Source: Streptomyces sp. TN58
Lineage (GTDB): Bacteria; Actinomycetota; Actinomycetes; Streptomycetales; Streptomycetaceae
NCBI RefSeq assembly: GCF_001941845.1
Contig: NZ_CP018870.1
Location: 1,612,001-1,676,000, forward strand
Direction: 5' to 3'
Length of the DNA stretch: 64,000 nt
Part shown: in pieces, positions 1 to 64,000 of the stretch
Layout of the letters: the number at the start of each line of letters is the position of its first letter
Numbering within the stretch: position 1 is the first letter of the stretch
Position numbers and translations under genes: made by a program
Notes under the pieces: model-generated
Told to the model about the DNA's origin: nothing
Seen by the model: only the letters and a program-made list of their open reading frames with translations
The model's database searches: none

Positions 1-143
1 GGGCGGCGAGGAGCGCCGCCGGCACGGCAGGGAACCTGCGGGTCCACGACATGCGCGTGAGAGTAGAGCAATGTTCATCTTTTGTGAGCCCCCTCGGAGT
101 GAATCCGAGTGGATCCGCACCCTCGATTCCCCGAAGGGCGCCG

Positions 144-172
144 TTGACGTGCGGGCCGCGGAATCCTACTGT
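144..172 (+). promoter_or_regulatory. Putative sigma70/HrdB-type promoter of hmgA
   Basis: TTGACG at 144-149 and TACTGT at 167-172 are separated by exactly 17 bases. This places transcription start near 178-180 and leaves a 5' leader of about 30 nt before the ATG at 210. It argues against the much longer reading frame that is open from position 51. The -10 box lies inside a palindrome (next entry). Confidence 0.6.
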
Positions 173-187
173 CGACCATAGGATTCC
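160..187. promoter_or_regulatory. Inverted repeat overlapping the hmgA -10 box (putative operator)
   Basis: GGAATCCTA (160-168) and TAGGATTCC (179-187) are perfect 9-bp inverted repeats around a 10-base centre that contains GTCGAC. The repeat covers the -10 element and the expected start site, the usual place for a repressor operator. The binding protein is unknown; the downstream GntR/UTRA regulator is one candidate. Confidence 0.5.
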
Positions 188-209
188 TTCGACGGAGCGG
201 GAGCAGCAC

Positions 210-1553
210 ATGAGCGAGCAGGCCGACAGCGCGCGGGCCGGCGGCGAGCAGGCCAGGAAGACGGCCGAGGCACTGGAGTACCTCACCGGCTTCGGCAACG
301 AACACAGCTCCGAAGCCGTCCCCGGCGCACTGCCGCTCGGCCGGAACTCGCCCCAGCGCGCGCCCCTCGGCCTCTACGCCGAGCAGCTCAGCGGCAGCGC
401 CTTCACCGAGCCCCGCAGCCACAACCGCCGCTCCTGGCTCTACCGGATCCGCCCCTCGGCCGCGCACCCGCCCTTCACGCGCGTCGACAACGGCGCCCTG
501 CGCACCGCGCCCTTCACCGAGGTGCCCGCGGACCCGAACCGGCTGCGCTGGAACCCGCTGCCCGACCCGGCCCCCGGCACCGACTTCCTCGCCGGCCTGT
601 GGACCCTCGGCGGCAACGGCGACGCGACCCAGCGCTCCGGCATGGCCGTCCACCTCTACGCCGCCAACACCTCCATGACCGACCGGGTGTTCAGCGACTC
701 CGACGGCGAGCTGCTGATCGTCCCCGAGCGCGGCGGCCTGCTCCTGCGCACCGAGATGGGCCTGCTCAGCGCCCGCCCGGGCGAGGTGGCGCTGATCCCG
801 CGCGGCGTCCGCTTCCGCGTCGAGCTGCTGGACACCGACGCCCGCGGCTACGTCTGCGAGAACTACGGCCAGCCCTTCGAACTGCCCGACCTCGGCCCGA
901 TCGGCGCCAACGGCCTCGCCGCGGCGCGGGACTTCCGCGCTCCGGTGGCCGCCTACGAGGACGTCGAGCGCCCCACCGAAGTGATCAACAAGTTCTGCGG
1001 CAACCTCTGGTCGGCCACCTACGGCCACTCGCCGCTCGACGTGGTCGCCTGGTACGGCACGCACGTCCCGTACGTCTACGACCTGCGCCGCTTCAACGTC
1101 CTGGGCACGATCAGCTACGACCACCCGGACCCGTCGATCTTCACCGTCCTGACCTCGCCCTCGGACACCCCGGGCCTGGCGGGCGTGGACTTCGTGGTGT
1201 TCGCGCCGCGCTGGCTGGTCGGCGAGGACACCTTCCGTCCGCCGTACTTCCACCGCAACGTGATGAGCGAGTACATGGGCCTCATCGAGGGCGCCTACGA
1301 CGCCAAGGCGGAGGGCTTCGTCCCCGGCGGCGGCTCGCTCCACAACATGATGTCCGCACACGGCCCGGACCGGGAGACCTTCGACCGGGCCAGCGCCGCC
1401 GAGCTGAAGCCGCAGAAGATCGACGACGGCCTGGCCTTCATGTTCGAGACCCGCTGGCCGATCACCGCCACCGCCCAGGCGGCCGGCGCGGACCACCTCC
1501 AGCGCGGTTACGACGACGTATGGCAGGGTCTGCAGCGCCACTTCCGCGCCTGA
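210..1553 (+). CDS. hmgA: Homogentisate 1,2-dioxygenase
   Basis: 447 aa, matching the usual family length of about 440. The enzyme is a cytosolic non-haem Fe(II) dioxygenase that opens the ring of homogentisate to maleylacetoacetate in tyrosine/phenylalanine catabolism. The N-terminus carries the typical '[19 protein letters not shown]' opening. The metal-binding region is visible as '[14 protein letters not shown]' near residue 350 (His and Glu ligands) and '[14 protein letters not shown]' near residue 380 (His ligand). I chose the ATG at 210 because a GGAG-type RBS and a good promoter with a palindrome lie just upstream; the frame is open further 5' but that part reads like non-coding DNA. 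The fumarylacetoacetase and maleylacetoacetate isomerase genes are not in this window. A GntR/UTRA regulator follows after 107 bp and may sense a pathway acid. Confidence 0.95.
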
Positions 1554-1660
1554 CGGGCACTGCGTACCCTGCATCCGCCGCACGTCAGCACCGTGCAACC
1601 GTGCAGCCGTCCAGCCGTCCAGCGCCACCCGTCAGCCGTCAGCCGTTCGGAGATCCACCC

Positions 1661-2410
1661 GTGACCGCCTTCGCCCCCGACTCGCTGGTTCTGAACCGGA
1701 AGCTTCCGCTCTGGTACCAGGTCTCGCAGTCACTGCGCGCCTCGATACTGGGGCGGACCCCGGACTCCTCCCTGCGCCTGCCCACCGAGGAGCAGCTCGC
1801 CGAGCACTACGGGGTGAGCGTGCTGACCATGCGGCAGGCGCTCAAGGAGCTGGAGGGCGAGGGGCTGATCAGCCGGCACCGGCGGCGGGGCACCTTCATC
1901 GAGCCGGGCGCGCTGCGCAGCACCCCGGTGCGGCTGCTGGGCTCGGTCGACGCGATCGTGGCCCAGCAGTCGGGTGACAGCACGACCGTCCTCGGCCACG
2001 GGCGCACGCCCGTGGCCGGGGAGCTGCTGGAGCACTTCCCCGGGACCCCCGAGGTGGTCACGTACCGGCGTCTGCGGCGCGACCGCGAGAGCGGCGAGCC
2101 GACCAACTGGGCGGAGAACGCGGTACTGCCCGAGTTCGCCGACGCCGTCGACCTCGCCGACCTTGAGCGCTGGCCGATGACGAAGGTGCTGCGGGACGTC
2201 GTCGGGGTGCGCATCAGCCGCATCACGGACACCGTGGAGGCCCGGCTCGCGGACCCGGAGACGGCCGAACTGCTCCAGGTCCCGCTCCTCAGCCCGATCC
2301 TGCACTACACGGGCGTGACCTACGACGAGGACGGCCGGGTGGTGGACGTGGCCAGGATCCGCTACCGGGGCGACCGGTTCTCCTTCACGGTGACGGTCGA
2401 CGCGCACTGA
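1661..2410 (+). CDS. GntR-family (HutC/UTRA) transcriptional regulator
   Basis: 249 aa. The N-terminal winged helix (residues about 10-80) contains 'LPLWYQVSQSLR' and 'RLPTEEQLAEHYGVSVLTMR', the GntR signature, followed by the wing 'GLISRHRRRGTF'. The C-terminal half (about 95-245) is a UTRA ligand-binding domain with 'YRRLRRD', 'EARLADPETAELLQVP' and a final 'RYRGDRFSFTV'. UTRA domains bind small organic acids or sugars and alter DNA affinity. The GTG at 1661 follows GGAGATCCACCC. The gene is co-directional with hmgA, so control of homogentisate catabolism, possibly through the palindrome at 160-187, is a reasonable inference. The true ligand cannot be read from sequence. Confidence 0.9.
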   Translation: MTAFAPDSLVLNRKLPLWYQVSQSLRASILGRTPDSSLRLPTEEQLAEHYGVSVLTMRQALKELEGEGLISRHRRRGTFIEPGALRSTPVRLLGSVDAIVAQQSGDSTTVLGHGRTPVAGELLEHFPGTPEVVTYRRLRRDRESGEPTNWAENAVLPEFADAVDLADLERWPMTKVLRDVVGVRISRITDTVEARLADPETAELLQVPLLSPILHYTGVTYDEDGRVVDVARIRYRGDRFSFTVTVDAH

Positions 2411-2456
2411 CGGCGCCGCGCCGGCAGCGCCCGTCGCCGGTCGACCGCCGACCGCG

Positions 2457-2618
2457 TCACTTCTTCTCGTCGTCGGCGGTCCGCTCGCCCTCCGCCTGGG
2501 ACGGCGTCGTCCGCGTCGTCTGGGGGTGGAGCTGCTTGCGCTGGGCCTCGTCCATGTCCTCGTCGAGGCGTTCTCCTTCGGCCTGCGAGGGAGTCGAGTA
2601 CTCGTCGTACTGGCTCAT
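2457..2618 (-). CDS. Small acidic/polar protein with duplicated TPSQAEGER motif
   Basis: 53 aa with no membrane segment or signal peptide. TPSQAEGER appears twice, at residues 9-17 and 39-47, separated by an acidic/basic linker (LDEDMDEAQRKQ). The rest is charged and probably disordered. The ATG at 2618 is preceded on the minus strand by GGAGGCGGTC, a strong RBS, which supports a real gene. It sits convergent to the GntR gene (46 bp gap) and divergent from the ISP-like gene. I believe short proteins with this repeat are widespread in Streptomyces, but I know no function. Confidence 0.7.
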   Translation of the reverse strand: MSQYDEYSTPSQAEGERLDEDMDEAQRKQLHPQTTRTTPSQAEGERTADDEKK

Positions 2619-2638
2619 GACCGCCTCCTCGGTCGATA

Positions 2639-2658
2639 CCGTACGTATCCGTACATAA
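2639..2658. promoter_or_regulatory. Direct repeat CCGTACRTA in a divergent promoter region
   Basis: CCGTACGTAT (2639-2648) is followed immediately by CCGTACATAA (2649-2658). The pair lies between the divergent starts at 2618 and 2722. The first unit shares CCGTACGTA with the right half of the palindrome upstream of the ABC exporter (4831-4839). This could be a regulator site or promoter elements. Confidence 0.25.
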
Positions 2659-2721
2659 GCAGCGTAGCTCTTCGGCCTGGACCCGGCCCGGGCGCCGAAG
2701 CCCGTCGTTACCATCGGCGGC

Positions 2722-3891
2722 GTGAGCGCTGACACACCGCAGCCGGACCCGCTGCTGGACGAGCTGATGCCCTGGGCCGTGGGCGGCCTGCGCCTGGGCC
2801 GGGACTGGGTGGCCTCGCCCGACCCCGCGGCCCTGCGCACCCGCTGGGCTGTTCTGGCGGGCGCCGAGGGCGCCGAGCGGGACCGGCTGTTCCGCCCGAG
2901 CCGCAGCCGCACGCCCACCGCGTCCGCCGCCGCGCTGCCCGGTCAGCGATCGGCGGGTACGGCCGGGTTCGCCGATGCCCCCGGCCCCTGCCCCGACCCC
3001 GTACGGGTGCTGCGCGAGCCCTTCGACGAGCAGTGGCTGCTGCCCGACCAGCGGCTGATCGACACCGCCCGCCCGGAGCTCTGGCGGGTCCTGGACGAGC
3101 ACCAGCTGATCCTCGTCGGGTCCCCGGAGCCGCTGGCCACCGCCTACCTCCCGGCCGGGCGGCTCGGCCCGATCCGCCCCCTGTACCGGCGCCCGGGCGG
3201 CTCCGAGCCCAACCTCGCGCCCGGCCTGCCGGCGCTGCTGGACGGGCTGCACGGCGGCCCGGTGGCTCCGCGGGACGTGCTGTGCTGGATCCTGGCGGCC
3301 GGCCGGCCGGGCCCGCGGGGGTACGAGGTGCCGCTCGCCGCCGATTCGGGGAGGTGGCGGGCCGGGCTGGAGCTGGGCCGGCGGCTGCTCACCGTCCAGT
3401 TGCGCGGGGCGCGCGGCGGCGAGGCGCCCCGGCTCCCCGGCGGGCGCCGCCCGTACGTCCGCTCCGCGGTCGGGGCGTGGCCGGGCGGGCTGTCGTACGA
3501 CGCGGAGACCGAGACGCTGGCGGTGGGCGCCGGGACCGTCTCCCCGGTGCCGGCCTCGGCGTGGGAGTACGAGGTGCGGGGCGTGCGCGTGCTGGAGAGC
3601 TGGTTCGCGGCGCGTACGGCGCACCGCGGACCGGAGGCGGACGGCCTGGCGGCGCTGGGCCCCGCCGCGTGGCCGCAGAGCTGGACCTCGGAGCTGCTCG
3701 CGCTGGTGACCACGCTGGCGCTGCTGGCCGAGCTGGCCCCGGAGCGGGCCGCGTTCGAGCCCGGGCCGGGCCTGTCGGCCGCCGAGCTGCGGGCGGCCGG
3801 GGTGCTGCCGGCTCCGGCGTGGAGCCGGCGTCCGGCCTCGGTGCTGGACCACCAGGAGGAGGGCCCGGGCGGCCAGTTCGCCCTGCTCTGA
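2722..3891 (+). CDS. Orphan type ISP restriction-modification specificity-domain protein
   Basis: 389 aa. The order of motifs matches, as I recall the family, the C-terminal target-recognition region of single-polypeptide type ISP restriction-modification enzymes. These are 'REPFDEQWLLPDQRLIDT' near residue 95, 'RPELWRVLDEHQLILVG', 'PNLAPGLPALL', 'YEVPLAADSGRW', and 'AWEYEVRGVRVLESWF' near 275 followed by 'WPQSWTSELLAL'. The nuclease, helicase and methyltransferase domains of the full enzyme (over 1500 aa) are absent, and no neighbour supplies them. It may be a remnant, a free DNA-reading domain with a new job, or the partner of a distant gene. GTG start at 2722. It is convergent with the TetR gene, and a repeat element lies between them. 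Confidence 0.65.
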   Translation: MSADTPQPDPLLDELMPWAVGGLRLGRDWVASPDPAALRTRWAVLAGAEGAERDRLFRPSRSRTPTASAAALPGQRSAGTAGFADAPGPCPDPVRVLREPFDEQWLLPDQRLIDTARPELWRVLDEHQLILVGSPEPLATAYLPAGRLGPIRPLYRRPGGSEPNLAPGLPALLDGLHGGPVAPRDVLCWILAAGRPGPRGYEVPLAADSGRWRAGLELGRRLLTVQLRGARGGEAPRLPGGRRPYVRSAVGAWPGGLSYDAETETLAVGAGTVSPVPASAWEYEVRGVRVLESWFAARTAHRGPEADGLAALGPAAWPQSWTSELLALVTTLALLAELAPERAAFEPGPGLSAAELRAAGVLPAPAWSRRPASVLDHQEEGPGGQFALL

Positions 3892-3967
3892 CCGGCCGGC
3901 CGCCCCGGCGCCCGCCCGTGGGGCGGTGGCGGACGCCCCGGGTTCCGCCCCGGCCGCCGGACCCCGC

Positions 3968-4063
3968 CTAGGGCGTGTATCGAGTTGCCCCGTGGAGCAA
4001 GGAGCGGCGTTCGGTGCGTGCCGGGCGTCGCGACGCCGCGGGGCAACTCGACACAGGCCCTAG
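3968..4063. repeat. Dispersed inverted-repeat element, long copy
   Basis: A 25-base arm at 3968-3992 (CTAGGGCGTGTATCGAGTTG...) is matched by its inverse at 4039-4063 with two mismatches, around a 46-bp centre. The right arm covers the stop codon of the TetR gene (4060-4062). The same arm sequence recurs at 12771-12824. Placement between convergent genes suits a bidirectional terminator, but two similar copies also suggest a small non-autonomous mobile (MITE/REP-like) element. Confidence 0.75.
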
Positions 4064-4785
4064 GGCCCCCAGGCGCCCAGGAGTCGGGACACCGAGCGGT
4101 CGAAGACCGCGCCCATGTCCAGGCCCGCGCCGGGGACCGGGCCGGTGCCCGAGACGGCCGCCGCCAGCCGCGGGTACTCCCCCGAGGCCAGGCGGGAGCC
4201 GAGCCAGGCCGTCCGTACACCCTGCTCCTCCTCCTCGCTCCAGGGCAGCGCGCGGGCCCGCTCGGCCAGGGCCAGCTCACCGGCCACATACGTCGCGACG
4301 GTGCCGTTCACGGCGGCCACGAGTTCCAGCTTCTCGGCGTCGGGGACGTCCAGCGGGGCCAGGCACTCCAGGCTGTGCTCCAGGTAGCGAAGGGCGTTCG
4401 GGCTGAAGCCGTACACGGGGCTCAGCAGGCGCGGCAGCCACGGGTGCCGGTGCATCAGCGCCCGCGTCTGGCGGGCGAGGGCCAGCAGGTCGGCCCGCCA
4501 GTCGCCGGTCGGCGCGGTGTACTCGTACTCCCCGCTGACCGCGTCGACCATCAGTTCGTAGAGCTCCTCCTTGCGCGGCACGTAGTTGTAGAGGGACATC
4601 GTGCCGGCGCCGATCCCGGCGGCGACGCGCCGCATGGACACGGCCTCGATCCCCTCCGCGTCGGCGATCCGCACGGCCTCGGCCGCGATCGACTCGCGGC
4701 TGTGCGCGGGCCTGGGGCCACGGCCGGCCCGCTGGGGGCGGGACCAGATCACTTCGGGTTCAGCGGGTCGCCCGCCGGTTGCCAT
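4060..4785 (-). CDS. TetR/AcrR-family repressor of the adjacent ABC exporter
   Basis: 241 aa. The N-terminal TetR helix-turn-helix (residues about 28-75) includes 'SRESIAAEAVRIADAEG', 'SMRRVAAGIGAGTMSLYNY' and 'KEELYELMVDAV'. The remainder is a TetR_C-type ligand/dimer domain. Divergent transcription from a DrrA/DrrB-like exporter is the classic arrangement for a drug-responsive repressor, and two related palindromes lie in or beside the shared control region (4822-4840 and 4864-4884). The final codons and stop are contributed by the right arm of a repeat element, so the C-terminus may have been altered by it. The ATG at 4785 has GAGGTGA upstream. The inducing ligand is unknown. Confidence 0.9.
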   Translation of the reverse strand: MATGGRPAEPEVIWSRPQRAGRGPRPAHSRESIAAEAVRIADAEGIEAVSMRRVAAGIGAGTMSLYNYVPRKEELYELMVDAVSGEYEYTAPTGDWRADLLALARQTRALMHRHPWLPRLLSPVYGFSPNALRYLEHSLECLAPLDVPDAEKLELVAAVNGTVATYVAGELALAERARALPWSEEEEQGVRTAWLGSRLASGEYPRLAAAVSGTGPVPGAGLDMGAVFDRSVSRLLGAWGP

Positions 4786-4821
4786 AGCTCAGATCACCTC
4801 GTCGTCTCGACACCATCTTAG

Positions 4822-4884
4822 TTACGTACGCCGTACGTAATGAGGTACCGTGCGGACATGACTACTACGTACGCTGTACTTAGT
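4822..4884. promoter_or_regulatory. Tandem palindromic operators between tetR and the ABC exporter
   Basis: TTACGTACGCCGTACGTAA (4822-4840) is a perfect 9-1-9 palindrome. A related imperfect palindrome at 4864-4884 has arms ACTACGTAC and GTACTTAGT, with eight of nine positions paired. Their left ends are 42 bp apart, about four helical turns, so two dimers would lie on the same face of the DNA. The second site lies inside the first codons of the ATPase gene. Together they would block both divergent genes. Confidence 0.7.
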
Positions 4885-5826
4885 GAGGGTCTGGAGAAGA
4901 GCTACGGGCAGGTCCGTGCCCTGCGCGGGCTCGACCTGGCCGTCCCCGAGGGCTCCGTCTGCGGCCTCCTCGGCCCCAACGGCGCGGGCAAGACCACCAC
5001 CGTCCGGGTCCTGACCACCCTCACCGCACCCACCGGCGGCCGCGCGCTCGTCGCCGGCCACGACGTCGCCCGCGACCCGGCGGCGGTCCGCCGCGCGATC
5101 GGCGTGACGGGCCAGTACGCCTCCGTGGACGGCGGCCTGACGGGCCGCGAGAACCTGCGGCTGTTCGCGCGGCTCGCCGGCCTGCGCGGCTCCCGGGCCC
5201 GCTCCCGCGCCGACGGGCTGCTGGAGCGCTTCGGGCTCGGCGAGGCCGCCGACCGGATGGCATCGACCTGGTCGGGCGGCATGCGGCGGCGCCTGGACCT
5301 GGCCGCCGGCCTCGTCACCCGGCCCCGGGTGCTCTTCCTCGACGAACCCACCACCGGCCTCGACCCGGCCGCCCGCGAGCACATCTGGGCCGCGGTGCGC
5401 GCGCTCTCCCAGGAGGGCACCACGGTGCTGCTCACCACCCAGTACCTGAAGGAGGCGGACCGGCTGGCCGACGACGTCGTGGTCGTCTCCGAGGGCCGGG
5501 TCCTCGCCGGCGGCCCCCCGGCCCGCCTCAAGGCCCTGATCGGATCCCGCGCCGAGGTCGCCGTCACCGCGCGGGAACAACTCGCGGGCGCAGCCGCCGT
5601 ACTGGACCGGCTCACCGGCGGCCGGCCGGTCCTCGACGAGGAACGGCTGACGGTCGGGGTGACCTTCCCCGACGGTGGGATCACCCTGCCGCGGATCATC
5701 CGCGAACTCGACACCGCCGGCGTCCCCGTCACCGACGCCCGCCTGCGCCCGCCCACCCTCGACGAGGTGTTCCTCCGCCTCACCCAGGCCCGGACCGACC
5801 GCACGGAACAGGAGTCCGCCGCATGA
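4858..5826 (+). CDS. DrrA-type ABC transporter ATP-binding protein
   Basis: 322 aa from the ATG at 4858. This start has GAGGT at a good distance; an in-frame ATG at 4840 overlaps the operator and has no RBS. It is a single nucleotide-binding domain with Walker A 'GPNGAGKTT', signature 'WSGGMRRRLDLA', Walker B 'VLFLDEPTTGLD' and switch region 'VLLTTQYLKEADRLAD'. The C-terminal tail (about 235-320) is the extension typical of daunorubicin-resistance (DrrA) ATPases. It pairs with the permease that overlaps its stop (ATGA) to form an ABC-2 exporter, probably for a drug or lipid-like compound. The TetR repressor encoded divergently likely controls it. Confidence 0.92.
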   Translation: MTTTYAVLSEGLEKSYGQVRALRGLDLAVPEGSVCGLLGPNGAGKTTTVRVLTTLTAPTGGRALVAGHDVARDPAAVRRAIGVTGQYASVDGGLTGRENLRLFARLAGLRGSRARSRADGLLERFGLGEAADRMASTWSGGMRRRLDLAAGLVTRPRVLFLDEPTTGLDPAAREHIWAAVRALSQEGTTVLLTTQYLKEADRLADDVVVVSEGRVLAGGPPARLKALIGSRAEVAVTAREQLAGAAAVLDRLTGGRPVLDEERLTVGVTFPDGGITLPRIIRELDTAGVPVTDARLRPPTLDEVFLRLTQARTDRTEQESAA

Positions 5827-6611
5827 GCGCCCTGCTGTACGACGGCGCCGCCGTCCTCACCCGCCAGCTCCAGAAGGCCCGCCACGCACCGGCCCTGCTG
5901 ATCCTCACCCAGACCATGCCGATCACGATGCTGCTGTTCTTCGGCTACGTCTTCGGCAGCGCCCTCGCCATGCCCGCCGCCGAGTACCGGGAGTTCCTGG
6001 TCCCTGGACTGCTCGCCGCCACGGCCGCGAACGGCCTGATGGCCGGCATGTTCACGGCCGCGCAGGACTCCCACCGCGGGGTGACGGACCGCTTCCGCAC
6101 CCTGCCGATGAGCCGGACCGCCGTCCCGCTCGGTCAGACCGCGGCCGACCTGCTCACCACCGGCGTGTCGATGGTGCCGCTGATGCTGGTGGGAGTGGCG
6201 ATGGGCTGGCGGATCGAGAACGGCCTGCCCGGCGCGCTGGCGGCCCTGGGCGTGCTGCTGCTGTTCCGCTTCGCCACCGCCTGGGTGGGCACGTACCTGG
6301 GCCTGCTGAGCCGCAGCGAGGAGGCGGCCGGCCAGCTGGGCGGCGCCACCTTCGTCCTGCCGATGCTGTCCAGCGCGTACCTGCCGACGGAAGGCCTGCC
6401 CGGGTGGCTGCGCACGATCGCCGAGTGGAACCCGATCAGCGCGGTCGCCACGGCCGTGCGCGAGCTGTGCGGGAACGCCGGGGCGCAGGCCGCCTCGGGC
6501 GCGGCCTGGCCCGTCGCGCATCCGGTGGCCGGCGCGCTGCTGTGGTCGCTGGCGCTCCTCGCGGTGTTCGTGCCGCCGGCCACGCGGAGGTTCGGGCGCG
6601 GCGGCGCCTGA
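5823..6611 (+). CDS. ABC-2 type permease (DrrB-like)
   Basis: 262 aa with about six hydrophobic segments, such as near residues 22-45, 55-72, 110-130, 140-160, 170-190 and 235-255. It carries the ABC-2 motif region 'EYREFLVPGLLAATAANGLMAG' split over the second helix. The start overlaps the ATPase stop by 4 nt, implying translational coupling and a two-component exporter. Substrate is not predictable; the family includes anthracycline and other antibiotic self-resistance pumps. No biosynthetic cluster is adjacent, so general efflux is as likely as self-resistance. Confidence 0.9.
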   Translation: MSALLYDGAAVLTRQLQKARHAPALLILTQTMPITMLLFFGYVFGSALAMPAAEYREFLVPGLLAATAANGLMAGMFTAAQDSHRGVTDRFRTLPMSRTAVPLGQTAADLLTTGVSMVPLMLVGVAMGWRIENGLPGALAALGVLLLFRFATAWVGTYLGLLSRSEEAAGQLGGATFVLPMLSSAYLPTEGLPGWLRTIAEWNPISAVATAVRELCGNAGAQAASGAAWPVAHPVAGALLWSLALLAVFVPPATRRFGRGGA

Positions 6612-6693
6612 CGCGCCTCCCATAGGCGATCAACGGCGCATATCGTCCGCCGAGTGGTGACAGACACCCCCGCTACCCGGTAGGCAGGGCTTC

Positions 6694-7890
6694 ATGACCA
6701 CCGAACCGCTGCCCCTGGACGGCATCACCGTCGTCGCCGTCGAGCAGGCCGTATCGGCCCCTTTCGCCACCCGCCAGCTCGCCGACCTCGGCGCCCGGGT
6801 GATCAAGGTCGAGCGCCCCGACGGCGGCGACTTCGCCCGCGGCTACGACACCGCCGCGCACGGTCTCGCCTCGCACTTCGTGTGGGCCAACCGGGGCAAG
6901 GAGTCGATCGCCGTCGACCTGAAGGACCCGCGCGGCCGTGAGGTGCTGCACGGCCTGCTGGCGGGCGCGGACGTCTTCGTACAGAACCTCGCGCAGGGGG
7001 CCGCGGCCCGCCTCGGGCTGGACTCGGCCGCGCTGTGCGCCCGCTATCCGCGGCTGGTCGCCGTGGACGTCTCGGGCTACGGCGCGCAGGGCCCGTACGC
7101 CCACAAGCGGGCCTACGACATGCTCGTGCAGTGCGAGGCGGGGCTGGTGTCGGTGACCGGCACCCCGGAGCAGCCCGTCAAGGCGGGGATCCCGGCCGCC
7201 GACATCGCGGCGGCCATGTACGCCTTCTCGGGGGTGCTCGCCGCGCTGCTGCGCCGCGGCGCGACCGGGCGCGGGGGCCGCGTGGAGGTGTCCATGCTGG
7301 ACGCGCTCGCCGAGTGGATGGGGCATCCGCTGCACCACACGATGCACGGCGGTGAGCAGCCCGTGCGCACCGGCCTGGCGCACGCGGTGATCGCCCCGTA
7401 CGACGCCTACGCGACGGCGGACGGGGACCGGGTGCTGCTGTCGGTGCAGAACGACCGCGAATGGCGGCGGCTGGCACAACAGGTGCTGGAACAGCCGGAG
7501 TTGGCTGATGATCCGGCGTACGCGACGAACACGGCGCGGACCGGGAACCGGGAGAAGACCGACGCGGTCGTGGCGCAGGCGCTGGGCCGGCTGGACGCGG
7601 ACGAGGCGATCGGACGCCTGGAGGCGGCGGGCATCGCCTGCGCGCGGCTGAACTCGGTGGCCCAACTGGCCGGGCATCCGCAGCTCGCGGCCCGGGACCG
7701 GTGGCGGGAGGTGGGATCGCCGGCGGGTCCGCTGCGGGCCCTGCTGCCGCCGATCGGGCTGCCGGGCGGCGCGGCACCGCACATGGGTGCGGTGCCCGCG
7801 CTGGGTGAGCACACCGACGGTCTCCTGCGCGCCCTGGGGATGGCGGGCGCACGGATCTCGGAACTGCGCCGGGACGGTGTGATCGCGTAG
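6694..7890 (+). CDS. CaiB/BaiF family CoA-transferase
   Basis: 398 aa, the normal length of a class III CoA-transferase. The N-terminal Rossmann-like part has 'PLDGITVVAVEQAVSAPFATRQLADLGARV' (split: 'AVEQAVSAPFATRQLADL') and 'VIKVERPDGGDFAR'. 'SIAVDLKDPRGR' follows. The segment 'HKRAYDMLVQCEAGLVSVTG' near residue 140-158 contains the aspartate expected to form the acyl/CoA anhydride intermediate. It transfers CoA between carboxylic acids; the substrate cannot be told, with formyl-, succinyl- and citramalyl-type activities all in the family. It stands alone between the ABC exporter and a small opposite-strand gene. Confidence 0.9.
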   Translation: MTTEPLPLDGITVVAVEQAVSAPFATRQLADLGARVIKVERPDGGDFARGYDTAAHGLASHFVWANRGKESIAVDLKDPRGREVLHGLLAGADVFVQNLAQGAAARLGLDSAALCARYPRLVAVDVSGYGAQGPYAHKRAYDMLVQCEAGLVSVTGTPEQPVKAGIPAADIAAAMYAFSGVLAALLRRGATGRGGRVEVSMLDALAEWMGHPLHHTMHGGEQPVRTGLAHAVIAPYDAYATADGDRVLLSVQNDREWRRLAQQVLEQPELADDPAYATNTARTGNREKTDAVVAQALGRLDADEAIGRLEAAGIACARLNSVAQLAGHPQLAARDRWREVGSPAGPLRALLPPIGLPGGAAPHMGAVPALGEHTDGLLRALGMAGARISELRRDGVIA

Positions 7891-7940
7891 GGCCGGGTGG
7901 CCGAGCCGGGTAGGACGAACGGCCGCGGGTGCGGGGGCTG

Positions 7941-8210
7941 TTACGAGCGGCGGCTGCCGAAGAGCGTGCGACGCAGACGGCGCAGCGGCGCGAAGAGCGA
8001 GACGCGCGCGCTCCGGCTCCGCAGACGGTGCGTGTGGTCGCGGGAGGTGAGCTCGCGCATCAGCAGCGTCGCCTCCGCGGCCTCCCGGTGCGGGACGGCG
8101 GGTCCGCCCAGCACGGCGAGGTGGCGGTCGAGGCGCGAGCTGGTCGCACTGCTGCCGCAGGTGATGGCAGGCACGCGAGGCGGCCTGCTGCGCATTGCTA
8201 TCTGTTCCAT
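7941..8210 (-). CDS. Small basic hypothetical protein
   Basis: 89 aa from the ATG at 8210, which is preceded on the minus strand by GGGGAGAGATC, a good RBS; the ATG 27 nt upstream has none. The protein is Arg-rich, especially at the C-terminus ('LFAPLRRLRRTLFGSRRS'), with no transmembrane segment or known motif that I recognise. It has a central 'REAAEATLLMRELTSRDH' stretch that may be helical. It is divergent from the Ser/Thr kinase and shares its control region. It looks like a conserved Streptomyces orphan. Confidence 0.6.
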   Translation of the reverse strand: MEQIAMRSRPPRVPAITCGSSATSSRLDRHLAVLGGPAVPHREAAEATLLMRELTSRDHTHRLRSRSARVSLFAPLRRLRRTLFGSRRS

Positions 8211-8318
8211 GATCTCTCCCCACCCGTACGAGGGCACCCGGCCCGGGCAGGTTAACCCTATCGCCCCCGCGTCGCGCGCGGGTATCCCGGTGGTGTGAAT
8301 TACCCCTGCGGCGACGGG

Positions 8319-8354
8319 GAGTTGACGATTACTCAGCGGAGTTGCCCATTACTC
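8319..8354. promoter_or_regulatory. Two direct repeats GAGTTGN3ATTACTC in a divergent promoter
   Basis: GAGTTGACGATTACTC (8319-8334) and GAGTTGCCCATTACTC (8339-8354) are 20 bp apart, about two helical turns. Each unit has an outer GAGT/ACTC dyad. They lie in the 291-bp region between the starts of the small gene at 8210 and the kinase at 8502, suggesting cooperative binding of a regulator to one helix face. The rest of this gap holds no gene I can support. Confidence 0.5.
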
Positions 8355-8501
8355 TCCGCACAGGAACGGGCGTGAAAATCACGCTCCGGAAGAGCGCGGC
8401 GCGAGTCTCGTCACGACAGGAGCCTCCGCGGCGCGCCCTGCGCTAACTTGGAGTGACCGGTCGATGACACATGGGCGCACAGAAGCATTCGGGGGGCTCG
8501 C

Positions 8502-10208
8502 GTGAGTGAGGAAGCCAACTCCGTTCGTGTCGTCTCGGGCCGTTATCGGCTGCTGGAACAGATCGGCCGCGGCGGGATGGGCGTGGTCTGGCGGGCCCGG
8601 GACGAGGTGCTGGCGCGCGACGTCGCCGTCAAGGAGGTACGCGCGCCGGCCGGGCTGGACGAAGCCGAACTCCGGCGCATGTACCGGCGGCTGGAGCGGG
8701 AGGCGTGGGCGGCCGCCAGGGTCTCGCACCGCGGGGTGGTCACGGTCTACGACGTCGCCTCCGAGGACGGCCGGCCCTGGATCGTGATGGAGCTGGTGCG
8801 CGGGCTCTCCCTGGCGGACGTGCTGGAGGCGGAGGGGCCGATGGCCCCGCAGCGCGCCGCGCACGTCGGTGAGCAGGTCCTGGCCGCGCTGCGGTCCGCG
8901 CACGAGTCGGGGGTGCTGCACCGGGACGTGAAGCCGGCCAACGTGCTGGTCTCCAACGACGGACGGGTGGTGCTCAGCGACTTCGGGATCGCGAGCCTGG
9001 AGGGCTCCTCGGCCATCACCATGACGGGCGAGGTGGTCGGCTCGCCCGAATACCTGGCACCGGAGCGGGCGTTGGGGCGCGATCCGGGCCCCGGGTCGGA
9101 CCTGTGGTCGCTCGGGGCGATGCTCTACGCCTGCGTCGAGGGGGTCACCCCCTTCCGGCGGGCCACCGCCCTGGACACGCTGCGGGCGGTGGTGGACGAG
9201 GAGCCGCCCCCCGCCCGCCGGGCCGGTCCGCTGGCACCCGTACTGGAGGGGCTGCTGCGCAAGGACCCCGCGGAGCGGCTGGACGCGGCGGAGGCGGCCC
9301 GGATGCTGCGGGTGGTGGGCGCGGGCGGGGCCGTACGGGCGTCCGGCGGGCCGGTGTCGGGACCGGACACACCTACGCCGACGGGCCTCCGCGGGCACGA
9401 ACCTGGCGGAGCGGGGCCGTACGGGCCGCCGGCTGCGGTACGCGGGCCGGTGCCGGCGGGCGGTACGGCGGCGTCGGCCGGGACCGGAGGCGGCCGGGGC
9501 GCGGCCGGCGGGGGCGGGGGCGCTGCCGGGCCCGTGCTCGCCGTCGCGATCGCCCTGCTGGCCGCCCTGGCCGTGCTGGGCTGGGTGCTGCTGAAGGACC
9601 TCGGGGACGGGGACGGCCGCCGCGGGAACTCGGGCGCGGCCACGACCCCGGCGACCACCGCTCCGGCCGCCACCACGGCTCCCGCGGACACGGCACCGGC
9701 GTCCGCGCCCGCGTCGCCCTCGGCCACGCCCTCCGCGGGGCAGCACGTGTCGGTGTACGTCGACGCGGTGCGCACCGCGTACACCGGGAGCTGTCCGCCG
9801 CCGGCCGGGCACGCGCCCTCCTTCACCGCGACCGTCGAGGTGGAGAGCGTCCCGGTGACCCTGGAGTACCGCTGGGCCACGCGGAGCGGGCGGACCTCCG
9901 GTGCCGGCTGGCAGTCCGTCACGTACGAGGCGGCCGGACCGAGGAGCCGGCGGCTGGAGCACACCGAGCTGACGCACGATGCGGGCACGGCCTTCGAGGA
10001 CGCGGTGCGGCTGGAGGTGCGGGGACCGGCGGAGGTCGCCACCGAGTGGGTGGCGACCTCCGTGACGTGTGAGGAGGCGACCCCGACGGGCGAGGCCTCC
10101 GCCTCTCCCGGCGGGAGTCCGTCTCCGGAGCCGCCGACGGACGGTCCGTCGGCGAGCCCGGAGGACGGCGGGCCGGATCAGGCCGCGTTGGTGAGCACGG
10201 GCAGGTAG
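8502..10208 (+). CDS. Membrane-anchored Ser/Thr protein kinase (PknB type)
   Basis: 568 aa. The kinase domain spans residues about 13-275: glycine loop 'GRGGMGVVW', lysine in 'VAVKEV', catalytic loop 'HRDVKPANVLV', 'SDFGIASLEG' and 'GSPEYLAPE'. A Gly/Pro/Ala-rich linker (about 275-345) leads to one transmembrane helix (about 345-368). An extracellular part follows: a Thr/Ala/Pro-rich spacer, then a roughly 110-residue domain (about 410-525) with two Cys ('GSCPPPAGH', 'TSVTCEE') and a Ser/Pro-rich tail. This tail resembles other Streptomyces kinases rather than a PASTA repeat. It would sense an extracellular signal and phosphorylate cytosolic targets. Its last 31 bp overlap the convergent lipase gene. 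Confidence 0.92.
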   Translation: MSEEANSVRVVSGRYRLLEQIGRGGMGVVWRARDEVLARDVAVKEVRAPAGLDEAELRRMYRRLEREAWAAARVSHRGVVTVYDVASEDGRPWIVMELVRGLSLADVLEAEGPMAPQRAAHVGEQVLAALRSAHESGVLHRDVKPANVLVSNDGRVVLSDFGIASLEGSSAITMTGEVVGSPEYLAPERALGRDPGPGSDLWSLGAMLYACVEGVTPFRRATALDTLRAVVDEEPPPARRAGPLAPVLEGLLRKDPAERLDAAEAARMLRVVGAGGAVRASGGPVSGPDTPTPTGLRGHEPGGAGPYGPPAAVRGPVPAGGTAASAGTGGGRGAAGGGGGAAGPVLAVAIALLAALAVLGWVLLKDLGDGDGRRGNSGAATTPATTAPAATTAPADTAPASAPASPSATPSAGQHVSVYVDAVRTAYTGSCPPPAGHAPSFTATVEVESVPVTLEYRWATRSGRTSGAGWQSVTYEAAGPRSRRLEHTELTHDAGTAFEDAVRLEVRGPAEVATEWVATSVTCEEATPTGEASASPGGSPSPEPPTDGPSASPEDGGPDQAALVSTGR

Positions 10209-10987
10209 CCGCCGGACTGTCCGGCGGCCGTCGGGTGGTAGGACTCGGCGATGTTCAGCCAGTTGACGCTGTGCAGCCACGGGCTGCCGGAGCAGATCTC
10301 GTGACCGGTGAAGGTGCCGGCGACCGGGGCGAAGGCGAAGCCGTGGTCCGCGGCGCGTTTGGCGATGGCGGCGTTCAGGTGGTCGGCGGCGCCGTTGATG
10401 GCGGCGCGCTCGCCCTCGGTCAGGCCGGCGGTGCAGGTGCCGTTCAGCTTGTAGAAGCGGGGATAGCCGAGGACGACGACGCGGGCGGCGGGGGCCCGGC
10501 TGTCGATGGCGTTGTAGACCTGGTCGAGTTTGCCGGGGAGGGTGGAGTCCACGTAGGCCTTGGCCTGGTTCACGCGGTTGACACAGGTGGATTCGGACTG
10601 GAGCACACAGGTCGTCATGACGTCGGAGAATCCCGCGTCGTTGCCGCCGATGGTGATGCTGACCAGGTCGGTCCCGGAGTTGAGGGGGCCGAGCTGACCC
10701 GAGAGCACATCACCCGTACGGGCTCCGGAGCAGGCGGTGAAGGCGAAGGTCTGCGGGGAGTGGGCCGCGGCCCAGAGGGCGGGGTAGGCGCGGTTGGTGC
10801 GCTTGCAGTTTCCGCTGGCGCCGTCGTAGTTGCCGGCGCCGAGTCCGGAGGAGTACGAGTCGCCGAGGGCGACGTAGCCGAAGTCGGCCTGGGCGGCGGC
10901 CGCCTGGCCGGCGCCGAACAGGGCGGCGCTCGTGGCGAGTAGGAGGGAGGAGGTCAGGGCAGCGAGGCGCGACATCTTCATGCTCAT
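10178..10987 (-). CDS. Secreted SGNH/GDSL lipase/esterase
   Basis: 269 aa with a Sec signal peptide (residues 1 to about 32, cut near 'GQAAAAQA'). The catalytic blocks are present: 'ALGDSYSSG' (Ser), 'SITIGGNDAGF' (Gly and Asn oxyanion residues) and 'ESYHPTAAGQ' (His). Six cysteines in the mature part fit the three disulfides of Streptomyces GDSL lipases of about 260 aa. It hydrolyses extracellular esters or lipids. The ATG at 10987 has AAGGAG eight bases upstream. It is convergent with the kinase gene, with a 31-bp coding overlap. Confidence 0.92.
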   Translation of the reverse strand: MSMKMSRLAALTSSLLLATSAALFGAGQAAAAQADFGYVALGDSYSSGLGAGNYDGASGNCKRTNRAYPALWAAAHSPQTFAFTACSGARTGDVLSGQLGPLNSGTDLVSITIGGNDAGFSDVMTTCVLQSESTCVNRVNQAKAYVDSTLPGKLDQVYNAIDSRAPAARVVVLGYPRFYKLNGTCTAGLTEGERAAINGAADHLNAAIAKRAADHGFAFAPVAGTFTGHEICSGSPWLHSVNWLNIAESYHPTAAGQSGGYLPVLTNAA

Positions 10988-11100
10988 GTGTGCGGCTCCT
11001 TGTGGGGGTTACTCCTGAGTTGTTCGTACAAGCAGCCGCGGGTTGCCGGAAGTGTCCATGCCAAGAATGTTCGGAGCAGAGTCCAGGCCCGAATCTTCAC

Positions 11101-11122
11101 TCCCCCTGCGTTTGAAGGGGGA
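11101..11122. other. Short hairpin in the lipase/AAA divergent region
   Basis: TCCCCC (11101-11106) and GGGGGA (11117-11122) can form a 6-bp stem with a 10-base loop, about 65 bases before the AAA gene. It could be part of a leader or a regulator site. Nothing else recognisable lies between 10988 and 11186. Confidence 0.25.
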
Positions 11123-11186
11123 ACTCGGCACCCGATCCGGCGAAACACGGGTGCACGAGGGCACCTCGTGCCGGATCATGGGCGCC

Positions 11187-12281
11187 ATGCCAGCCAACCC
11201 GCATGACGCGCTGCCGATCCGGCTCAACGTCGACGACAGCGATTCACCGTCGGACGTCGTCGACGCGCTGTTCCTCGGCAGGTTCGCCTCGGGCGAGCAG
11301 CCCTACTCGCACAGCGTGTCGATCGAGCGGGTCAAGGCGGAGGCGACCCTCCTGCCGCCGGAGGCCACGGTGTTGCGCTCGGCGCGCGACAGCGACCGCA
11401 GCGCCACCCTCGCCGAAGGACAGGGCTGGACCATGCTGGTCTCCCGGTGGAGCCGCGGCGCGGACGTCACGGTGACGGCGGTCAGCGACGAACTCGCCGC
11501 CGGCGTGCTCGGCCAGGCCACCGAGGGCGTGCAGGACGAGCCGGAGCCCCAGCCGGAGAACGTGACGATGGGCTTCTGGTACGTCTCCCCGCGCCGCGGC
11601 CCGTACCGGACGACCCGCCAGATCGCCGCCGGGACCTGGGCGGAGGTGCGGCCCAACTACACCGCGCCGGTCGCCACGGCGATGGACCGGCTGATGAAGG
11701 TGACCCCGGACGACATCGCGGGCCGGCTGCTCCTGCTGCACGGCCCGCCGGGCACGGGCAAGACCTCGGCCCTGCGCACGTTGGCCCGCTCCTGGCGGGA
11801 CTGGTGCCAGGTGGACTGCGTCCTGGACCCGGAGCGGTTGTTCAACGACGTCGGCTACCTGATGGACATCGCGATCGGCGAGGACGAGGGCACGGCGAAG
11901 GGCCGCTGGCGGCTCCTGCTGCTGGAGGACTGCGACGAGCTGATCCGCGGCGAGGCCCGGCACACGGCCGGGCAGGCGCTGTCCCGGCTGCTCAACCTGA
12001 CGGACGGCCTGCTGGGCCAGGGCCGCAACGTCCTGGTCGGCGTGACGACCAACGAGGATCTGGAACGGCTCCACCCCGCGGTGGTCCGCCCCGGGCGCTG
12101 CCTGGCCCGCATCGAGGTCGGCCGGCTGACCCACCGGGAGGCGGTGGACTGGCTGGGCACCGAGGAGGGCGTCTCCCGCGAGGGGGCGACCCTGGCGGAA
12201 CTCTTCGCCCTACGCCGCGGCACGGGCCCGGCGGCGGTCCTGCCCCCGCAGACCCACTCGGAGGCGGGCCTCTACCTCTAA
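11187..12281 (+). CDS. AAA-family ATPase with DUF5925-type N-terminus
   Basis: 364 aa. The N-terminal half (residues about 1-165) resembles the actinobacterial DUF5925 region. The C-terminal half is an AAA+ module with Walker A 'GPPGTGKTS' near residue 190, Walker B 'LLLLEDCDEL' near 250, sensor 'VLVGVTTNEDLERLHPAV' and arginine-finger-like 'RPGRCLARIEV'. It is soluble, with no signal peptide. AAA proteins remodel proteins or complexes; the client is unknown and no partner gene is adjacent. An in-frame ATG also occurs at 11178; I chose 11187 because 'MPANPHDALPIRLNVDD' looks like the natural N-terminus. Confidence 0.8.
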   Translation: MPANPHDALPIRLNVDDSDSPSDVVDALFLGRFASGEQPYSHSVSIERVKAEATLLPPEATVLRSARDSDRSATLAEGQGWTMLVSRWSRGADVTVTAVSDELAAGVLGQATEGVQDEPEPQPENVTMGFWYVSPRRGPYRTTRQIAAGTWAEVRPNYTAPVATAMDRLMKVTPDDIAGRLLLLHGPPGTGKTSALRTLARSWRDWCQVDCVLDPERLFNDVGYLMDIAIGEDEGTAKGRWRLLLLEDCDELIRGEARHTAGQALSRLLNLTDGLLGQGRNVLVGVTTNEDLERLHPAVVRPGRCLARIEVGRLTHREAVDWLGTEEGVSREGATLAELFALRRGTGPAAVLPPQTHSEAGLYL

Positions 12282-12295
12282 GGGCCGAGAAGCAG

Positions 12296-12345
12296 CCCCG
12301 CCGGCGATCGAGGCGCGGGGGGCCCGGGGCGGAGCCCCCGGCAGC
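12296..12345. repeat. CGCCGGCG-type palindromic intergenic repeat
   Basis: A 25-base dyad at 12296-12320 begins CCCCGCCGGCG and ends AGGCGCGGGG, followed by a second GC-rich stem GGGGC/GCCCC at about 12325-12338. Closely related sequences occur at 22461-22485 (inverted), 22806-22830 and 22994-23018. It separates convergent genes and may act as a bidirectional terminator. Confidence 0.6.
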
Positions 12346-12353
12346 AGGGGCGG

Positions 12354-12743
12354 CTACGTGGCGGCGTACCGGGCACGGAGGGCTGCGGTGGCGGCGGCTA
12401 CCGCCTCGGCCTCCGTCAGCCCCAGCCGGTGCGCCCGCTCCGCGAACGCCTGCGCGGCCGACGCCGCCTCACGCGCCGCGCCCTCCCCCGCCGCCGCGAC
12501 AAAAGTCCCGTTGCGGCCCCGCGTCTCGATCACCCCGTCGGCCTCCAGCGCCCTGTAGGCCTTCGCGACGGTGTTGGCGGCCAGCCCCAGGTCCTCCGCC
12601 AGCCCCCGTACCGTCGGCAGCTTGAATCCGGCCGGCAGCTTCCCGGACCTGGCCCGGGCGGCGATCTGCGCGCGCAGCTGTTCGTACGGGGCGGCCGACC
12701 CGGCCGAGCCGTCGATGGTGATCTTCAGGTTCGTCGAGCTCAC
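12354..12743 (-). CDS. GntR-family regulator, YtrA subfamily
   Basis: 129 aa. The winged helix occupies residues about 15-80: 'APYEQLRAQIAARARSG', 'LPTVRGLAEDLGLAANTVAK' and 'AYRALEADGVIETRGRNGTF'. A short C-terminal helical tail (about 85-129) takes the place of a ligand-binding domain, which is diagnostic of the YtrA subgroup. These usually control adjacent ABC transporter operons, but none is adjacent here. I chose the GTG at 12743 (MSSTNLKITIDG), since upstream codons run into the palindromic repeat at 12771-12824. The RBS is weak. Confidence 0.85.
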   Translation of the reverse strand: MSSTNLKITIDGSAGSAAPYEQLRAQIAARARSGKLPAGFKLPTVRGLAEDLGLAANTVAKAYRALEADGVIETRGRNGTFVAAAGEGAAREAASAAQAFAERAHRLGLTEAEAVAAATAALRARYAAT

Positions 12744-12770
12744 GGGGCTGATTGTCCACCATCGGCGGTC

Positions 12771-12824
12771 AGGGCCTGTATCGAGTTGCCCCGCGGCGTC
12801 GCGAGGCAACTCGATACAGGCCCT
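12771..12824. repeat. Dispersed inverted-repeat element, short copy
   Basis: Arms 12771-12795 (AGGGCCTGTATCGAGTTGCC...) and 12800-12824 are inverted repeats with one mismatch in 25, around a 4-base centre. It is the same family as 3968-4063, shortened in the middle; the shared core GCCCCGCGGCGTCGCG shows the two copies are related beyond the arms. It lies between divergent starts at 12743 and 12869, so here it is not a simple terminator. Confidence 0.8.
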
Positions 12825-12868
12825 AATTGGGAGGCGCCCGGCGTGAGCACGCACGTAGCGTCTGGCCC

Positions 12869-13822
12869 ATGACCGTTCTGATCCGCGATCTCCGTCCGGA
12901 CGACCTCCAGGACACGGAGTCGGTGGTACGGGTGCGCCGCACGGCCCTGCCGTTCCTGGTCACCACCGCCGCAGACGTGGCCTTCGGGCTCTCCCGCTCC
13001 CACCCCGACCGGCACCACCGCGTCCTCGTCGCCGAGACCCCGGACGGCGAGGTCGTCGGTACCGCCGAGGTCGGCATCGCCCACGACAGCCCCCGGCCGG
13101 GCCAGGGCTACGTCAACGCGTACGTCGCCCCCGCCCGCCGCGGCCTCGGCGCCGGCCGGCTCCTGCTCCGCGCGGCCGAGGAGCACCTCGTCGCCCGGGG
13201 GGCGGTGGACTCGTACGCCTGGGTCCTCGACGAGCCCGCGCACCGCGCCTTCGCCGAGCGGCGCGGCTACCGCCCCGGCCGCTCCGCGCACTTCCTGCGC
13301 CTGGACCTCACGACGGCCGAGCTGCCCGCACTCCCGCAGGCCCTCCCGGCCGGGGTGGAGCTGCTGCCCGCCGAGGCCTTCGCCGCGGACCCCAGGCCCC
13401 TCTTCGCGATCGACGCCGAGACGACGGCCGACGAGCCGAGCGACGTGGGCGCCGAACTCGACGACTACGAGGACTGGCTGACCCACACCTGGCACCACCC
13501 CACCCTCGACAAGAAGCTCACGATCGTCGCCCTGGTCGACGGGCAGCCGGTCGCCTTCGCCGCCGCCCGGACCGACGGGGCCTCCCGCTACAGCTCGGCG
13601 ATGACCGGCACACTGCGGCTGTTCCGGGGCCGCGGCCTGGCCAAGCTCGCCAAGAACGCCTCCCTGCACCGCGCCCGCGCGGCCGGCTGCACGGAGGCCT
13701 TCACCGGCAACGACGCGGGGAACGAACCGATGCTCGCCATCAACAGGTGGTTCGGGTACGAGATCTGCGCGACCGAGACGCACTACACGAGGAAGCTGGG
13801 GTCACCGTGGCCGGGCAACTGA
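12869..13822 (+). CDS. Two-domain GNAT acetyltransferase
   Basis: 317 aa, with an N-terminal GNAT domain (residues about 3-150) and a second, more diverged GNAT-like half (about 165-310). The acetyl-CoA loop is visible as 'YVAPARRGLGAGRLLL' near residue 95. The second half has 'RGRGLAKLAKNASLHRARAAG' (split: 'RGRGLAKLAKNASLHRAR') and 'NRWFGYEICATETHY'. The acceptor substrate is not known; related tandem-GNAT proteins acetylate small amines such as mycothiol precursors or antibiotics. The following DUF402 gene starts inside its 3' end (16-nt overlap), so the two are translated together. Confidence 0.88.
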   Translation: MTVLIRDLRPDDLQDTESVVRVRRTALPFLVTTAADVAFGLSRSHPDRHHRVLVAETPDGEVVGTAEVGIAHDSPRPGQGYVNAYVAPARRGLGAGRLLLRAAEEHLVARGAVDSYAWVLDEPAHRAFAERRGYRPGRSAHFLRLDLTTAELPALPQALPAGVELLPAEAFAADPRPLFAIDAETTADEPSDVGAELDDYEDWLTHTWHHPTLDKKLTIVALVDGQPVAFAAARTDGASRYSSAMTGTLRLFRGRGLAKLAKNASLHRARAAGCTEAFTGNDAGNEPMLAINRWFGYEICATETHYTRKLGSPWPGN

Positions 13823-14289
13823 CCGTCGTCCTGACCAAGGCGGGCCGGACCAAGATCCGCTATCCGGCGACGCAGATCGCCGACGACGGTGACCACATCC
13901 GCGTACGGGCTCCCTGGGCCGCGGAGGGCGTACGGGACTTCGGCTTCGTCCGCTTCGAGCCGGGCGACGTGTTCACCGAGCACTTCTGGCGGACGCGCTG
14001 GTACGCGGTCAAGGAGGTCCGGACGGGCGACGGCGCCCTGAAGGGCTGGTACTGCGACGTGACACGTCCGGCCCTGGTCCGCAGCGGGGAGATCATCGTG
14101 GAGGACCTGGATCTCGACCTGTGGGTCTCGGCGGACGGGACGTCCGTACTGCGGCTGGACGAGGACGAGTTCGCCGAGAGCGGCCTGGCCGCGAAGGACC
14201 CGGAGGCGGCGGCCCGGGCGGTCCGCGCCCTGGACGCCCTGGACGACCAGGCCCGCTCCGCGGCCGGCCTGGCCGCGCTCCTTCGATGA
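13807..14289 (+). CDS. DUF402 family protein
   Basis: 160 aa from the GTG at 13807, nested in the end of the GNAT gene. It has the DUF402 core with 'YAVKEVRTGDGALKGWYCDV' near residue 65-84 and 'DLDLDLWVSADGTSVLRLDEDEF' (split: 'DLDLDLWVSADG'). The clustered aspartates are expected to bind a divalent metal. Members of this fold include nucleoside di/triphosphate phosphatases and the RNase FAU-1 domain. Activity here would be phosphohydrolysis, by inference. The overlap with the acetyltransferase implies joint expression. Confidence 0.82.
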   Translation: MAGQLTVVLTKAGRTKIRYPATQIADDGDHIRVRAPWAAEGVRDFGFVRFEPGDVFTEHFWRTRWYAVKEVRTGDGALKGWYCDVTRPALVRSGEIIVEDLDLDLWVSADGTSVLRLDEDEFAESGLAAKDPEAAARAVRALDALDDQARSAAGLAALLR

Positions 14290-14523
14290 GGCTGCCGTTC
14301 CGCGGGCATGCGGAGGGCCCCTTCCTGATCCCGCTCTTTTGCCTTCCTTAAGCGGAGCCTAAGGATCCTCTCCTGGGGGGTCTGTACGGCGAAAAGGCGT
14401 GGTCCGGGGGCTAGCTTGGCAGGGCCAGGACAGGAAGGGCCGGTCGTGGCGCCGCCGGGGGGCGGCGCCGCCGAGCCCCGTTCCGCCGGCGCACCCCTGC
14501 CTTTGCCCGAAGGAGATCCACTC

Positions 14524-15624
14524 ATGTCCGCACGCCGCCGTACCGTGACGCCGATCCGTATCGCCGCCGCCGGCTTCGCCCCGCTCGCGCTGGCCGTGTA
14601 CGCCGCCGTTCCCGCGGCCGCCCACGGCTCCATGACGGACCCGGTCAGCCGGGTCGCGGCGTGCTACGCGGAGGGACCGGAGTCGCCGAAGTCGGCGGCG
14701 TGCAAGGCCGCGGTCGCCGCGAGCGGGACGCAGGCGCTCTACGACTGGAACGCCGTCAACATCGCCAACGCGGCCGGCAACCACCGGTCGCTGATCCCGG
14801 ACGGGCAGCTGTGCTCGGCCGGAAACGACAAGTACCGCGGCCTGGACCTGGCCCGCGCCGACTGGCCGGCCAGCCCCCTGTCCGCCGGCCCGCACACCTT
14901 CCGCTACAAGGGCACGGCCCCGCACCGTGGCTCCTTCGAGCTGTACATCACGAAGGACGGCTACGACCCGGCGAAGCCGCTGAAGTGGTCCGACCTGGAG
15001 CCCGCGCCGTTCGCGAAGGCCACCGACCCGGGCATGCAGAACGGCGACTACGTCTTCTCCGGGACCGTCCCCGGCAAGTCCGGACGGCACCTGATCTACA
15101 GCATCTGGCAGCGCTCCGACAGCCCGGAGGCCTTCTACACCTGCTCGGACGTGGTCTTCGGCAAGGACAACGGCGGCGGGAAGGGCGGGAACGGCGGCAG
15201 CGGCGGTACGGGGGCCGCGCCGAGCACCGAGCCCGGCGCGGGGAACGGCACCGGGAACAACGCCGGGACCGGCAACGGATCCGGGCCGTCGGACAAGCCG
15301 TCCGACAAGCCGGCGGACAAGCCCTCCGCCCCGACCGACCAGCAGATCGCCGACGGCGCCGGCAAGTCCTCCGTGGAGCACAACGGCCACGGCGACAACG
15401 ACCCGAAGACGAACGGCGCGGCCGGCGCCCCGCTCCCCTCCCAGTCCTCGTCGTCCTCCGCGGACTCGGGCGCCCCGGCCGGCGGCAACCTGGCGGAGAC
15501 CGGCGGCAACAGCGCCACCCCGGCCATCGCCGTCGCCGGGGCCGGCGCGCTGGCCCTCGGCGCGGCCGTGCTGTTCACGGTGGCCCGCCGCCGTGCGACG
15601 ACGGCGGGCCGCCACGGCCGCTGA
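14524..15624 (+). CDS. Secreted AA10 lytic polysaccharide monooxygenase with sortase-type anchor
   Basis: 366 aa. The signal peptide (residues 1-33) ends 'VPAAA|HGSM', leaving His34 as the N-terminal copper-brace residue. A second His lies in 'YKGTAPHRGSFEL'. The AA10 catalytic domain runs to about residue 215 and contains paired cysteines. A Gly/Asn then Ser/Pro-rich spacer (215-325) follows. The tail has LAETG, a hydrophobic helix and 'ARRRATTAGRHGR', a class E-type sortase signal. It would oxidise chitin or cellulose while tethered to the wall. The ATG has AAGGAG upstream. Most family members are freely secreted, so the anchor is noteworthy. Confidence 0.88.
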   Translation: MSARRRTVTPIRIAAAGFAPLALAVYAAVPAAAHGSMTDPVSRVAACYAEGPESPKSAACKAAVAASGTQALYDWNAVNIANAAGNHRSLIPDGQLCSAGNDKYRGLDLARADWPASPLSAGPHTFRYKGTAPHRGSFELYITKDGYDPAKPLKWSDLEPAPFAKATDPGMQNGDYVFSGTVPGKSGRHLIYSIWQRSDSPEAFYTCSDVVFGKDNGGGKGGNGGSGGTGAAPSTEPGAGNGTGNNAGTGNGSGPSDKPSDKPADKPSAPTDQQIADGAGKSSVEHNGHGDNDPKTNGAAGAPLPSQSSSSSADSGAPAGGNLAETGGNSATPAIAVAGAGALALGAAVLFTVARRRATTAGRHGR

Positions 15625-15664
15625 CCGGTAGGACTTCACACCGGGCGGACCGCCCGCGCCCCGG

Positions 15665-16525
15665 TCAGGAGAAGACCGAGGCGCAGGTGGTCCGTTCGGC
15701 GTGGGCCGGGTCGAGGGCGTTGAGCACCTCGTGCCAGGCGATCCGGTCGGTGAGCCCGATGGCGACGTGTTCCGAGAGGTCCAGGAAGCACAGGTCCTGG
15801 AGCACGACGTTGCGGACGTTCGGCCCCTCCAGGAAGCCGCTCCGGTACGGCGTCACCACCTCGTCGTACTTGGTGGCGATCACCGTGTACTTCACCCCCG
15901 GGACGGTGTCCCCGCCCGCGTTGAGCTTCTGCAGGAAGGCGGAGCCGGCGATCTGGTCGGCGAGGCCGGGGGTGGCGCTGCTGATCAGGTCCTCGGCCCC
16001 GGGGAAGTACGGGAGGAGCTTGGTGAAGCCGAGCAGGGTCGTGCCGTGGTTGTCGGGGGCCAGCCCGACCAGCGCGTTCACCTTCGCCGCGCCGCCGAGG
16101 AACTTCAGGTAGTAGCGCGGCATCATGCCGCCCTGCGAGTGCCCGACGATGTCGGTCTTGGAGGCGCCGGTGGCGGCGAGCACCTTGTCGACGAACGCGT
16201 CGAGCTGTTCGGCGGACTTGTCGATGGGGCCGAGCCCGTTGAAGAGGGGCACGCCGGGCAGCTGCCCGTAGTCGAGGGAGTAGACGCAGTACCCGCGGTT
16301 CACGAGGTAGGGGGCGAAGCCCAGCCAGTTGTCCCAGGAGTTGCCGAAGGTTCCGTGGACGAGGACGACGGGGCGGGGGTGGGCGGCGGACGGTTTGCAG
16401 GACCAGTCGTTCCAGCCGCGGCTGGGGGCGGACGCGGCCTGCGCCGCGCCGGTGGGGGCGACGAGCGCGGCGGCGGTGAGGACGAGGACGGCCAGCGGGC
16501 GGAGCAGGCGTCTCCAGGGCAGCAT
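15665..16525 (-). CDS. Secreted alpha/beta-hydrolase lipase (lipase class 2 type)
   Basis: 286 aa with a Sec signal (residues 1 to about 30, cleavage near 'AQAAS'). The oxyanion motif 'VVLVHGTFGNSWDNW' is near residue 52 and the nucleophile elbow 'VGHSQGGMMPRYY' near 128. The acid is probably in 'KYDEVVTPY' and the catalytic His in 'LSEHVAIG'. Cysteines near residues 42, 79, 247 and 281 could form disulfides. It hydrolyses extracellular triglycerides or esters. The ATG at 16525 has AAGGAGATCACCC upstream. It is convergent with the monooxygenase, with 40 bp between stops. Confidence 0.9.
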   Translation of the reverse strand: MLPWRRLLRPLAVLVLTAAALVAPTGAAQAASAPSRGWNDWSCKPSAAHPRPVVLVHGTFGNSWDNWLGFAPYLVNRGYCVYSLDYGQLPGVPLFNGLGPIDKSAEQLDAFVDKVLAATGASKTDIVGHSQGGMMPRYYLKFLGGAAKVNALVGLAPDNHGTTLLGFTKLLPYFPGAEDLISSATPGLADQIAGSAFLQKLNAGGDTVPGVKYTVIATKYDEVVTPYRSGFLEGPNVRNVVLQDLCFLDLSEHVAIGLTDRIAWHEVLNALDPAHAERTTCASVFS

Positions 16526-16680
16526 CGGGTGATCTCCTTGCGGTCGACTCAAGGGGATGAGTGGGGGATTCGTCCCGTGATCCGGATCACAAAGGGGAGC
16601 TGCTGCCGCTAAATTACGTGTGAGTAGCAACACAGGGAAGTTACGCGTCGGTAAAAACTGGCGTGTCGCCCGATCGATCG

Positions 16681-17685
16681 TCAGGCGGCCAGCGTGCCAC
16701 GGGCGATGACGTGCGGGCCGAAGCGCGTACGGACCCGGTCCGTGATCGCCTCCAGCCGGCGCGCCTTCTCGTCCTCTGGGTCGAGACTGAGCTGCCGTGC
16801 GGCCCGTTCGGCCGGTATCAGCTCCTCGGCCCGCAGGGACAGCGCGCGGACCCGGGCCCGTTGCAGGCCGAGGCCCTCGTACAGGGCGTAGGCCGTGGCG
16901 GTCAGGGCCGTCGAGTGCGCGGTGGGCTCGGCCAGGGTGCGGGTCCGGGTGAGCGTGGTGCGGTCGGCGCAGCGGACGGCGAGCGTGAGGACCCGGCACA
17001 CCTGCCCGTCCTGTTGCGTACGAAGCTTCGCGCCGAGCTCCTCCGTCAGCGAGAGCAGCGCCCGCCGGTGCCGTCCGGGATCCAGCTCGTCCCGGTCGAA
17101 GAGCCGCTCGGCGGCGACGGCGCGGGCGGCCGCGCCCGGCCGGACGGGGGTCCGGTCGATCCCGAGGGCGCGCTCGTGCACCTCGCGGCCGAGCCGGGCG
17201 CCGAGGATCCGCCGCAGGGCGGCGGGCGGGGCGGCGGCGACCCGGCCGACGGAATCGAGGCCGTAGGAGCACAGGGTGCGGGCGGCCTTGGGCCCGACCC
17301 CGTCGAGCGCGGTGACGGGCTTGTCCGCCATGAAGTCCCGTACGGCGGCGGGGTCTTCGGGGAGCACGACGGTCCCGCCGGGCCTTGCCTCGCGGGCCGC
17401 GGCCCGGGCCAGCATGGGATTTCCGGCCACGCCGACGGCCGCGTCCACGCCGTACAGGGCGAGGGCCCGGACCCGGATCACGGCGGCCAGCCGGGGGGCG
17501 TCGCAGCCGAAGTAGCGCAGCGCGCCGCGGACATCGGCGAGGGCGGCGTCCGGCGGCAGGGCCTGCACGTCCGGGGTGATGCCGCCGAGCAGGGCGAGCA
17601 CCCCGGCGTACTCCCGCGCCCCGAGCGGCCCTCCGCCGGCGGGGTGCAGCCGCAGGCACATCACGGCCTTCCCGGCGGGGCTCAT
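16681..17685 (-). CDS. ImuB-like Y-family polymerase homologue, probably non-catalytic
   Basis: 334 aa. Similar to the Y-family palm/thumb/little-finger architecture: 'DAAVGVAGNPMLARAAA', the helix-hairpin-helix 'KPVTALDGVGPKAARTLCSYG' (split: 'LDGVGPKAARTLCSYG'), and a little-finger region with 'EELGAKLRTQ'. The N-terminus lacks the D-x-D-x-FF metal motif, and the usual S-x-D-E is replaced around 'ALPPDAALADV', so polymerase activity is unlikely. ImuB proteins act as an adaptor that brings DnaE2 to the beta clamp during damage-induced mutagenesis. The ATG overlaps the dnaE2 stop by 4 nt (ATGA). No ImuA gene is visible. Confidence 0.8.
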   Translation of the reverse strand: MSPAGKAVMCLRLHPAGGGPLGAREYAGVLALLGGITPDVQALPPDAALADVRGALRYFGCDAPRLAAVIRVRALALYGVDAAVGVAGNPMLARAAAREARPGGTVVLPEDPAAVRDFMADKPVTALDGVGPKAARTLCSYGLDSVGRVAAAPPAALRRILGARLGREVHERALGIDRTPVRPGAAARAVAAERLFDRDELDPGRHRRALLSLTEELGAKLRTQQDGQVCRVLTLAVRCADRTTLTRTRTLAEPTAHSTALTATAYALYEGLGLQRARVRALSLRAEELIPAERAARQLSLDPEDEKARRLEAITDRVRTRFGPHVIARGTLAA

Positions 17686-20600
17686 CCCGCGCTCCCCGGG
17701 CTGGAGTGCCACAGCTTGCGGCCGGTCGCGGGGCCGGTGCCGGGCGGCTGGAGGTCGGCCCAGGGGTTCATCTCGTACCCCGTGGACATGCGGATCGTGC
17801 GCCCGGGGCCCTTCGCCGCCGGCTCCCCGGGGGCGGCCGCGCTCCCGCCCTCGGCGGCCGGTTCGCCGGAGGCGCTGGCGGGGGGCGGCTCGGCGAGCCG
17901 GGCCGCCACCGCGTCCAGGCCGCCCGCCGCCCGCAGTTCCACCAGCTCGGCCAGGTCCCACGCCGCCGCTCCGACCACGCTCAGGCTCTGCGGTCCCCTG
18001 CGCTGCACGACACCTCGTACCAGCAGCAGGAAGGAGTGGAAGACGGTGTGCGCGCACCGCTCGTGGCTGTCGTCGAAGAAGGCCAGGTCGACCAGGCCCG
18101 TGCCGTCGTCCAGTGTCGTGAAGACGACCCGCCGCCCGGAGCGGATCGGTGGGGTCTGGGTGGCGGCCTTGGCCCCCGCTACCAGGACGGTCCGCCCGTG
18201 CTCGGCCTCCCGCAGCCGGCGCGCCGGGATCACTCCCAGCTCGGCCAGGAAGGCGTGGTGGTCGCCCATCAGGTGCCGGGAGGCGTCCATGCCGAGGACG
18301 CCCAGCTCGGCGCTGAGCCGTTCCGCGTCGCTGAGGTCGGGCAGCCCGACGGACGCCGTGGACCGGCCTCCCTCCAGCGGGAGTTGGGCGCCTCGCACGC
18401 CGGCCGCGCGCTGTGCGCCGTGCAGTTCCGTCAAGTGCAGCAGCAGGTCGCGCCGGTTGGCGCCGAAGGAGTCCAAGGCCCCGACCTGGGCGAGCCGTTC
18501 GGCGACGGGGCGTCCCGGGTGGGCCCGGTCCCAGAAGTCGCGCAGGGAGGCGTAGGGCTGCCCGGACTCGATCCGGGCCGCTTCGGCCTCGCTGATGCCG
18601 TGGACGTCGGTGAGCCCCAGCCGCAGCCCCCACACCCCACCGGTCTCGGACACCAGTTCGATGCGGTGGGCGACCGCCGACCGGTTCACGTCCAGCGGCA
18701 GCACCGGCACGCCCCGCCGCCGCGCGTCCGCCAGCAGCAGCCGCTTCGGGTACATCCCCGGGTCGTGGGTCAGCAGCCCGGCGTAGAAGGCAGCCGGGTG
18801 GTGCGCCTTCAGCCACGCCGACTGGTAGGTGGGGACGGCGAAGGCCACCGCGTGCGCCTTGCAGAAGCCGTACGAGCCGAAGGCCTCCACGATCTCCCAG
18901 GTACGGGCGATCACCTCCAGCGAGTAGCCGCGTTCGGCGGCCTTCGCCGCGAACCACACCTTGATCCGTGCCTGCGACGGCGGATCGGACAGCCCGCGCC
19001 GCACGCGGTCCGCCTCGTCCCGGCCGCAGCCGGTCATGACGTCCACGATCTGGATGATCTGCTCGTGGAAGACCACCACCCCGTACGTCTCGCGCAGCGC
19101 GTCGGCGAGGTCCGGGTGCGGGAAGCGCACCGGCGCCCGCCCGTGCCGGGCCTCGATGAAGGGCCGCACCATGTCGGCGGCCACCGGCCCCGGGCGGAAG
19201 AGGGAGATGTCGACGACCAGGTCGTGGAAGGTGGCCGGCTGGAGCCGTCCCACCAGGTCCCGCTGGCCCGGCGATTCGATCTGGAAGCAGCCCAGCGTCT
19301 CGGCCGAACGGATCAGCTCGTACGTGGCCCGGTCGCCCGGCGGCACCTGCGCCGGGTCGTCCAGGTCGAGCTCCTCCCCCGTGCCGCGCCGGATCTCCGC
19401 GACCGCGTGCGCCATCGCGGACTGCATCCGCACGCCCAGCACGTCCAGTTTGAGCAGTCCCAGCTCCTCCACGTCGTCCTTGTCGAACTGGGACATGGGG
19501 AAGCCCTCGCCGCTGGTGGGGACCACCGGCGTACGGGCGAGCAGCGAGGCGTCGGAGAGCAGCACCCCGCACGGGTGCATGGCGATCCCGCGCGGCAGCG
19601 CGTCCAGCGACTCGACGAGTTCCCACAGCCGCCCGTACGACTCCCCGCGCACGTCGCGCAGTTCGGGGAGCTCCCGCAGGGCGGCGCGGGCGTCGCGGGC
19701 CCGGATGTGCGGGAAGGCCTTGGCGAGCCGGTCGGTGACGGCCGGGTCCATGGACAGGGCGGCGCCGACGTCCCGGATGGCGTGGCGGACGCGATAGGTC
19801 TCGGGCATGGAGACGGTGGCGACGCGCTCGGCGCCGAACCGGTCGATGATCCGCCGGTAGACCTCCAGCCGGCGGGCGGACTCCACGTCGATGTCGATGT
19901 CGGGCAGGACGCGCCGGCGCTTGGACAGGAAGCGCTCCATCAGCAGGCCGTGCTCGACGGGGTCGGCGTGCGCGATCCCGAGCAGGTGGTTGACGAGGGA
20001 GCCGGCTCCGGAGCCGCGGGCCGCCACCCGGATGCCCATCTCCCGTACGTCGTCCACCACCTGGGCGACCGTCAGGAAGTACGAGGCGAAGCCGTGGTGG
20101 GCGATGATGTCGAGCTCGTGGTGCATCCGCTCCCAGTAGGCGGGGTCGTCCGCGTAGCCGCGCAGCACCATGCCGGCGGAGGCCCGGGAGGCGAGGACCC
20201 GCTGCGCGCTGCGGTGGGCGGCGCCGACGAGCCGGGGCTCGGGGAAGTGCACGGAGCCGATGCCGAGGTCGTCCTCGGGGTCCACGCGGCAGGCCTCGGC
20301 GGTGTGCCGGGTCTGCGCGAGCAGGCGCCGGGCGTCGGCGGGGCCGAGGCCGGCCGCCCGGGCGATCAGGTCGGCGGCCTCGGCCATGGCGGCGGGGTCC
20401 TTGAGCCAGCGCTCGCCGGTGTCGAGAGGGCCCCGGCCGTCGATGGGGACCAGCCGGCGGGCGGCGTCGAGGATGTCGGCGACCGGGCCCTGGCCGGGGT
20501 CGGCGTAGCGGACGGCGTTGGTGAGCACGGCCGGGACGCCCTGCTCTGCGGCGAAGCCGACGGTACGGGCGGCCAGCCGCAGCGAGCCGGGGCCGGTGCC

Positions 20601-21221
20601 GGTACGGCCGTGGTGGACTGCCTCCAGGCGCAGGGAGTCGCCGTAGATCTCCCGCCAGGGCGCGAGCAGCCGGGCGGCCCGGTCGGGGCGGCCCGCGGCG
20701 AGCGCCCGCCCCACCTCGGAGCCGGGGCCGAGCAGGACGAGGACGCCTTCCCCGCGCAGGGCGTCCCAGGGCACGAGCGGGACCTCGGCGGACGCCGCGT
20801 GGGCGGCGGTGACCATCCGGCACAGCTCGGCCCAGCCGGCGGCCCCGTCCCGGGCCAGGAAGACGGCCCGGGCGGCGGACTCGTCCAGGAAGGCCCCGCC
20901 CTTGACGGGGGTGCGCCGCCGGTACGAGACCTCGCCCGGACCGCCGCCCGCGGCGGGCGCGGTCGAGCCCCCCGGCCCGGCCGATCCCGCCGCGGGGGAC
21001 CCGGCGGGCGAGACCGCCATGTCCACGCCGAACAGCGGCCGGATGCCCGCCTGCGCCGCCGCCTTCGCGAACCGGACCGCACCCGCCAGGGTGTCGCGGT
21101 CGGTCAGGGCGAGGGCGTCCATCCCCCGCTCGGCGGCACGCTCCGCCAGCCGTTCCGGGTGCGATCCTCCGTAGCGCATGGAGAACCCCGAAACGGTGTG
21201 CAGATGCGTAAAACCAGGCAC
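17682..21221 (-). CDS. dnaE2: Error-prone DNA polymerase III alpha subunit DnaE2
   Basis: 1179 aa. The N-terminal PHP domain begins 'PGFTHLHTVSGFSMRYGGSH' and continues with 'DALALTDRDTLAGA'. The polymerase core has 'DIDIDVESARR' and 'LGLLKLDVLGVRMQSAM', and the HhH and OB regions follow near the C-terminus ('LLLVRGVVQRRG'). It performs translesion synthesis and induced mutagenesis with the ImuB-like partner encoded next. The GTG at 21221 has GGAGGCCGCGG immediately upstream; the frame continues 30 codons further but through promoter-like DNA and an SOS-box-like site. Expected control is by LexA. Confidence 0.93.
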   Translation of the reverse strand: MPGFTHLHTVSGFSMRYGGSHPERLAERAAERGMDALALTDRDTLAGAVRFAKAAAQAGIRPLFGVDMAVSPAGSPAAGSAGPGGSTAPAAGGGPGEVSYRRRTPVKGGAFLDESAARAVFLARDGAAGWAELCRMVTAAHAASAEVPLVPWDALRGEGVLVLLGPGSEVGRALAAGRPDRAARLLAPWREIYGDSLRLEAVHHGRTGTGPGSLRLAARTVGFAAEQGVPAVLTNAVRYADPGQGPVADILDAARRLVPIDGRGPLDTGERWLKDPAAMAEAADLIARAAGLGPADARRLLAQTRHTAEACRVDPEDDLGIGSVHFPEPRLVGAAHRSAQRVLASRASAGMVLRGYADDPAYWERMHHELDIIAHHGFASYFLTVAQVVDDVREMGIRVAARGSGAGSLVNHLLGIAHADPVEHGLLMERFLSKRRRVLPDIDIDVESARRLEVYRRIIDRFGAERVATVSMPETYRVRHAIRDVGAALSMDPAVTDRLAKAFPHIRARDARAALRELPELRDVRGESYGRLWELVESLDALPRGIAMHPCGVLLSDASLLARTPVVPTSGEGFPMSQFDKDDVEELGLLKLDVLGVRMQSAMAHAVAEIRRGTGEELDLDDPAQVPPGDRATYELIRSAETLGCFQIESPGQRDLVGRLQPATFHDLVVDISLFRPGPVAADMVRPFIEARHGRAPVRFPHPDLADALRETYGVVVFHEQIIQIVDVMTGCGRDEADRVRRGLSDPPSQARIKVWFAAKAAERGYSLEVIARTWEIVEAFGSYGFCKAHAVAFAVPTYQSAWLKAHHPAAFYAGLLTHDPGMYPKRLLLADARRRGVPVLPLDVNRSAVAHRIELVSETGGVWGLRLGLTDVHGISEAEAARIESGQPYASLRDFWDRAHPGRPVAERLAQVGALDSFGANRRDLLLHLTELHGAQRAAGVRGAQLPLEGGRSTASVGLPDLSDAERLSAELGVLGMDASRHLMGDHHAFLAELGVIPARRLREAEHGRTVLVAGAKAATQTPPIRSGRRVVFTTLDDGTGLVDLAFFDDSHERCAHTVFHSFLLLVRGVVQRRGPQSLSVVGAAAWDLAELVELRAAGGLDAVAARLAEPPPASASGEPAAEGGSAAAPGEPAAKGPGRTIRMSTGYEMNPWADLQPPGTGPATGRKLWHSSPGSAG

Positions 21222-21291
21222 CCGCGGCCTCCTGCTTCGCTCGTAGAACACCACCCCCGCTCTCCACCATAGAGCAATTCGAATATCCGTG

Positions 21292-21307
21292 CGAAACACT
21301 TGTTCGA
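21292..21307 (-). promoter_or_regulatory. SOS (LexA)-box-like site upstream of dnaE2
   Basis: On the minus strand the site reads TCGAACAAGTGTTTCG. Compared with the actinobacterial LexA consensus TCGAAC-N4-GTTCGA, the left half is perfect and the right half starts GTT but has one inserted T. It lies about 70 bases before the chosen start, next to possible -35/-10 elements, which fits damage induction of dnaE2/imuB. Confidence 0.6.
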
Positions 21308-21376
21308 TCACCTGAGGGTCATCCGTTCGGCCCGCCCCTGCTGCGGGCCGCCCCCCGCACGCCCAGCGTGTGAGAC

Positions 21377-22411
21377 ATGACCCCGCCCCAAGGCTTCCTC
21401 GCCGAGTTCAAGGACGCCGTGACCCCCCGGGCGGCGCTGCTCGTCCTGGGCGTCCTCGCCCTCCAGCTCGCCTTCGTCACCTCGTACATCGGGGCCTTCC
21501 ACCACCCCAAGCCCCACGACATCCCCATCGCCGTGGCCGCGCCCGCCGCACCGGCCGCCGAGCGGGCCGCGCAACAGCTCGGCGCGCTGCCCGGAGACCC
21601 GCTCGCCCCCCGGGTCGTCGACGACGAGGCCGCCGCGCGCGCCCAGGTCGAGAACCGGGACGTCGACGGCGCCCTGATCGTCGACCCGGCCGGCCCGGCC
21701 GACCGGCTGCTGGTCGCCTCCGGCGCCGGAGCCTCGCTCTCCCAGGCCCTGGAGGAAGTCGTGGGCGCCGCCGAACGCGCCCAGGGACGCACGGTCCGGG
21801 TCACCGACGTGGCCCCGGCCGCCAAGGGCGACAGCCGCGGCCTGAGCTCCTTCTACCTCGTCATCGGCTGGTGCGTGGGCGGCTACCTGTGCGCCGCGAT
21901 CCTCGCGATCAGCGCCGGCGCCCGGCCCGCGAACACCCACCGCGCCGCGATCCGGCTCGGCGCGCTGCTCGTGTACTCCCTCGCCGCCGGACTGCTCGGC
22001 GCGGTCATCGCCGGCCCGGTCCTGAACGCGCTGCCCGGCAGCCTCCCGGGCCTGTGGGGACTGGGCACGCTCGTCGTCTTCGCCGTCGGCGCGATCACCC
22101 TCGCCTTCCAGGGAGTGGCGGGCGTCATCGGCATCGGCCTGGCGATCCTGCTGGTCGTGGTCCTCGGCAACCCGAGCGCCGGCGGCGCCTACCCGTACCC
22201 GCTGCTGCCGCCGTTCTGGAGCACGATCGGCCCGGCGCTGCCGCCGGGCGCGGGCACGTACGCCGCGCGCTCCATCACCTACTTCGGCGGAAACGGCGTC
22301 GGCGGCCCGATGCTCGTCCTGGCCGCGTGGGCCGTCGTGGGGGCGGCGGTCACCCTGGGCTCCGCCGCGACCGCCCCCACGGCGGACAGCCGTCCGCTCC
22401 CGCGGGGGTGA
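21377..22411 (+). CDS. Multi-pass membrane protein, YhgE/Pip- or DUF3533-like
   Basis: 344 aa. One N-terminal transmembrane helix (residues about 18-38) is followed by a soluble loop of roughly 110 residues (about 40-150). Five or so hydrophobic helices follow (about 158-180, 195-215, 225-245, 248-268 and 310-330). This one-plus-five layout with a large extracytoplasmic loop is that of ABC-2-like YhgE/Pip and DUF3533 proteins. They may export or scaffold envelope components; no ATPase partner is adjacent. It is divergent from dnaE2, with its start 69 bp from the SOS-like site. Confidence 0.7.
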   Translation: MTPPQGFLAEFKDAVTPRAALLVLGVLALQLAFVTSYIGAFHHPKPHDIPIAVAAPAAPAAERAAQQLGALPGDPLAPRVVDDEAAARAQVENRDVDGALIVDPAGPADRLLVASGAGASLSQALEEVVGAAERAQGRTVRVTDVAPAAKGDSRGLSSFYLVIGWCVGGYLCAAILAISAGARPANTHRAAIRLGALLVYSLAAGLLGAVIAGPVLNALPGSLPGLWGLGTLVVFAVGAITLAFQGVAGVIGIGLAILLVVVLGNPSAGGAYPYPLLPPFWSTIGPALPPGAGTYAARSITYFGGNGVGGPMLVLAAWAVVGAAVTLGSAATAPTADSRPLPRG

Positions 22412-22427
22412 CGGTTCCGGGCGTCGG

Positions 22428-23100
22428 CCCGGGCCGGTGGTGCTGGGGCTCTGCCCCAGACCCCGCGCCTCAATCGCCGGCGGGGCTTGGGTGGTGTGGG
22501 GCGGTGCCCCGCCGGAATGTCTCCTCGGCTCGCGCGGTGCCCAGGATTGCGGAGGTGGATCGGTGGTGCGCGCTCGTCCTGCGGGGACACTCCGCCGTGT
22601 CCCCACCCCACGGTGTGGCTCCGCCAGTACTCGGTAGCCGCCGAGGGGGCTTTGGGGACACCTTTCTCGTCGCGGTTGGAGCGGGGACGGGGAGGGGTGT
22701 CCCCGCAGGACGAGGCGTCACCGCCGGGCACCGTGGTGATCGCTCGCGCTCGCCGAGCCGAGGAGACACCCCTGCCCGGCCCCGCGACCGCCCGCACCAT
22801 CCCAGCCCCGCCGGCGCTTGAGGCGCGGGGCCTGGGGCAGCGCCCCAGCACCACCGGCCCGGGGGCCACCCCCAAACCGCAACCCCCCACAGGAGCGGAG
22901 GGGCCCCGGCACACCGGCCCCGGCCGACGCCCGAAACGGCCACCCCCGCGGGAGCGGAAGGGCCCGGCCCCGCGACCGCCCGCACCACCCAAGCCCCGCC
23001 GGCGCTTGAGGCGCGGGGCCTGGGGCAGAGCCCCAGCACACCGGCCCGGGGGCCACCCCGAAACCGCCACCCCCCGCGGGAGCGAAAGGGCAGGGCCCCA
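22428..23100. repeat. Gene-free palindromic and tandem repeat block
   Basis: I see no supported gene between 22412 and 23198. The block holds a long imperfect inverted repeat. 22428-22490 matches the inverse of 22800-22863, 22513-22533 matches the inverse of 22752-22770, and 22572-22591 matches the inverse of 22698-22715, so the arms converge on a centre near 22645. A direct repeat of 188 bp follows (units from 22781 and 22969). The shared core CCGCCGGCGCTTGAGGCGCG occurs at 22806 and 22994, and inverted near 22461. Such DNA could form a large cruciform or RNA fold; a mobile-element remnant or transcription-stop region is possible. Confidence 0.75.
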
Positions 23101-23198
23101 GAAGGCGCCCCGCGAACGCCGAGTGCGCCCTACCGCACTCCTCCCCCAGCGCGCACAATCGCCGTGACGACTCACATCGACCGTGAGGGAGGGAGCGC

Positions 23199-24101
23199 GT
23201 GCGCGATCAGGTGCGCACAGCGGACGGGCGCGCTCTGACCGTGGAGCGCTGGGGCGATCCGGACGGCAAGCCCGTCTTCCTGCTCCACGGCATGCCCGGC
23301 AGCCGCCTGGGACCGGCCCCCCGGGGCATGGTTCTCTACCAGCGCCGGATGCAGCTCATCGCCTACGACAGACCCGGCTACGGCGACTCCGACCGCCATC
23401 CCGGCCGCACCGTCGCCGACGTGGCCCATGACGTGGCCGCCGTGGCCGACGCCCTCGGCCTGGACAGGTTCGCGGTGGCCGGCCGCTCCGGAGGCGCCGC
23501 CGGCGCCCTGGCCTGCGCCGCCCTGCTGCCGGACCGGGTCACGCGTACCGCGGCGATGGTCGGGCTGGCCCCCCGGGACGCGGAGGACCTGGACTGGTTC
23601 GCCGGGATGGCCGCATCGAACGTCAGGGAGTACACGACCGCCTCCACCGATCCCGAGGAGCTGGCCGCCCGGCTGATCCCGCGTGCCGACGGCATCCGCA
23701 AGGACCCGGGGCGGCTGCTGGACGAGCTGCGGCGGGAACTGACCGACAACGACCGCATGATCGTCTCCGATGCCGGGCTGCGGTCGATGCTGTTGCGCAA
23801 CTACCGTGAGGGGCTGCGCCGTTCGGCGTACGGCTGGATCGACGACGTCCTCGCCTTCAGCCGTCCCTGGGGCTTCGACCCCGCCGACATCCGCTGTCCG
23901 GTGCTGATCTGGCACGGGGAGCTCGACGTGTTCTCCCCCGTGGGCCACTCCCGTTGGCTGGCCCGCCGGATCCCGGGGGCGACCACCGCGATCGAGCCGG
24001 CCGCCGCGCACTTCGCCGCGCTGCGCGCGCTGCCCGACGTACTGAACTGGCTGCTGCGCGACCTGCCCACCCCGCCCCTGAGCGAACAACGGTCCGCGTA
24101 G
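23199..24101 (+). CDS. Alpha/beta hydrolase
   Basis: 300 aa, cytosolic. The fold motifs are 'VFLLHGMPGSRLG' (oxyanion turn) near residue 27, 'IAYDRPGYGDSDRHPGRT' near 54, and nucleophile elbow 'VAGRSGGAAGALA' near 95. The usual G-x-S-x-G reads GRSGG. The acid is likely in 'HGELDVFSP' and the His in 'AAAHFAAL'. The reaction is probably ester, lactone or epoxide hydrolysis, unresolvable by eye. The GTG at 23199 has GAGGGAGG upstream. It precedes the FxSxx cluster by nearly 200 bp and is probably separate from it. Confidence 0.88.
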   Translation: MRDQVRTADGRALTVERWGDPDGKPVFLLHGMPGSRLGPAPRGMVLYQRRMQLIAYDRPGYGDSDRHPGRTVADVAHDVAAVADALGLDRFAVAGRSGGAAGALACAALLPDRVTRTAAMVGLAPRDAEDLDWFAGMAASNVREYTTASTDPEELAARLIPRADGIRKDPGRLLDELRRELTDNDRMIVSDAGLRSMLLRNYREGLRRSAYGWIDDVLAFSRPWGFDPADIRCPVLIWHGELDVFSPVGHSRWLARRIPGATTAIEPAAAHFAALRALPDVLNWLLRDLPTPPLSEQRSA

Positions 24102-24193
24102 TGGATCCTGCCGTCCGGCGAACGGCCGAATGCGCCACCTCGGGAAATACGCCGCACTCGCTATAGAACGGTTGACCAGGCGTCATGTCTCGG

Positions 24194-24221
24194 TTGCCAA
24201 TGGGGTGTGGCCGAGTAAAGT
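24194..24221 (+). promoter_or_regulatory. Candidate promoter of the FxSxx operon
   Basis: TTGCCA (24194-24199) and TAAAGT (24216-24221) are 16 bases apart in a stretch visibly richer in A/T than its surroundings. Transcription from about 24228 would give a leader of some 65 nt before the precursor gene. A second TTGACG at about 24227 lacks a clear -10. Confidence 0.35.
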
Positions 24222-24294
24222 CCACGCTTGACGGCAGCGCGTCGCTGTTGTCATTCACATGCCCATTCCATATGGCTTCCCCGAGGACGGTGTC

Positions 24295-24459
24295 GTGAAC
24301 ACTTCCGCAACCCCCCCGACCAGCACGGTCAAGGCCCGCCGGGTCCCGCTCGCCAAGATCGACGTCGAGACCGCCGCCGCGGCCGCGACGCTCGGCCGCG
24401 TGCTGCCCGCCGAATCCGGCCGTCCGGTTCAGGCACCGATCTTCAACTCCGCGCTCTGA
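24295..24459 (+). CDS. fxsA: FxSxx-COOH RiPP precursor peptide (FxsA)
   Basis: 54 aa. The leader includes 'KARRVPLAKIDVETAAAAA' and 'LGRVLPAESGRPVQAP', and the peptide ends IFNSAL, so the last five residues FNSAL fit the F-x-S-x-x-COOH signature exactly. In this family the maturase joins the Phe ring to the Ser two residues on, making a three-residue cyclophane. The GTG at 24295 follows GAGGAC at a good distance; an upstream in-frame ATG at 24259 lacks an RBS. The maturase gene starts 28 bp after the stop. The final product and any leader cleavage are unknown. It is short enough to be missed by gene callers. Confidence 0.9.
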   Translation: MNTSATPPTSTVKARRVPLAKIDVETAAAAATLGRVLPAESGRPVQAPIFNSAL

Positions 24460-24487
24460 CACGGAGTAAGCGCTCTAGACTGGCGGA

Positions 24488-26740
24488 ATGACCGGCCTGA
24501 TCGCATTTCGCGAGATCGTCCTGAAAGTTCACAGCAGATGCGATCTTGCTTGTGATCATTGCTATGTCTACGAACACGCAGATCAGAGCTGGCGAGCCCG
24601 GCCGAAAGTGATCTCCCCCGAGGTTATTTCACGGACCGCGTCGAGGCTCGCCGAACATGCCCGTGACCATGCACTCCCCTCCGTCACGGTGATTCTCCAC
24701 GGAGGGGAACCCCTGTTGGCGGGCACGGCCCGGCTCCGACTCGTCTGCGAGGAGTTCAGCCGGGCGCTCACCGGGATCGCCACCCTCGACCTGCGGATCC
24801 ACACCAACGGCCTCCAGCTCGGCACACGCCACCTCGACCTCTTCGCGGAGTTCGGCGTCCGCGTCGGCGTCTCCCTCGACGGGGACCGCGCCGCGAACGA
24901 CCGCCACCGCCGCTTCGCGGACGGCCGTACGAGCCACCCGCTGGTCCTCGCCGCCGTCGCGCTGCTGCGCTCCGAGCCCTACCGCCACCTCTACCAGGGT
25001 CTGCTCTGCACCGTGGACGTGGCCAACGATCCCGTCGCCGTGCTCGACGCGCTCGTCGAACTCGGCCCCCCGCGCGTGGACTTCCTCCTCCCGCACGCCA
25101 CGTGGGAGACGCCCCCCGCCCGGCCGGACGGCGCCCCCGACGCCTACGCCCGCTGGCTCCTGCGCGTCTTCGACCACTGGGAGCGGCTGGGCCGCCCGGT
25201 ACCCGTCCGGCTCTTCGAGTCCGTACTGTCCACCCTGCGCGGCGGGCCCAGCCTCACGGAGTCGCTCGGCCTCGCGCCCACCGACCTCGTCGTCGTCGAG
25301 ACCGACGGGACCCTGGAGCAGGTGGACTCCCTCAAGAGCGCCTTCGAGGGGGCCGCGGCCACCGGCTTCAACGTCTTCGACCACGCCTTCGACCAGGTCG
25401 CGGCCCACCCCGGGGTCCGGGCCCGGCAGCTGGGCCTGGCGGGCGTCAGCGACACGTGCCGCCGCTGCCCCGTCGTACGTTCGTGCGGGGGAGGCCTCTA
25501 CACCCACCGCTACCGCGACCGCAACGGCTTCGACAACCCTTCCGTCTACTGCACCGACCTGCGCGAACTCGTGGACGGGATCGAGGGCCGCACCGCGCAC
25601 CGGGAGACCGCCCCGCAGCTGTCCGACCCGGCCGAACTGGCCCGCTCCCAGCAGGAGCTGACCCGGATCCTGCTGGCCCGGCTGAACGCGGACCTGGCCG
25701 ACGACCCCGAATGGGCGCACGCCTGGGAGCTGGTGGCCGCGGTGGAGCGGGCCGGGGAGGCGGGCGCCGACGCGCTGGACGCCGTACTGGACCACCCGTT
25801 CACCCGGACCTGGGTCCTCGCGGCCCTGGACGCGGGGCGGGAGGGCCGCACCGGTGGCGCGGAGGCGGCCCGCAGGCTCACGGCGCTGGCCGCGGCGGCC
25901 GTGCTGCGCGGCGGGCTGGACCTGCCGGCCGAGGTGGCCTACCGGGACGGCGAGGTGTATCTGCCGACGCTCGGGCTGCTGCGGCTCGGGGAGCCGGGCA
26001 CGGAGGGCCGGGCCTCGCTGCGCGCCACCGAAGAGGGGTACGCCGTGCGCGACGGCCGCTCCGAGCACCGCTTCGGGCCGGCGGCGGGCGATGCCCGCTG
26101 GCAGCCCGTCCGCACCTGGTCGCCGGGCCCGGACGCGGCGCAGGTGGCGCTGGAGGACCTGGACCCGTACCGCAACTGCTTCCCCCGCCCGCCCAGGCTG
26201 CGGCTCGGCGCCGGGGAGGCCGAGGAGTGGCGGGGCAGGCTGGACCGGGCCTGGGCGCTGCTGCACAGGGCGGTGCCCGGGTTCGCGCGGACGGCGGCGG
26301 CGGGGCTGACCACGCTGACGCCGCTCGCGGGCGGCCCGCGGGCCGGCGGCTGGGGCGAGGCGGGCCGGAGCGGGCCGGGGGCGCTCGGGGTGCCGTACGC
26401 GGCGGGCGTACGGGAGACGGCGCTGGCGCTGCTGACCGGGCGGCGGCGGACCCGGCTGCGGGCCCTGACCGAGGTGGCCGACCTGTACGCGCTGGACGGG
26501 GAGTGGCAGCATCCGTCGCCGTGGCGGTCGCGGCCGGTGCCGGTGTCGCGGCTGCTGGCCGATGTGCACGAGCGGGTGGCGGTGGAGGCGTACCGGCGGG
26601 CGACGTCCGGGCCCGAGCCGGGCGGGTCGGAGCGCATCCACGAGGCCCTGGACCGGCTGTCGGCGGCGGCGGAGCTGACGGTCACCGGCAAGCGTCTGGT
26701 GGCGGAGCTGCGCTACGAGCTGAAGGCGGTCGGCGCGTGA
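24488..26740 (+). CDS. fxsB: FxsB-type radical SAM/SPASM cyclophane maturase with C-terminal extension
   Basis: 750 aa. Cys18, Cys22 and Cys25 ('CDLACDHCYVYEH') form the CxxxCxxC [4Fe-4S] site. 'VILHGGEPLLAG' is the GGE SAM motif. The SPASM region near 322-355 has 'CRRCPVVRSCGGGLYTHRYR' and a later 'VYC' for auxiliary clusters. Residues about 400-750 are the beta-hydroxylase-like extension seen in FxsBH forms, with 'HPSPWRSRPVPVSRLLADVH' near the end. Where HExxH would be expected the protein reads VRETALAL near 640, so that site looks dead. The opening codons are clearly more A/T-rich than the rest. The stop overlaps the next start (GTGA). Confidence 0.92.
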   Translation: MTGLIAFREIVLKVHSRCDLACDHCYVYEHADQSWRARPKVISPEVISRTASRLAEHARDHALPSVTVILHGGEPLLAGTARLRLVCEEFSRALTGIATLDLRIHTNGLQLGTRHLDLFAEFGVRVGVSLDGDRAANDRHRRFADGRTSHPLVLAAVALLRSEPYRHLYQGLLCTVDVANDPVAVLDALVELGPPRVDFLLPHATWETPPARPDGAPDAYARWLLRVFDHWERLGRPVPVRLFESVLSTLRGGPSLTESLGLAPTDLVVVETDGTLEQVDSLKSAFEGAAATGFNVFDHAFDQVAAHPGVRARQLGLAGVSDTCRRCPVVRSCGGGLYTHRYRDRNGFDNPSVYCTDLRELVDGIEGRTAHRETAPQLSDPAELARSQQELTRILLARLNADLADDPEWAHAWELVAAVERAGEAGADALDAVLDHPFTRTWVLAALDAGREGRTGGAEAARRLTALAAAAVLRGGLDLPAEVAYRDGEVYLPTLGLLRLGEPGTEGRASLRATEEGYAVRDGRSEHRFGPAAGDARWQPVRTWSPGPDAAQVALEDLDPYRNCFPRPPRLRLGAGEAEEWRGRLDRAWALLHRAVPGFARTAAAGLTTLTPLAGGPRAGGWGEAGRSGPGALGVPYAAGVRETALALLTGRRRTRLRALTEVADLYALDGEWQHPSPWRSRPVPVSRLLADVHERVAVEAYRRATSGPEPGGSERIHEALDRLSAAAELTVTGKRLVAELRYELKAVGA

Positions 26741-27585
26741 GCGGCCACTCCGCCGCCCCTGCCCCGGCGGGTCCGGGCCGGGGCCGCCGGGGCACGGGCG
26801 CCCTGCAGCTCGCGGTGCAGCTGCGGCTGCTCGGGGTCCGGCCGGGGATGCGGCTGCTGGTGCACGCGTCCCTGCGCGGGACCGGGCTGCGCGCGGAGCA
26901 GCTGCGTGACGCCCTGAGGGGGGTCCTGGGCCCGCGCGGGACGCTGGTGGTGCCCGCGTTCACCCCGGAGAACTCCAGGACGTCCAGCGCCCACCTGGAG
27001 CGGATCGCCGGAATGGACGAGGCGGAGGTGCGGGCCTTCGTCGACCGGATGCCGGCCTTCGACCCGGCGAGCACTCCGAGCCACGGCATGGGCTCCTTCG
27101 CGGAGTCCGTCCGCACGGCTCCGGGGGCTGCGCGCAGTTCCCATCCCCAGACGTCCTTCGCCGCGCTCGGCGCGGACGCGGAGCGCCTTTGCGCCGGTCA
27201 CCGCCTTGAGTGCCACCTCGGCGAGGAGTCGCCCCTGGGAAAGCTGTGCTGGGAGGGCGGGCAGGTACTCATGATCAATGTGGGGTTTTCTGTCTGCACT
27301 GCCTTCCATCTCGCGGAGTATCGAATTCCGAAGCCCCCCTTGCGCATGTACGAGTGTGTGGTGAAGGTGAACCTTCCGGAGGGGCGTCAGGGGTCCCGTC
27401 AGGAGGGGGTGTGGACCGCATACGAGGACGTCGCGCTGGACGACGGTGATTTCGCGGAGATCGGCAGGGCGTTCCCGGATTCGCGGGTGCGCAGGGGGCG
27501 GGTCGCGGGAGCGTCGGCCATGCTCTTCTCCGTCCCGGACGCCGTCGACCACTCCCTTGACTGGATGACCGAAAACAGACGCTGA
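26737..27585 (+). CDS. AAC(3)-family N-acetyltransferase in the FxSxx operon
   Basis: 282 aa. Motifs of aminoglycoside 3-N-acetyltransferases are visible: 'LLVHASLRGTG' near 42, 'GTLVVPAFTPENS' near 67, 'PSHGMGSFAESVR' near 112, 'RSSHPQTSFAALG' near 130 and 'SPLGKLCWEGGQVLMINVG' near 166. These cover the acetyl-CoA and active-site His region. The GTG overlaps the fxsB stop, so it is translationally coupled. Being within a peptide-modification operon, it may acetylate the modified peptide or an amine partner rather than an antibiotic; this is inference. The 3' third (about 27260-27460) is lower in GC than its neighbours. Confidence 0.85.
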   Translation: MSGHSAAPAPAGPGRGRRGTGALQLAVQLRLLGVRPGMRLLVHASLRGTGLRAEQLRDALRGVLGPRGTLVVPAFTPENSRTSSAHLERIAGMDEAEVRAFVDRMPAFDPASTPSHGMGSFAESVRTAPGAARSSHPQTSFAALGADAERLCAGHRLECHLGEESPLGKLCWEGGQVLMINVGFSVCTAFHLAEYRIPKPPLRMYECVVKVNLPEGRQGSRQEGVWTAYEDVALDDGDFAEIGRAFPDSRVRRGRVAGASAMLFSVPDAVDHSLDWMTENRR

Positions 27586-27664
27586 TTGACTGGACGATGA
27601 GGGGATGTGGCGAAGCAGCTCCGGAATGATGTTTCTTCGCTCGCAGCTTCGGGACGGGGGGCGT

Positions 27665-29020
27665 GTGCCCGCATCAGTGCAGCCGTATTTTTTTCTCAGT
27701 TATGCGCATACACCGAGATTCGGGGCCGGGGGGCCCGACCCCGACATGTGGGTCGAGCGCCTGTTCCGTGATCTCTGCAGCCATGTCATGGCGCTGACGG
27801 ACCTGCCGGCGGGGGCCGAGGCCGGCTTCATGGACCGGGAGATACGCAGCGGCGAGGGCTGGTCGGAGCGGCTGGGGGCGGCGCTCGCCACCTGCCGGGT
27901 CTTCGTGCCGTTGTTCTCGCCGCGGTACTTCGCCAGTGAGATGTGCGGCAAGGAGTGGTACGCCTTCGCGCAGCGGGCGATCCACCAGGGGGCGTTGAGC
28001 AACCAGCCGGCCGAGGCCATCGTGCCGGCGTTGTGGGTGCCGGTCCCGCCGTCCCAACTCCCCGGCCCTGCCGAGCGGTTGCAGTTCAACCACAACACCT
28101 TCGGCGAGCGGTACGTCACCGACGGGCTGTACGGGCTGATCAAACTGCGGGGCTACGCCGAGCAGTACGAGCGGGCGGTGTACGAGCTCGCCAAGCGCAT
28201 CGTGCGGGTCGCCGAGACGGTCCGCCTGGAACCGGTCCGCCCGCTGGACTACCGGGGCGTGCCGAGCGCCTTCGGCCCCGCGGGCGGCGGCAGCCCCGCC
28301 CGCACCCTGCACGTGACCGTCGCCGCCGCCTCCCGGCACGACCTGCCGGACGGCCGCAGCCCGGAGTACTACGGGGACAGCGCGCTGGAGTGGAACCCGT
28401 ACCACCCGGTGGCGCAGCGGCCCATCGCCTACGTCGCCGAGGACCTGGTCAAGAACCTCAACTACCAGACGAGCATCGGCTCCTTCGACGACGAGGCCGG
28501 ACACTACGACAGCAAGCAGCCGCCGACGCGGCCGGAGATCCTGATCGTCGACCGCTGGGTGGTGGAGGACGAGCACCGCCGCCGGCGTCTGGCCGCCTTC
28601 GACCAGGAGTCCCGTCCGTGGGTCAACGTGGTGGTGCCGTGGAACCGCTACGACCACCAGAGCCGGGCGAAGGAGCTGGAGCTGGCGCGGCGGCTGGAGG
28701 AGACCCTGCCGGTCAAGATGGGCCAGGGCCGGGCGGCCTGCCGGGCCGCCGCCAACGGCGTGGCGAACATGGAGACGCTCGGCCAGATCCTGCCGCAGGT
28801 GGTCGAGGCGGCGGCGCAGCAGTTCCTCAGACACGCCCAGGTCTACCTGCCGGCCGGCAACTCCCCCACCGAACGCCCGCGACTGCTGGGGCCGATGGGG
28901 ATGGGCGGGCCTCCGGCCCCGCGGCCGGCGCCCTTCCCGCCCGACACGTTCGGCGGCCACAACGACGGCAACGACAGCAACGACACCGACCGGGGGGACG
29001 CGGATGACAGCGAGTCGTGA
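27665..29020 (+). CDS. fxsC: TIR-like FxsC protein
   Basis: 451 aa. The first 150 residues look like a TIR-related fold: 'YFFLSYAHTPRFG', 'GFMDREIRSGEGW', 'VFVPLFSPRYFASEMCGKEW'. The glutamate in CGKEW is where the NADase glutamate sits in enzymatic TIR domains. A second domain (about 230-400) has 'RPIAYVAEDLVKNLNYQTS', 'EILIVDRWVVEDEHRRRR' and 'WVNVVVPWNR'. The tail is Gly/Pro then Asp/Asn-rich. FxsC proteins are known only as partners in FxSxx systems. I prefer the GTG at 27665; ATG codons at 27626 and 27629 are alternatives. It overlaps the next gene by 17 nt. Confidence 0.85.
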   Translation: MPASVQPYFFLSYAHTPRFGAGGPDPDMWVERLFRDLCSHVMALTDLPAGAEAGFMDREIRSGEGWSERLGAALATCRVFVPLFSPRYFASEMCGKEWYAFAQRAIHQGALSNQPAEAIVPALWVPVPPSQLPGPAERLQFNHNTFGERYVTDGLYGLIKLRGYAEQYERAVYELAKRIVRVAETVRLEPVRPLDYRGVPSAFGPAGGGSPARTLHVTVAAASRHDLPDGRSPEYYGDSALEWNPYHPVAQRPIAYVAEDLVKNLNYQTSIGSFDDEAGHYDSKQPPTRPEILIVDRWVVEDEHRRRRLAAFDQESRPWVNVVVPWNRYDHQSRAKELELARRLEETLPVKMGQGRAACRAAANGVANMETLGQILPQVVEAAAQQFLRHAQVYLPAGNSPTERPRLLGPMGMGGPPAPRPAPFPPDTFGGHNDGNDSNDTDRGDADDSES

Positions 29021-32000
29021 CAGCGGTGACGGCCGTGACGGACGCATCGTCACCTTCTATTCGTACAAGGGCGGTACGGGCCGCACCATGGCGCTGGCCA
29101 ACACCGCCTGGATCCTGGCGGCCAACGGCAAGCGGGTCCTGGCCGTGGACTGGGACCTGGAGGCCCCGGGCCTGCACCGCTTCTTCCACCCGTTCCTGGA
29201 CCCGTCGACGCTCGGGGCCACCACCGGGGTCATCGACCTGATCAGCGAGTACGCGTGGGCGGCGACCAGTCCGGTGGCGCGGGCGGACGACTGGCACAAG
29301 GACTACGCGCGGATACAGCCGCACGCCGTCTCGCTGACTCCGGAGACGCTGGGCTGGGAGTTCCCGGACGGCGGCACCCTGGACTTCGTCTCGGCGGGCC
29401 GGCAGAACCGCGAGTACTCCGCGACCGTGTCCACCTTCGACTGGGACAACTTCTACGACCGGCTGGGCGGCGGCCTGTTCTTCGACGCCTTACGCGCGGA
29501 CATGAAGAGCAACTACGACTACGTCCTGATCGACAGCCGCACCGGCCTGTCCGACATCGCGGACATCTGCACCGTGCACCTGCCGGACATCCTGGTGGAC
29601 TGCTTCACCCTGTCCGACCAGTCCATCGACGGCGCCGCGTCGGTGGCCCGCCAGATCGACGAGCGGTTCAACGACCGGGGCATCAAGATCTACCCGGTCC
29701 CGATGCGGATCGACGAGGGCGAGAAGGAGAAGGCCGACGCGGGGCGGGCGCTGGCCCGGCTGAAGTTCGACCGGTTCCCGGGCGGCCTGGTCGGGGACGA
29801 GCTCACCTCCTACTGGGGCGCGGTGGAGATCCCGTACCGGCCCTACTACGCCTACGAGGAGACGCTGGCCACCTTCGGCGACGAGGCGGGGCTGACGAAC
29901 TCGCTGCTCTCCGCCTTCGAGCGGCTGACCGCCGTGGTCACCGAGGGCGAGATCACCTCCATGCCGGCGATCGGCGAGGAGGTGCGGCTGCGGATCAGGG
30001 ACGCGTTCACCCGGCGCCGGCCGGCGCTGCCGGCGGACCTGTTCCTGTCCTATGTCGCGGAGAACCGGATGTGGGCCGACTGGATCGAGTCGGTACTGAC
30101 CCGGGCCGGGTTCCGGGTGGTGCCCAAGGACGTCTCGGCCGAGCCGCCGGCGGCGGGCGCCACGGCCTCCGCCGGCGGTGACACCCTGGGCGGCGGTACA
30201 GGTATCAGCGTCGACACCGCGGCCCGGACCGTGGTGCTGCTGTCCACGGCGTACCTGAAGTCGGCGCGGGCCGTGGACGTGTGGGAGCGGGCCGCGGCCG
30301 AGGACCCGACGGGCGGTCGGCGTCAGCTGGTGCCGTTGCGGGTGGGTGACGTACGGCTCGCCACGCCGTACATCGACCGCAACCCGGTGGACCTCTTCCG
30401 GCTCGACGAGGTGCACGCCACGGCGGCGCTGCTGCGTGCGGTGGAGCGGCCGATGGCCCTGCCCGACAGCGTGGCGAGCGCTTCGCAGCCCGGCCCGCGC
30501 TTCCCGGGGACCGTCCCGAAGATCTGGAACGCCCCGCCCCGCAACCCGGGGTTCACCGGCCGCAGCATCGTGCTGGAGCGGATGCGCGACCAGCTCGGCG
30601 GCGGCATGGCGGTGGTGCTGCCGCAGCCGCAGACCCTGTTCGGCCTCGGCGGTGTCGGCAAGACCCAGGTGGCACTGGAGTACGTGCACCGGTTCATGGC
30701 CGACTACGACCTGGTGTGGTGGATCTCCTCGGAGCACACCGACGAGGTGGTCGCCGCGCTCGCGGAGCTGGCCGTACGGCTGGGCGCGCAGACGGGCGAG
30801 GACATGGCGGCCGCCTCGCAGGAGGCGATCGACCTGCTGCGCAGGGGGGTGCCGTCCTCCCGCTGGCTGCTGGTCTTCGACAACGCCGACGATCCCGAGG
30901 CCCTCAAGCGGTTCTTCCCGCCGGGCGGTCCGGGCCATGTGCTGGTGACCTCCCGCAACCAGTCCTGGTCGCAGTACGGTGACGCGCTGCCGGTGGACGT
31001 GTTCCTGCGCGAGGAGTCCATCGAGCACCTTCAGCGCCGGGCCCCCGGGCTGGGCAAGGAGGACGCCGAGCAGGTCGCGATCGCGGTGGGCGACCTGCCG
31101 CTGGCCGTGGAGCAGGCGGGCGCCTGGATCGCGGAGACCGCGACGCCGGTGGCCGCGTACCTGGAACAGCTGGCCCAGCAGACGGCGAGCGTCCTGGGGC
31201 TGAACCAGCCGCCCGGATATCCGGAGCCGGTGGCCGCCACCTGGAACATCTCGATAGAGCGGCTCCAGTCGCGCTCCCCGGCCGCCGTGCGGCTGCTCCA
31301 GCTGTGCGCGTTCCTGGCGCCGGAGCCGATCTCGGCGAACCTGCTGTACAGCAAGGAGATGATCGACGCCCTCAAGCCGTACGACGCCTCCCTCCAGGAG
31401 AAGCTGGTGCTGGGGCGGGTGATCCGGGAGATCGGCCGGTTCGCGCTGGCCAAGGTCGACCAGGTCAGCAACAGCATCCAGGTGCACCGGCTGGTGCAGG
31501 CGGTGATCCGTTCGCAGATGCCGGAGGAGGAGCAGCGGGAGGCCCGGCACGCCGTCCACCGGATCCTGGCCGGGGCCCGGCCGGACGACGACGAGCCGAT
31601 CGACAACCCGGAGACGTGGCCCCGGTTCAACACCATCTGGTCGCACCTCTCGCCGTCCGAGGCCCGGTACTGCAAGGAGCCGGAGACGCGCAGGCTGCTG
31701 ATCGACCGGGTCCGCTACCTGTGGAAGCGCGGCGACTTCAAGACCGCCTACCAGCTCGGCGAGGAACTGCGCGACGCCTGGAAGGAGATGCTGGGCAACG
31801 ACGACCTCCAGTACCTGTACCTGCGCTTCCACCTGTCGAACATCCTGCGCTCGCAGGGCCGGTTCGTGGAGGCGAAGGAGCTGGACGAGGTCACGCTGGA
31901 ACGGCAGAAGGCGGTGCTGGGGCCCTCGCACCCGCACACGTACATGACCATGAGCGGTCTGGCCAACACCCTCGGCGCACTGGGCCAGTACGGGCAGGCG

Positions 32001-33005
32001 ATGGAGCTGGCGACCGAGGCGCACGAGGGGTTCAGCCAGATCTTCCACGAGGCGCATCCGCGCACGCTGGCGGCGGCGAACAACCTGGCGCTGAACCTGC
32101 GGCTGGTGGGCCAGTACACCAGAGCCCGTGAGATCGACACCGAGGTGTACGACCTGCGCACGGAGGTGCTGGGGCCGGAGCACCCGTACACCCTGTCCTC
32201 CGCGCAGAACCTGGCCCGCGACCTGCGCGAGGTGGGCCGGTACGAGGACTCGGTGCAGCTGCTGAGCCGGACGTACGAGATCTACAAGCGGACGCTGGGC
32301 CGGGCGTTCCCGGGCACCCTGTCGGCCGCGAAGAACCTGGCGGTGTCGCTGCGCAGGGCGGGGCAGCTGGAGGACGCGCTGCGGCTGACCACGGCCACCC
32401 GGGCCCGCTACCGGGCCAAGTACACCTCGGTCAACCCGGACCTGCTCTCCTGCGAACTGAACCTGGCGTCGGACCTGTTCGCGACCGGTGACCCGGGCGG
32501 GGCGCGGGATCTGGCGCAGGAGGTGGTGGACGAGTACATGAAGGTCCCGGGCGAGCGGCACCCGTACACCCTGGCGGCCGTGAACAACCTGGCGGTCTTC
32601 CACTGGGGCACGGGTGCGGCGGAACCGGCGGAGGCGATGCTGCGGCACACGATCCGGCTGATGCGGGACGTCCTGGGCGACAACCACCCGCACACGGTCT
32701 TCGCCCAGCTCAACCTGGCCAACGCCCGCGCCGACCTGGGCGATCCGGAGGGGGCCCTGGAGCTGGAGCGGCTCGCGGTGCTGCGGCTGCGCGAGGCTCT
32801 GGGGGCGCACCATCCGGAGACCCTGGCGAGCAGCTCCAACATGGCGATCAGCCTGGACTCGATGGGGCGCAGGGAGGAGGCGGCCCGGCTGCGCGCCGAG
32901 GTGGTGGCCGAGCTGACCCGGCTGCTCGGCGAGGAGCACAGCCTCACCCGGTACGCCCGTGACGAGCGGCGGATCCACCGGGATCTGGAGCCTCTCGCCG
33001 TGTGA
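29004..33005 (+). CDS. fxsT: FxSxx-system multi-domain P-loop/TIR-like/NB-ARC/TPR protein (FxsT)
   Basis: 1333 aa. Residues 15-300: a ParA/MinD-like ATPase with 'FYSYKGGTGRTMALANTAW' (K22) and 'LAVDWDLEAPGLHRFF'. Residues about 341-480: TIR-like, 'DLFLSYVAENRMWADWIESV' through 'VVLLSTAYLKSARAVDVWER'. Residues about 500-800: an NB-ARC-like NTPase with 'LFGLGGVGKTQVALEY' near 545 and 'WLLVFDNADDPEALKRFFPP' near 618. Residues about 900-1330: tetratricopeptide repeats of the 'A-N-N-L-A' kind with 40-42 residue spacing ('HPYTLAAVNNLAVFHWGTG'). The domain order is that of STAND signalling ATPases: sensor repeats, oligomerising NTPase and effector-like head. It probably couples perception of the modified peptide or another ligand to an output. 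Confidence 0.9.
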   Translation: MTASRDSGDGRDGRIVTFYSYKGGTGRTMALANTAWILAANGKRVLAVDWDLEAPGLHRFFHPFLDPSTLGATTGVIDLISEYAWAATSPVARADDWHKDYARIQPHAVSLTPETLGWEFPDGGTLDFVSAGRQNREYSATVSTFDWDNFYDRLGGGLFFDALRADMKSNYDYVLIDSRTGLSDIADICTVHLPDILVDCFTLSDQSIDGAASVARQIDERFNDRGIKIYPVPMRIDEGEKEKADAGRALARLKFDRFPGGLVGDELTSYWGAVEIPYRPYYAYEETLATFGDEAGLTNSLLSAFERLTAVVTEGEITSMPAIGEEVRLRIRDAFTRRRPALPADLFLSYVAENRMWADWIESVLTRAGFRVVPKDVSAEPPAAGATASAGGDTLGGGTGISVDTAARTVVLLSTAYLKSARAVDVWERAAAEDPTGGRRQLVPLRVGDVRLATPYIDRNPVDLFRLDEVHATAALLRAVERPMALPDSVASASQPGPRFPGTVPKIWNAPPRNPGFTGRSIVLERMRDQLGGGMAVVLPQPQTLFGLGGVGKTQVALEYVHRFMADYDLVWWISSEHTDEVVAALAELAVRLGAQTGEDMAAASQEAIDLLRRGVPSSRWLLVFDNADDPEALKRFFPPGGPGHVLVTSRNQSWSQYGDALPVDVFLREESIEHLQRRAPGLGKEDAEQVAIAVGDLPLAVEQAGAWIAETATPVAAYLEQLAQQTASVLGLNQPPGYPEPVAATWNISIERLQSRSPAAVRLLQLCAFLAPEPISANLLYSKEMIDALKPYDASLQEKLVLGRVIREIGRFALAKVDQVSNSIQVHRLVQAVIRSQMPEEEQREARHAVHRILAGARPDDDEPIDNPETWPRFNTIWSHLSPSEARYCKEPETRRLLIDRVRYLWKRGDFKTAYQLGEELRDAWKEMLGNDDLQYLYLRFHLSNILRSQGRFVEAKELDEVTLERQKAVLGPSHPHTYMTMSGLANTLGALGQYGQAMELATEAHEGFSQIFHEAHPRTLAAANNLALNLRLVGQYTRAREIDTEVYDLRTEVLGPEHPYTLSSAQNLARDLREVGRYEDSVQLLSRTYEIYKRTLGRAFPGTLSAAKNLAVSLRRAGQLEDALRLTTATRARYRAKYTSVNPDLLSCELNLASDLFATGDPGGARDLAQEVVDEYMKVPGERHPYTLAAVNNLAVFHWGTGAAEPAEAMLRHTIRLMRDVLGDNHPHTVFAQLNLANARADLGDPEGALELERLAVLRLREALGAHHPETLASSSNMAISLDSMGRREEAARLRAEVVAELTRLLGEEHSLTRYARDERRIHRDLEPLAV

Positions 33006-33068
33006 TCCGACGGAGGGTGGCGGGGACCGCGGTCCCCGCCGCCCGCCACCCGACTCAAGGGGGGCGTT

Positions 33069-33977
33069 GTGACCGACAGCATGACCTTTCGAAACGAGGA
33101 CCTGCCGGCCCTCTTCCACCACACGGACCAGGCGGCGATCTCCCGGCAGCGGGAGTCCACGCAGGCGACGAGGACCCAGCTGCTGCTGCTCGTCCTGGCG
33201 GCGGGGGCGGCGGCGCTGCCGCCGGGGCCCGAGATCGGCTCGCTGCACCTCTTCGGGCTGCTGAGCGTGCTCGGTTACGCGGGGGTGCTGGGGGTGGGCA
33301 TGCGGGCGACCCGGCGCCGGGCCCGCCCGCAGTGGCAGCTGAACCGCAGTGCGGCGGAGTTCATCAAGTCCCTGGCCTGGCGGTACGCGGTGCACGGGGC
33401 GCCGTTCGGCAGCGACGTGGCCGATCCCGGGGAGGCGTACCACGCGCGGCTTGAGGCGGGTCTGGCCGAGCTGCGGAAGATGGGCTGGGAGGATCCGCGG
33501 GCGTCGGGAGCCGTGCCGGAGGGTGCGGAGATCACCGGGGCGATGCGGCGGCTGCGCGGCAGGGACTACCACGTGCGGCGGGAGACGTACGTCCGGGACC
33601 GGCTGATCGAGCAGCGCAACTGGTACCGGCGGCGGACGGAGGTGTCCCGGCGGGCGACACACCTGTGGTCGTGGACGATCGTCCTGCTGACCTGTCTGGC
33701 GCTGCTGTTCGCCGTGCTGAGGGCGTTCGGTTCGGGTCCGGGGACGGGCCTGACGGGGCTGCTGAGCACGGCGGCGGCGGCCGGTATCGCCTGGAACGAG
33801 GTACGCCGCCACCACCCGCTGATCGAGGCGCACACCCTGATCGAGCAGGATCTGGCGGCGATGATGGTCGTGATGCAGACGACCATCACGGAGTCGCAGT
33901 GGCCCACGTCGGTGTACGAGACCGAGCGGTACGTCTCGCCGCAGCACACGGACTGGTTGGCCCGGCACAGCAGTTGA
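33069..33977 (+). CDS. DUF4231/SLATT-like four-helix membrane protein
   Basis: 302 aa. Two hydrophobic hairpins, near residues 37-85 and 198-240, flank a charged cytosolic middle ('LRGRDYHVRRETYVRDRLIE'). The C-terminal part has 'IEAHTLIEQDLAAMMVVMQT' and ends soluble. The paired-helix pattern fits DUF4231, which belongs to the SLATT group of two-helix membrane proteins. These are predicted pore-forming effectors, often next to SLOG or nucleotidyltransferase sensors. The GTG at 33069 has AAGGGGGG upstream and lies 63 bp after fxsT, so it is probably in the same transcript. A SLOG-like gene lies convergently 19 bp beyond. Confidence 0.75.
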   Translation: MTDSMTFRNEDLPALFHHTDQAAISRQRESTQATRTQLLLLVLAAGAAALPPGPEIGSLHLFGLLSVLGYAGVLGVGMRATRRRARPQWQLNRSAAEFIKSLAWRYAVHGAPFGSDVADPGEAYHARLEAGLAELRKMGWEDPRASGAVPEGAEITGAMRRLRGRDYHVRRETYVRDRLIEQRNWYRRRTEVSRRATHLWSWTIVLLTCLALLFAVLRAFGSGPGTGLTGLLSTAAAAGIAWNEVRRHHPLIEAHTLIEQDLAAMMVVMQTTITESQWPTSVYETERYVSPQHTDWLARHSS

Positions 33978-33996
33978 GGCGGCGGGTGGGCGTGGC

Positions 33997-34476
33997 TCAG
34001 TCCCGGGTCACGCCTTCGCGCCACAGGACGGTGACCGGCTTGCCGAGGGACCGGGCGTAGGCGACGATCTCGGCGGTGCCGCCGTGTCCGCGGGCGGGCC
34101 GGCCGTCCCAGACGGCGACGAGCCGGTCGCAGGTGTCGGCGATGTAGGTGCCCGCGGCGTAGTAGGCCTCGTCCGTGGAGCGGGCGAAGTCCATGCGGAC
34201 CTCCTGGGTGGCCCGGCGCCTGAGGCGGCGGTAGCGGTCGAGCGCTTCGGGGCCCTCGAAGGCCTCTTCGTAGTCCGCGCTGGGGATCACCACGGTCAGG
34301 TCGGCGCCGCAGTCGAGTGCGACGGCGGCGAAGAGCTGGTCCGCGCCGTCGGCGAGGCTGGAGAGGGCTTCCAGCGGCCCTTCGTGGCCGCCCAGTACGG
34401 CCCGCAGGCCGTTCTCCACATGGCCGAGCACCGATGCGGGGAGGGACCGGTGCCCGGTCACGCCGATGCGCTTCAT
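33997..34476 (-). CDS. SLOG-like nucleotide-binding protein
   Basis: 159 aa, single domain. The N-terminus 'MKRIGVTGHRSLPAS' is a Rossmann-type GxTGHR loop. 'LSSLADGADQLFAAVAL' and 'DLTVVIPSADYEEAFEG' follow, and near the end comes 'AVWDGRPARGHGGTAEIVAYA', a pattern (D-G-x-P-A-x-x-x-G-G-T) typical of SLOG/LOG and DprA-like folds. SLOG domains bind nucleotide-derived ligands and are often paired with SLATT effectors. The convergent arrangement, ending 19 bp from the SLATT-like gene, preserves that pairing without an operon. The ATG at 34476 has a modest AGG RBS. Confidence 0.78.
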   Translation of the reverse strand: MKRIGVTGHRSLPASVLGHVENGLRAVLGGHEGPLEALSSLADGADQLFAAVALDCGADLTVVIPSADYEEAFEGPEALDRYRRLRRRATQEVRMDFARSTDEAYYAAGTYIADTCDRLVAVWDGRPARGHGGTAEIVAYARSLGKPVTVLWREGVTRD

Positions 34477-34574
34477 GCAGGAACCTGCTTCCCCCGGGGA
34501 CACGGCCGCCCTGGACATCCTCCCAGAAGGCGGGAGGACGTCCAGGGTGCCGGCAGGGGCGCACGGGACACAGG

Positions 34575-35456
34575 TCAGTAGACGCTGACCCCGTAGGCGT
34601 TGAGGGCTTCGACCACGGGCTGGAAGAAGGTGGTGCCGCCCGAGGAGCAGTTTCCGCTGCCGCCGGAGGTGAGGCCGACGGCGCGGGTGCCCGAGTAGAG
34701 CGGGCCGCCGCTGTCGCCCGGCTCGGCGCACACGTTGGTGCGGATCATGCCGTAGACGATGTCGCCGCCGCCGTAGTTGACGGTGGCGTTGAGGCCGGTG
34801 ACCCGGCCGCTGTGGGTGCCGGTGGTGGAGCCGCGCCGGGTCACGGACATGTTGACCGTGGCGTTGACGGCGCTGGTGATGTCCTGGCCGCCGACGGTCC
34901 CCGGGGGTGCGGGCGTGTTGCTGGCGTACTTGACGAGGCCGTAGTCGTTGTTGGGGAAGCTGGAGCCGGCCGTGGAGCCGAGGACGTTGGTACGGGCGGA
35001 GTTCGTCCACCAGGTGCCGGCGCCGTCGGTGCAGTGCCCGGCGGTGAGGGCGTAGTAGTTGGAGCCGCTGCGGACGTTGAAGCCGAGCGAGCAGCGCCAG
35101 CTGCTCGCGTAGATGGCGTCGCCGCCGGAGGCCAGCTTGGTGAGCTTGCCGGGGATGCGCTCGATGCGCAGGGCGCCTGCGTCGGCTCCGGCCTCGCGCT
35201 TGATTCTCGCGATGGCCGCTGCGGAGACGGTGGAGTCGGCGGAGACCACGAGGGTTCCGGTGGCGGGGTCGGCGTGCCAGGCGGTGCCCGCTACGTCGGC
35301 GCGCAGGACGGAGGCGCCGGCCGAGGCGAGCCGGTCGGCGCTGAATCCTCCGTCCTGCGGGTCCGCGCTCGCCGTGGGTGCGGCGAGCGCTGCGGCGGCG
35401 GCCAGGCCGGTGGCCACCGCGAGCAGCCTGTTACGGGTGGTGCGCTTGATCCTCAC
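34575..35456 (-). CDS. Secreted streptogrisin-type serine protease (S1)
   Basis: 293 aa preproenzyme. The signal peptide is residues 1 to about 32 ('AAPTASADP'). A propeptide of roughly 80 residues ('[20 protein letters not shown]') precedes a mature part starting near residue 112. The triad is His in '[10 protein letters not shown]', Asp in 'NNDYGLVKY' and Ser in '[12 protein letters not shown]'. Cysteines pair around the His loop (RCSLGFN / GHC), near the Ser, and in 'GNCSSGG'. It is an extracellular digestive or developmental protease. The GTG at 35456 has AGGAGG on the minus strand, 7 bases upstream. It is convergent-side neighbour to the SLOG gene with about 100 bp between. Confidence 0.93.
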
Positions 35457-36078
35457 TTCTCGTCCTCCTGGAGAGGTTCGGGGGCCCGGCGGTCGTGGGG
35501 GTGCCGGAGCCCGTGAGGCGCAGCCGGGGGCACGGCGGGCGCATGAACTTTGGCCGTGCCCCTGACAAGCGCTGTCGGGAGTGTCCTGTCGTCGGTTACC
35601 GGTCGCAAGAGCGGCTTTCGGCCTCGGCGCGCACCGCTTCACCGCGGGGTGCGGTGGTGTGCGGGGCGGCGTCCCGGGCCGGGGAAGGGGTCCGCGAGGG
35701 CGCGGTCGGACGGCGCGGCGGAAGCCGGCGGGGGTCCGAGGTGGTCGCGCCCCGCGCCCGGGATATGCCGGCCACCGTACGGAGGAAGGGGCGCCCGGAC
35801 GGCACGGGGAGGGGGCCGCCGGGTGTCACCGGGCGGGTGGGGCCGGGCGGACCCGGAACGGCCGGAATTCGACCTTCCGGGTGGGGGGCGGGTCGGTGGC
35901 CGCCTCCCGGTGCGAAAGGACCGTACGGGCCGGAACCGGTCGCGGGCCCGCGCCGCGCCGGGTCGGCCGGGCCGCGTGCGGATCGTCTGCGTCATCGCTC
36001 ATCCCGCTCAGCCCTTCCACACGCGTCCGGACGGGAATCCCCGCATACGCCGTCCGGGCGCGTGGAACTGACGCGGAC
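35457..36078. other. Intergenic region without a supported gene
   Basis: The 622 bp between the protease start and the Cys-rich gene's stop (both minus strand) hold only Arg/Pro/Gly-rich open frames that look like GC noise. The protease promoter should lie near 35480-35600. I see no repeat, RNA gene or clear terminator here. Confidence 0.5.
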
Positions 36079-37437
36079 TCAGTCGCAGCAGCAGCCGCAG
36101 TTGCAGTCGCAGCAGCCGCCGTCGCCACCGCCGCCGCCGGAGCCGCCCTCGGAACCGCCGGTCGGCGAGGAGTTCGGCCGGCAGCAGTCGCAGCACTCGC
36201 AGGCGTCGCACCACGGGTCCCGCTTCTTGCGCGACCAGGGGCCCTCGTGCTCGGTGCAGCAGATCTGGCAGGTGCAGAAGAGCCCGATGGCCACGGCGCA
36301 GCCGGCCAGCAGGCCACGGCGGGGCCGCTGCGGGTGCTGACCGCCGCCGAAGCCGCCGCCACCGAAACCGCCGCCCCCGCCACCGAAACCGCCGCCTCCG
36401 CCGCCGTACCCGCTGCCGCCACCCGGGGCCTGCGGGGTGTTCGCAGCGTGCGGACCGGCGCCGTAGGGGGTGCCGCCGCTGTGGCCGTAGGGGTTCTGGG
36501 CGTACGGGTTCTGCTCGTACGGGTTCGAGCCGTACGGGTTCTGGCCCTGTCCGGCCGAGGCGGTGGCCGTGTGGCCGCAGCTCATGGTCCCGAAGGCGCG
36601 GTCGACCGAGGTGCGCAGTTCGTGCACCAGCAGCTGGTGGGCGAGCCCCGCGTCGGCGAACTCGACCTCGCCCAGCGCCAGCCTGATGCCGTGGAGGGCG
36701 TCGTCGCAGAGCCTGCGGGCCTCGGCGCGCGAGGTACCGGTGGCGATGAGCGGGTTCCAGGCACCCGCCTCGGCGTCGGCGGCCTGGTCCTCGACCGCGT
36801 CCAGCAGGTGCGCGAGCCGTCCGAAGTAGCGGCCCGCCTCGGCGAGCGCGGGGGCGTTGCCCGGCCGTCCGGCGAGTTGCGCGGTGTGCGCGAAGGCGGC
36901 GGCCGTCGCGGTCTCCGTCGGCTCGGTCACCACGAGCACCGGGGTGCCGGGGCCGGCCAGGGTCTCGATGCCCGCCTGCCGGTCCACGGCGTCCACGAGC
37001 ACCGCGGTGTCGAAGCCGAGCGAGGCGCCGGTGCGCGCACCGGCGCGGTCCCAGCCGCGGGCGACCTTGCGCGCGGCCAGGGCGATGGGGGCGCGGGCCA
37101 ACAGGCCGTCCCGGTCCGCCACGTGGTCGCGGACCTTCGCGGAGGCCAGGACGAGGGAGACGGCGGCGGCGAGCCTGGCCCCCTCCCCCTTGGCGACGGC
37201 GGCGGTGCGCATCCCGCGCAGCGGGCAGGGGCCGGCGGTGCGCCGGGAGCCGGGTGCGGGACCGGCCTGAGCCTCCGTCAGAACAGAGACCAGCAGACCG
37301 TCATAGTTCGTGACGATCCGGGCGAACTGCCCGTGGTCTCCCCGAAGTGCCAGGCACAGCCCGCACAGATGGGCCATCCACTCCGCCTTGAACCGCTCTC
37401 CGAGCCGGTGCGTGCAAGGTCTGACTATGCCGAACAA
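36079..37437 (-). CDS. DUF5685-like protein with Cys-rich C-terminal tail
   Basis: 452 aa. The N-terminus 'MFGIVRPCTHRLGERFKAEW' and 'HLCGLCLALRGDHGQ' match the actinobacterial DUF5685 family (residues 1 to about 280, mostly helical). A repeat linker of NPYG/NPYE/NPYA units and long Gly runs follows, then a tail with many cysteines ('CTCQICC', 'WCDACECCDCCRPN', 'CCDCNCGCCCD'). The tail might bind metal or be lipidated. The start codon is TTG at 37437, supported by GGGGGAAG seven bases upstream and by the conserved MFGIVRPC opening. The function is unknown. It is divergent from the SepF paralogue. Confidence 0.78.
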   Translation of the reverse strand: MFGIVRPCTHRLGERFKAEWMAHLCGLCLALRGDHGQFARIVTNYDGLLVSVLTEAQAGPAPGSRRTAGPCPLRGMRTAAVAKGEGARLAAAVSLVLASAKVRDHVADRDGLLARAPIALAARKVARGWDRAGARTGASLGFDTAVLVDAVDRQAGIETLAGPGTPVLVVTEPTETATAAAFAHTAQLAGRPGNAPALAEAGRYFGRLAHLLDAVEDQAADAEAGAWNPLIATGTSRAEARRLCDDALHGIRLALGEVEFADAGLAHQLLVHELRTSVDRAFGTMSCGHTATASAGQGQNPYGSNPYEQNPYAQNPYGHSGGTPYGAGPHAANTPQAPGGGSGYGGGGGGFGGGGGGFGGGGFGGGQHPQRPRRGLLAGCAVAIGLFCTCQICCTEHEGPWSRKKRDPWCDACECCDCCRPNSSPTGGSEGGSGGGGGDGGCCDCNCGCCCD

Positions 37438-37722
37438 GCTGCTTCCCCCGTGTGTCGTACGCGTGCCTGCCCGGCATCGTATCGACCCGTTTCCGTCACC
37501 CGTACGTCCCCGTCGCCCACCCGTACGGCGGCGGCGGTCGTATTTTCACTCAGTCAGCAGCGGTAGGGACCAGGATCCTTGACCGTGCAACGGATGTTCT
37601 GCACCAGTACCGTCACGAAACCACTGCGCGGCGACTATCCACTTGGCGCGTTGTCAGCATCATGGACGAGCATAGGGGCAGCGGAGAGAAGACAGACTGA
37701 CCGCGGTGAAAGGAGGCAGTCC

Positions 37723-38172
37723 ATGGGTTCGGTGCGCAAGGCGAGTGCCTGGCTGGGTCTCGTGGAGGACAGCGACGACGAGCGCTACTACGACGATGAC
37801 TACGCGGAGGCCGCCCACGGTTCCGTCGCGGGCCCCGGTGACCAGTGGGTGACCGACCCCCGCGTCAAGGTGGCCTCCGAGTCGGCCGTCGAGCACGGCC
37901 GCCGGATCGCGACGGTCACCCCGGACGGCTTCCGCGACGCGCGCGGCATCGGCGAGCTGTTCCGCGACGGTGTCCCCGTGATCGTGAACCTGTCCTCGAT
38001 GGACCCGACCGACGCGAAGCGCGTCGTCGACTTCGCGGCCGGCCTGACCTTCGGGCTGCGCGGTTCGATCGAGCGGGTGGCGACCAGGGTCTTCCTGCTG
38101 ACCCCGGCCGACACCCAGATCGTGAGCGGTGAGCCCGGCGGCCGCTCACGCGACTTCTTCAACCAGAGCTGA
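37723..38172 (+). CDS. SepF-like cell-division protein paralogue
   Basis: 149 aa. The short N-terminus '[19 protein letters not shown]' could act as the amphipathic membrane helix, followed by an acidic linker. The C-terminal SepF domain (about 60-140) has '[20 protein letters not shown]', '[20 protein letters not shown]' and '[11 protein letters not shown]'. SepF tethers FtsZ to the membrane; Streptomyces carry extra copies beside the one in the division cluster, and no division genes surround this one. The start ATG has AAAGGAGGCAG upstream. The 285-bp upstream region is shared with the divergent DUF5685 gene. Confidence 0.88.
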
Positions 38173-38181
38173 GCGGGGCTC

Positions 38182-39351
38182 TCACCGGAAGGCGTCCAGC
38201 CCGGTGAGCGCCTTGCCCAGCACCAGCTGGTGCATCTCGACGGTGCCCTCGTAGGTGAGGACCGATTCGAGGTTGGTGGCGTGCCGCATGACGGGGTATT
38301 CGAGAGAGATCCCGTTGGCGCCGAGGACGGTCCGCGCGGTGCGGCAGATCTCGATGGCCTCGCGGACGTTGTTGAGCTTGCCGAAGCTGATCTGCTCCGG
38401 ACGCAGGGTGCCCGCGTCCATCCGCCGGCCCAGGTGGTGGGCGAGCAGGATGCCCTTGTGGAGTTCGAGGGCCATGTCCGCGAGCTTGGCCTGGGTGAGC
38501 TGGAAGCCGCCGATCGGCTTGCCGAACTGCTCCCGCGTCCTGGCGTAGTCGAGCGCGGCCTCGAAACTGGCCCGCGCCGCGCCCATGGATCCCCAGATGA
38601 TCCCGTACCGCGCGTGGCTGAGACAGCCGAGCGGACCCTTGAGCCCGGTGACGAGCGGCAGCACCGCGTCGGCGGGCAGCCGTACGTCGTCCATGACCAG
38701 CTCGCTGGTGACGCTGGCCCGCAGCGACCACTTGTGCTTGATCTCCGGCGCGGAGAAGCCGGGCGTGTCGGTGGGCACGGCGAAGCCGCGGATACCGTCG
38801 TCGGTCTGCGCCCACACCACGGCCACCGCCGCGACGGAGCCGTTGGTGATCCACATCTTGCGGCCGTTCAGCACCCAGTCGGCGCCGTCGCGCTTGGCGT
38901 AGGTCCGCATCGCCGCCGGGTCCGACCCCACGTCGGGCTCGGTCAGTCCGAAGCAGCCGATGAGCTCGCCCGCGGCCATGCCGGGCAGCCAGCGCTGCTT
39001 CTGCTCCTCGGAGCCGTACTTCCAGATCGCGTACATGGCCAGCGAGCCCTGCACCGAGACCAGCGACCGGATCCCGGAGTCGGCGGCCTCAAGCTCCAGG
39101 CAGGCCAGGCCGTACTGCACGGCGCTGGCACCCGCGCAGCCGTACCCCTCCAGGGACATCCCGAGCGCCCCGATGGCGCCGAGTTCGCGCGCCAGTTCCC
39201 GGATCGCGGGCAGCTCGCCGCTCTCGTACCACTGGGCGATGTTCGGCAGCACCCGGTCCGCGGCCCAGCCGCGGACAGTGTCCCGGACCGCGAGGTCCTC
39301 GGGCCCGAGGAGCTCGTCGAGCCCGAGCGGATCGGTGGGTACGAAGGACAC
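38182..39351 (-). CDS. Acyl-CoA dehydrogenase, glutaryl-CoA dehydrogenase-like
   Basis: 389 aa. Family blocks: 'GCFGLTEPDVGSDPAAM' near 130 (flavin/substrate loop), 'VLNGRKMWITNG' near 160, 'RTREQFGKPIGGFQL' near 275 and the end block 'LESVLTYEGTVEMHQLVLG', where the Glu of YEG is the catalytic base. The pattern is closest to the glutaryl-CoA dehydrogenase branch, which acts in lysine/tryptophan breakdown, though other short-chain substrates are possible. The GTG at 39351 follows GGGAGGCCCC. It is convergent with the SepF gene, with a 9-bp gap. Confidence 0.9.
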   Translation of the reverse strand: MSFVPTDPLGLDELLGPEDLAVRDTVRGWAADRVLPNIAQWYESGELPAIRELARELGAIGALGMSLEGYGCAGASAVQYGLACLELEAADSGIRSLVSVQGSLAMYAIWKYGSEEQKQRWLPGMAAGELIGCFGLTEPDVGSDPAAMRTYAKRDGADWVLNGRKMWITNGSVAAVAVVWAQTDDGIRGFAVPTDTPGFSAPEIKHKWSLRASVTSELVMDDVRLPADAVLPLVTGLKGPLGCLSHARYGIIWGSMGAARASFEAALDYARTREQFGKPIGGFQLTQAKLADMALELHKGILLAHHLGRRMDAGTLRPEQISFGKLNNVREAIEICRTARTVLGANGISLEYPVMRHATNLESVLTYEGTVEMHQLVLGKALTGLDAFR

Positions 39352-39438
39352 GGGGCCTCCCGGCGGCCTGAGCGGAACCTGGCGGCGCACGGCGTGCGCC
39401 CACCCGAAGCTATGGGTCCGCGGCGGGCAAATCCAGCC

Positions 39439-41091
39439 CTACTTTCCGGCGCCGGCCTGCTCCACCGCGGCCGGCCGCGCGGCCTCGCCCTTCGCCTGCG
39501 CGGGCAACCGCACCGGTTCGGCGTCGCCGGAGACCCCGCAGTCCATCACCCGCGGCAGCTTCAGCGCCATCACGGCCCCCGCGAACAGCAGCCCCGCGCT
39601 CACCAGCAGCGTGACGTGCAGCCCGTGCACGAAGGCGTGCCGGGCCGCCGCGTACAGCGATTCCCCGGCCGGGCCGCCGAGGCCCGCCGCGATCTGGTAG
39701 GCCTCGCCCAGGGAGTTCGCCGCACCCGCCGAGTCCGCCGCCGAGACCCCCGGCACCGACACCAGCCCCGGCCGGTACGCCGCGTTCATCACGCTGCCCA
39801 GCAGCGCGATGCCGATGCCCGCGCCCAGCTGGTAGGAGGTCTCGCCGATCGAGGCCGCCCCGCCGGCGGTCTCGGCCGGGGCCTCGCTCAGCATCGACTC
39901 GTACGCGGCGAACAGCGTGGTCTGCAGTCCGAAGCCGAGCAGGACGAAGCCTGCGGTCAGCAGCACCGGCCGGTCCTGCTGGCCCATCAGCGTCAGCAGC
40001 AGCACGGCGAGGGCCGTCAGTACGAAGCCCAGCGAGACCATGGTGCGCGGCCCGACCCGGGCCAGGGTGTAGGAGCCGGTGGCGCCCGCGGCCATGGCGG
40101 CGAAGGTCAGCGGCAGCAGCCGCAGGCCGGTCTCCAGCGGGCTGAGGTGCAGCACGAGCTGCAGGTACTGGACGGCGATCAGCTCCAGCCCGACCAGCGC
40201 GAGCATGGCGAGCACGATGCAGGCGACCGAGGTGGAGAAGGCCGCCCGCGAGAACATCCGCATGTCGATCAGCGGGTGGTCGCGCCGCTTCTGCCGGCGC
40301 ACGAACAGCACCAGGAGGGCCGCGCCGAGCAGCAGCGGGACCAGCGCCCCGGCGTCGAGGAGGTGCCGTTCGGCGCCGATCCGCTTGATCCCGAGGACCG
40401 AGCCGAGCACGCCGGCGGCGGCCATCAGGGCGCCGAGCACGTCCCACGGCCCGTCCGCGGAGCCGCGCGACTCCGGCAGCAGCCAGCGGCCGAGCGGCAG
40501 GATCAGTGCCATGAGCGGGATGTTGATGAGGAAGACCGAGCCCCACCAGAAGTGCTCGATCAGGAAGCCGCCGAGGACGGGGCCGCTGGCGGCGCCGATC
40601 GCGGCGACGGCGGTCCAGATGCCGATGGCGAGGGCCCGCTCGCGCCGGTCGGGGAAGACCTGGCGCAGGATCGACAGGGTGGCCGGCATGATCATCGCGC
40701 CGCCGATGCCGAGCAGGGCGCGCGCGAGGATGAGGACCTGGGCGCTGTCGGCGAGGGCGGCCGTCGCGGAGGCCGCGCCGAAGAGTCCGTAGCCGAGGAG
40801 GAGCACGCGGCGGCGGCCGACCCGGTCACCGAGGGTGCCGAAGAGGATCAGCAGCGAGGCGCAGACCAGCGGGTAGGCGTCGACGATCCAGAGGAGCTCG
40901 ATCGGGCCGGGCCGAAGGTCCTCGGTGACCGACGGGACCGCGACGTGCAGGATCGTCGCGTCGAGCGCGACGAGGACCAGGCTGACGCAGAGAACCGCCA
41001 GGACGACCCAGCGGTTGGCGCCGCCGGAGACCGCGCCCAGCCGCTGCCAGGGCGAAGGGGTCCCGGCCGCGGCCGCGTTCGTCCCCGCCAT
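39439..41091 (-). CDS. MFS drug transporter, 14-helix DHA2 family
   Basis: 550 aa with 14 predicted membrane helices. Hallmarks are 'LVALDATILHVAVPSV' in helix 1, 'GTLGDRVGRRRVLLLG' in the 2-3 loop and 'ASGPVLGGFL' in helix 5 (motif C of drug antiporters). DHA2 members pump cationic dyes, antiseptics or antibiotics against protons. The ATG at 41091 has GGGAGG seven bases upstream. No linked regulator gene is seen. The 284-bp gap to the divergent PIG-V-like gene holds nothing else recognisable. Confidence 0.92.
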   Translation of the reverse strand: MAGTNAAAAGTPSPWQRLGAVSGGANRWVVLAVLCVSLVLVALDATILHVAVPSVTEDLRPGPIELLWIVDAYPLVCASLLILFGTLGDRVGRRRVLLLGYGLFGAASATAALADSAQVLILARALLGIGGAMIMPATLSILRQVFPDRRERALAIGIWTAVAAIGAASGPVLGGFLIEHFWWGSVFLINIPLMALILPLGRWLLPESRGSADGPWDVLGALMAAAGVLGSVLGIKRIGAERHLLDAGALVPLLLGAALLVLFVRRQKRRDHPLIDMRMFSRAAFSTSVACIVLAMLALVGLELIAVQYLQLVLHLSPLETGLRLLPLTFAAMAAGATGSYTLARVGPRTMVSLGFVLTALAVLLLTLMGQQDRPVLLTAGFVLLGFGLQTTLFAAYESMLSEAPAETAGGAASIGETSYQLGAGIGIALLGSVMNAAYRPGLVSVPGVSAADSAGAANSLGEAYQIAAGLGGPAGESLYAAARHAFVHGLHVTLLVSAGLLFAGAVMALKLPRVMDCGVSGDAEPVRLPAQAKGEAARPAAVEQAGAGK

Positions 41092-41375
41092 GCATGTACC
41101 TCCCAGGTGATCCCTCGCGCTCGGCGGACCAGCGTCTTGATGGAGCCGCGAGGGGTCGTGCGCTGTGCGGCGTCCAACGGGGTCCGGCATCGACACGCGA
41201 GTGAACGGTCAGCGTACGCGAGTTCGTGTGGCCGCCACGTGGCCAAGCTCTCATCCCGGCGGCGCCCCCCGTGTGGCGTGCGCCACTCCCCCTCCACGGA
41301 ATCCTCCCCCGCGTACGCGCCCGCTCACGCTCCGTCGTCCTCGGCGCCGGCCCCGGTCGGGCGCCACCGATAATC

Positions 41376-42491
41376 ATGCCCGTGGAAGATCTTGCGTTTC
41401 GCCGGGCCGCGCCCGCGCTGGCCGTCTTCGCGGCGGTCCGGCTGCTCGGGCTGACCGTGCTCTCCGTGTGGTGCGCGGTGGCGGGCAGCAGCCCGCACAC
41501 CCTGCTGTCGGCCCGCTGGGACTCGCTCTGGTACGCCCGCATCGCCGCCGAGGGGTACGGCTACGAGATCGTCCTGCCCGACGGGGACGTCCACTCGAAC
41601 CTGGCGTTCTTCCCGCTGCTGCCGTGGCTGGAGCGGGCGGTGTCGGCGGTGACCGGGTTCTCGTACGGCTCGGCGGGCCTGGTGGTGTCGCTGCTCGCCG
41701 GGCTCGCGGCGGCGTGGGGGATCTTCGCGGTGGCCGACCTGCTCCACGGCCGGCGGACGGGTGTGTTCGCCGTCGCCGTCTGGGCGGCGCTGCCGGTCGG
41801 GATCGTGCAGTCCATGGCGTACAGCGAGGCGCTGTTCACGGCGCTGGCCGCGTGGGCGCTGTACGGGGCCCTGCGCGGCCGGTGGCTGACGGCGGGCCTG
41901 CTCGCGGCGGGGGCGGGCCTGACCCGCCCGGTCGGCGCGGCGGTCGTCGCGGCGGTGTGGGTGGCCGCCGTCCTGGCCTGGCGGCGCGGGGAGCGGTCGT
42001 GGCGGATGGCCGCGGGAGTGCTGCTGGCTCCGGCGGGCGCGGCCGCGTACGTGCTGTGGGTGGGGGCGCGCACGGGCGGCGGTCTGCTCGGGTACCTGGA
42101 CGTGCAGGCCGGCTGGGGCAACGGCTTCGACGGCGGCTGGGCCTTCGCCCGCTTCGTGGGGGCGAAGCTGGCTTCGCCGGCCTGGCCGGCCGGGCTGGGG
42201 CTGGTCGCCGGGGTCGCCCTGGTGCTGTGGCTGTACGCGGCGTGCGTACGGCAGCGGCAGCCGGCTCCGCTGCTGGTGTACTGCGGGATCGTCGTGGCGC
42301 TCGCGCTGTGCGCGTCCGGGTACTTCGGCTCCAAGCCGCGGCTGCTGCTGCCCGCCTTCCCGCTGATGCTGGTGCCGGCGGTGGCGCTCGCCCGGTGGCG
42401 GACCCGGCGGGCGGCCTGGGTGCTGGGCGCGGCCGCCCTGGCCTCGGCGGTGTACGGGGCGTTCTGGCTGAACGGCTCGGGCCCTCCGTAG
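41376..42491 (+). CDS. PIG-V-like GT-C mannosyltransferase/membrane protein
   Basis: 371 aa with about nine membrane helices. Features of the GPI-mannosyltransferase II (PIG-V) group are 'ARWDSLWYARIAAEGYGY' near 48-65, carrying the W-D and Y motif of the first lumenal loop, and 'FFPLLPWLERAV' near 78. A later 'SMAYSEALFTALAAWALYG' follows. In bacteria such proteins probably transfer mannose from a polyprenyl donor to wall or membrane acceptors. The start could also be the GTG two codons on. It stands alone. Confidence 0.8.
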   Translation: MPVEDLAFRRAAPALAVFAAVRLLGLTVLSVWCAVAGSSPHTLLSARWDSLWYARIAAEGYGYEIVLPDGDVHSNLAFFPLLPWLERAVSAVTGFSYGSAGLVVSLLAGLAAAWGIFAVADLLHGRRTGVFAVAVWAALPVGIVQSMAYSEALFTALAAWALYGALRGRWLTAGLLAAGAGLTRPVGAAVVAAVWVAAVLAWRRGERSWRMAAGVLLAPAGAAAYVLWVGARTGGGLLGYLDVQAGWGNGFDGGWAFARFVGAKLASPAWPAGLGLVAGVALVLWLYAACVRQRQPAPLLVYCGIVVALALCASGYFGSKPRLLLPAFPLMLVPAVALARWRTRRAAWVLGAAALASAVYGAFWLNGSGPP

Positions 42492-42708
42492 CGGTGCCCG
42501 GCCGGGCGGACCGGATCGGTAAAGACCTGCGGCAATAAAGTCCGAATAAGCGGCCGTGGCAATTATCGGACACCGGATCGAGATGGATCCAACGCCTGCC
42601 GGAATACCGGGAATTAGGGTCAGCGTGAGACCAACTCCACATCACATGGTCATCACAAAGCCCGCGATTCGCCCGGGCTGAGCAGCGTCGCGCGGTAACG
42701 TCGATTGA

Positions 42709-43785
42709 GTGCGTACCGACCAAATCCTGACCCGTCTGGAGCGGGTCTTCGCCCGGCTCGACCGGGAACCAGAGCGACCGGCTCATCTGCAGACCCCGCA
42801 GATGAGCCGGCACCGCGTCGTACTCCTGGGCTCGACCCTCGCGTTCTACCTCGCCATCGTGGTGGCCGTGCTGACCACGTCCTGGCTGGTCCGCCTCGAC
42901 TGGCAGATCATGTTCTTCCGGCCGTACGAGCAGTGGCCGCAGCTGCACGCCTTCCTCGACTACCTGGTCGTCCTCGGCCAGCGCGGGCCCACCGCGGTCA
43001 TGGTCGCCGCGTGGCTCGGCTGGCGCTCGTGGCGCCAGCACACCCTCCGCCCGCTGATCACCCTCGGGGTTGCGCTGCTGCTGCTCAACGTCACCGTCGG
43101 GTCGGTGAAGCTGGGCCTGGGCCGGCTCGGCCCGCACTACGCCACCGAGATCGGCTCGGCCGAACTCTTCGCGGGCGGCGATATATTCCCTTCCGGCCAC
43201 ACCGCCAACGCCGTCGTGACCTGGGGAATCCTGGCGTACCTGGCCTCCACCGTGGTCACCCGGCGGGTGCTGTCCGTGGTGTCCGCGGTCGTCTCGCTGA
43301 GCGTCGGCGCCACCACGGTGTACCTCGGCACGCACTGGGTCAGCGACGTCCTGCTCGGCTGGTCCGCGGGTCTGCTGATCCTGCTGGCCCTCCCCTGGTT
43401 CGAGCCGCTCATCGCACGGACCGAGGCATACGTCTTCGACCTGCGCGAGATGCTGCGCCGGCGGGCCGAGACCGGGCGGATGCCCGCCCCGGTCGTCTCC
43501 GCGCTCACCCCGCTGCTCTCCGCGGGCGGCAAGTGGCAGCTGAAGCCCGTGACGGCGCCCGCCGAGGGGCCGTCCGCGGCGCCCGCCGCGGCCACGCCGG
43601 CCGGCGCTGCCACGGGCCACGCCCCGGCCCACCGTACGGTCGTGCACCCCGCCGGCCGGCCGCACCTGATCCGCTCCGAGCGGACCCCGGTCACCCCGGT
43701 CGGCAGCCGCCGTCCCACGCACACGGCGCACACCGAGCGGGCCGGAACCCGCGGCACGGCGGCCCGTCCGGTGGCCGGCGGCTGA
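42709..43785 (+). CDS. PAP2-family membrane phosphatase
   Basis: 358 aa. Five or six membrane helices lie in residues about 40-235. The phosphatase signature reads 'KLGLGRLGP' near 125 (KxxxxxxRP-like), 'PSGHTAN' near 162 and 'YLGTHWVSDVLLGW' near 205 (His and Asp of the third motif). A cytosolic Ala/Pro/Arg-rich tail of about 120 residues follows. It dephosphorylates lipid phosphates such as undecaprenyl pyrophosphate or phosphatidate. The GTG at 42709 is chosen for the RL-rich N-terminus. A perfect hairpin lies within codons 24-34. A strong terminator follows the stop. Confidence 0.88.
   Translation: MRTDQILTRLERVFARLDREPERPAHLQTPQMSRHRVVLLGSTLAFYLAIVVAVLTTSWLVRLDWQIMFFRPYEQWPQLHAFLDYLVVLGQRGPTAVMVAAWLGWRSWRQHTLRPLITLGVALLLLNVTVGSVKLGLGRLGPHYATEIGSAELFAGGDIFPSGHTANAVVTWGILAYLASTVVTRRVLSVVSAVVSLSVGATTVYLGTHWVSDVLLGWSAGLLILLALPWFEPLIARTEAYVFDLREMLRRRAETGRMPAPVVSALTPLLSAGGKWQLKPVTAPAEGPSAAPAAATPAGAATGHAPAHRTVVHPAGRPHLIRSERTPVTPVGSRRPTHTAHTERAGTRGTAARPVAGG
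42778..42810 (+). other. Perfect 13-bp hairpin inside the PAP2 coding start
   Basis: CCGGCTCATCTGC (42778-42790) pairs with GCAGATGAGCCGG (42798-42810) around a 7-base loop. The right arm contains an in-frame ATG (Met32). It may modulate translation or mark an alternative start. Confidence 0.6.
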
Positions 43786-43827
43786 CGGCCAACGCGGGGG
43801 CGGTACGCACCACCCACCCCCGCGCCG

Positions 43828-43864
43828 CGAAGGCGGGCCGGGTCATCGACCCGGCCCGCCTTCG
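43828..43864 (+). terminator. Strong stem-loop terminator after the PAP2 gene
   Basis: A perfect 17-bp stem (43828-43844 with 43848-43864) has a 3-base loop; the left arm begins CGAAGGCGGGCC. It lies 43 bases past the stop. There is no long T tract, as is common in Streptomyces. Confidence 0.8.
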
Positions 43865-44108
43865 GCGTTCGTCAGCGCCACGCCCGGACGTTCGTCCGTC
43901 CCGGGTCACGCTTGTGTCACAGAATATCTACAGTCGCCTTTTGCCCGCGGAAGGGCGACACGCCCGGGGCGGGGACGCATTCGAATTCCCGTCGAGAATC
44001 ACGGAATTGCCGCTGCGTATTTCCTCGGACACCGTGGACCGAACCGGCTGAATCCCCCTCAGGTCCACTACATTTCCTTCACTTCTCCGGCCCCACGGCC
44101 CGCCCGTC

Positions 44109-44173
44109 CGATCCGCGAGCGGGGGCGGCTCGACCACTTCGAACTCACAGCCGAGCAGCATGATGCGAATCAC
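44109..44173 (-). pseudogene. Possible remnant of a WYL-type regulator C-terminus
   Basis: On the minus strand the frame reads 'RIMLLGCEFEVVEPPPLADR', which resembles the last residues of WYL-domain (YafY-type) regulators, where LG-x-x-x-EV-x-x-PPEL is common. No WYL or helix-turn-helix part precedes it and the frame drifts into unrelated codons afterwards. The region 43865-44219 is otherwise gene-free and comparatively A/T-rich. This is a weak call from memory of the family. Confidence 0.25.
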
Positions 44174-44219
44174 CGGAACGTCAGGTTTCAAGGCGCCCGG
44201 CGCCACGCGCCCGTCGGGG

Positions 44220-44918
<699 letters not shown>

Positions 44919-45204
44919 CTACGCAGCGCCCCCGCGTGCTCCGCGGCCCGCCACGCGCGGGACACCGCACCCCACCCGGTCGGCCGACTTCACCCCTCCC
45001 CCGAAACCGCCACAACCTGGCCACCAACTGCGCACAAGCGGCAAACAGTTGACACAAAACCGAAGCTCCGGTCGCACGGTTCACCCTTCCGGGCGGCCGG
45101 TTCGAATCCGTTCCCTCAAATGGCGTGACCCCGGCCGCCGCTCCCGCGTTGTGCCCGGCGAGCCGGGAGCCCCCCGGACCCGCACCTATGCCGAGGAGCA
45201 CCCC

Positions 45205-46017
45205 GTGCCGCGCATGCTCGACGTCAGTGATGAGGTACGTGCCGAGATCGGCGACGAAGAAGCCGACAGGCTGCTCGTCGGCGACGACGCGCCGCGCAGT
45301 TACGACTGCACCTCCTGCCGCACCCCGGGCGACCCCGAGAACGACCGCACCAGCACGGTGCTGTTCGTCGGCGAGGAGACCGCCGTTCTCGCCTTCGCCC
45401 ACGCCGCCTGCATCCCCTCGCAGGTCGTCTCCGTCTCCGAGGAGCAGCTCCAGGGCGCGGTCCGCAGCATCACCGGCGACAGCCCGGCCTCCGTGCAGGA
45501 CGCGGGCGGGGCCGCGCCGCAGAACGTGCCCGGCGGGCAGGCCGTCCTCGGCATCACCAGCGGCCTCGTGCTGATCGGCGGCGAACTGCACCCCGCGCTG
45601 GTCGTCGAGCCGACCGCGCCCATCGCCCGCCCGGGCAGCGAAGGCCCCGGCGACGACTTCCTGCCGCTCCTGATCGAGCAGGGCTTCATCCCGGTGACCG
45701 ACACGGCCGAGCTCCCCACGCTCCTCGGCGGCTGGTCGGTCCTGCTGGCGGCCGGGCAGCTGCACGCGGTGCTCCAGCCCGGTGCCGAAGGCGGCGGCCA
45801 GGTCGCATGGTGGCAGGCGCACCAGGCGCTGTCGGTCACCGACGGCTGGCGGGCCGCCGTCCAGAAGACCCAGCGGGTGCTCGTCTACGCCGCGCCGGTC
45901 GGCTCCATCGGCCAGCAGCCCCGCGAGGACCTGCTGCGCGACGCGCTGGACAAGGCCGCCGCCGCGGGCAAGCTCGTGGCCGCCGCGATGCCCCTGGCGG
46001 GGACGCCCGGCGCCTGA
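45205..46017 (+). CDS. Conserved actinobacterial hypothetical protein
   Basis: 270 aa, soluble. The N-terminal 'DDAPRSYDCTSCRTPGDPEN' has a CxxC pair, with a third Cys in 'AHAACIPSQVV', suggesting a metal or zinc-finger-like site (residues about 30-75). The rest is a mixed fold with 'LIGGELHPALVVEPTAPIAR', 'LLIEQGFIPVTDTAELPTLL' and 'WWQAHQALSVTDGWRAAV'. I do not recognise the family by name. The GTG at 45205 follows GAGGAGC; ATG at 45214 is an alternative. Two strong hairpins follow the stop. Confidence 0.75.
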   Translation: MPRMLDVSDEVRAEIGDEEADRLLVGDDAPRSYDCTSCRTPGDPENDRTSTVLFVGEETAVLAFAHAACIPSQVVSVSEEQLQGAVRSITGDSPASVQDAGGAAPQNVPGGQAVLGITSGLVLIGGELHPALVVEPTAPIARPGSEGPGDDFLPLLIEQGFIPVTDTAELPTLLGGWSVLLAAGQLHAVLQPGAEGGGQVAWWQAHQALSVTDGWRAAVQKTQRVLVYAAPVGSIGQQPREDLLRDALDKAAAAGKLVAAAMPLAGTPGA

Positions 46018-46036
46018 TCCCAGCCGGCCCCGAACG

Positions 46037-46111
46037 GCCGCCCGGCCTCCCGCGAAGGGGGCCGGGCGGCGTGCGCCGGGGGTGTGCGGTCCGTCCCGCA
46101 CACCCCCGGCG
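46037..46111 (+). terminator. Double stem-loop terminator
   Basis: The first stem (46037-46047 with 46060-46070) is 11 bp, perfect, with left arm GCCGCCCGGCC. The second (46074-46089 with 46096-46111) is 16 bp, perfect, with left arm CGCCGGGGGTGTGCGG and a 6-base loop, followed by ATCTGTGTTT. They would stop the preceding gene before the next one, which starts 60 bp on. Confidence 0.8.
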
Positions 46112-46171
46112 ATCTGTGTTTCCGCCCCCGCCACCCCGCATCCGCACGGCGCCGGTTTCGTTGGCTGATAC

Positions 46172-46654
46172 GTGCATCCATACGACTCCTCCCGCGCCCC
46201 GTCCTATTCGAGCGCCGTCCCCGCCATGCGTCCCGTGCGGGACCGGGACAGCGCTCCGGCCGTCTCGCACACCCCGATCTACGACACGCTGTACTCGGAG
46301 TACCTGCGGGCCTTCCGGGCCCTGCCGGGCGACCGTACGGGCGAGGAGGACCTCGGCTTCACGGCCTTCTCGTACGGCGGCGGCTACACGGTCGGCTCGT
46401 ACGGCAGCGGCGGCTGGAGCGGTTCCGGGTGGCAGCGGGTCGACAGCTGGCAGCCCTCGTACAGCGCGCAGACCGGTTCGCAGACCTCGTCCGGGGCCTC
46501 CTCGCAGGGGCAGTCCCCGTCGCAGGCGCAGCCGCAGTCCCAGCCCGCCTACTCGTACGCGGGGAGCCCCGGATACGCCGACGGGCGGCAGCACCAGACC
46601 GGGATGACGCCCATCCCGGCGGCCCTGCCGCCCGCTCCGCGCCGGGGCTACTGA
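46172..46654 (+). CDS. Low-complexity hypothetical protein with TPIYDTLYSEY motif
   Basis: 160 aa. The central conserved part 'HTPIYDTLYSEYLRAFRALP' and 'GEEDLGFTAFSYGGG' is followed by Gly/Ser/Tyr and then Gln/Ser/Pro-rich low-complexity sequence. No membrane helix or catalytic motif is visible. Similar TPIYD-containing Streptomyces proteins exist but have no known role to my knowledge. The GTG at 46172 is the natural start; the stop is 16 bp from the convergent der stop. Confidence 0.65.
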   Translation: MHPYDSSRAPSYSSAVPAMRPVRDRDSAPAVSHTPIYDTLYSEYLRAFRALPGDRTGEEDLGFTAFSYGGGYTVGSYGSGGWSGSGWQRVDSWQPSYSAQTGSQTSSGASSQGQSPSQAQPQSQPAYSYAGSPGYADGRQHQTGMTPIPAALPPAPRRGY

Positions 46655-46670
46655 CCCCGGACCGCCCTTG

Positions 46671-48134
46671 CTACTTCTTCTTCTTGTACTGGGCGCCGCG
46701 CTTCTCGCGCACCCGCACCGAGATGTGGATCGGGGTGCCCTCGAATCCGAACTCCTCGCGCAGGCGGCGCTCGATGAAGCGCCGGTAGCCGTGCTCCAGG
46801 AAGCCGGACGCGAACAGGACGAAGCGCGGCGGCTTGCTCCCCGCCTGGGTACCGAACAGGATGCGGGGCTGCTTGCCGCCGCGGATCGGGTGCGGGTGGG
46901 CGGCGACGACCTCGCCGAGGAAGGCGTTGAGCCGGCCGGTGGGGACGCGCGTCTCCCAGCCCGCCAGGGCGGTCTCGATCGCCGGGACCAGCTTCTCCAT
47001 GTGACGGCCGGTGAGAGCCGAGACGTTCACCCGGGGCGCCCAGGAGACCTGCTGCATCTCGGTCTCGATCTCGCGCTCAAGGTAGTAGCGGCGCTCCTCG
47101 TCGAGCTCGTCCCACTTGTTGTAGGCGATCACGATCGCGCGGCCGGCCTCGACGGCCATGGTGATGATGCGCTGGTCCTGGACGCTGATGGTCTCGGTGG
47201 TGTCGATCAGGATGACCGCCACCTCCGCCTTCTCCACGGCCGCGGCGGTGCGCAGCGAGGCGTAGTAGTCGGCGCCCTGCTGGAGGTGGACCTTCTTGCG
47301 GATGCCGGCGGTGTCGACGAACTTCCAGGTGACGCCACCGAGCTCGATCAGCTCGTCGACCGGGTCCCGGGTGGTGCCGGCCAGCTCGTTGACGACGACC
47401 CGGTTCTCCTTCGCGACCTTGTTCAGCAGCGAGGACTTGCCGACGTTCGGACGGCCGATCAGCGCGATGCGGCGCGGACCGCCGGGCGCGACGCCGCCGA
47501 AGGTCTGCTCCGGGGCCTCCGGGAGGACGTCGAGGACGGCGTCGAGCATGTCGCCGGTGCCGCGCCCGTGCAGCGAGGAGACGGGGTGCGGCATGCCCAG
47601 GCCCAGCGACCACAGGGCCGCCGCGTCGGACTCGCCGCTCTGGCCGTCGACCTTGTTGGCGCACAGGACGACGGGCTTCTTGGCCTTGCGGAGCAGTTTG
47701 ACGACGGCTTCGTCGCTGTCGGTGGCGCCGACCTTGGCGTCGACGACGAAGACGACCGCGTCGGCGGTCTCGATGGCGTACTCGGCCTGGGCCGCGACGG
47801 CGGCGTCGATGCCGAGGACGTCCTGCTCCCAGCCGCCGGTGTCGACGACCTTGAAGCGGCGGCCGGCCCACTCGGCCTCGTAGGTGACGCGGTCGCGGGT
47901 GACACCGGGCTTGTCCTCGACTACCGCCTCGCGGCGGCCGATGATGCGGTTCACCAGGGTCGACTTGCCGACGTTGGGCCGGCCCACGACGGCGAGGACG
48001 GGCAGCGGGCCGTGGCCCGCCTCCTCGATGGCGCCTTCGACGTCTTCGAGGTCGAAGCCCTCTTCCGCGGCGAGCTCCATGAACTCCGCGTACTCGGCAT
48101 CGCCAAGTGCTCCGTGGTCGTGCTGGTCGTTCAT
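46671..48134 (-). CDS. der: Ribosome-assembly GTPase Der (EngA)
   Basis: 487 aa. Two tandem GTPase domains have P-loops '[12 protein letters not shown]' (near 53) and '[13 protein letters not shown]' (near 228). G3 reads 'DTGGWEQ' and 'DTAGIRKK', and G4 reads 'NKVD' and 'NKWDE'. A KH-like C-terminal domain ends '[12 protein letters not shown]'. Der is an essential 50S maturation factor. An acidic 45-residue N-terminal extension is usual in actinobacteria. The ATG at 48134 has GAGGAACG upstream. It is the last gene of the tyrA-cmk-plsC-der group. Confidence 0.96.
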
Positions 48135-48210
48135 GAAGTCCGTTCCTCGTCGTTCGTGGTGATCGGTGGTGCCCGCGCAGCGCGGTTCCACTACTGGGTT
48201 CAAGTCTCGC

Positions 48211-48858
48211 TCAGCGCCCGGTCAGGCGCTTGGCGTCGGCCAGGTGGGCGGTCAGCCGGTCCTGGATGCGTACGGTGGCCTGGTCCAGCGCGGTACGGGT
48301 GCGGCGGCCGCTGCCGTCCCCTGCGTCGAAGGCCGAGCCGAAGACGACGTCGACCCGGCTCTTGAAGGGCGGCAGCCCCGGGATGAGCCTGCCGCGGTCC
48401 TCGGCGCTGCCGAGTACGGCGACGGGCACGATGGGTGCGCCGCTGCGGACCGCGAAGTACGCCAGTCCCGCGCGCAGCGAGGCGAAGTCGCCCTCGCCGC
48501 GGCTGCCCTCCGGGAATATCCCGAGGGCCCCGCCCTGGTCGAGGACGGCGAGGGCGCGGCCGACCGCCGCCCGGTCGGCGCCGGAGCGGTCGACCTTGAC
48601 CTGCCCGATGGTGTCCAGGAACGGGCCGAGCGGGCCCACGTACGCTTCCTTCTTGATCAGGAAGTGCAGGGGGCGGGGCGCCGTGCCCATGACCATGGGG
48701 CCGTCTATGTTGTGCGTGTGGTTCACGGCGAGGATGACGGGGCCCGAGGCGGGGACCTTCCAGGCGCCCAGTACGCGCGGCTTCCACAGCCCGTACATGA
48801 GGCCGATGCCGATGCGCCTGCCGACCGCCGCACCCTTGAGGGAGGGCGTTCGGCTCAC
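48211..48858 (-). CDS. plsC: 1-acyl-glycerol-3-phosphate acyltransferase
   Basis: 215 aa, one PlsC domain. 'NHTHNIDGP' gives the HX4D catalytic block near residue 40, '[11 protein letters not shown]' the substrate block near 118 and '[11 protein letters not shown]' the fourth block near 148. It transfers an acyl chain to lysophosphatidate, or a related acceptor, at the inner membrane. The GTG overlaps the cmk stop (GTGA), giving coupled translation. The cmk-plsC-der order is typical of actinobacteria. Confidence 0.93.
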
Positions 48859-49562
48859 TGGCGGACCGCCCGCTTGTCCTCGACGAGCGTCACGACGCAC
48901 TCGATCACCTGGTCGAGCGTGAGGTCGGTGGTGTCCACCTCGACGGCGTCGTCCGCCTTGGCCAGCGGTGAGGTCTTGCGGCCGGAGTCGGCGGCGTCGC
49001 GCTTGATCAGCGCCGCCTTGGTGGCCGCGAGGTCGGCGGCCTCCTTGCCGCGGAGCTCTCCACTGCGCCGGGCGGCCCGTGCCTCGGCGGATGCCGTCAG
49101 GAAGATCTTGAGGTCGGCGTCGGGCAGGACGGTGGTGCCGATGTCCCGGCCCTCTACGACGATCCCGTCCGCGTCCCGGGCCGCCTCGGCGGCGATGGAG
49201 CGCTGCAGCTCGGTGATGAGGGTGCGCACCTCGGGGACCGCGCTGACGGCGCTGACCTTGGAGGTGACCTCCTGGGTCCGGATGGGGCCGGCGGCGTCGA
49301 GGCCGTCCACGGTGATGGTGGGCGCGGCCGGGTCGGTGCCGGACACGATGGAGGGCTTGCCGGCGGCGACCGCCACGGCCTGCGCGTCGTCGGTGTCGAC
49401 CCCGTTGGAGATCATCCACCAGGTGATGGCCCGGTACTGGGCACCGGTGTCCAGGTAGCGCAGCCCGAGCTTGGCGGCCACGGCCTTGGAGGTGCTGGAC
49501 TTGCCCGTGCCGGAGGGACCGTCGATGGCGACGATCACGGCGGACGGAGCGGCGGTTTCCAC
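48855..49562 (-). CDS. cmk: (d)CMP kinase
   Basis: 235 aa. P-loop 'AIDGPSGTGKSSTSKAVA' near residue 13; CMP-binding residues in 'YLDTGAQYRAIT'; and 'VVEGRDIGTTVLPDADLKIF' near 140, the hallmark R-D-I-G-T. The lid 'ARRSGELRGK' follows. It phosphorylates CMP and dCMP in pyrimidine salvage. The GTG at 49562 has AGGAAGG upstream. A 158-bp gap separates it from tyrA. Confidence 0.95.
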   Translation of the reverse strand: METAAPSAVIVAIDGPSGTGKSSTSKAVAAKLGLRYLDTGAQYRAITWWMISNGVDTDDAQAVAVAAGKPSIVSGTDPAAPTITVDGLDAAGPIRTQEVTSKVSAVSAVPEVRTLITELQRSIAAEAARDADGIVVEGRDIGTTVLPDADLKIFLTASAEARAARRSGELRGKEAADLAATKAALIKRDAADSGRKTSPLAKADDAVEVDTTDLTLDQVIECVVTLVEDKRAVRQ

Positions 49563-49732
49563 GGTGCGGGCACCTTCCTGGTTGCGCGTACGTGTCCGGG
49601 CGCGGCAAAGCGCCCCTCTCCAAGGTTACCGGGCCCCGGAGCGGTGTACTGCCGATCCCCGGCGCCCCCCGGCCCCGCCCGTGCTCCGCGGCCTCCGTGA
49701 CCGCCACCTCGCAGGCTCCGCGGCCTCCGCGC

Positions 49733-50821
49733 TCAGGAGGTGCGCAGCGCCCAGCCCCGTTCCCGCAGCTCGGCGGTGAGCCCGGGCACGGACCTCGGCT
49801 CCACCATGAGCTGTACCAGGCCTGCCTGCTGGCCGGTGGCGTGCTCGATCCGCACGTCCTCGATGTTGACCCCGGCGCGGCCCGCGTCCGCGAAGATGCG
49901 TGCCAGCTCGCCCGGCTGGTCGCTGATGAGCACGGCCACCGTCTCGTAGACCGCGGGTGCCGCTCCGTGCTTGCCCGGGACCCGCACCCGGCCGGCGTTC
50001 CCGCGGCGCAGTACGTCCTCGATGCCGGCGGCTCCGCCGCGCCGCTTTTCGACGTCGGCGGACTGGAGGCTGCGCAGCGCGTCCACGGTCTCCTCCAGGT
50101 CGGCGGCGATCCCGGCGAGGACGTCGGCGACCGGTCCCGGGTTCGCCGAGAGGATCTCCACCCACATCCGCGGGTCGGAGGCCGCGATCCGGGTCACGTC
50201 GCGGATGCCCTGCCCGCACAGCCGGACGGCCGTCTCGTCGGCCTCTTCCAGGCGGGCGGCGACCATGCTGGAGACGAGCTGCGGGGTGTGCGAGACGAGC
50301 GCCACGGCCCGGTCGTGCGCGTCCGCGTCCATCACCACCGGTACGGCCCGGGACAGGGCGACGAGTTCCAGCGCGAGGTTGAGCACCTCGTGGTCGGTGT
50401 CCCGGCTGGGGGTGAGCACCCAGGGGCGGCCCTCGAAGAGGTCGGCGGTCGCGGCGAGCGGCCCCGACTGCTCCTTGCCCGCCATCGGGTGCGTTCCGAC
50501 GTAGGCGGTGGTGTCGACGCCGAGCGCGGCCAGTTCCCGCCGCGGCCCGCCCTTGACGCTGGCGACGTCGACGTAGGCGCGTGCCGCGCCGCGTCCGATC
50601 AGGTCGGCCAGGGTGGCGGCCACGTGGGCCGGGGGTACGGCGACGACGGCGAGGTCGACCTGGCCCTGCGGGGGCTCGTCGGTGCCGGCTCCGAGGGCGG
50701 CGGCCGTGCGGGCCCGGTCGGGGTCGTGGTCGGCGAGGTGCACGGTGATCCCGCGGGCTGTCAGGGCGAGCGCCGCGGAGGTGCCGATCAGTCCGGTTCC
50801 GATGACGACGGCGGTTCTCAC
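49733..50821 (-). CDS. tyrA: Prephenate dehydrogenase with C-terminal ACT domain
   Basis: 362 aa. N-terminal NAD fold 'VVIGTGLIGTSAALAL'; dehydrogenase motifs 'VGTHPMAGKEQSGP' near 110 and 'HTPQLVSSMVAARL' near 178. The ACT regulatory domain is near 290-360 ('VAVLISDQPGELARIFADAG'). It converts prephenate to 4-hydroxyphenylpyruvate for tyrosine synthesis and is probably feedback controlled. I chose the GTG at 50821, which follows GGAGCGCC, over the GTG at 50833 without an RBS. Homogentisate breakdown (hmgA, same window) is the opposite end of tyrosine metabolism. Confidence 0.93.
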   Translation of the reverse strand: MRTAVVIGTGLIGTSAALALTARGITVHLADHDPDRARTAAALGAGTDEPPQGQVDLAVVAVPPAHVAATLADLIGRGAARAYVDVASVKGGPRRELAALGVDTTAYVGTHPMAGKEQSGPLAATADLFEGRPWVLTPSRDTDHEVLNLALELVALSRAVPVVMDADAHDRAVALVSHTPQLVSSMVAARLEEADETAVRLCGQGIRDVTRIAASDPRMWVEILSANPGPVADVLAGIAADLEETVDALRSLQSADVEKRRGGAAGIEDVLRRGNAGRVRVPGKHGAAPAVYETVAVLISDQPGELARIFADAGRAGVNIEDVRIEHATGQQAGLVQLMVEPRSVPGLTAELRERGWALRTS

Positions 50822-50972
50822 GGGGCGCTCCACAGGTGCGTGACGACAGGTTCTGACTCAGGGTAGCCAGGCGGTACGCCGCGGGGGCCGGCTGCCCGAC
50901 CTGTGGGACGGCGGCCGGATCTCGGGGGCGGGGTCCGCGCCCCGCCCGGACCGCTGCGGTAGAACGATCGGC

Positions 50973-51314
50973 ATGATCTTCCACATCGTCCCGCTCGCCG
51001 ACTGGACCGCCGCGCCCGACCTGCCGTACGCCCCGCCCTCGCTGGAATCGGAGGGATTCGTGCACTGTTCCGCGGACCGCGAGACGGCGCTCGGCATCGC
51101 CGACACGCACTACCGCGCCGAGCCGGGCACCCTGCTCGCGGTCGAGCTCGACGAGGAGGCGCTGACCGCGGAGGTCCGCCGGGAGGGTGATTCCGCTGTC
51201 GGATTCCCACATGTTTTCGGACCGCTGAACCGGGAGGCCGTCGTCCGCGTGTGGGAGGTCGTACGCACACCTGGCGCACCCGCCTCACTGGCACCGTGGC
51301 GACGGAGCTCGTGA
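50973..51314 (+). CDS. DUF952 family protein
   Basis: 113 aa. 'IFHIVPLADWTAA' at the start, 'SLESEGFVHCSADRE' near 24 and 'GFPHVFGPLNREAVV' near 77 define the small DUF952 fold. Its Phe-Val-His-Cys and Pro-His residues suggest a nucleotide or glutathione-type binding pocket. Function is unestablished. It is divergent from tyrA and 83 bp ahead of the Rieske gene. Confidence 0.88.
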   Translation: MIFHIVPLADWTAAPDLPYAPPSLESEGFVHCSADRETALGIADTHYRAEPGTLLAVELDEEALTAEVRREGDSAVGFPHVFGPLNREAVVRVWEVVRTPGAPASLAPWRRSS

Positions 51315-51397
51315 AACGGGCGCGGCAGGCTTCACCTGAGGCCCGCCGCAGGCCAGGATGCTGCACGCCGAACCAGCCGCACAGCGAGGAGAGACTG

Positions 51398-51880
51398 ATG
51401 AGCGACCCGACGCAGACCGTCCGGCGCAAGGTACTGGTGGCCGGCGCGGCCGCCCTGGCCGGCGGTGCGCTCACCGCCTGCGGCAGCGGCGGCGGCGACG
51501 GCGGGCAGACGTCGTCGGGCGAGCCGAACGCCGTCACGCCGCCGGGCGCCGCTCCTTCGGCGGGCGGCGCGGACGGCGGCACGGATGGCGCGAAGTCGAT
51601 CGCCAAGGCGGCGGACGTGCCCGTGGGCGGCGGCAAGGTCCTCAAGGAGGAGAAGCTGGTCGTCACCCAGCCCACGAAGGGCTCCTTCCGCTGCTTCACG
51701 GCGGTCTGCCCCCACCAGGGCTGTCTGGTGAGCAAGGTGGCGGACGGCACCATCGACTGCGCCTGCCACGGCAGCGAGTTCAAGGTGACGGACGGCGCGG
51801 TCGTCAAGGGACCGGCCACCAAGGGCCTCGCCGAGAAGAAGATCACGGTCGCGGCGGACGGCAACATCACGCTCGCCTAG
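51398..51880 (+). CDS. TAT-exported Rieske [2Fe-2S] lipoprotein
   Basis: 160 aa. N-terminal twin-arginine signal 'VRRKVLVAGAAALAGG' runs into a lipobox LTAC (Cys28). A Gly/Ser linker follows, then the Rieske domain with 'CPHQGCLV' near 108 and 'CACHGSEFKV' near 125, giving both Cys-x-His pairs. It would hold a [2Fe-2S] cluster on the outer face of the membrane for electron transfer; no partner reductase or cytochrome is adjacent. The ATG has GAGGAG upstream. Confidence 0.92.
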   Translation: MSDPTQTVRRKVLVAGAAALAGGALTACGSGGGDGGQTSSGEPNAVTPPGAAPSAGGADGGTDGAKSIAKAADVPVGGGKVLKEEKLVVTQPTKGSFRCFTAVCPHQGCLVSKVADGTIDCACHGSEFKVTDGAVVKGPATKGLAEKKITVAADGNITLA

Positions 51881-51965
51881 GCGGCGCCGCTGACGCCACT
51901 GACGGCCCTGCCGGCCTGCGAAAACGGCCCGGCAGGGCGGGTGCTCCCTGGCGTAGGCTCCCGGG

Positions 51966-52646
51966 ATGGACGATCTGACGCTGGTACGGGACCACACGGT
52001 CTACCGGTGCGTGATGGGCTCCCGGGCCTTCGGGCTGGCCACGGAGGGCAGCGACACCGACCGGCGCGGCGTCTACCTCGCCCCGACACCGCTGTTCTGG
52101 GGGTTCGACAAGCCCCCCACGCATGTGGAGGGCCCCCGGGACGAGGAGTTCTCCTGGGAGCTGGAGCGCTTCTGCGAACTCGCCCTGCGCGCCAACCCGA
52201 ACATCCTGGAGTGCCTGCACTCACCCCTGGTGGAGCAGGTCGGCCCGGTCGGCGCGGAGCTGCTGTCGCTGCGCGCGGCCTTCCTCTCGCGCCGCGCCCA
52301 CACCAGCTTCAGCCGGTACGCGGCCTCCCAGCACGGCAAGCTCCTCGCGGACGTCCGCGTCCACGGCGCGCCTCGCTGGAAGCACGCCATGCACCTGCTG
52401 CGCCTGCTGCTCTCCTGCCGCGACCTGCTGCGCACCGGTGTTCTGACCATCGACGCGGGCCCGCACCGCGAGCGGCTCCTCTCGGTGCGCCGCGGGGAGC
52501 TCACCTGGGACGAGGTCGACGCCTGGATGGCGGGCCTGGTGGAGGAGACGGACAGGGCGCTGGCCGGGACCCCCCTGCCGGAGGACCCGGACCGGGCCCG
52601 GGTGGAGGACTTCCTCGTCCGCACCCGGCGCGCCTCGGCCGCGTAG
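51966..52646 (+). CDS. Pol-beta superfamily nucleotidyltransferase (COG3541-like), copy 1
   Basis: 226 aa. 'VMGSRAFGLATEGSDTDRRG' near residue 16 is the GS-x(n)-D-x-D active site of minimal nucleotidyltransferases. A helical C-terminal part follows with 'HGAPRWKHAMHLLRLLLSC'. Proteins of this group transfer a nucleotide to an unknown acceptor; some are antitoxins or phage-type tRNA/NAD enzymes. It is convergent with a diverged paralogue (gap 23 bp). Confidence 0.85.
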   Translation: MDDLTLVRDHTVYRCVMGSRAFGLATEGSDTDRRGVYLAPTPLFWGFDKPPTHVEGPRDEEFSWELERFCELALRANPNILECLHSPLVEQVGPVGAELLSLRAAFLSRRAHTSFSRYAASQHGKLLADVRVHGAPRWKHAMHLLRLLLSCRDLLRTGVLTIDAGPHRERLLSVRRGELTWDEVDAWMAGLVEETDRALAGTPLPEDPDRARVEDFLVRTRRASAA

Positions 52647-52669
52647 GCCGTGTCCAGGCCCGTCCCCGC

Positions 52670-53428
52670 TCAGTCGCCCCGGATCCGCCGCCGGACGACG
52701 AAGGCGTCCAGCGCCTCGTACGCGGACCCGTGCTCGGGCAGCGCGGTGCCCGCCTGCGCGGCGTCCAGCACCGCGTGCAGGGCCTCGAAGTCCTCGCGTA
52801 CCACGGCGGCGGGCGGGCCCTCGTAGCCCCCGTGCTCGGCGGCCGCCTTCGCCTCGATCAGGGCGGCGAGGTACGGCGGTGCCTGCGGCACCTCGGTCAG
52901 CAGGGTCGGCAGGTGGGCCTGCACCTCGGCCGACCGCATCAGGTGGATGCCGGTGAGCAGCGCCCGGAAGGCGTAGAGGAGCGGCTTGAGTTCGGCGGCC
53001 TTCTCGAACAGCCGCCACTGCGTGTTGGCGAACCCCCGGTAGTGGTGGGCGTGGTGGGACGTCAGCACGCCCGGTGCCAGGGCGGCCAGCTCCTCGTGCG
53101 CGGGTGTCGTGTGCACGACGAGCGGGGAGAGCAGCTGCTCCAGTACGTAGCCGTTGCGGCCCAGCATCAGGCGGACGAACTTGCGCAGGTCGTGCGTGAC
53201 GAGGTCCATCTCCACGCCGTCCCGGTCCCACATCCGCGACCGGGTCTCCTCGGGGGCGCGCAGGCCCAGGAGGTCCTCCGCCGGCAGCAGGTGTGCGCCT
53301 CGCAGGTCGATGTCGGAGTCCCGCGAGGGGAAGCCGTACAGGTGGGCTCCGGAGACGGTGGCGAAGAGCAGCGGGTCGGGCTGCTCGGCCACGACGGGGG
53401 TCAGGTCGATGCTCAGGGCGTCCAGCAC
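52670..53428 (-). CDS. Pol-beta superfamily nucleotidyltransferase (COG3541-like), copy 2
   Basis: 252 aa. 'SGAHLYGFPSRDSDIDLRGA' near residue 26 is the nucleotidyltransferase core with D-x-D retained. Later 'MDLVTHDLRKFVRLMLGRNG' adds the third carboxylate, and 'HHYRGFANTQWRLFEKA' belongs to the helical half. It is the terminal gene of the minus-strand NAD operon, starting 3 bp after the ADP-ribosylglycohydrolase stop. This suggests its substrate is related to NAD or ADP-ribose; that is inference. The start is GTG. Confidence 0.85.
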   Translation of the reverse strand: MLDALSIDLTPVVAEQPDPLLFATVSGAHLYGFPSRDSDIDLRGAHLLPAEDLLGLRAPEETRSRMWDRDGVEMDLVTHDLRKFVRLMLGRNGYVLEQLLSPLVVHTTPAHEELAALAPGVLTSHHAHHYRGFANTQWRLFEKAAELKPLLYAFRALLTGIHLMRSAEVQAHLPTLLTEVPQAPPYLAALIEAKAAAEHGGYEGPPAAVVREDFEALHAVLDAAQAGTALPEHGSAYEALDAFVVRRRIRGD

Positions 53429-53431
53429 GGT

Positions 53432-54442
53432 TCACGCGTCCCAGAGGGTGCCGAAGGCCAGGAGCTCGTCCCGGTACTCGATGCGGCCCTCCCAGGCGCG
53501 CGGCCAGGCGTCCGCTCCGAGGTGCGCTCCGGCGAAGGCCCCGGCGAGGCAGGCGATGGAGTCGGAGTCGCCCCTGGTGCAGGCGGCGCGGCGCAGGGCG
53601 GTGAGGGGTTCCCCGGGGAAGAGGAGGAAGCACTGCAGGGCGGTGGCGAGTGCCTCCTCGGCGATCCAGCCGTCGCCGGTGGTCAGGCAGGGGTCGGTCT
53701 CCGGGGACGGGGAGCGCAGGGCGGCCGAGAGCCGGTCCAGCACCTCCAGGCACTCGTCCCAGCCGCGCGCGATGAAGGACTCCGGCGTGGCGTCGGAGGC
53801 GGTCCGCATCCAGAGGTCGCCGAGCCAGCGCTCGTGGTAACGGGTGCGGTTCTCCAGGGCGTAGGAGCGCAGCCGCCCGACGAGGCCGGTGACCTCGGTG
53901 CCGGAGGCCAGCAGGTGCACCGCCCGCGCCGTCAGGTCGGAGGCGGCGAGCGCGGTGGGGTGGCCGTGGGTGAGGGCGGACTGGAGCTGGGCGGCGCCGG
54001 CCCGTTCCTCGTCGGTCCAGCCGGGGACCAGCCCGACGGGGGCGACGCGCATGTTCGCCCCACAGCCCTTGGAGCCGGTCCGGCTGGCGTCGCGCCAGTC
54101 GCGCTGCGGGTCGTTCAGCAGGTTGCAGGCCTGCAGGCAGGTGTTGCCGGGCGCGCGGTTGTTCTCCGGGGAGTGGTACCAGTCGACGAACTCCTCCCGG
54201 ACCGGGCGGGTGAGGTTCGACGGGCCCACCGGGCCGCGGTCGGCCGCGGTCCGTATGCCGCGCGCCAGGGCGAGGGTCATCTGGGTGTCGTCGGTGACGA
54301 TCGCCGGGTCGGGCAGGCGCATCTCGCGCCACGGGCCGGTCTTGGCGAGGATCGAGGGCACGTCGTTGAACTCGGTCGGGAAGCCCAGGGCGTCGCCCAG
54401 GGCCAGGCCGGTCAGCGCGCCGGTCGCGGCTCGCTTCGTCAT
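53432..54442 (-). CDS. ADP-ribosylglycohydrolase family protein
   Basis: 336 aa, all-helical DraG/ARH type. Metal ligands are visible in 'GLALGDALGFPTEF' near residue 12, 'IVTDDTQMTLALARG' near 48 and 'TRGDSDSIACLAGAFAG' near 290. It removes ADP-ribose from proteins or small molecules, releasing a group that feeds NAD salvage. The start overlaps the Nudix-regulator stop by 4 nt. A 'HSPENNRAPGNTC' loop is typical of a bacterial subgroup that acts on unknown targets. Confidence 0.9.
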   Translation of the reverse strand: MTKRAATGALTGLALGDALGFPTEFNDVPSILAKTGPWREMRLPDPAIVTDDTQMTLALARGIRTAADRGPVGPSNLTRPVREEFVDWYHSPENNRAPGNTCLQACNLLNDPQRDWRDASRTGSKGCGANMRVAPVGLVPGWTDEERAGAAQLQSALTHGHPTALAASDLTARAVHLLASGTEVTGLVGRLRSYALENRTRYHERWLGDLWMRTASDATPESFIARGWDECLEVLDRLSAALRSPSPETDPCLTTGDGWIAEEALATALQCFLLFPGEPLTALRRAACTRGDSDSIACLAGAFAGAHLGADAWPRAWEGRIEYRDELLAFGTLWDA

Positions 54443-55179
54443 CGGGTGGGTCCTTCCGGTCGGAGCAGAGGTGGATGGAGGGCGGTGGCCGGGCCGGCCC
54501 GGTAGAGGGCGGCCGGTTTGCCGCGGCCCCCGGTGAGCCGGGCGGCGCCCGGTACGGCCTCGACGAAGCCGGGTGTCGTCAGGACCTTGCGGCGGAAGTT
54601 GGGGCGGTCGAGCACGGTGTCCCAGACGGTCTCGTAGACGGCCAGGAGCTCGCCGAGGGTGAACTCGGGCGGGCAGAAGGCGGTGGCGAGGCAGGTGTAC
54701 TCCAGCTTCGAGCGGACCCGTTCCCGCGCGTCGGCCAGGATCACCGCGTGGTCGAAGGCCAGGTCCGGCGCCTCGCCCAGGGGCAGCCAGCGGGCCTGCG
54801 CCGCGTCCCCGCCGCCTTCGGCCGCCGGCTCGGGAAGGTCCGGGACGAGGGCGGTGAACGCCACCGAGACGACCCGCATCCGGGGATCGCGGTCGGGCTC
54901 GCTGTAGGTGCGCAGCTGCTCCAGGTGCAGGTCGGCCACGACCTGCTGCGGCAGGCCGGTCTCCTCGGCCAGTTCCCGCCGGGCGGCCGTCTCGGCGGAC
55001 TCCCTGGGCAGCACGAACCCGCCGGGCAGCGCCCAGGCGCCCGCGTACGGCTCCTGGCCGCGCCGGATCAGCAGGACGTGCAGGGCGCCGCCGCGCACGG
55101 TGAACACGGCGAGGTCGACGGTCACCGCGAACGGCTCGAAGGCGTACGGGTCATAGCCCGGCTCCGGCGCGGAGCTCAT
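54439..55179 (-). CDS. nrtR: NrtR-type Nudix-domain transcriptional regulator
   Basis: 246 aa. The Nudix-like domain spans residues about 18-155, with a box 'GGFVLPRESAETAARRELAE' followed by 'ETGLPQ'. A C-terminal winged helix (about 160-225) reads 'EFTLGELLAVYETVWD' and 'NFRRKVLTTPGFVEAV'. NrtR regulators bind ADP-ribose or related products and repress NAD genes. It is co-transcribed with pnuC and the nadR-like gene, and a fitting 17-bp palindrome precedes the operon. The Nudix box retains the Glu-rich helix, so catalysis is not excluded. Confidence 0.87.
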   Translation of the reverse strand: MSSAPEPGYDPYAFEPFAVTVDLAVFTVRGGALHVLLIRRGQEPYAGAWALPGGFVLPRESAETAARRELAEETGLPQQVVADLHLEQLRTYSEPDRDPRMRVVSVAFTALVPDLPEPAAEGGGDAAQARWLPLGEAPDLAFDHAVILADARERVRSKLEYTCLATAFCPPEFTLGELLAVYETVWDTVLDRPNFRRKVLTTPGFVEAVPGAARLTGGRGKPAALYRAGPATALHPPLLRPEGPTR

Positions 55180-56255
55180 CGGTTCTCCGGGAGCGGGTCG
55201 GCGAAGCGCCAGCCCTCGGCGAGCAGTTCGTCGACGGCCGCGACGGCCGTGGCCAGCCGCTCCCGCCGGCTGCCGCGCAGGGAGAGGAAGCGGCGGCCGG
55301 TGGCCTCCAGCTCCTCGCGGAACCGCCGGGTCATCCAGGGTCTGAGCTCGGGTCCGTCGCGCAGCCCGTCGTCCTCGAAGGGCACGTCGGCGTCCTCGGT
55401 GAGCAGGTAGAGGTCCCGGTGCGTGCGGGCGGCGATCCGCTCGACGTCGGCGTTGCGGCCGCCCATGTACCGCTCGTGCCAGATGCCGGTGGCGAAGGAG
55501 TCGGTGTCGCAGACCAGCACCGGGGAGCCCTGGCGGGCCGCCTGCTCCTCCTGCTCGTCCTGGCGGCGGGCGATCAGGGGGAACTCCTCGGAGGTGAAGG
55601 AGACGTCCGCCCACGTGGCAGCCGGGTCCGAGGCCCTGGCCGCCGCGAGCTTGTCCTCGCTGTAGCGGCGTCCGTACTCGGCGACCCAGCCGGTCGCGGC
55701 CCAGACCCCGCCGCGCGCCCGGAGGTGTGCCGCCAGGTCCCGCGACAGTGTCGTCGTCCCGGTGGACTCGGCGCCGAGTACGACGACGCGGCGTGCCAGG
55801 CGGGCCCGTACGGCGGGTCCCAGGAAGTCCCAGCAGGCGGCGGGGTCGGCGCGGACGGCCGTCCCGGACACCGGGAAGAGGGTCCGGGCGGGGTCCACGC
55901 AGACCTCTTCGGCGCCGAACCTGCGGGCGAGTTCGGCCCCGTACTCCTCGGAGGTGAAGACGGCGTCCACGGGCCGGCCGACCGCGGCCCGGAAGATCGC
56001 CATGTGGGCCTCCCAGACCGCCGGGTCGTGCAGGTCGACGGGGATGTCGTCGACGGCTCCGACGACGTCGGCGTCCGGGTGGGCCTCGCGCATCCAGGCG
56101 ACGCGGTCGGCGAGCGGCACCGACTCCACGGAGGCCGCGCAGACCAGTACGGTCAGCCGCTCGCAGCGGTCCTGGGCGGTACGGACGAGGTGGTGGTGGC
56201 CGGCGTGCGGCGGGTAGAACTTGCCGAGGACCAGGCCGTGGCCGAAGCGCCTCAT
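55176..56255 (-). CDS. nadR: NadR-like NMN adenylyltransferase / ribosylnicotinamide kinase
   Basis: 359 aa. N-terminal adenylyltransferase: 'LVLGKFYPPHAGHHHLV' (HxGH) near residue 8 and 'FPVSGTAVRADP' near 128 (S-x-T-x-x-R). C-terminal kinase-like domain from about 155 begins 'VVVLGAESTGTTTLSRDLA'. Where a P-loop should have GK[ST], the sequence is GTT, so the Walker lysine is missing. It would turn imported nicotinamide riboside into NMN and NAD if the kinase half still works. It overlaps pnuC upstream and the regulator downstream, 4 nt each. Confidence 0.88.
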   Translation of the reverse strand: MRRFGHGLVLGKFYPPHAGHHHLVRTAQDRCERLTVLVCAASVESVPLADRVAWMREAHPDADVVGAVDDIPVDLHDPAVWEAHMAIFRAAVGRPVDAVFTSEEYGAELARRFGAEEVCVDPARTLFPVSGTAVRADPAACWDFLGPAVRARLARRVVVLGAESTGTTTLSRDLAAHLRARGGVWAATGWVAEYGRRYSEDKLAAARASDPAATWADVSFTSEEFPLIARRQDEQEEQAARQGSPVLVCDTDSFATGIWHERYMGGRNADVERIAARTHRDLYLLTEDADVPFEDDGLRDGPELRPWMTRRFREELEATGRRFLSLRGSRRERLATAVAAVDELLAEGWRFADPLPENR

Positions 56256-56863
56256 GCCGTCACCCCCGCGGCCGCCGCGGGGGCGGTGCGCTCGGTGAGC
56301 GTCCGCCGCCAGCCCAGCAGCCCTGCGACGCACAGCCCCAGGAAGCCGATGTAGAGCAGGGCGGTGAGGTGGAGCCCCTTGTGGACGTACAGGGGGATGT
56401 AGACGAGGTCGGCGGCGATCCACAGCCACCAGGACTCGACGAGCTTGCGGCACTGGCCGTAGGTGGCCGCGAGGGAGAGCACGGTCGTGACGGCGTCCCA
56501 GAAGGGGACGGTGGAGTCGGTGGCCCGGGCGAGGAGCAGGGTCAGGCCGAGCGTCGCCACCGCCCCGGCCGCGGCCAGCCAGGCCCATTCGGTGCGCGTG
56601 GTGTGCCGCACCGGCAGGGTTTCGGCGGTTCCCGGTCCACCCCCGTGGGTCCAGGACCACCAGCCGTACGCGGCCAGGGCGATGAAGACGATCTGGAGCC
56701 CGGCGTCGGCGTAGAGGCCGGCCTGGGCGAAGAGGACGATGAAGAAGACGTTGTTGGCGATGCCGATCGGCCAGTTGGCGATGTGCTGACGGGCCACCAG
56801 CCAGACGCACAGGGCGCCTGTGGCGAAGCCGAGCACCTCGGTCCAGCTCAGAGTCCAGTTCAT
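56252..56863 (-). CDS. pnuC: Nicotinamide riboside transporter PnuC
   Basis: 203 aa with seven hydrophobic segments. Conserved 'QHIANWPIGIANNVFFIVL' near residue 26 and 'DAVTTVLSLAATYGQCRKLV' plus 'WWLWIAADLVYIPLYV' in the second half match the W-x-x-W/N-x-x-Y PnuC pattern. It moves nicotinamide riboside by facilitated diffusion, driven by phosphorylation inside. I chose the ATG at 56863; the GTG at 56875 has its purine tract too close. First gene of the operon. Confidence 0.92.
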   Translation of the reverse strand: MNWTLSWTEVLGFATGALCVWLVARQHIANWPIGIANNVFFIVLFAQAGLYADAGLQIVFIALAAYGWWSWTHGGGPGTAETLPVRHTTRTEWAWLAAAGAVATLGLTLLLARATDSTVPFWDAVTTVLSLAATYGQCRKLVESWWLWIAADLVYIPLYVHKGLHLTALLYIGFLGLCVAGLLGWRRTLTERTAPAAAAGVTA

Positions 56864-56883
56864 GCCGAGCCCCACTCCCTTTA

Positions 56884-56900
56884 ATAGTCACTGTGACTAT
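56884..56900 (-). promoter_or_regulatory. NrtR-type operator before pnuC
   Basis: ATAGTCACTGTGACTAT is a perfect 8-1-8 palindrome with further A/T matches outside it. It contains TAGTCA and TGACTA, the recognisable core of known NrtR sites, and ends 21 bases before the pnuC ATG, overlapping possible -10 sequences (TATTAA on the minus strand). Confidence 0.82.
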
Positions 56901-56990
56901 AAACAGGGGTGCCGGGTCGGGGCAAGGGAAAAGCCCGCAGCGCCGGGGGCACTGCGGGCTTTCCTCGTGGAGCGGTCCTGCCGGCCGGTC

Positions 56991-58235
56991 CTACAGGCCG
57001 ACCTCGCGCATCAGCATGCCGACCTCGGTGTTGGTCAGGCGGCGCAGCCAGCCGGACTTCTGGTCGCCCAGCTCGATGGGGCCGAAGGAGGTCCGCACGA
57101 GCTTGTCGACGGGGAAGCCCGCCTCCGACAGCATGCGGCGGACGATGTGCTTGCGGCCCTCGTGGAGGGTCACCTCGACCATGTAGTTCTTGCCGACCTG
57201 GTCCAGGACGCGGAAGTTGTCGGCGCGCGCCCAGCCGTCCTCCAGCTCGATGCCGTCCTTGAGGCGCTTGCCGATGTCACGCGGCAGCGAGCCGGTGATG
57301 GCGGCGACGTAGGTCTTCTTCACGCCGTACTTCGGGTGCGTGAGGCGGTGGGCCAGCTCGCCGTGGTTGGTGAGCAGGATGATGCCCTCGGTCTCGGTGT
57401 CCAGCCGGCCGACGTGGAACAGGCGCGTCTCACGGTTGGTGACGTAGTCGCCGAGGCACTGGCGGCCGTCCGGGTCCTCCATGGTGGACACGACACCGGC
57501 GGGCTTGTTCAGCGCGAAGAACAGGTACGACTGGGTGGCGACGGTCAGGCCGTCCACCTTGATCTCGTCCTTCGGCTGGACGCGCTTGCCCTGCTCGGTG
57601 ACGATCTCGCCGTTGACCTCGACGCGGGCCTGCTCGATGAGCTCCTCACAGGCGCGGCGCGAGCCCATGCCGGCACGGGCGAGGACCTTCTGCAGGCGCT
57701 CGCCCTCCTGCTCGGCGCCGGGGAAGGTCTTCGGGGTCCGGATCACGGGCTTGTCGGCGTACCGGTCGCGCACGCGCTCCTCGATGCGCGCGTCGAGCTC
57801 GCGCGGACGGGACTGGCCGCTGCGGCTGCCCGGGCCGCGGCGCGGGCCGCCGGCGCCGCCGATGCCGGGGGTCCTGGAAGCCTTGGGGCCGCCCTTCGCG
57901 CCGCCGCGCGCGGCGGCGCCGCGGGCGCCCCGGGTGCGCTCGCCCTCGGGGCCCACGTCGTAGCGGCGCTCCTCCGGACGGGGGTTGCGGGGACGCTGGG
58001 GCGCCTGGTCACGGTCACGGTCGCGTGAGCCGCCCTGACCGCCCTGCCCGCCCTGACCGCCGCGGTAGCCGCCGCTGCCGGAACCGCCGCCGGAGCCACC
58101 CCGGTAGCCGCCGCTGCCGGAGCCTCCGCGGTAGCCACCGCCGCCACCCTGGCCGCCGCCACGGGCGCTACCGCGCCCGCCGCCACCGCCGCCGCTGTTC
58201 CTGTTGCCACCGTTGCCGTTGCCGCTGCTTCGCAT
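56991..58235 (-). CDS. rluB: 23S rRNA pseudouridine synthase RluB with disordered N-terminus
   Basis: 414 aa. Residues 1 to about 170 are Gly/Arg/Ser repeats (GGYRGGSG-type), probably RNA-binding and disordered. The S4 domain starts near 175 with 'ERLQKVLARAGMGSRRACEE'. The catalytic motif 'VGRLDTETEGIILLTN' near 275 contains the essential Asp. It modifies uridines in 23S rRNA helix 89-90 region. The ATG overlaps the scpB stop by one base (TGATG). Confidence 0.92.
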   Translation of the reverse strand: MRSSGNGNGGNRNSGGGGGGRGSARGGGQGGGGGYRGGSGSGGYRGGSGGGSGSGGYRGGQGGQGGQGGSRDRDRDQAPQRPRNPRPEERRYDVGPEGERTRGARGAAARGGAKGGPKASRTPGIGGAGGPRRGPGSRSGQSRPRELDARIEERVRDRYADKPVIRTPKTFPGAEQEGERLQKVLARAGMGSRRACEELIEQARVEVNGEIVTEQGKRVQPKDEIKVDGLTVATQSYLFFALNKPAGVVSTMEDPDGRQCLGDYVTNRETRLFHVGRLDTETEGIILLTNHGELAHRLTHPKYGVKKTYVAAITGSLPRDIGKRLKDGIELEDGWARADNFRVLDQVGKNYMVEVTLHEGRKHIVRRMLSEAGFPVDKLVRTSFGPIELGDQKSGWLRRLTNTEVGMLMREVGL

Positions 58236-58909
58236 CAAAGTTCCGTCGTCTTGTCGTCTTCATCGGTGTCCGGTGCGTCCGGATCGAACGACGGCACACC
58301 TTCTTGCGTCTCGGCTTCGATCGCGTCCGCCTCGGGGAGGAAGGGCGCGAGCTCCGGGAGCTCGTCCAGGCCGCGCAGGCCCATCCGCTCCAGAAAGTAG
58401 TTCGTCGTCCTGTACAGGATCGCACCTGTTTCGGGTTCCGTCCCCGCCTCCTCCACCAGACCGCGCTGGAGCAGGGTCCGCATGACCCCGTCGCAGTTGA
58501 CTCCGCGCACGGCGGAGACCCGCGACCGGCTCACCGGCTGGCGGTACGCGACGACCGCCAGGGTCTCCAGCGCCGCCTGTGTGAGCCGGGCCTGCCGGCC
58601 GTCCAGGACGAAGCCCTCCACGGCCGGGGCGTACTCCGCCCGGGTGTAGAACCGCCAGCCGCCCGCGACGACCCGCAGCTCGAAGCCCCTGCGTGCGGCC
58701 GTGTACTCGTCGGCGAGCTCCCGCAGCGCGTCCGCGACCTCGCGCGGGGTGCGCTCCAGCACCTTGGCCAGGTGCTCCTCGGTCGCGGGCTCGTCGACGA
58801 CCATGAGGACGGCCTCCAGGGCGGGCTTCAGTGCCAGCGCGGCCACCGCGCTGGCGTTGCCGTCGCCGCGGTCGCTGCGGTCGCTGCGGTCGCTGCGGTC
58901 GCTGCTCAA
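58235..58909 (-). CDS. scpB: Segregation and condensation protein ScpB
   Basis: 224 aa. After an SDR-repeat N-terminus the two winged-helix regions follow, with 'ALKPALEAVLMVVDEPATEE', 'VAGGWRFYTRAEYAPAVEGF' and 'LAVVAYRQPVSRSRVSAVRG'. The tail is acidic. ScpB dimers join ScpA to the SMC complex. The best start is TTG at 58909, with GGAGG eight bases upstream, inside the scpA stop (TTGA). The N-terminus is encoded by a 9-bp tandem repeat. Confidence 0.9.
   Translation of the reverse strand: MSSDRSDRSDRSDRGDGNASAVAALALKPALEAVLMVVDEPATEEHLAKVLERTPREVADALRELADEYTAARRGFELRVVAGGWRFYTRAEYAPAVEGFVLDGRQARLTQAALETLAVVAYRQPVSRSRVSAVRGVNCDGVMRTLLQRGLVEEAGTEPETGAILYRTTNYFLERMGLRGLDELPELAPFLPEADAIEAETQEGVPSFDPDAPDTDEDDKTTEL
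58862..58906. repeat. 9-bp tandem repeat at the start of scpB
   Basis: Five units of GTCGCTGCG (three identical, two with one change) occupy 58862-58906. In the minus-strand scpB frame they encode Ser-Asp-Arg repeats immediately after the start codon. Unit loss or gain would keep the frame. Confidence 0.75.
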
Positions 58910-59907
58910 TCCTTCGCCTCCACGATCTGGTCGAACTCGTCGGTCACCGTCGGCATGCCGTCGCCGTCCCCGCCGCTCCAGCGCACCGTGAGGGTCCGCA
59001 GGGCCTCCTCCTGGTCGAGGACGACCGCCTTCTCCCGGTAGAGCTCCAGGAGGGCCAGGAAGCGCGCCACGACGGTGAGGGTGTCCGTGGTGTCCTCGGT
59101 GAGCTCCTGGAAGGTGGCCTCCCCGCGCGCCTTCAGCATCCGCACCACGAGTCCCGCCTGCTCGCGCACGCTGACGAGGGGCGCGTGGATGTGGTCCACG
59201 TACACCTGGGGCTTGGCCTTGGGCTGCATGGCCTTCACGGCGAGCCGGGCGAACCCCTCGGCGCCGATGGAGATGACGACGTCGGGCAGGAGGTCCGCGT
59301 GGTGCGGCTCCAGCCCCACCGTCCGGGGGTAGCGCCTGCCCTCGCTCTCGGCGCGGCGCTCGAAGATGTCCGCGATCTGCTTGTACGCGCGGTACTGGAG
59401 CAGGCGCGCGAACAGCAGGTCGCGGGCCTCCAGGAGGGCGAGGTCGGCCTCGTCCTCGACCTCGGCGGCCGGCAGCAGCCGGGCGGCCTTCAGGTCGAGC
59501 AGGGTCGCGGCGACGACGAGGAACTCGGTGGTCTGGTCGAGGTCCCAGTCGGGGCCCATGGCCCGGATGTACGCCATGAACTCGTCGGTGACCCTGGACA
59601 GCGCGACCTCGGTGACGTCGAGCTTGTGCCGTGAGATCAGCTGGAGCAGTAGGTCGAATGGCCCCTCGAAGTTGTCGAGCCGCAACGTGAACCGGCCCTC
59701 GGCCCCGGCGGGAGCCGCCGTGCCGTCCTCCGTCTGGGCATCTCCCCCGGGCCCGCCCGGCGCGGAGCCGGCCGACCCGGTGGCGGGGACCTCGGCCTCG
59801 GCAGCATCCGGGTTCCCGGCCGGGCCCGTATCGGACACCGGGCCCTGGCCCGGCCCGCGCCCCAGACTCCGGCGGGCCGGGCGGGAGGCGTGGTCTTCGG
59901 CGGGCAT
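58906..59907 (-). CDS. scpA: Segregation and condensation protein ScpA (kleisin)
   Basis: 333 aa. A 70-residue low-complexity N-terminus precedes the kleisin core: 'LRLDNFEGPFDLLLQLISRH', 'FLVVAATLLDLKAARLLP', and a C-terminal winged helix near 240-310 ('FLALLELYREKAVVLDQEE'). It bridges SMC heads for chromosome organisation. Followed by overlapping scpB and rluB in the standard order. Confidence 0.93.
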   Translation of the reverse strand: MPAEDHASRPARRSLGRGPGQGPVSDTGPAGNPDAAEAEVPATGSAGSAPGGPGGDAQTEDGTAAPAGAEGRFTLRLDNFEGPFDLLLQLISRHKLDVTEVALSRVTDEFMAYIRAMGPDWDLDQTTEFLVVAATLLDLKAARLLPAAEVEDEADLALLEARDLLFARLLQYRAYKQIADIFERRAESEGRRYPRTVGLEPHHADLLPDVVISIGAEGFARLAVKAMQPKAKPQVYVDHIHAPLVSVREQAGLVVRMLKARGEATFQELTEDTTDTLTVVARFLALLELYREKAVVLDQEEALRTLTVRWSGGDGDGMPTVTDEFDQIVEAKD

Positions 59908-60001
59908 GGCGGTCCAGGTGGGTACGGAAAGAACGGCAGGTCGGACACGGGAAGCCTAGGCCCTGGCCGAACGATTCCCCTTCCCGCCAAGCCGAGCCGT
60001 G

Positions 60002-60111
60002 CAGCCTCGCCGGCGTTTGAGGGCGGTTCCGGGCTGAGCCCGGTGCCCGGCGGAGCCGGGTTTCCCGGGGCTCCGCCCCCGGACCCCGCGCCGCAAACGC
60101 CGGCGAGGCTG
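60002..60111. repeat. CGCCGGCG-family repeat as an 18-bp inverted pair
   Basis: CAGCCTCGCCGGCGTTTG (60002-60019) and its perfect inverse (60094-60111) flank a GC-rich centre with smaller stems. It is related in core to the repeats at 12296, 22461, 22806 and 22994. It lies between scpA and the upstream small gene, both on the minus strand, so termination or mRNA end protection is possible. Confidence 0.75.
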
Positions 60112-60161
60112 AATCTGCCCGGCGCGAGCTCCGGTACGGCAGGGCCCGCCGCAGGCGAAGG

Positions 60162-60689
60162 TCAGCGGCCGCGGAGGCGGCGCACCAGGATGCTGGCGTC
60201 GCCGCGGGACTCAAGGTCGGCGAGGACGACCGCCACCGCCTCGCGGACGATGCGGCCGCGGTCGACGGCCAGGCCGTGTTCGCCGCGCAGCACGAGCCGC
60301 GCGTGCTCCAGGTCCATCAGCTCCTCGGCGGAGACGTAGACCGTGATCTTCTCGTCGTGGCGTTCGCGGCCGCTGGGCCGCCGGTTCGCGCCGCGGCCCT
60401 GGCCCCTGCCCCGCCGGGTCGCCCCGGCCGGGGCGGCAGCCGCCCCGGCGGCCGGCCCAACCGGGTTGGCAGAACCTTCCTGCGGCCGCCGCGGCTGCCC
60501 CACGACGGGCCCGCCCGCTTCCGTACCGGCCTCAGCCTCCCGGCTGCGGCCCCCAGCCGCCGTGCCCCCGGCCGGAGCGGCCGAGTGATCCGCGGCGGGC
60601 GCCTCCTCGGCCCCGCGGCGCGGCGAGGACGCCTGGAGCGCCATCCCACCGGTCGTACGGAACAGTTCGTCGGCTCCGGGCAGACTCAC
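60162..60689 (-). CDS. Small ParA-linked protein, possibly ribbon-helix-helix
   Basis: 175 aa. The first 110 residues are Ala/Gly/Arg-rich and disordered. The last 60 ('KITVYVSAEELMDLEHARLV' then 'DRGRIVREAVAVVLADLES') look like an RHH-type DNA-binding or ParB-like partner helix set. The GTG overlaps the parA stop (GTGA), so the two proteins are made together. I infer that it is the ParA partner; I know no assigned function. Confidence 0.7.
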   Translation of the reverse strand: MSLPGADELFRTTGGMALQASSPRRGAEEAPAADHSAAPAGGTAAGGRSREAEAGTEAGGPVVGQPRRPQEGSANPVGPAAGAAAAPAGATRRGRGQGRGANRRPSGRERHDEKITVYVSAEELMDLEHARLVLRGEHGLAVDRGRIVREAVAVVLADLESRGDASILVRRLRGR

Positions 60690-61846
60690 TCGGCGTGACA
60701 CCGGGCGAGCACCTCCCTGGCGAGCTGGCGGTAGGCGGCGGCGCCGACGGAGTTGGAGGCGTACGTCGTGATCGGCTCGCCGGCGACCGTGGTCTCCGGG
60801 AAGCGCACCGTCCGGCCGATGACCGTGTGGTAGACGTGGTCGTCGAAGGCCTCGACGACGCGCGCCAGCACCTCGCGGCTGTGCACCGTGCGGGAGTCGT
60901 ACATGGTGGCGAGGATCCCGTCGAGCTCCAGCTCGGGGTTGAGCCGCTCCTGCACCTTCTCGATGGTCTCGGTCAGCAGCGCCACGCCGCGCAGCGCGAA
61001 GAACTCGCACTCCAGCGGGACGATGACCTTGTGAGCCGCCGTCAGGGCGTTCACGGTCAGCAGACCGAGCGAGGGCTGACAGTCGATCACGATGTAGTCG
61101 TAGTCGGCCATCAGGGGCTTCAGGGCCCGCTGGAGGGTGGACTCGCGGGCGACCTCGCTGACCAACTGCACTTCCGCAGCGGACAGGTCGATGTTGCTCG
61201 GCAGCAGGTCCATGTTGGGGACCGCCGTCTTGAGCAGCACCTCGTCGGCCGACATGCCCCGCTCCATGAGCAGGTTGTAGACCGTCAGGTCGAGTTCCAT
61301 CGGGTTCACGCCGAGGCCCACGGACAGCGCGCCCTGCGGGTCGAAGTCGACGAGCAGCACGCGGCGCCCGTACTCGGCGAGCGCGGCACCCAGGTTGATG
61401 GTCGACGTGGTCTTGCCCACGCCGCCCTTCTGGTTGCACATCGCGATGATCTTCGCCGGACCGTGGTCGGTCAGCGGACCCGGGATCGGGAAGTACGGGA
61501 GGGGGCGTCCGGTCGGGCCGATCCGCTCACGGCGCTGGCGTGCAGCGTCGGGGGCGAGGGTGGCCGCGTACTCGGGGTCCGGTTCGTACTCCGCGTCGGG
61601 GTCGTAGAAGTGCCCCTCGGGCACATTGTCGTAGTCGGCGAATCCCGTGGGCTTGTCGCCGCTCAGGTCGCCGGCCCTGGAGTTCACGTCTAGGCCGTCC
61701 ATGCTCTTTTGGGGCGTCGTCATGTGCTGGTGGTTTGCGAAGGTGCGTACTGCGACGGAGCCGACTGCTTCGAGCCCGGCAGGACTCTGGCCCCGCTCAG
61801 GGACTCCAGCTCCACCACCCCCAGGAGTAAATGTCGACTTATTCAC
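60686..61846 (-). CDS. Orphan ParA-family ATPase
   Basis: 386 aa. Long N-terminal region of about 130 residues, then the ATPase: deviant Walker A 'MCNQKGGVGKTTSTINLGAA' near 135, 'VLLVDFDPQGALSVGLGVNP' near 163 and 'YDYIVIDCQPSLGLLTVNAL' near 250. Belongs to Soj/ParA partition ATPases but lies away from oriC-type genes, beside scpAB, suggesting a role in chromosome or complex positioning. The GTG at 61846 has GAGGAGG about 11 bases upstream; the ATG at 61723 is an alternative without RBS. Confidence 0.88.
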   Translation of the reverse strand: MNKSTFTPGGGGAGVPERGQSPAGLEAVGSVAVRTFANHQHMTTPQKSMDGLDVNSRAGDLSGDKPTGFADYDNVPEGHFYDPDAEYEPDPEYAATLAPDAARQRRERIGPTGRPLPYFPIPGPLTDHGPAKIIAMCNQKGGVGKTTSTINLGAALAEYGRRVLLVDFDPQGALSVGLGVNPMELDLTVYNLLMERGMSADEVLLKTAVPNMDLLPSNIDLSAAEVQLVSEVARESTLQRALKPLMADYDYIVIDCQPSLGLLTVNALTAAHKVIVPLECEFFALRGVALLTETIEKVQERLNPELELDGILATMYDSRTVHSREVLARVVEAFDDHVYHTVIGRTVRFPETTVAGEPITTYASNSVGAAAYRQLAREVLARCHAE

Positions 61847-62172
61847 AAGTCGTCTTACCTCCTCGGACGTGACCAGGACACTTATCGATAGGTCAGCGTG
61901 GCACCATGCCGACGGTTGGCGACTCTATGGCGTGTCACCACCCAGCGGCAACACAATCCGCCGGACCCGGCACGATGTGTCGGCAACCGAACACCACTCT
62001 GTCAAGGGCGTCCGAGCTGTCGCTGCGAAGTTTCGCGGGTGCGCGAAAGGGTTAAAGGGTTACGTTCGAGGCGAGTTGAGCGGGATCTCGGGGCTCTGCG
62101 CATACGCGTCCGGCCGGACCTTGCGGGCAAGGTCCGGCCGGATACGTGAGATTGACGTCAGTCGTTGACGTG
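61847..62172. other. Intergenic region between parA and ald
   Basis: No supported gene is visible in these 326 bases. The parA promoter should lie near 61860-61960, and the ald terminator hairpin is at its right end. The middle (62040-62080) has GGGTTAAAGGGTTA, a short direct repeat of GGGTTA of unknown meaning. Confidence 0.5.
62109..62142 (-). terminator. 16-bp stem-loop terminator after ald
   Basis: TCCGGCCGGACCTTGC (62109-62124) and its perfect inverse (62127-62142) enclose only GG, so the real loop will open a few pairs. It lies 30 bases beyond the ald stop. There is no T tract. Confidence 0.8.
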
Positions 62173-63288
<1,116 letters not shown>

Positions 63289-63441
63289 CGTCGATCACGG
63301 TCCTTGACTCAGGGGGAAATAACGGGGCACTTCCATACATACCCGCCCACAAGAGTGCGCAACGGGATGCACCACAGGATGACGTGGTGAACCCAGTTTA
63401 ATGAAGGATGAGTCGCTGTCTAGCCTTGCAAACGAATAATC

Positions 63442-64000
63442 TCAGTCGGATCCACTACGGATTTCGCAGGCTGCGGGGTCGTCTCCCAGCAATCTGTCTG
63501 CCGCGGAGCGGTGCAGTCGCGCGGCCGCCGGGTCTCCCAGACGGTCCAGCGTGTCGGCCAGCCGGACCTGCAGCGCGGCCTGAAGCCGCTGGTCGCCGGC
63601 CCTGCGCGCCAGCTCGACGGCCTCGCGGCAGGTGTGCAGGGACTCCTCGGGCCGGCCGGCGTACTCCTGGACCCGTGCCATCTCGCTCAACGCCTTGGCC
63701 TGCCCCGGCACATCGGCGAGTTTCCGGTGGCCCGCGGCGGCCGCCCGCCAGCTGCGCAGCGCGTCGCCGTACCGGCCCGCGTACGTGTGGACGTTGCCGA
63801 GCCGCCCGTACAGCCGGGCCTCGTCCGCCCGCTCCCCCCGCGAGAGGGCCTGCGCGAGCGCCCGGCCGAACCAGTCGGCGGCCCGGTGCCAGTCCCCCAG
63901 CTCCTGGTAGGCGCCGCCGACGGATTCCATCGCGCGCCCGGTCGCGTACGGGTCGTTCGCGGCCCTCCCGGCGTCCAGCGCGGCCCGGTAGCGCTCCAGG
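63442..64000 (-). CDS. TPR-repeat protein, 5' part beyond the window
   Basis: The last 186 codons are present; the frame continues without stop to the window edge ('LERYRAALDAGRAAND' upstream of the first internal Met), so the true start lies outside. Repeats 'AYQELGDWHRAADWFGRALA', 'RLGNVHTYAGRYGDALRSW', 'EMARVQEYAGRPEESLHTC' and 'RLADTLDRLGDPAAARLH' are tetratricopeptides of about 40 residues. This pattern is common at the C-terminus of actinobacterial regulators of the SARP/AfsR or STAND type, but the N-terminus is not visible. It is upstream of and co-directional with ald. Confidence 0.8.
   Translation of the reverse strand, partial: LERYRAALDAGRAANDPYATGRAMESVGGAYQELGDWHRAADWFGRALAQALSRGERADEARLYGRLGNVHTYAGRYGDALRSWRAAAAGHRKLADVPGQAKALSEMARVQEYAGRPEESLHTCREAVELARRAGDQRLQAALQVRLADTLDRLGDPAAARLHRSAADRLLGDDPAACEIRSGSD

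Follow-up and report, generated by a model that had tools for sequence, protein, structure and literature searches.

A SLATT–SLOG gene pair beside an FxSxx peptide operon in Streptomyces sp. TN58, a possible output arm of a Thoeris-like relay

The question raised by this locus is whether an FxSxx peptide operon works together with the genes for a SLATT membrane protein and a SLOG protein encoded beside it. We know of no established purpose for the FxSxx peptide. The SLATT and SLOG families were reportedly defined by Burroughs and others in 2015, and the pore-forming or membrane-damaging activity of SLATT is a prediction from the literature. A sequence-only reading of the window (the entire 64-kb stretch of DNA analyzed here) had joined these genes into one system, putatively for defense or a population response, with nucleotide sensing and membrane action as its output; such an output is consistent with the protein families. 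We place at slightly below one half (about 0.48) the probability that this is a cyclophane-RiPP locus of the FxSxx type in which SLATT and SLOG form the acquired output arm of a Thoeris-like relay. What is observed, within this proposal, is which genes are present, how the SLOG protein folds in its model and that the linkage of the genes recurs.

All genes named in the earlier reading for an FxSxx operon with SLATT and SLOG were identified, using open reading frames, Pfam and NCBIfam matches and a structure model, and most of the proposed spacings are exact. The operon lies on the forward strand and begins with fxsA (24295–24459), encoding an FxSxx-COOH precursor that ends F-x-S-x-x-COOH as FNSAL (TIGR04268, 33.8 bits, above the cut-off of 28). 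After the expected 28-bp gap, fxsBH (24488–26740) encodes a radical SAM/SPASM maturase (TIGR04269, 584.6 bits, cut-off 370; PF04055) with an inactivated HExxH extension (NF040587, "inactivated beta-hydroxylase extension form", 417.2 bits). This gene shares the predicted GTGA overlap with a gene for an AAC(3)-like acetyltransferase-fold protein (26737–27585; PF02522, 2e-66), which occurs at some related loci and is missing from some relatives. Next is fxsC (27605–29020), encoding a TIR protein (NF040588, 237 bits; TIGR04276, 212 bits; both above cut-off; PF13676). Its start is uncertain, with candidates at ATG 27605, GTG 27665 and GTG 27677; with GTG 27665, the 80-bp gap claimed upstream is nearly matched (79 bp). 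The claimed 17-bp overlap with fxsT (29004–33005) is present. FxsT is a STAND protein with KGGVGR ParA-like, TIR (TIR_2), NB-ARC and TPR regions (NF040586, 1050 bits, above cut-off; NF047398; PF00931). An alpha/beta hydrolase gene (23199–24101, forward strand; PF00561) often adjoins fxsT in relatives and is a possible extra member of the set.

The SLATT gene (33069–33977, forward strand) starts 63 bp after fxsT, as had been claimed, and the assignment of its product, a putative effector, is borne out by SLATT_3 (PF18184, 127.6 bits, 6.3e-37), SLATT_1 (PF18181, 131.3 bits, 2.4e-38) and DUF4231 (2.2e-17) matches, with both SLATT domains over the curated cut-off (also NF033610 and NF033634). Of the membrane helices, for which two are expected per SLATT domain, three stretches of the protein pass a Kyte-Doolittle value of 1.4 and a fourth fails; the predicted model shows long helices. 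Located between fxsT and the SLATT gene, and absent from the earlier reading, is a perfect 22-bp palindrome (33019–33040), one of four perfect palindromes of at least 18 bp in the window, and a GC-rich hairpin is frequently found at this place in related loci.

Convergent to the SLATT gene, as described in the earlier reading, is the gene for the SLOG protein (33997–34476, reverse strand), a putative nucleotide sensor. No Pfam or NCBIfam match was obtained for this protein, and an AlphaFold model (pLDDT 95.4) has a SLOG/DprA-YpsA Rossmann-like fold that matches YpsA, DprA, ShosA and LOG. Comparison of the model with ThsA gave a Z score that is middling by the tool's own scale. SLOG relatives at two loci without fxs genes (L285 and L289) have PF02481 and YAcAr matches, below cut-off. 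Neither the SLATT nor the SLOG protein of the window matched a PADLOC model.

Does the pair accompany fxs genes elsewhere? Among 295 genomes of the genus, a fxs gene is nearby in 85 of the 89 SLATT-clade rows, which comprise rows of at least 230 bits and one truncated copy (G167). Clade members of G235, G242 and G222 fall outside the 89, being split into pieces of less than 230 bits; those of G235 and G222 (L115 and L116) are fxs-linked. Also outside the count is L118 (G077), where an fxsT match of 29% and the SLATT gene are separated by about 7 kb. FxsT was taken as its best 150 matches (down to 875 bits), and nearness to one of these is a lower bound. A further set holds the 80 named Streptomyces loci that scored best among 181 confirmed relatives for similarity to a SLATT profile, from genomes that overlap with the 295. 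SLATT and SLOG are tail-to-tail in all 80 of these loci, and fxs genes are present in 78. Two geometries occur among them, and inverting the fxs operon where it stands turns one into the other.

In a second family, which has a different SLATT lineage, 9 of 11 rows (a count that includes the query) place SLATT no more than 4.5 kb from fxsC. Across two bacterial families the linkage recurs, in four gene arrangements and with SLATT proteins of two lineages. A single common clade of fxs-linked SLATT proteins was rejected (AU p 0.0007), in a test framed after an earlier tree had already hinted at the result. No SLOG gene was found at L282 and L286, within short pieces of DNA. At L285 and L289, SLATT is accompanied by a TIR protein and SLOG but by no fxs gene, and the DNA around them yielded neither a peptide nor a maturase; FxsC is encoded on a different contig of the genome of L285 (G791). 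These SLATT–TIR–SLOG sets point to a TIR-made signal.

The earlier reading is borne out in part. Its claim that SLATT and SLOG are partners of fxs stands when the survey begins from SLATT, with much more backing than a single window could give: of the two observations that it named as refuting, a pair mostly beside unrelated genes is not seen in the SLATT lineages surveyed. The other, fxs loci that mostly lack the pair, is seen when all fxs loci are counted. FxSxx_TPR is above cut-off in 271 of the 295 genus genomes and any SLATT match occurs in 102; in a class-wide sample, the pair is present at 1 of 24 fxs loci from outside Streptomyces. Genuine Streptomyces fxs loci without the pair include L103, L104 and L106–L108. 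Most fxs loci lack the pair, so that SLATT–SLOG is an accessory, confined to certain fxs lineages. The pair also occurs without fxs, over stretches of roughly 20 kb in G057, G158 and G182:C26 and on a 5.6-kb contig of G261.

The TIR domains of the two fxs proteins seem to differ. The catalytic-type glutamate in the CxxE helix of FxsC, which we take to correspond to the catalytic glutamate of AbTIR (from a comparison using the L285 TIR), is kept in 19 of 19 rows of one alignment and 10 of 10 of another. The TIR of FxsT seems to have lost this residue in most of 19 rows read by eye, with V or L in several; FxsT of L260 retains it. A single-sequence search with FxsC found no TIR in the PDB.

Under the relay proposal, FxsBH would form a Phe-x-Ser cyclophane in FxsA, and this peptide, together with a cellular trigger, would act upon FxsT. 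FxsT would act together with FxsC, whose TIR may produce an NAD-derived nucleotide for binding by the SLOG protein; SLATT would then open or harm the membrane, leading to growth stop or cell death. Overall, TIR would signal to SLOG as in Thoeris, with SLATT as the membrane effector and with a modified peptide and a STAND sensor in control. Counting against it are the location of SLOG on the opposite strand in Streptomyces loci and the hairpin between fxsT and SLATT, along with the many fxs loci that lack the pair, the pairs that occur without fxs, the largely vertical linkage in Streptomyces, the lack of PADLOC matches, the middling Z score with ThsA and the PDB search with FxsC that found no TIR. 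We infer a RiPP-controlled form of the TIR/SLOG/SLATT conflict systems, with a putative function in defense. More broadly, some FxSxx systems could be peptide-gated immune receptors in which the cyclophane guards or primes FxsT, leading via FxsC and SLOG to a SLATT pore; SLATT–SLOG and fxs would have become linked in two or more actinobacterial families, with the L285 and L289 sets as a stripped-down relay. This generalization is somewhat unlikely.

We take IPR026335 to be the FxsB family. Among triceptides (three-residue cyclophane RiPPs), MscB (IPR026335) links Phe C4 to Ser C-beta (PMC11002830), and by analogy such a link would suit the F-N-S of FxsA. Unlike MscB, FxsBH carries the inactivated HExxH extension, and the cyclophane here is only predicted. 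All core parts of FxSxx-COOH systems (TIGR04268, TIGR04269, NF040587, NF040588, TIGR04276 and NF040586) are present over curated cut-offs, in the A-B-C-T order, as in standalone systems (PMC7159879). The locus differs by the addition of SLATT–SLOG, a pair not named beside FxSxx in the passages of that article consulted; among the open PMC articles retrieved, FxSxx and SLATT occur together only in that one, whose passages treat them apart, and the 2015 SLATT/SLOG paper may note such neighborhoods.

In Thoeris, the ThsB TIR makes a cADPR-type signal that is read by the SLOG of ThsA (PMC9503650). No SIR2 domain, as in ThsA (SIR2-SLOG), is among the Pfam matches of the seven proteins, and no Thoeris model is among the PADLOC matches of six of them. 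Here the effector would instead be SLATT, the SLOG protein is nearest to YpsA/DprA rather than ThsA, and the set also includes a STAND protein and a RiPP. TIR and SLATT are also shared with neighborhoods in firmicute phages, for which SLATT is predicted to respond to ADPr-type signals; the available portion of PMC9503650 makes no mention of SLOG, STAND or RiPP there. DRT10 consists of a reverse transcriptase, an ncRNA and SLATT, and phage defense is lost on SLATT deletion (PMC12632851). SLATT is a putative membrane effector in DRT10, as proposed here, but the signal proposed is cDNA, and peptide, STAND and SLOG are absent from the portion of the description available.

Alternatively, SLATT–SLOG may be a self-contained, hitch-hiking module that merely neighbors fxs within a stable region of the Streptomyces chromosome, with no common function. 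Linkage in Streptomyces is mostly vertical synteny, and the hydrolase, protease and acyl-CoA dehydrogenase flanks are likewise conserved around many close relatives. SLATT–SLOG keeps its site unchanged after fxs loss at L086 and L098, and at L227, outside the genus, the pair lies beside a 618-aa protein without a Pfam match, and the six frames scanned there gave no fxs or TIR match. However, fxs and the pair remain together at loci from which the other flanks are missing (L073, L092, L115 and L116), and the second family links its own SLATT lineage to fxs in other gene orders, making hitch-hiking unlikely.

Instead of serving defense, the cyclophane could also be a self-signal in a developmental or kin-signaling circuit of the same parts, with SLATT–SLOG tuning how permeable the membrane is as the mycelium differentiates or undergoes programmed death. 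The locus is chromosomal and largely vertical in Streptomyces, which would fit, as would the scarcity of the window SLATT on mobile elements: 19 of 72,556 plasmid records match, all distantly (<60% identity), and none of 50,697 phage records at E 1e-5. For related FxSxx systems, a peptide acting as a toxin or signal has been suggested (PMC7159879). This circuit is nevertheless quite unlikely given the patchy distribution of SLATT across the genus, with several losses, and families (SLATT, TIR, SLOG, NB-ARC/TPR) that are best known from conflict systems. It is very improbable that SLATT confers immunity to the FxSxx peptide or exports it, with SLOG regulating SLATT. SLATT is the sole recognized membrane protein of the set, and no Pfam transporter match was found in any of the five fxs-operon proteins, but most fxs loci lack SLATT, the L285 and L289 sets were found without peptide or maturase, and at L284 SLATT is kept with fxsC/fxsT where fxsA/fxsB were not found.

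FxSxx systems are very common in Streptomyces, and their repeated tie to a membrane-effector and nucleotide-sensor pair gives the peptide system a testable role. If the relay proposal is true, this would be a RiPP that is not secreted as a weapon or signal but works intracellularly, within an immune receptor.

The sequence-only reading had described an FxSxx operon followed by a SLATT protein and a convergent partner gene, and this was confirmed. The genome is a single contig of 7.585 Mb, with the window at G000:C1:1612001-1676000, and by NCBI models the FxSxx system of the window is complete. Genes were identified for FxsA (TIGR04268; 24295-24459), FxsBH with an inactivated HExxH extension (TIGR04269, NF040587; 24488-26740), an AAC(3)-type protein (PF02522; 26737-27585), the TIR protein FxsC (NF040588, TIGR04276; to 29020) and the FxSxx_TPR protein FxsT (NF040586; 29004-33005), a STAND protein with a KGGVGR-type ParA-like domain, TIR, NB-ARC and TPRs. 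A SLATT_3 and SLATT_1 (also DUF4231) protein (33069-33977), the sole SLATT_3 match in the genome, starts 63 bp past fxsT. Convergent to it is a 159-aa protein (33997-34476, reverse strand), the proposed SLOG nucleotide sensor, for which no Pfam or NCBIfam match was found. The intergenic spacings read earlier hold, except at fxsC, which has three possible starts (27605, 27665 and 27677). The nearest named relatives (SLATT identity 92-94%) include Streptomyces amritsarensis, S. virginiae and S. yangpuensis. A trypsin-like protease with an alpha-lytic prodomain (34575-35456) adjoins SLOG in many close Streptomyces relatives.

FxSxx_TPR exceeds the cut-off in 271 of 295 Streptomyces genomes; SLATT is matched in 102, whatever the strength of the match. 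Among the matches listed, at least 78 of the 89 SLATT-clade rows (87 genomes) lie within 20 kb of FxsT. For seven of the remaining 11, at contig ends or in decayed operons, at least one fxs gene was present in the DNA examined, giving 85 of 89 linked; for the other four, fxs genes were not found in the DNA examined. Conversely, a SLATT row lies within 20 kb for 75 of 93 FxsT rows above 1000 bits, again among the matches listed. The others include second fxs copies, contig ends and decayed loci, and also real fxs loci without SLATT-SLOG (L103, L104, L106-L108). In the 80 named loci (the best 80 of 181 confirmed relatives), SLATT and SLOG are always tail-to-tail. Of these loci, 78 also contain fxsB, fxsC or fxsT; the two that do not are a 4-kb contig (L210) and one from S. 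purpureus (L221). In a class-wide sample of 394 genomes, 21 have a SLATT match, and all 12 matches above 400 bits are from Streptomyces.

Within these best 80 of 181 relatives, 26 of 78 loci share the window's arrangement, with SLATT downstream of fxs in the same orientation; at 52 it lies divergently upstream of fxsA. The two geometries arose because the fxs operon (24295-33005) was inverted in place between conserved flanks in the window's lineage, relative to L074 and others. At L074 (genome G188; SLATT 80% identical to that of the window) and others, the outer gene order is that of the window, with the hydrolase on one side and SLATT, SLOG, protease, the genes at 36079 and 37723 and an acyl-CoA dehydrogenase on the other, and the fxsA-fxsT block alone runs the other way. 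SLATT is adjacent to fxs both before and after inversion. After it, SLATT, 63 bp from fxsT, probably depends on read-through or on a promoter within fxsT. A perfect 22-bp palindrome (33019-33040) takes up much of the gap, and some relatives have hairpins of differing sequence there.

Gene order conserved inside one genus may reflect inheritance alone. Three results, from distant loci, a second family and the SLATT tree, exceed mere inheritance of order. Distant Streptomyces fxs loci (L073, L092, L112, L115 and L116; fxsT 39-42% identical) keep SLATT, with a SLOG match in each except L112, while the remaining genes that flank fxs in the window were not found in any of them. Integrase-like and replication-initiator-like frames, judged by eye, lie beside the set in L115 (11095-13798), so the set may be mobile there as part of an integrative element. 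The second family is that of G577, whose 70,634-base contig encodes a protein deposited as Microbispora siamensis. FxsC exceeds the cut-off in only 53 of its 200 genomes, yet nine of 11 SLATT rows above 330 bits (query counted) lie within 4.5 kb of FxsC. SLOG adjoins SLATT in seven of these nine, and was not found in the short pieces of DNA examined for L282 and L286. In L225, L287, L290 and L291, a single strand carries SLOG, SLATT and fxs in that order, and SLATT-SLOG is divergent from fxs in L283, L284 and L288. Upstream of one fxsB, L287 (3878-4499) encodes two candidate FxSxx precursors with the C-terminal ends AFQSSI and AFNSSI.

The SLATTs of this family sit elsewhere in the tree, near TIR-linked SLATTs and two unlinked Streptomyces SLATTs. 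A single group of all fxs-linked and TIR-linked SLATTs (26 rows versus 13) was rejected (p-AU 0.00066) in an AU test that followed an earlier tree in which the split of fxs-linked SLATTs first appeared. This leaves two histories, repeated joining of SLATT-SLOG to fxs or loss of an old association from the unlinked lineages, and each argues for a functional tie of SLATT-SLOG to fxs.

The co-occurrence proposed by the sequence-only reading is recurrent, at 85 of 89 Streptomyces rows, though not a general rule. All 27 FxsC rows over the cut-off outside Streptomyces in the class-wide sample were examined; fxsT occurs in 24 of these loci, and SLATT with SLOG in L225 only. Therefore, SLATT-SLOG accompanies some fxs lineages as an accessory, and the association is real and recurrent, yet optional. 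SLATT-SLOG also persists without fxs at the unchanged chromosomal place (L086, L098). Outside Streptomyces, L227 (7127-10736) encodes SLATT, SLOG and a 618-aa protein on one strand beside housekeeping genes (ObgE-like, glutamate-kinase-like); the 618-aa protein has no Pfam match, and neither fxs nor TIR was matched among the six frames scanned at this locus.

Another steady neighbour of fxsT is an alpha/beta hydrolase (PF00561; window 23199-24101), usually tail-to-tail with it (30/48, 46/72, 7/24 and 5/11 fxsT loci in four partly overlapping sets). It is also found at SLATT-less loci and in another family (L225, L243-L247, L252), and may be an unrecognised FxSxx component.

FxSxx peptide processing has been described as coupled to conflict systems, with standalone versions carrying a MinD/ParA-AP-ATPase gene, and a peptide toxin or signal was suggested (PMC7159879); the passages on SLATT in that paper concern systems other than FxSxx. 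TIR-SLATT neighbourhoods are reported in phages, and Thoeris uses TIR-to-SLOG signalling (PMC9503650). DRT10 phage defence requires SLATT (PMC12632851), which is also mentioned with reverse transcriptase and with RADAR (PMC9122126, PMC7699616). MscB (IPR026335) makes a Phe-Ser cyclophane (PMC11002830). No literature linking SLATT or SLOG to FxSxx was found among open PMC papers.

The two SLATT rows of the G577 family that are not linked to FxsC belong to three-gene sets of SLATT, TIR protein and SLOG on one strand (L285, 1878-5421; L289, 1995-5562), with no fxs genes in the DNA examined. Thus, with FxsC in nine and another TIR protein in two, a TIR protein accompanies SLATT in all 11 rows. The three-gene set is a candidate minimal conflict system; a long C-terminal region of its TIR protein matched no Pfam family. 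At L284, SLOG-SLATT is next to fxsC and fxsT; fxsA and fxsB were not found in the 11 kb examined. In another family (f18), L230 (3106-16385) encodes a row of vWA protein, FxsC-like TIR, KGGVGR ParA/TIR protein and SLATT. An NAD-related cluster lies about 18 kb off in the window (51966-56875), with two RlaP nucleotidyltransferases, an ADP-ribosylglycohydrolase, a NUDIX/NrtR-type protein, an AAA_28/cytidylyltransferase-like protein (read as NadR-like) and an NMN transporter; any connection between this cluster and the TIR proteins is speculative.

FxsC retains both the cysteine and the glutamate of its CxxE helix in 19 of 19 diverse rows, and likewise when aligned with the L285 TIR. Through this helix HMMER aligns the L285 TIR with the NADase AbTIR (E 0.0014) and with a TIR from a plant (2.6e-6). 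The FxsT TIR has another residue at the glutamate place in most rows (read by eye), and the FxsT NB-ARC P-loop is intact in rows extending to it. These residues suggest that FxsC would be the enzyme and FxsT a receptor or scaffold. Most likely, with a probability of about one half, the locus would work like a TIR-SLOG-SLATT conflict relay put under a peptide-and-STAND switch, and a putative role in defence is plausible.
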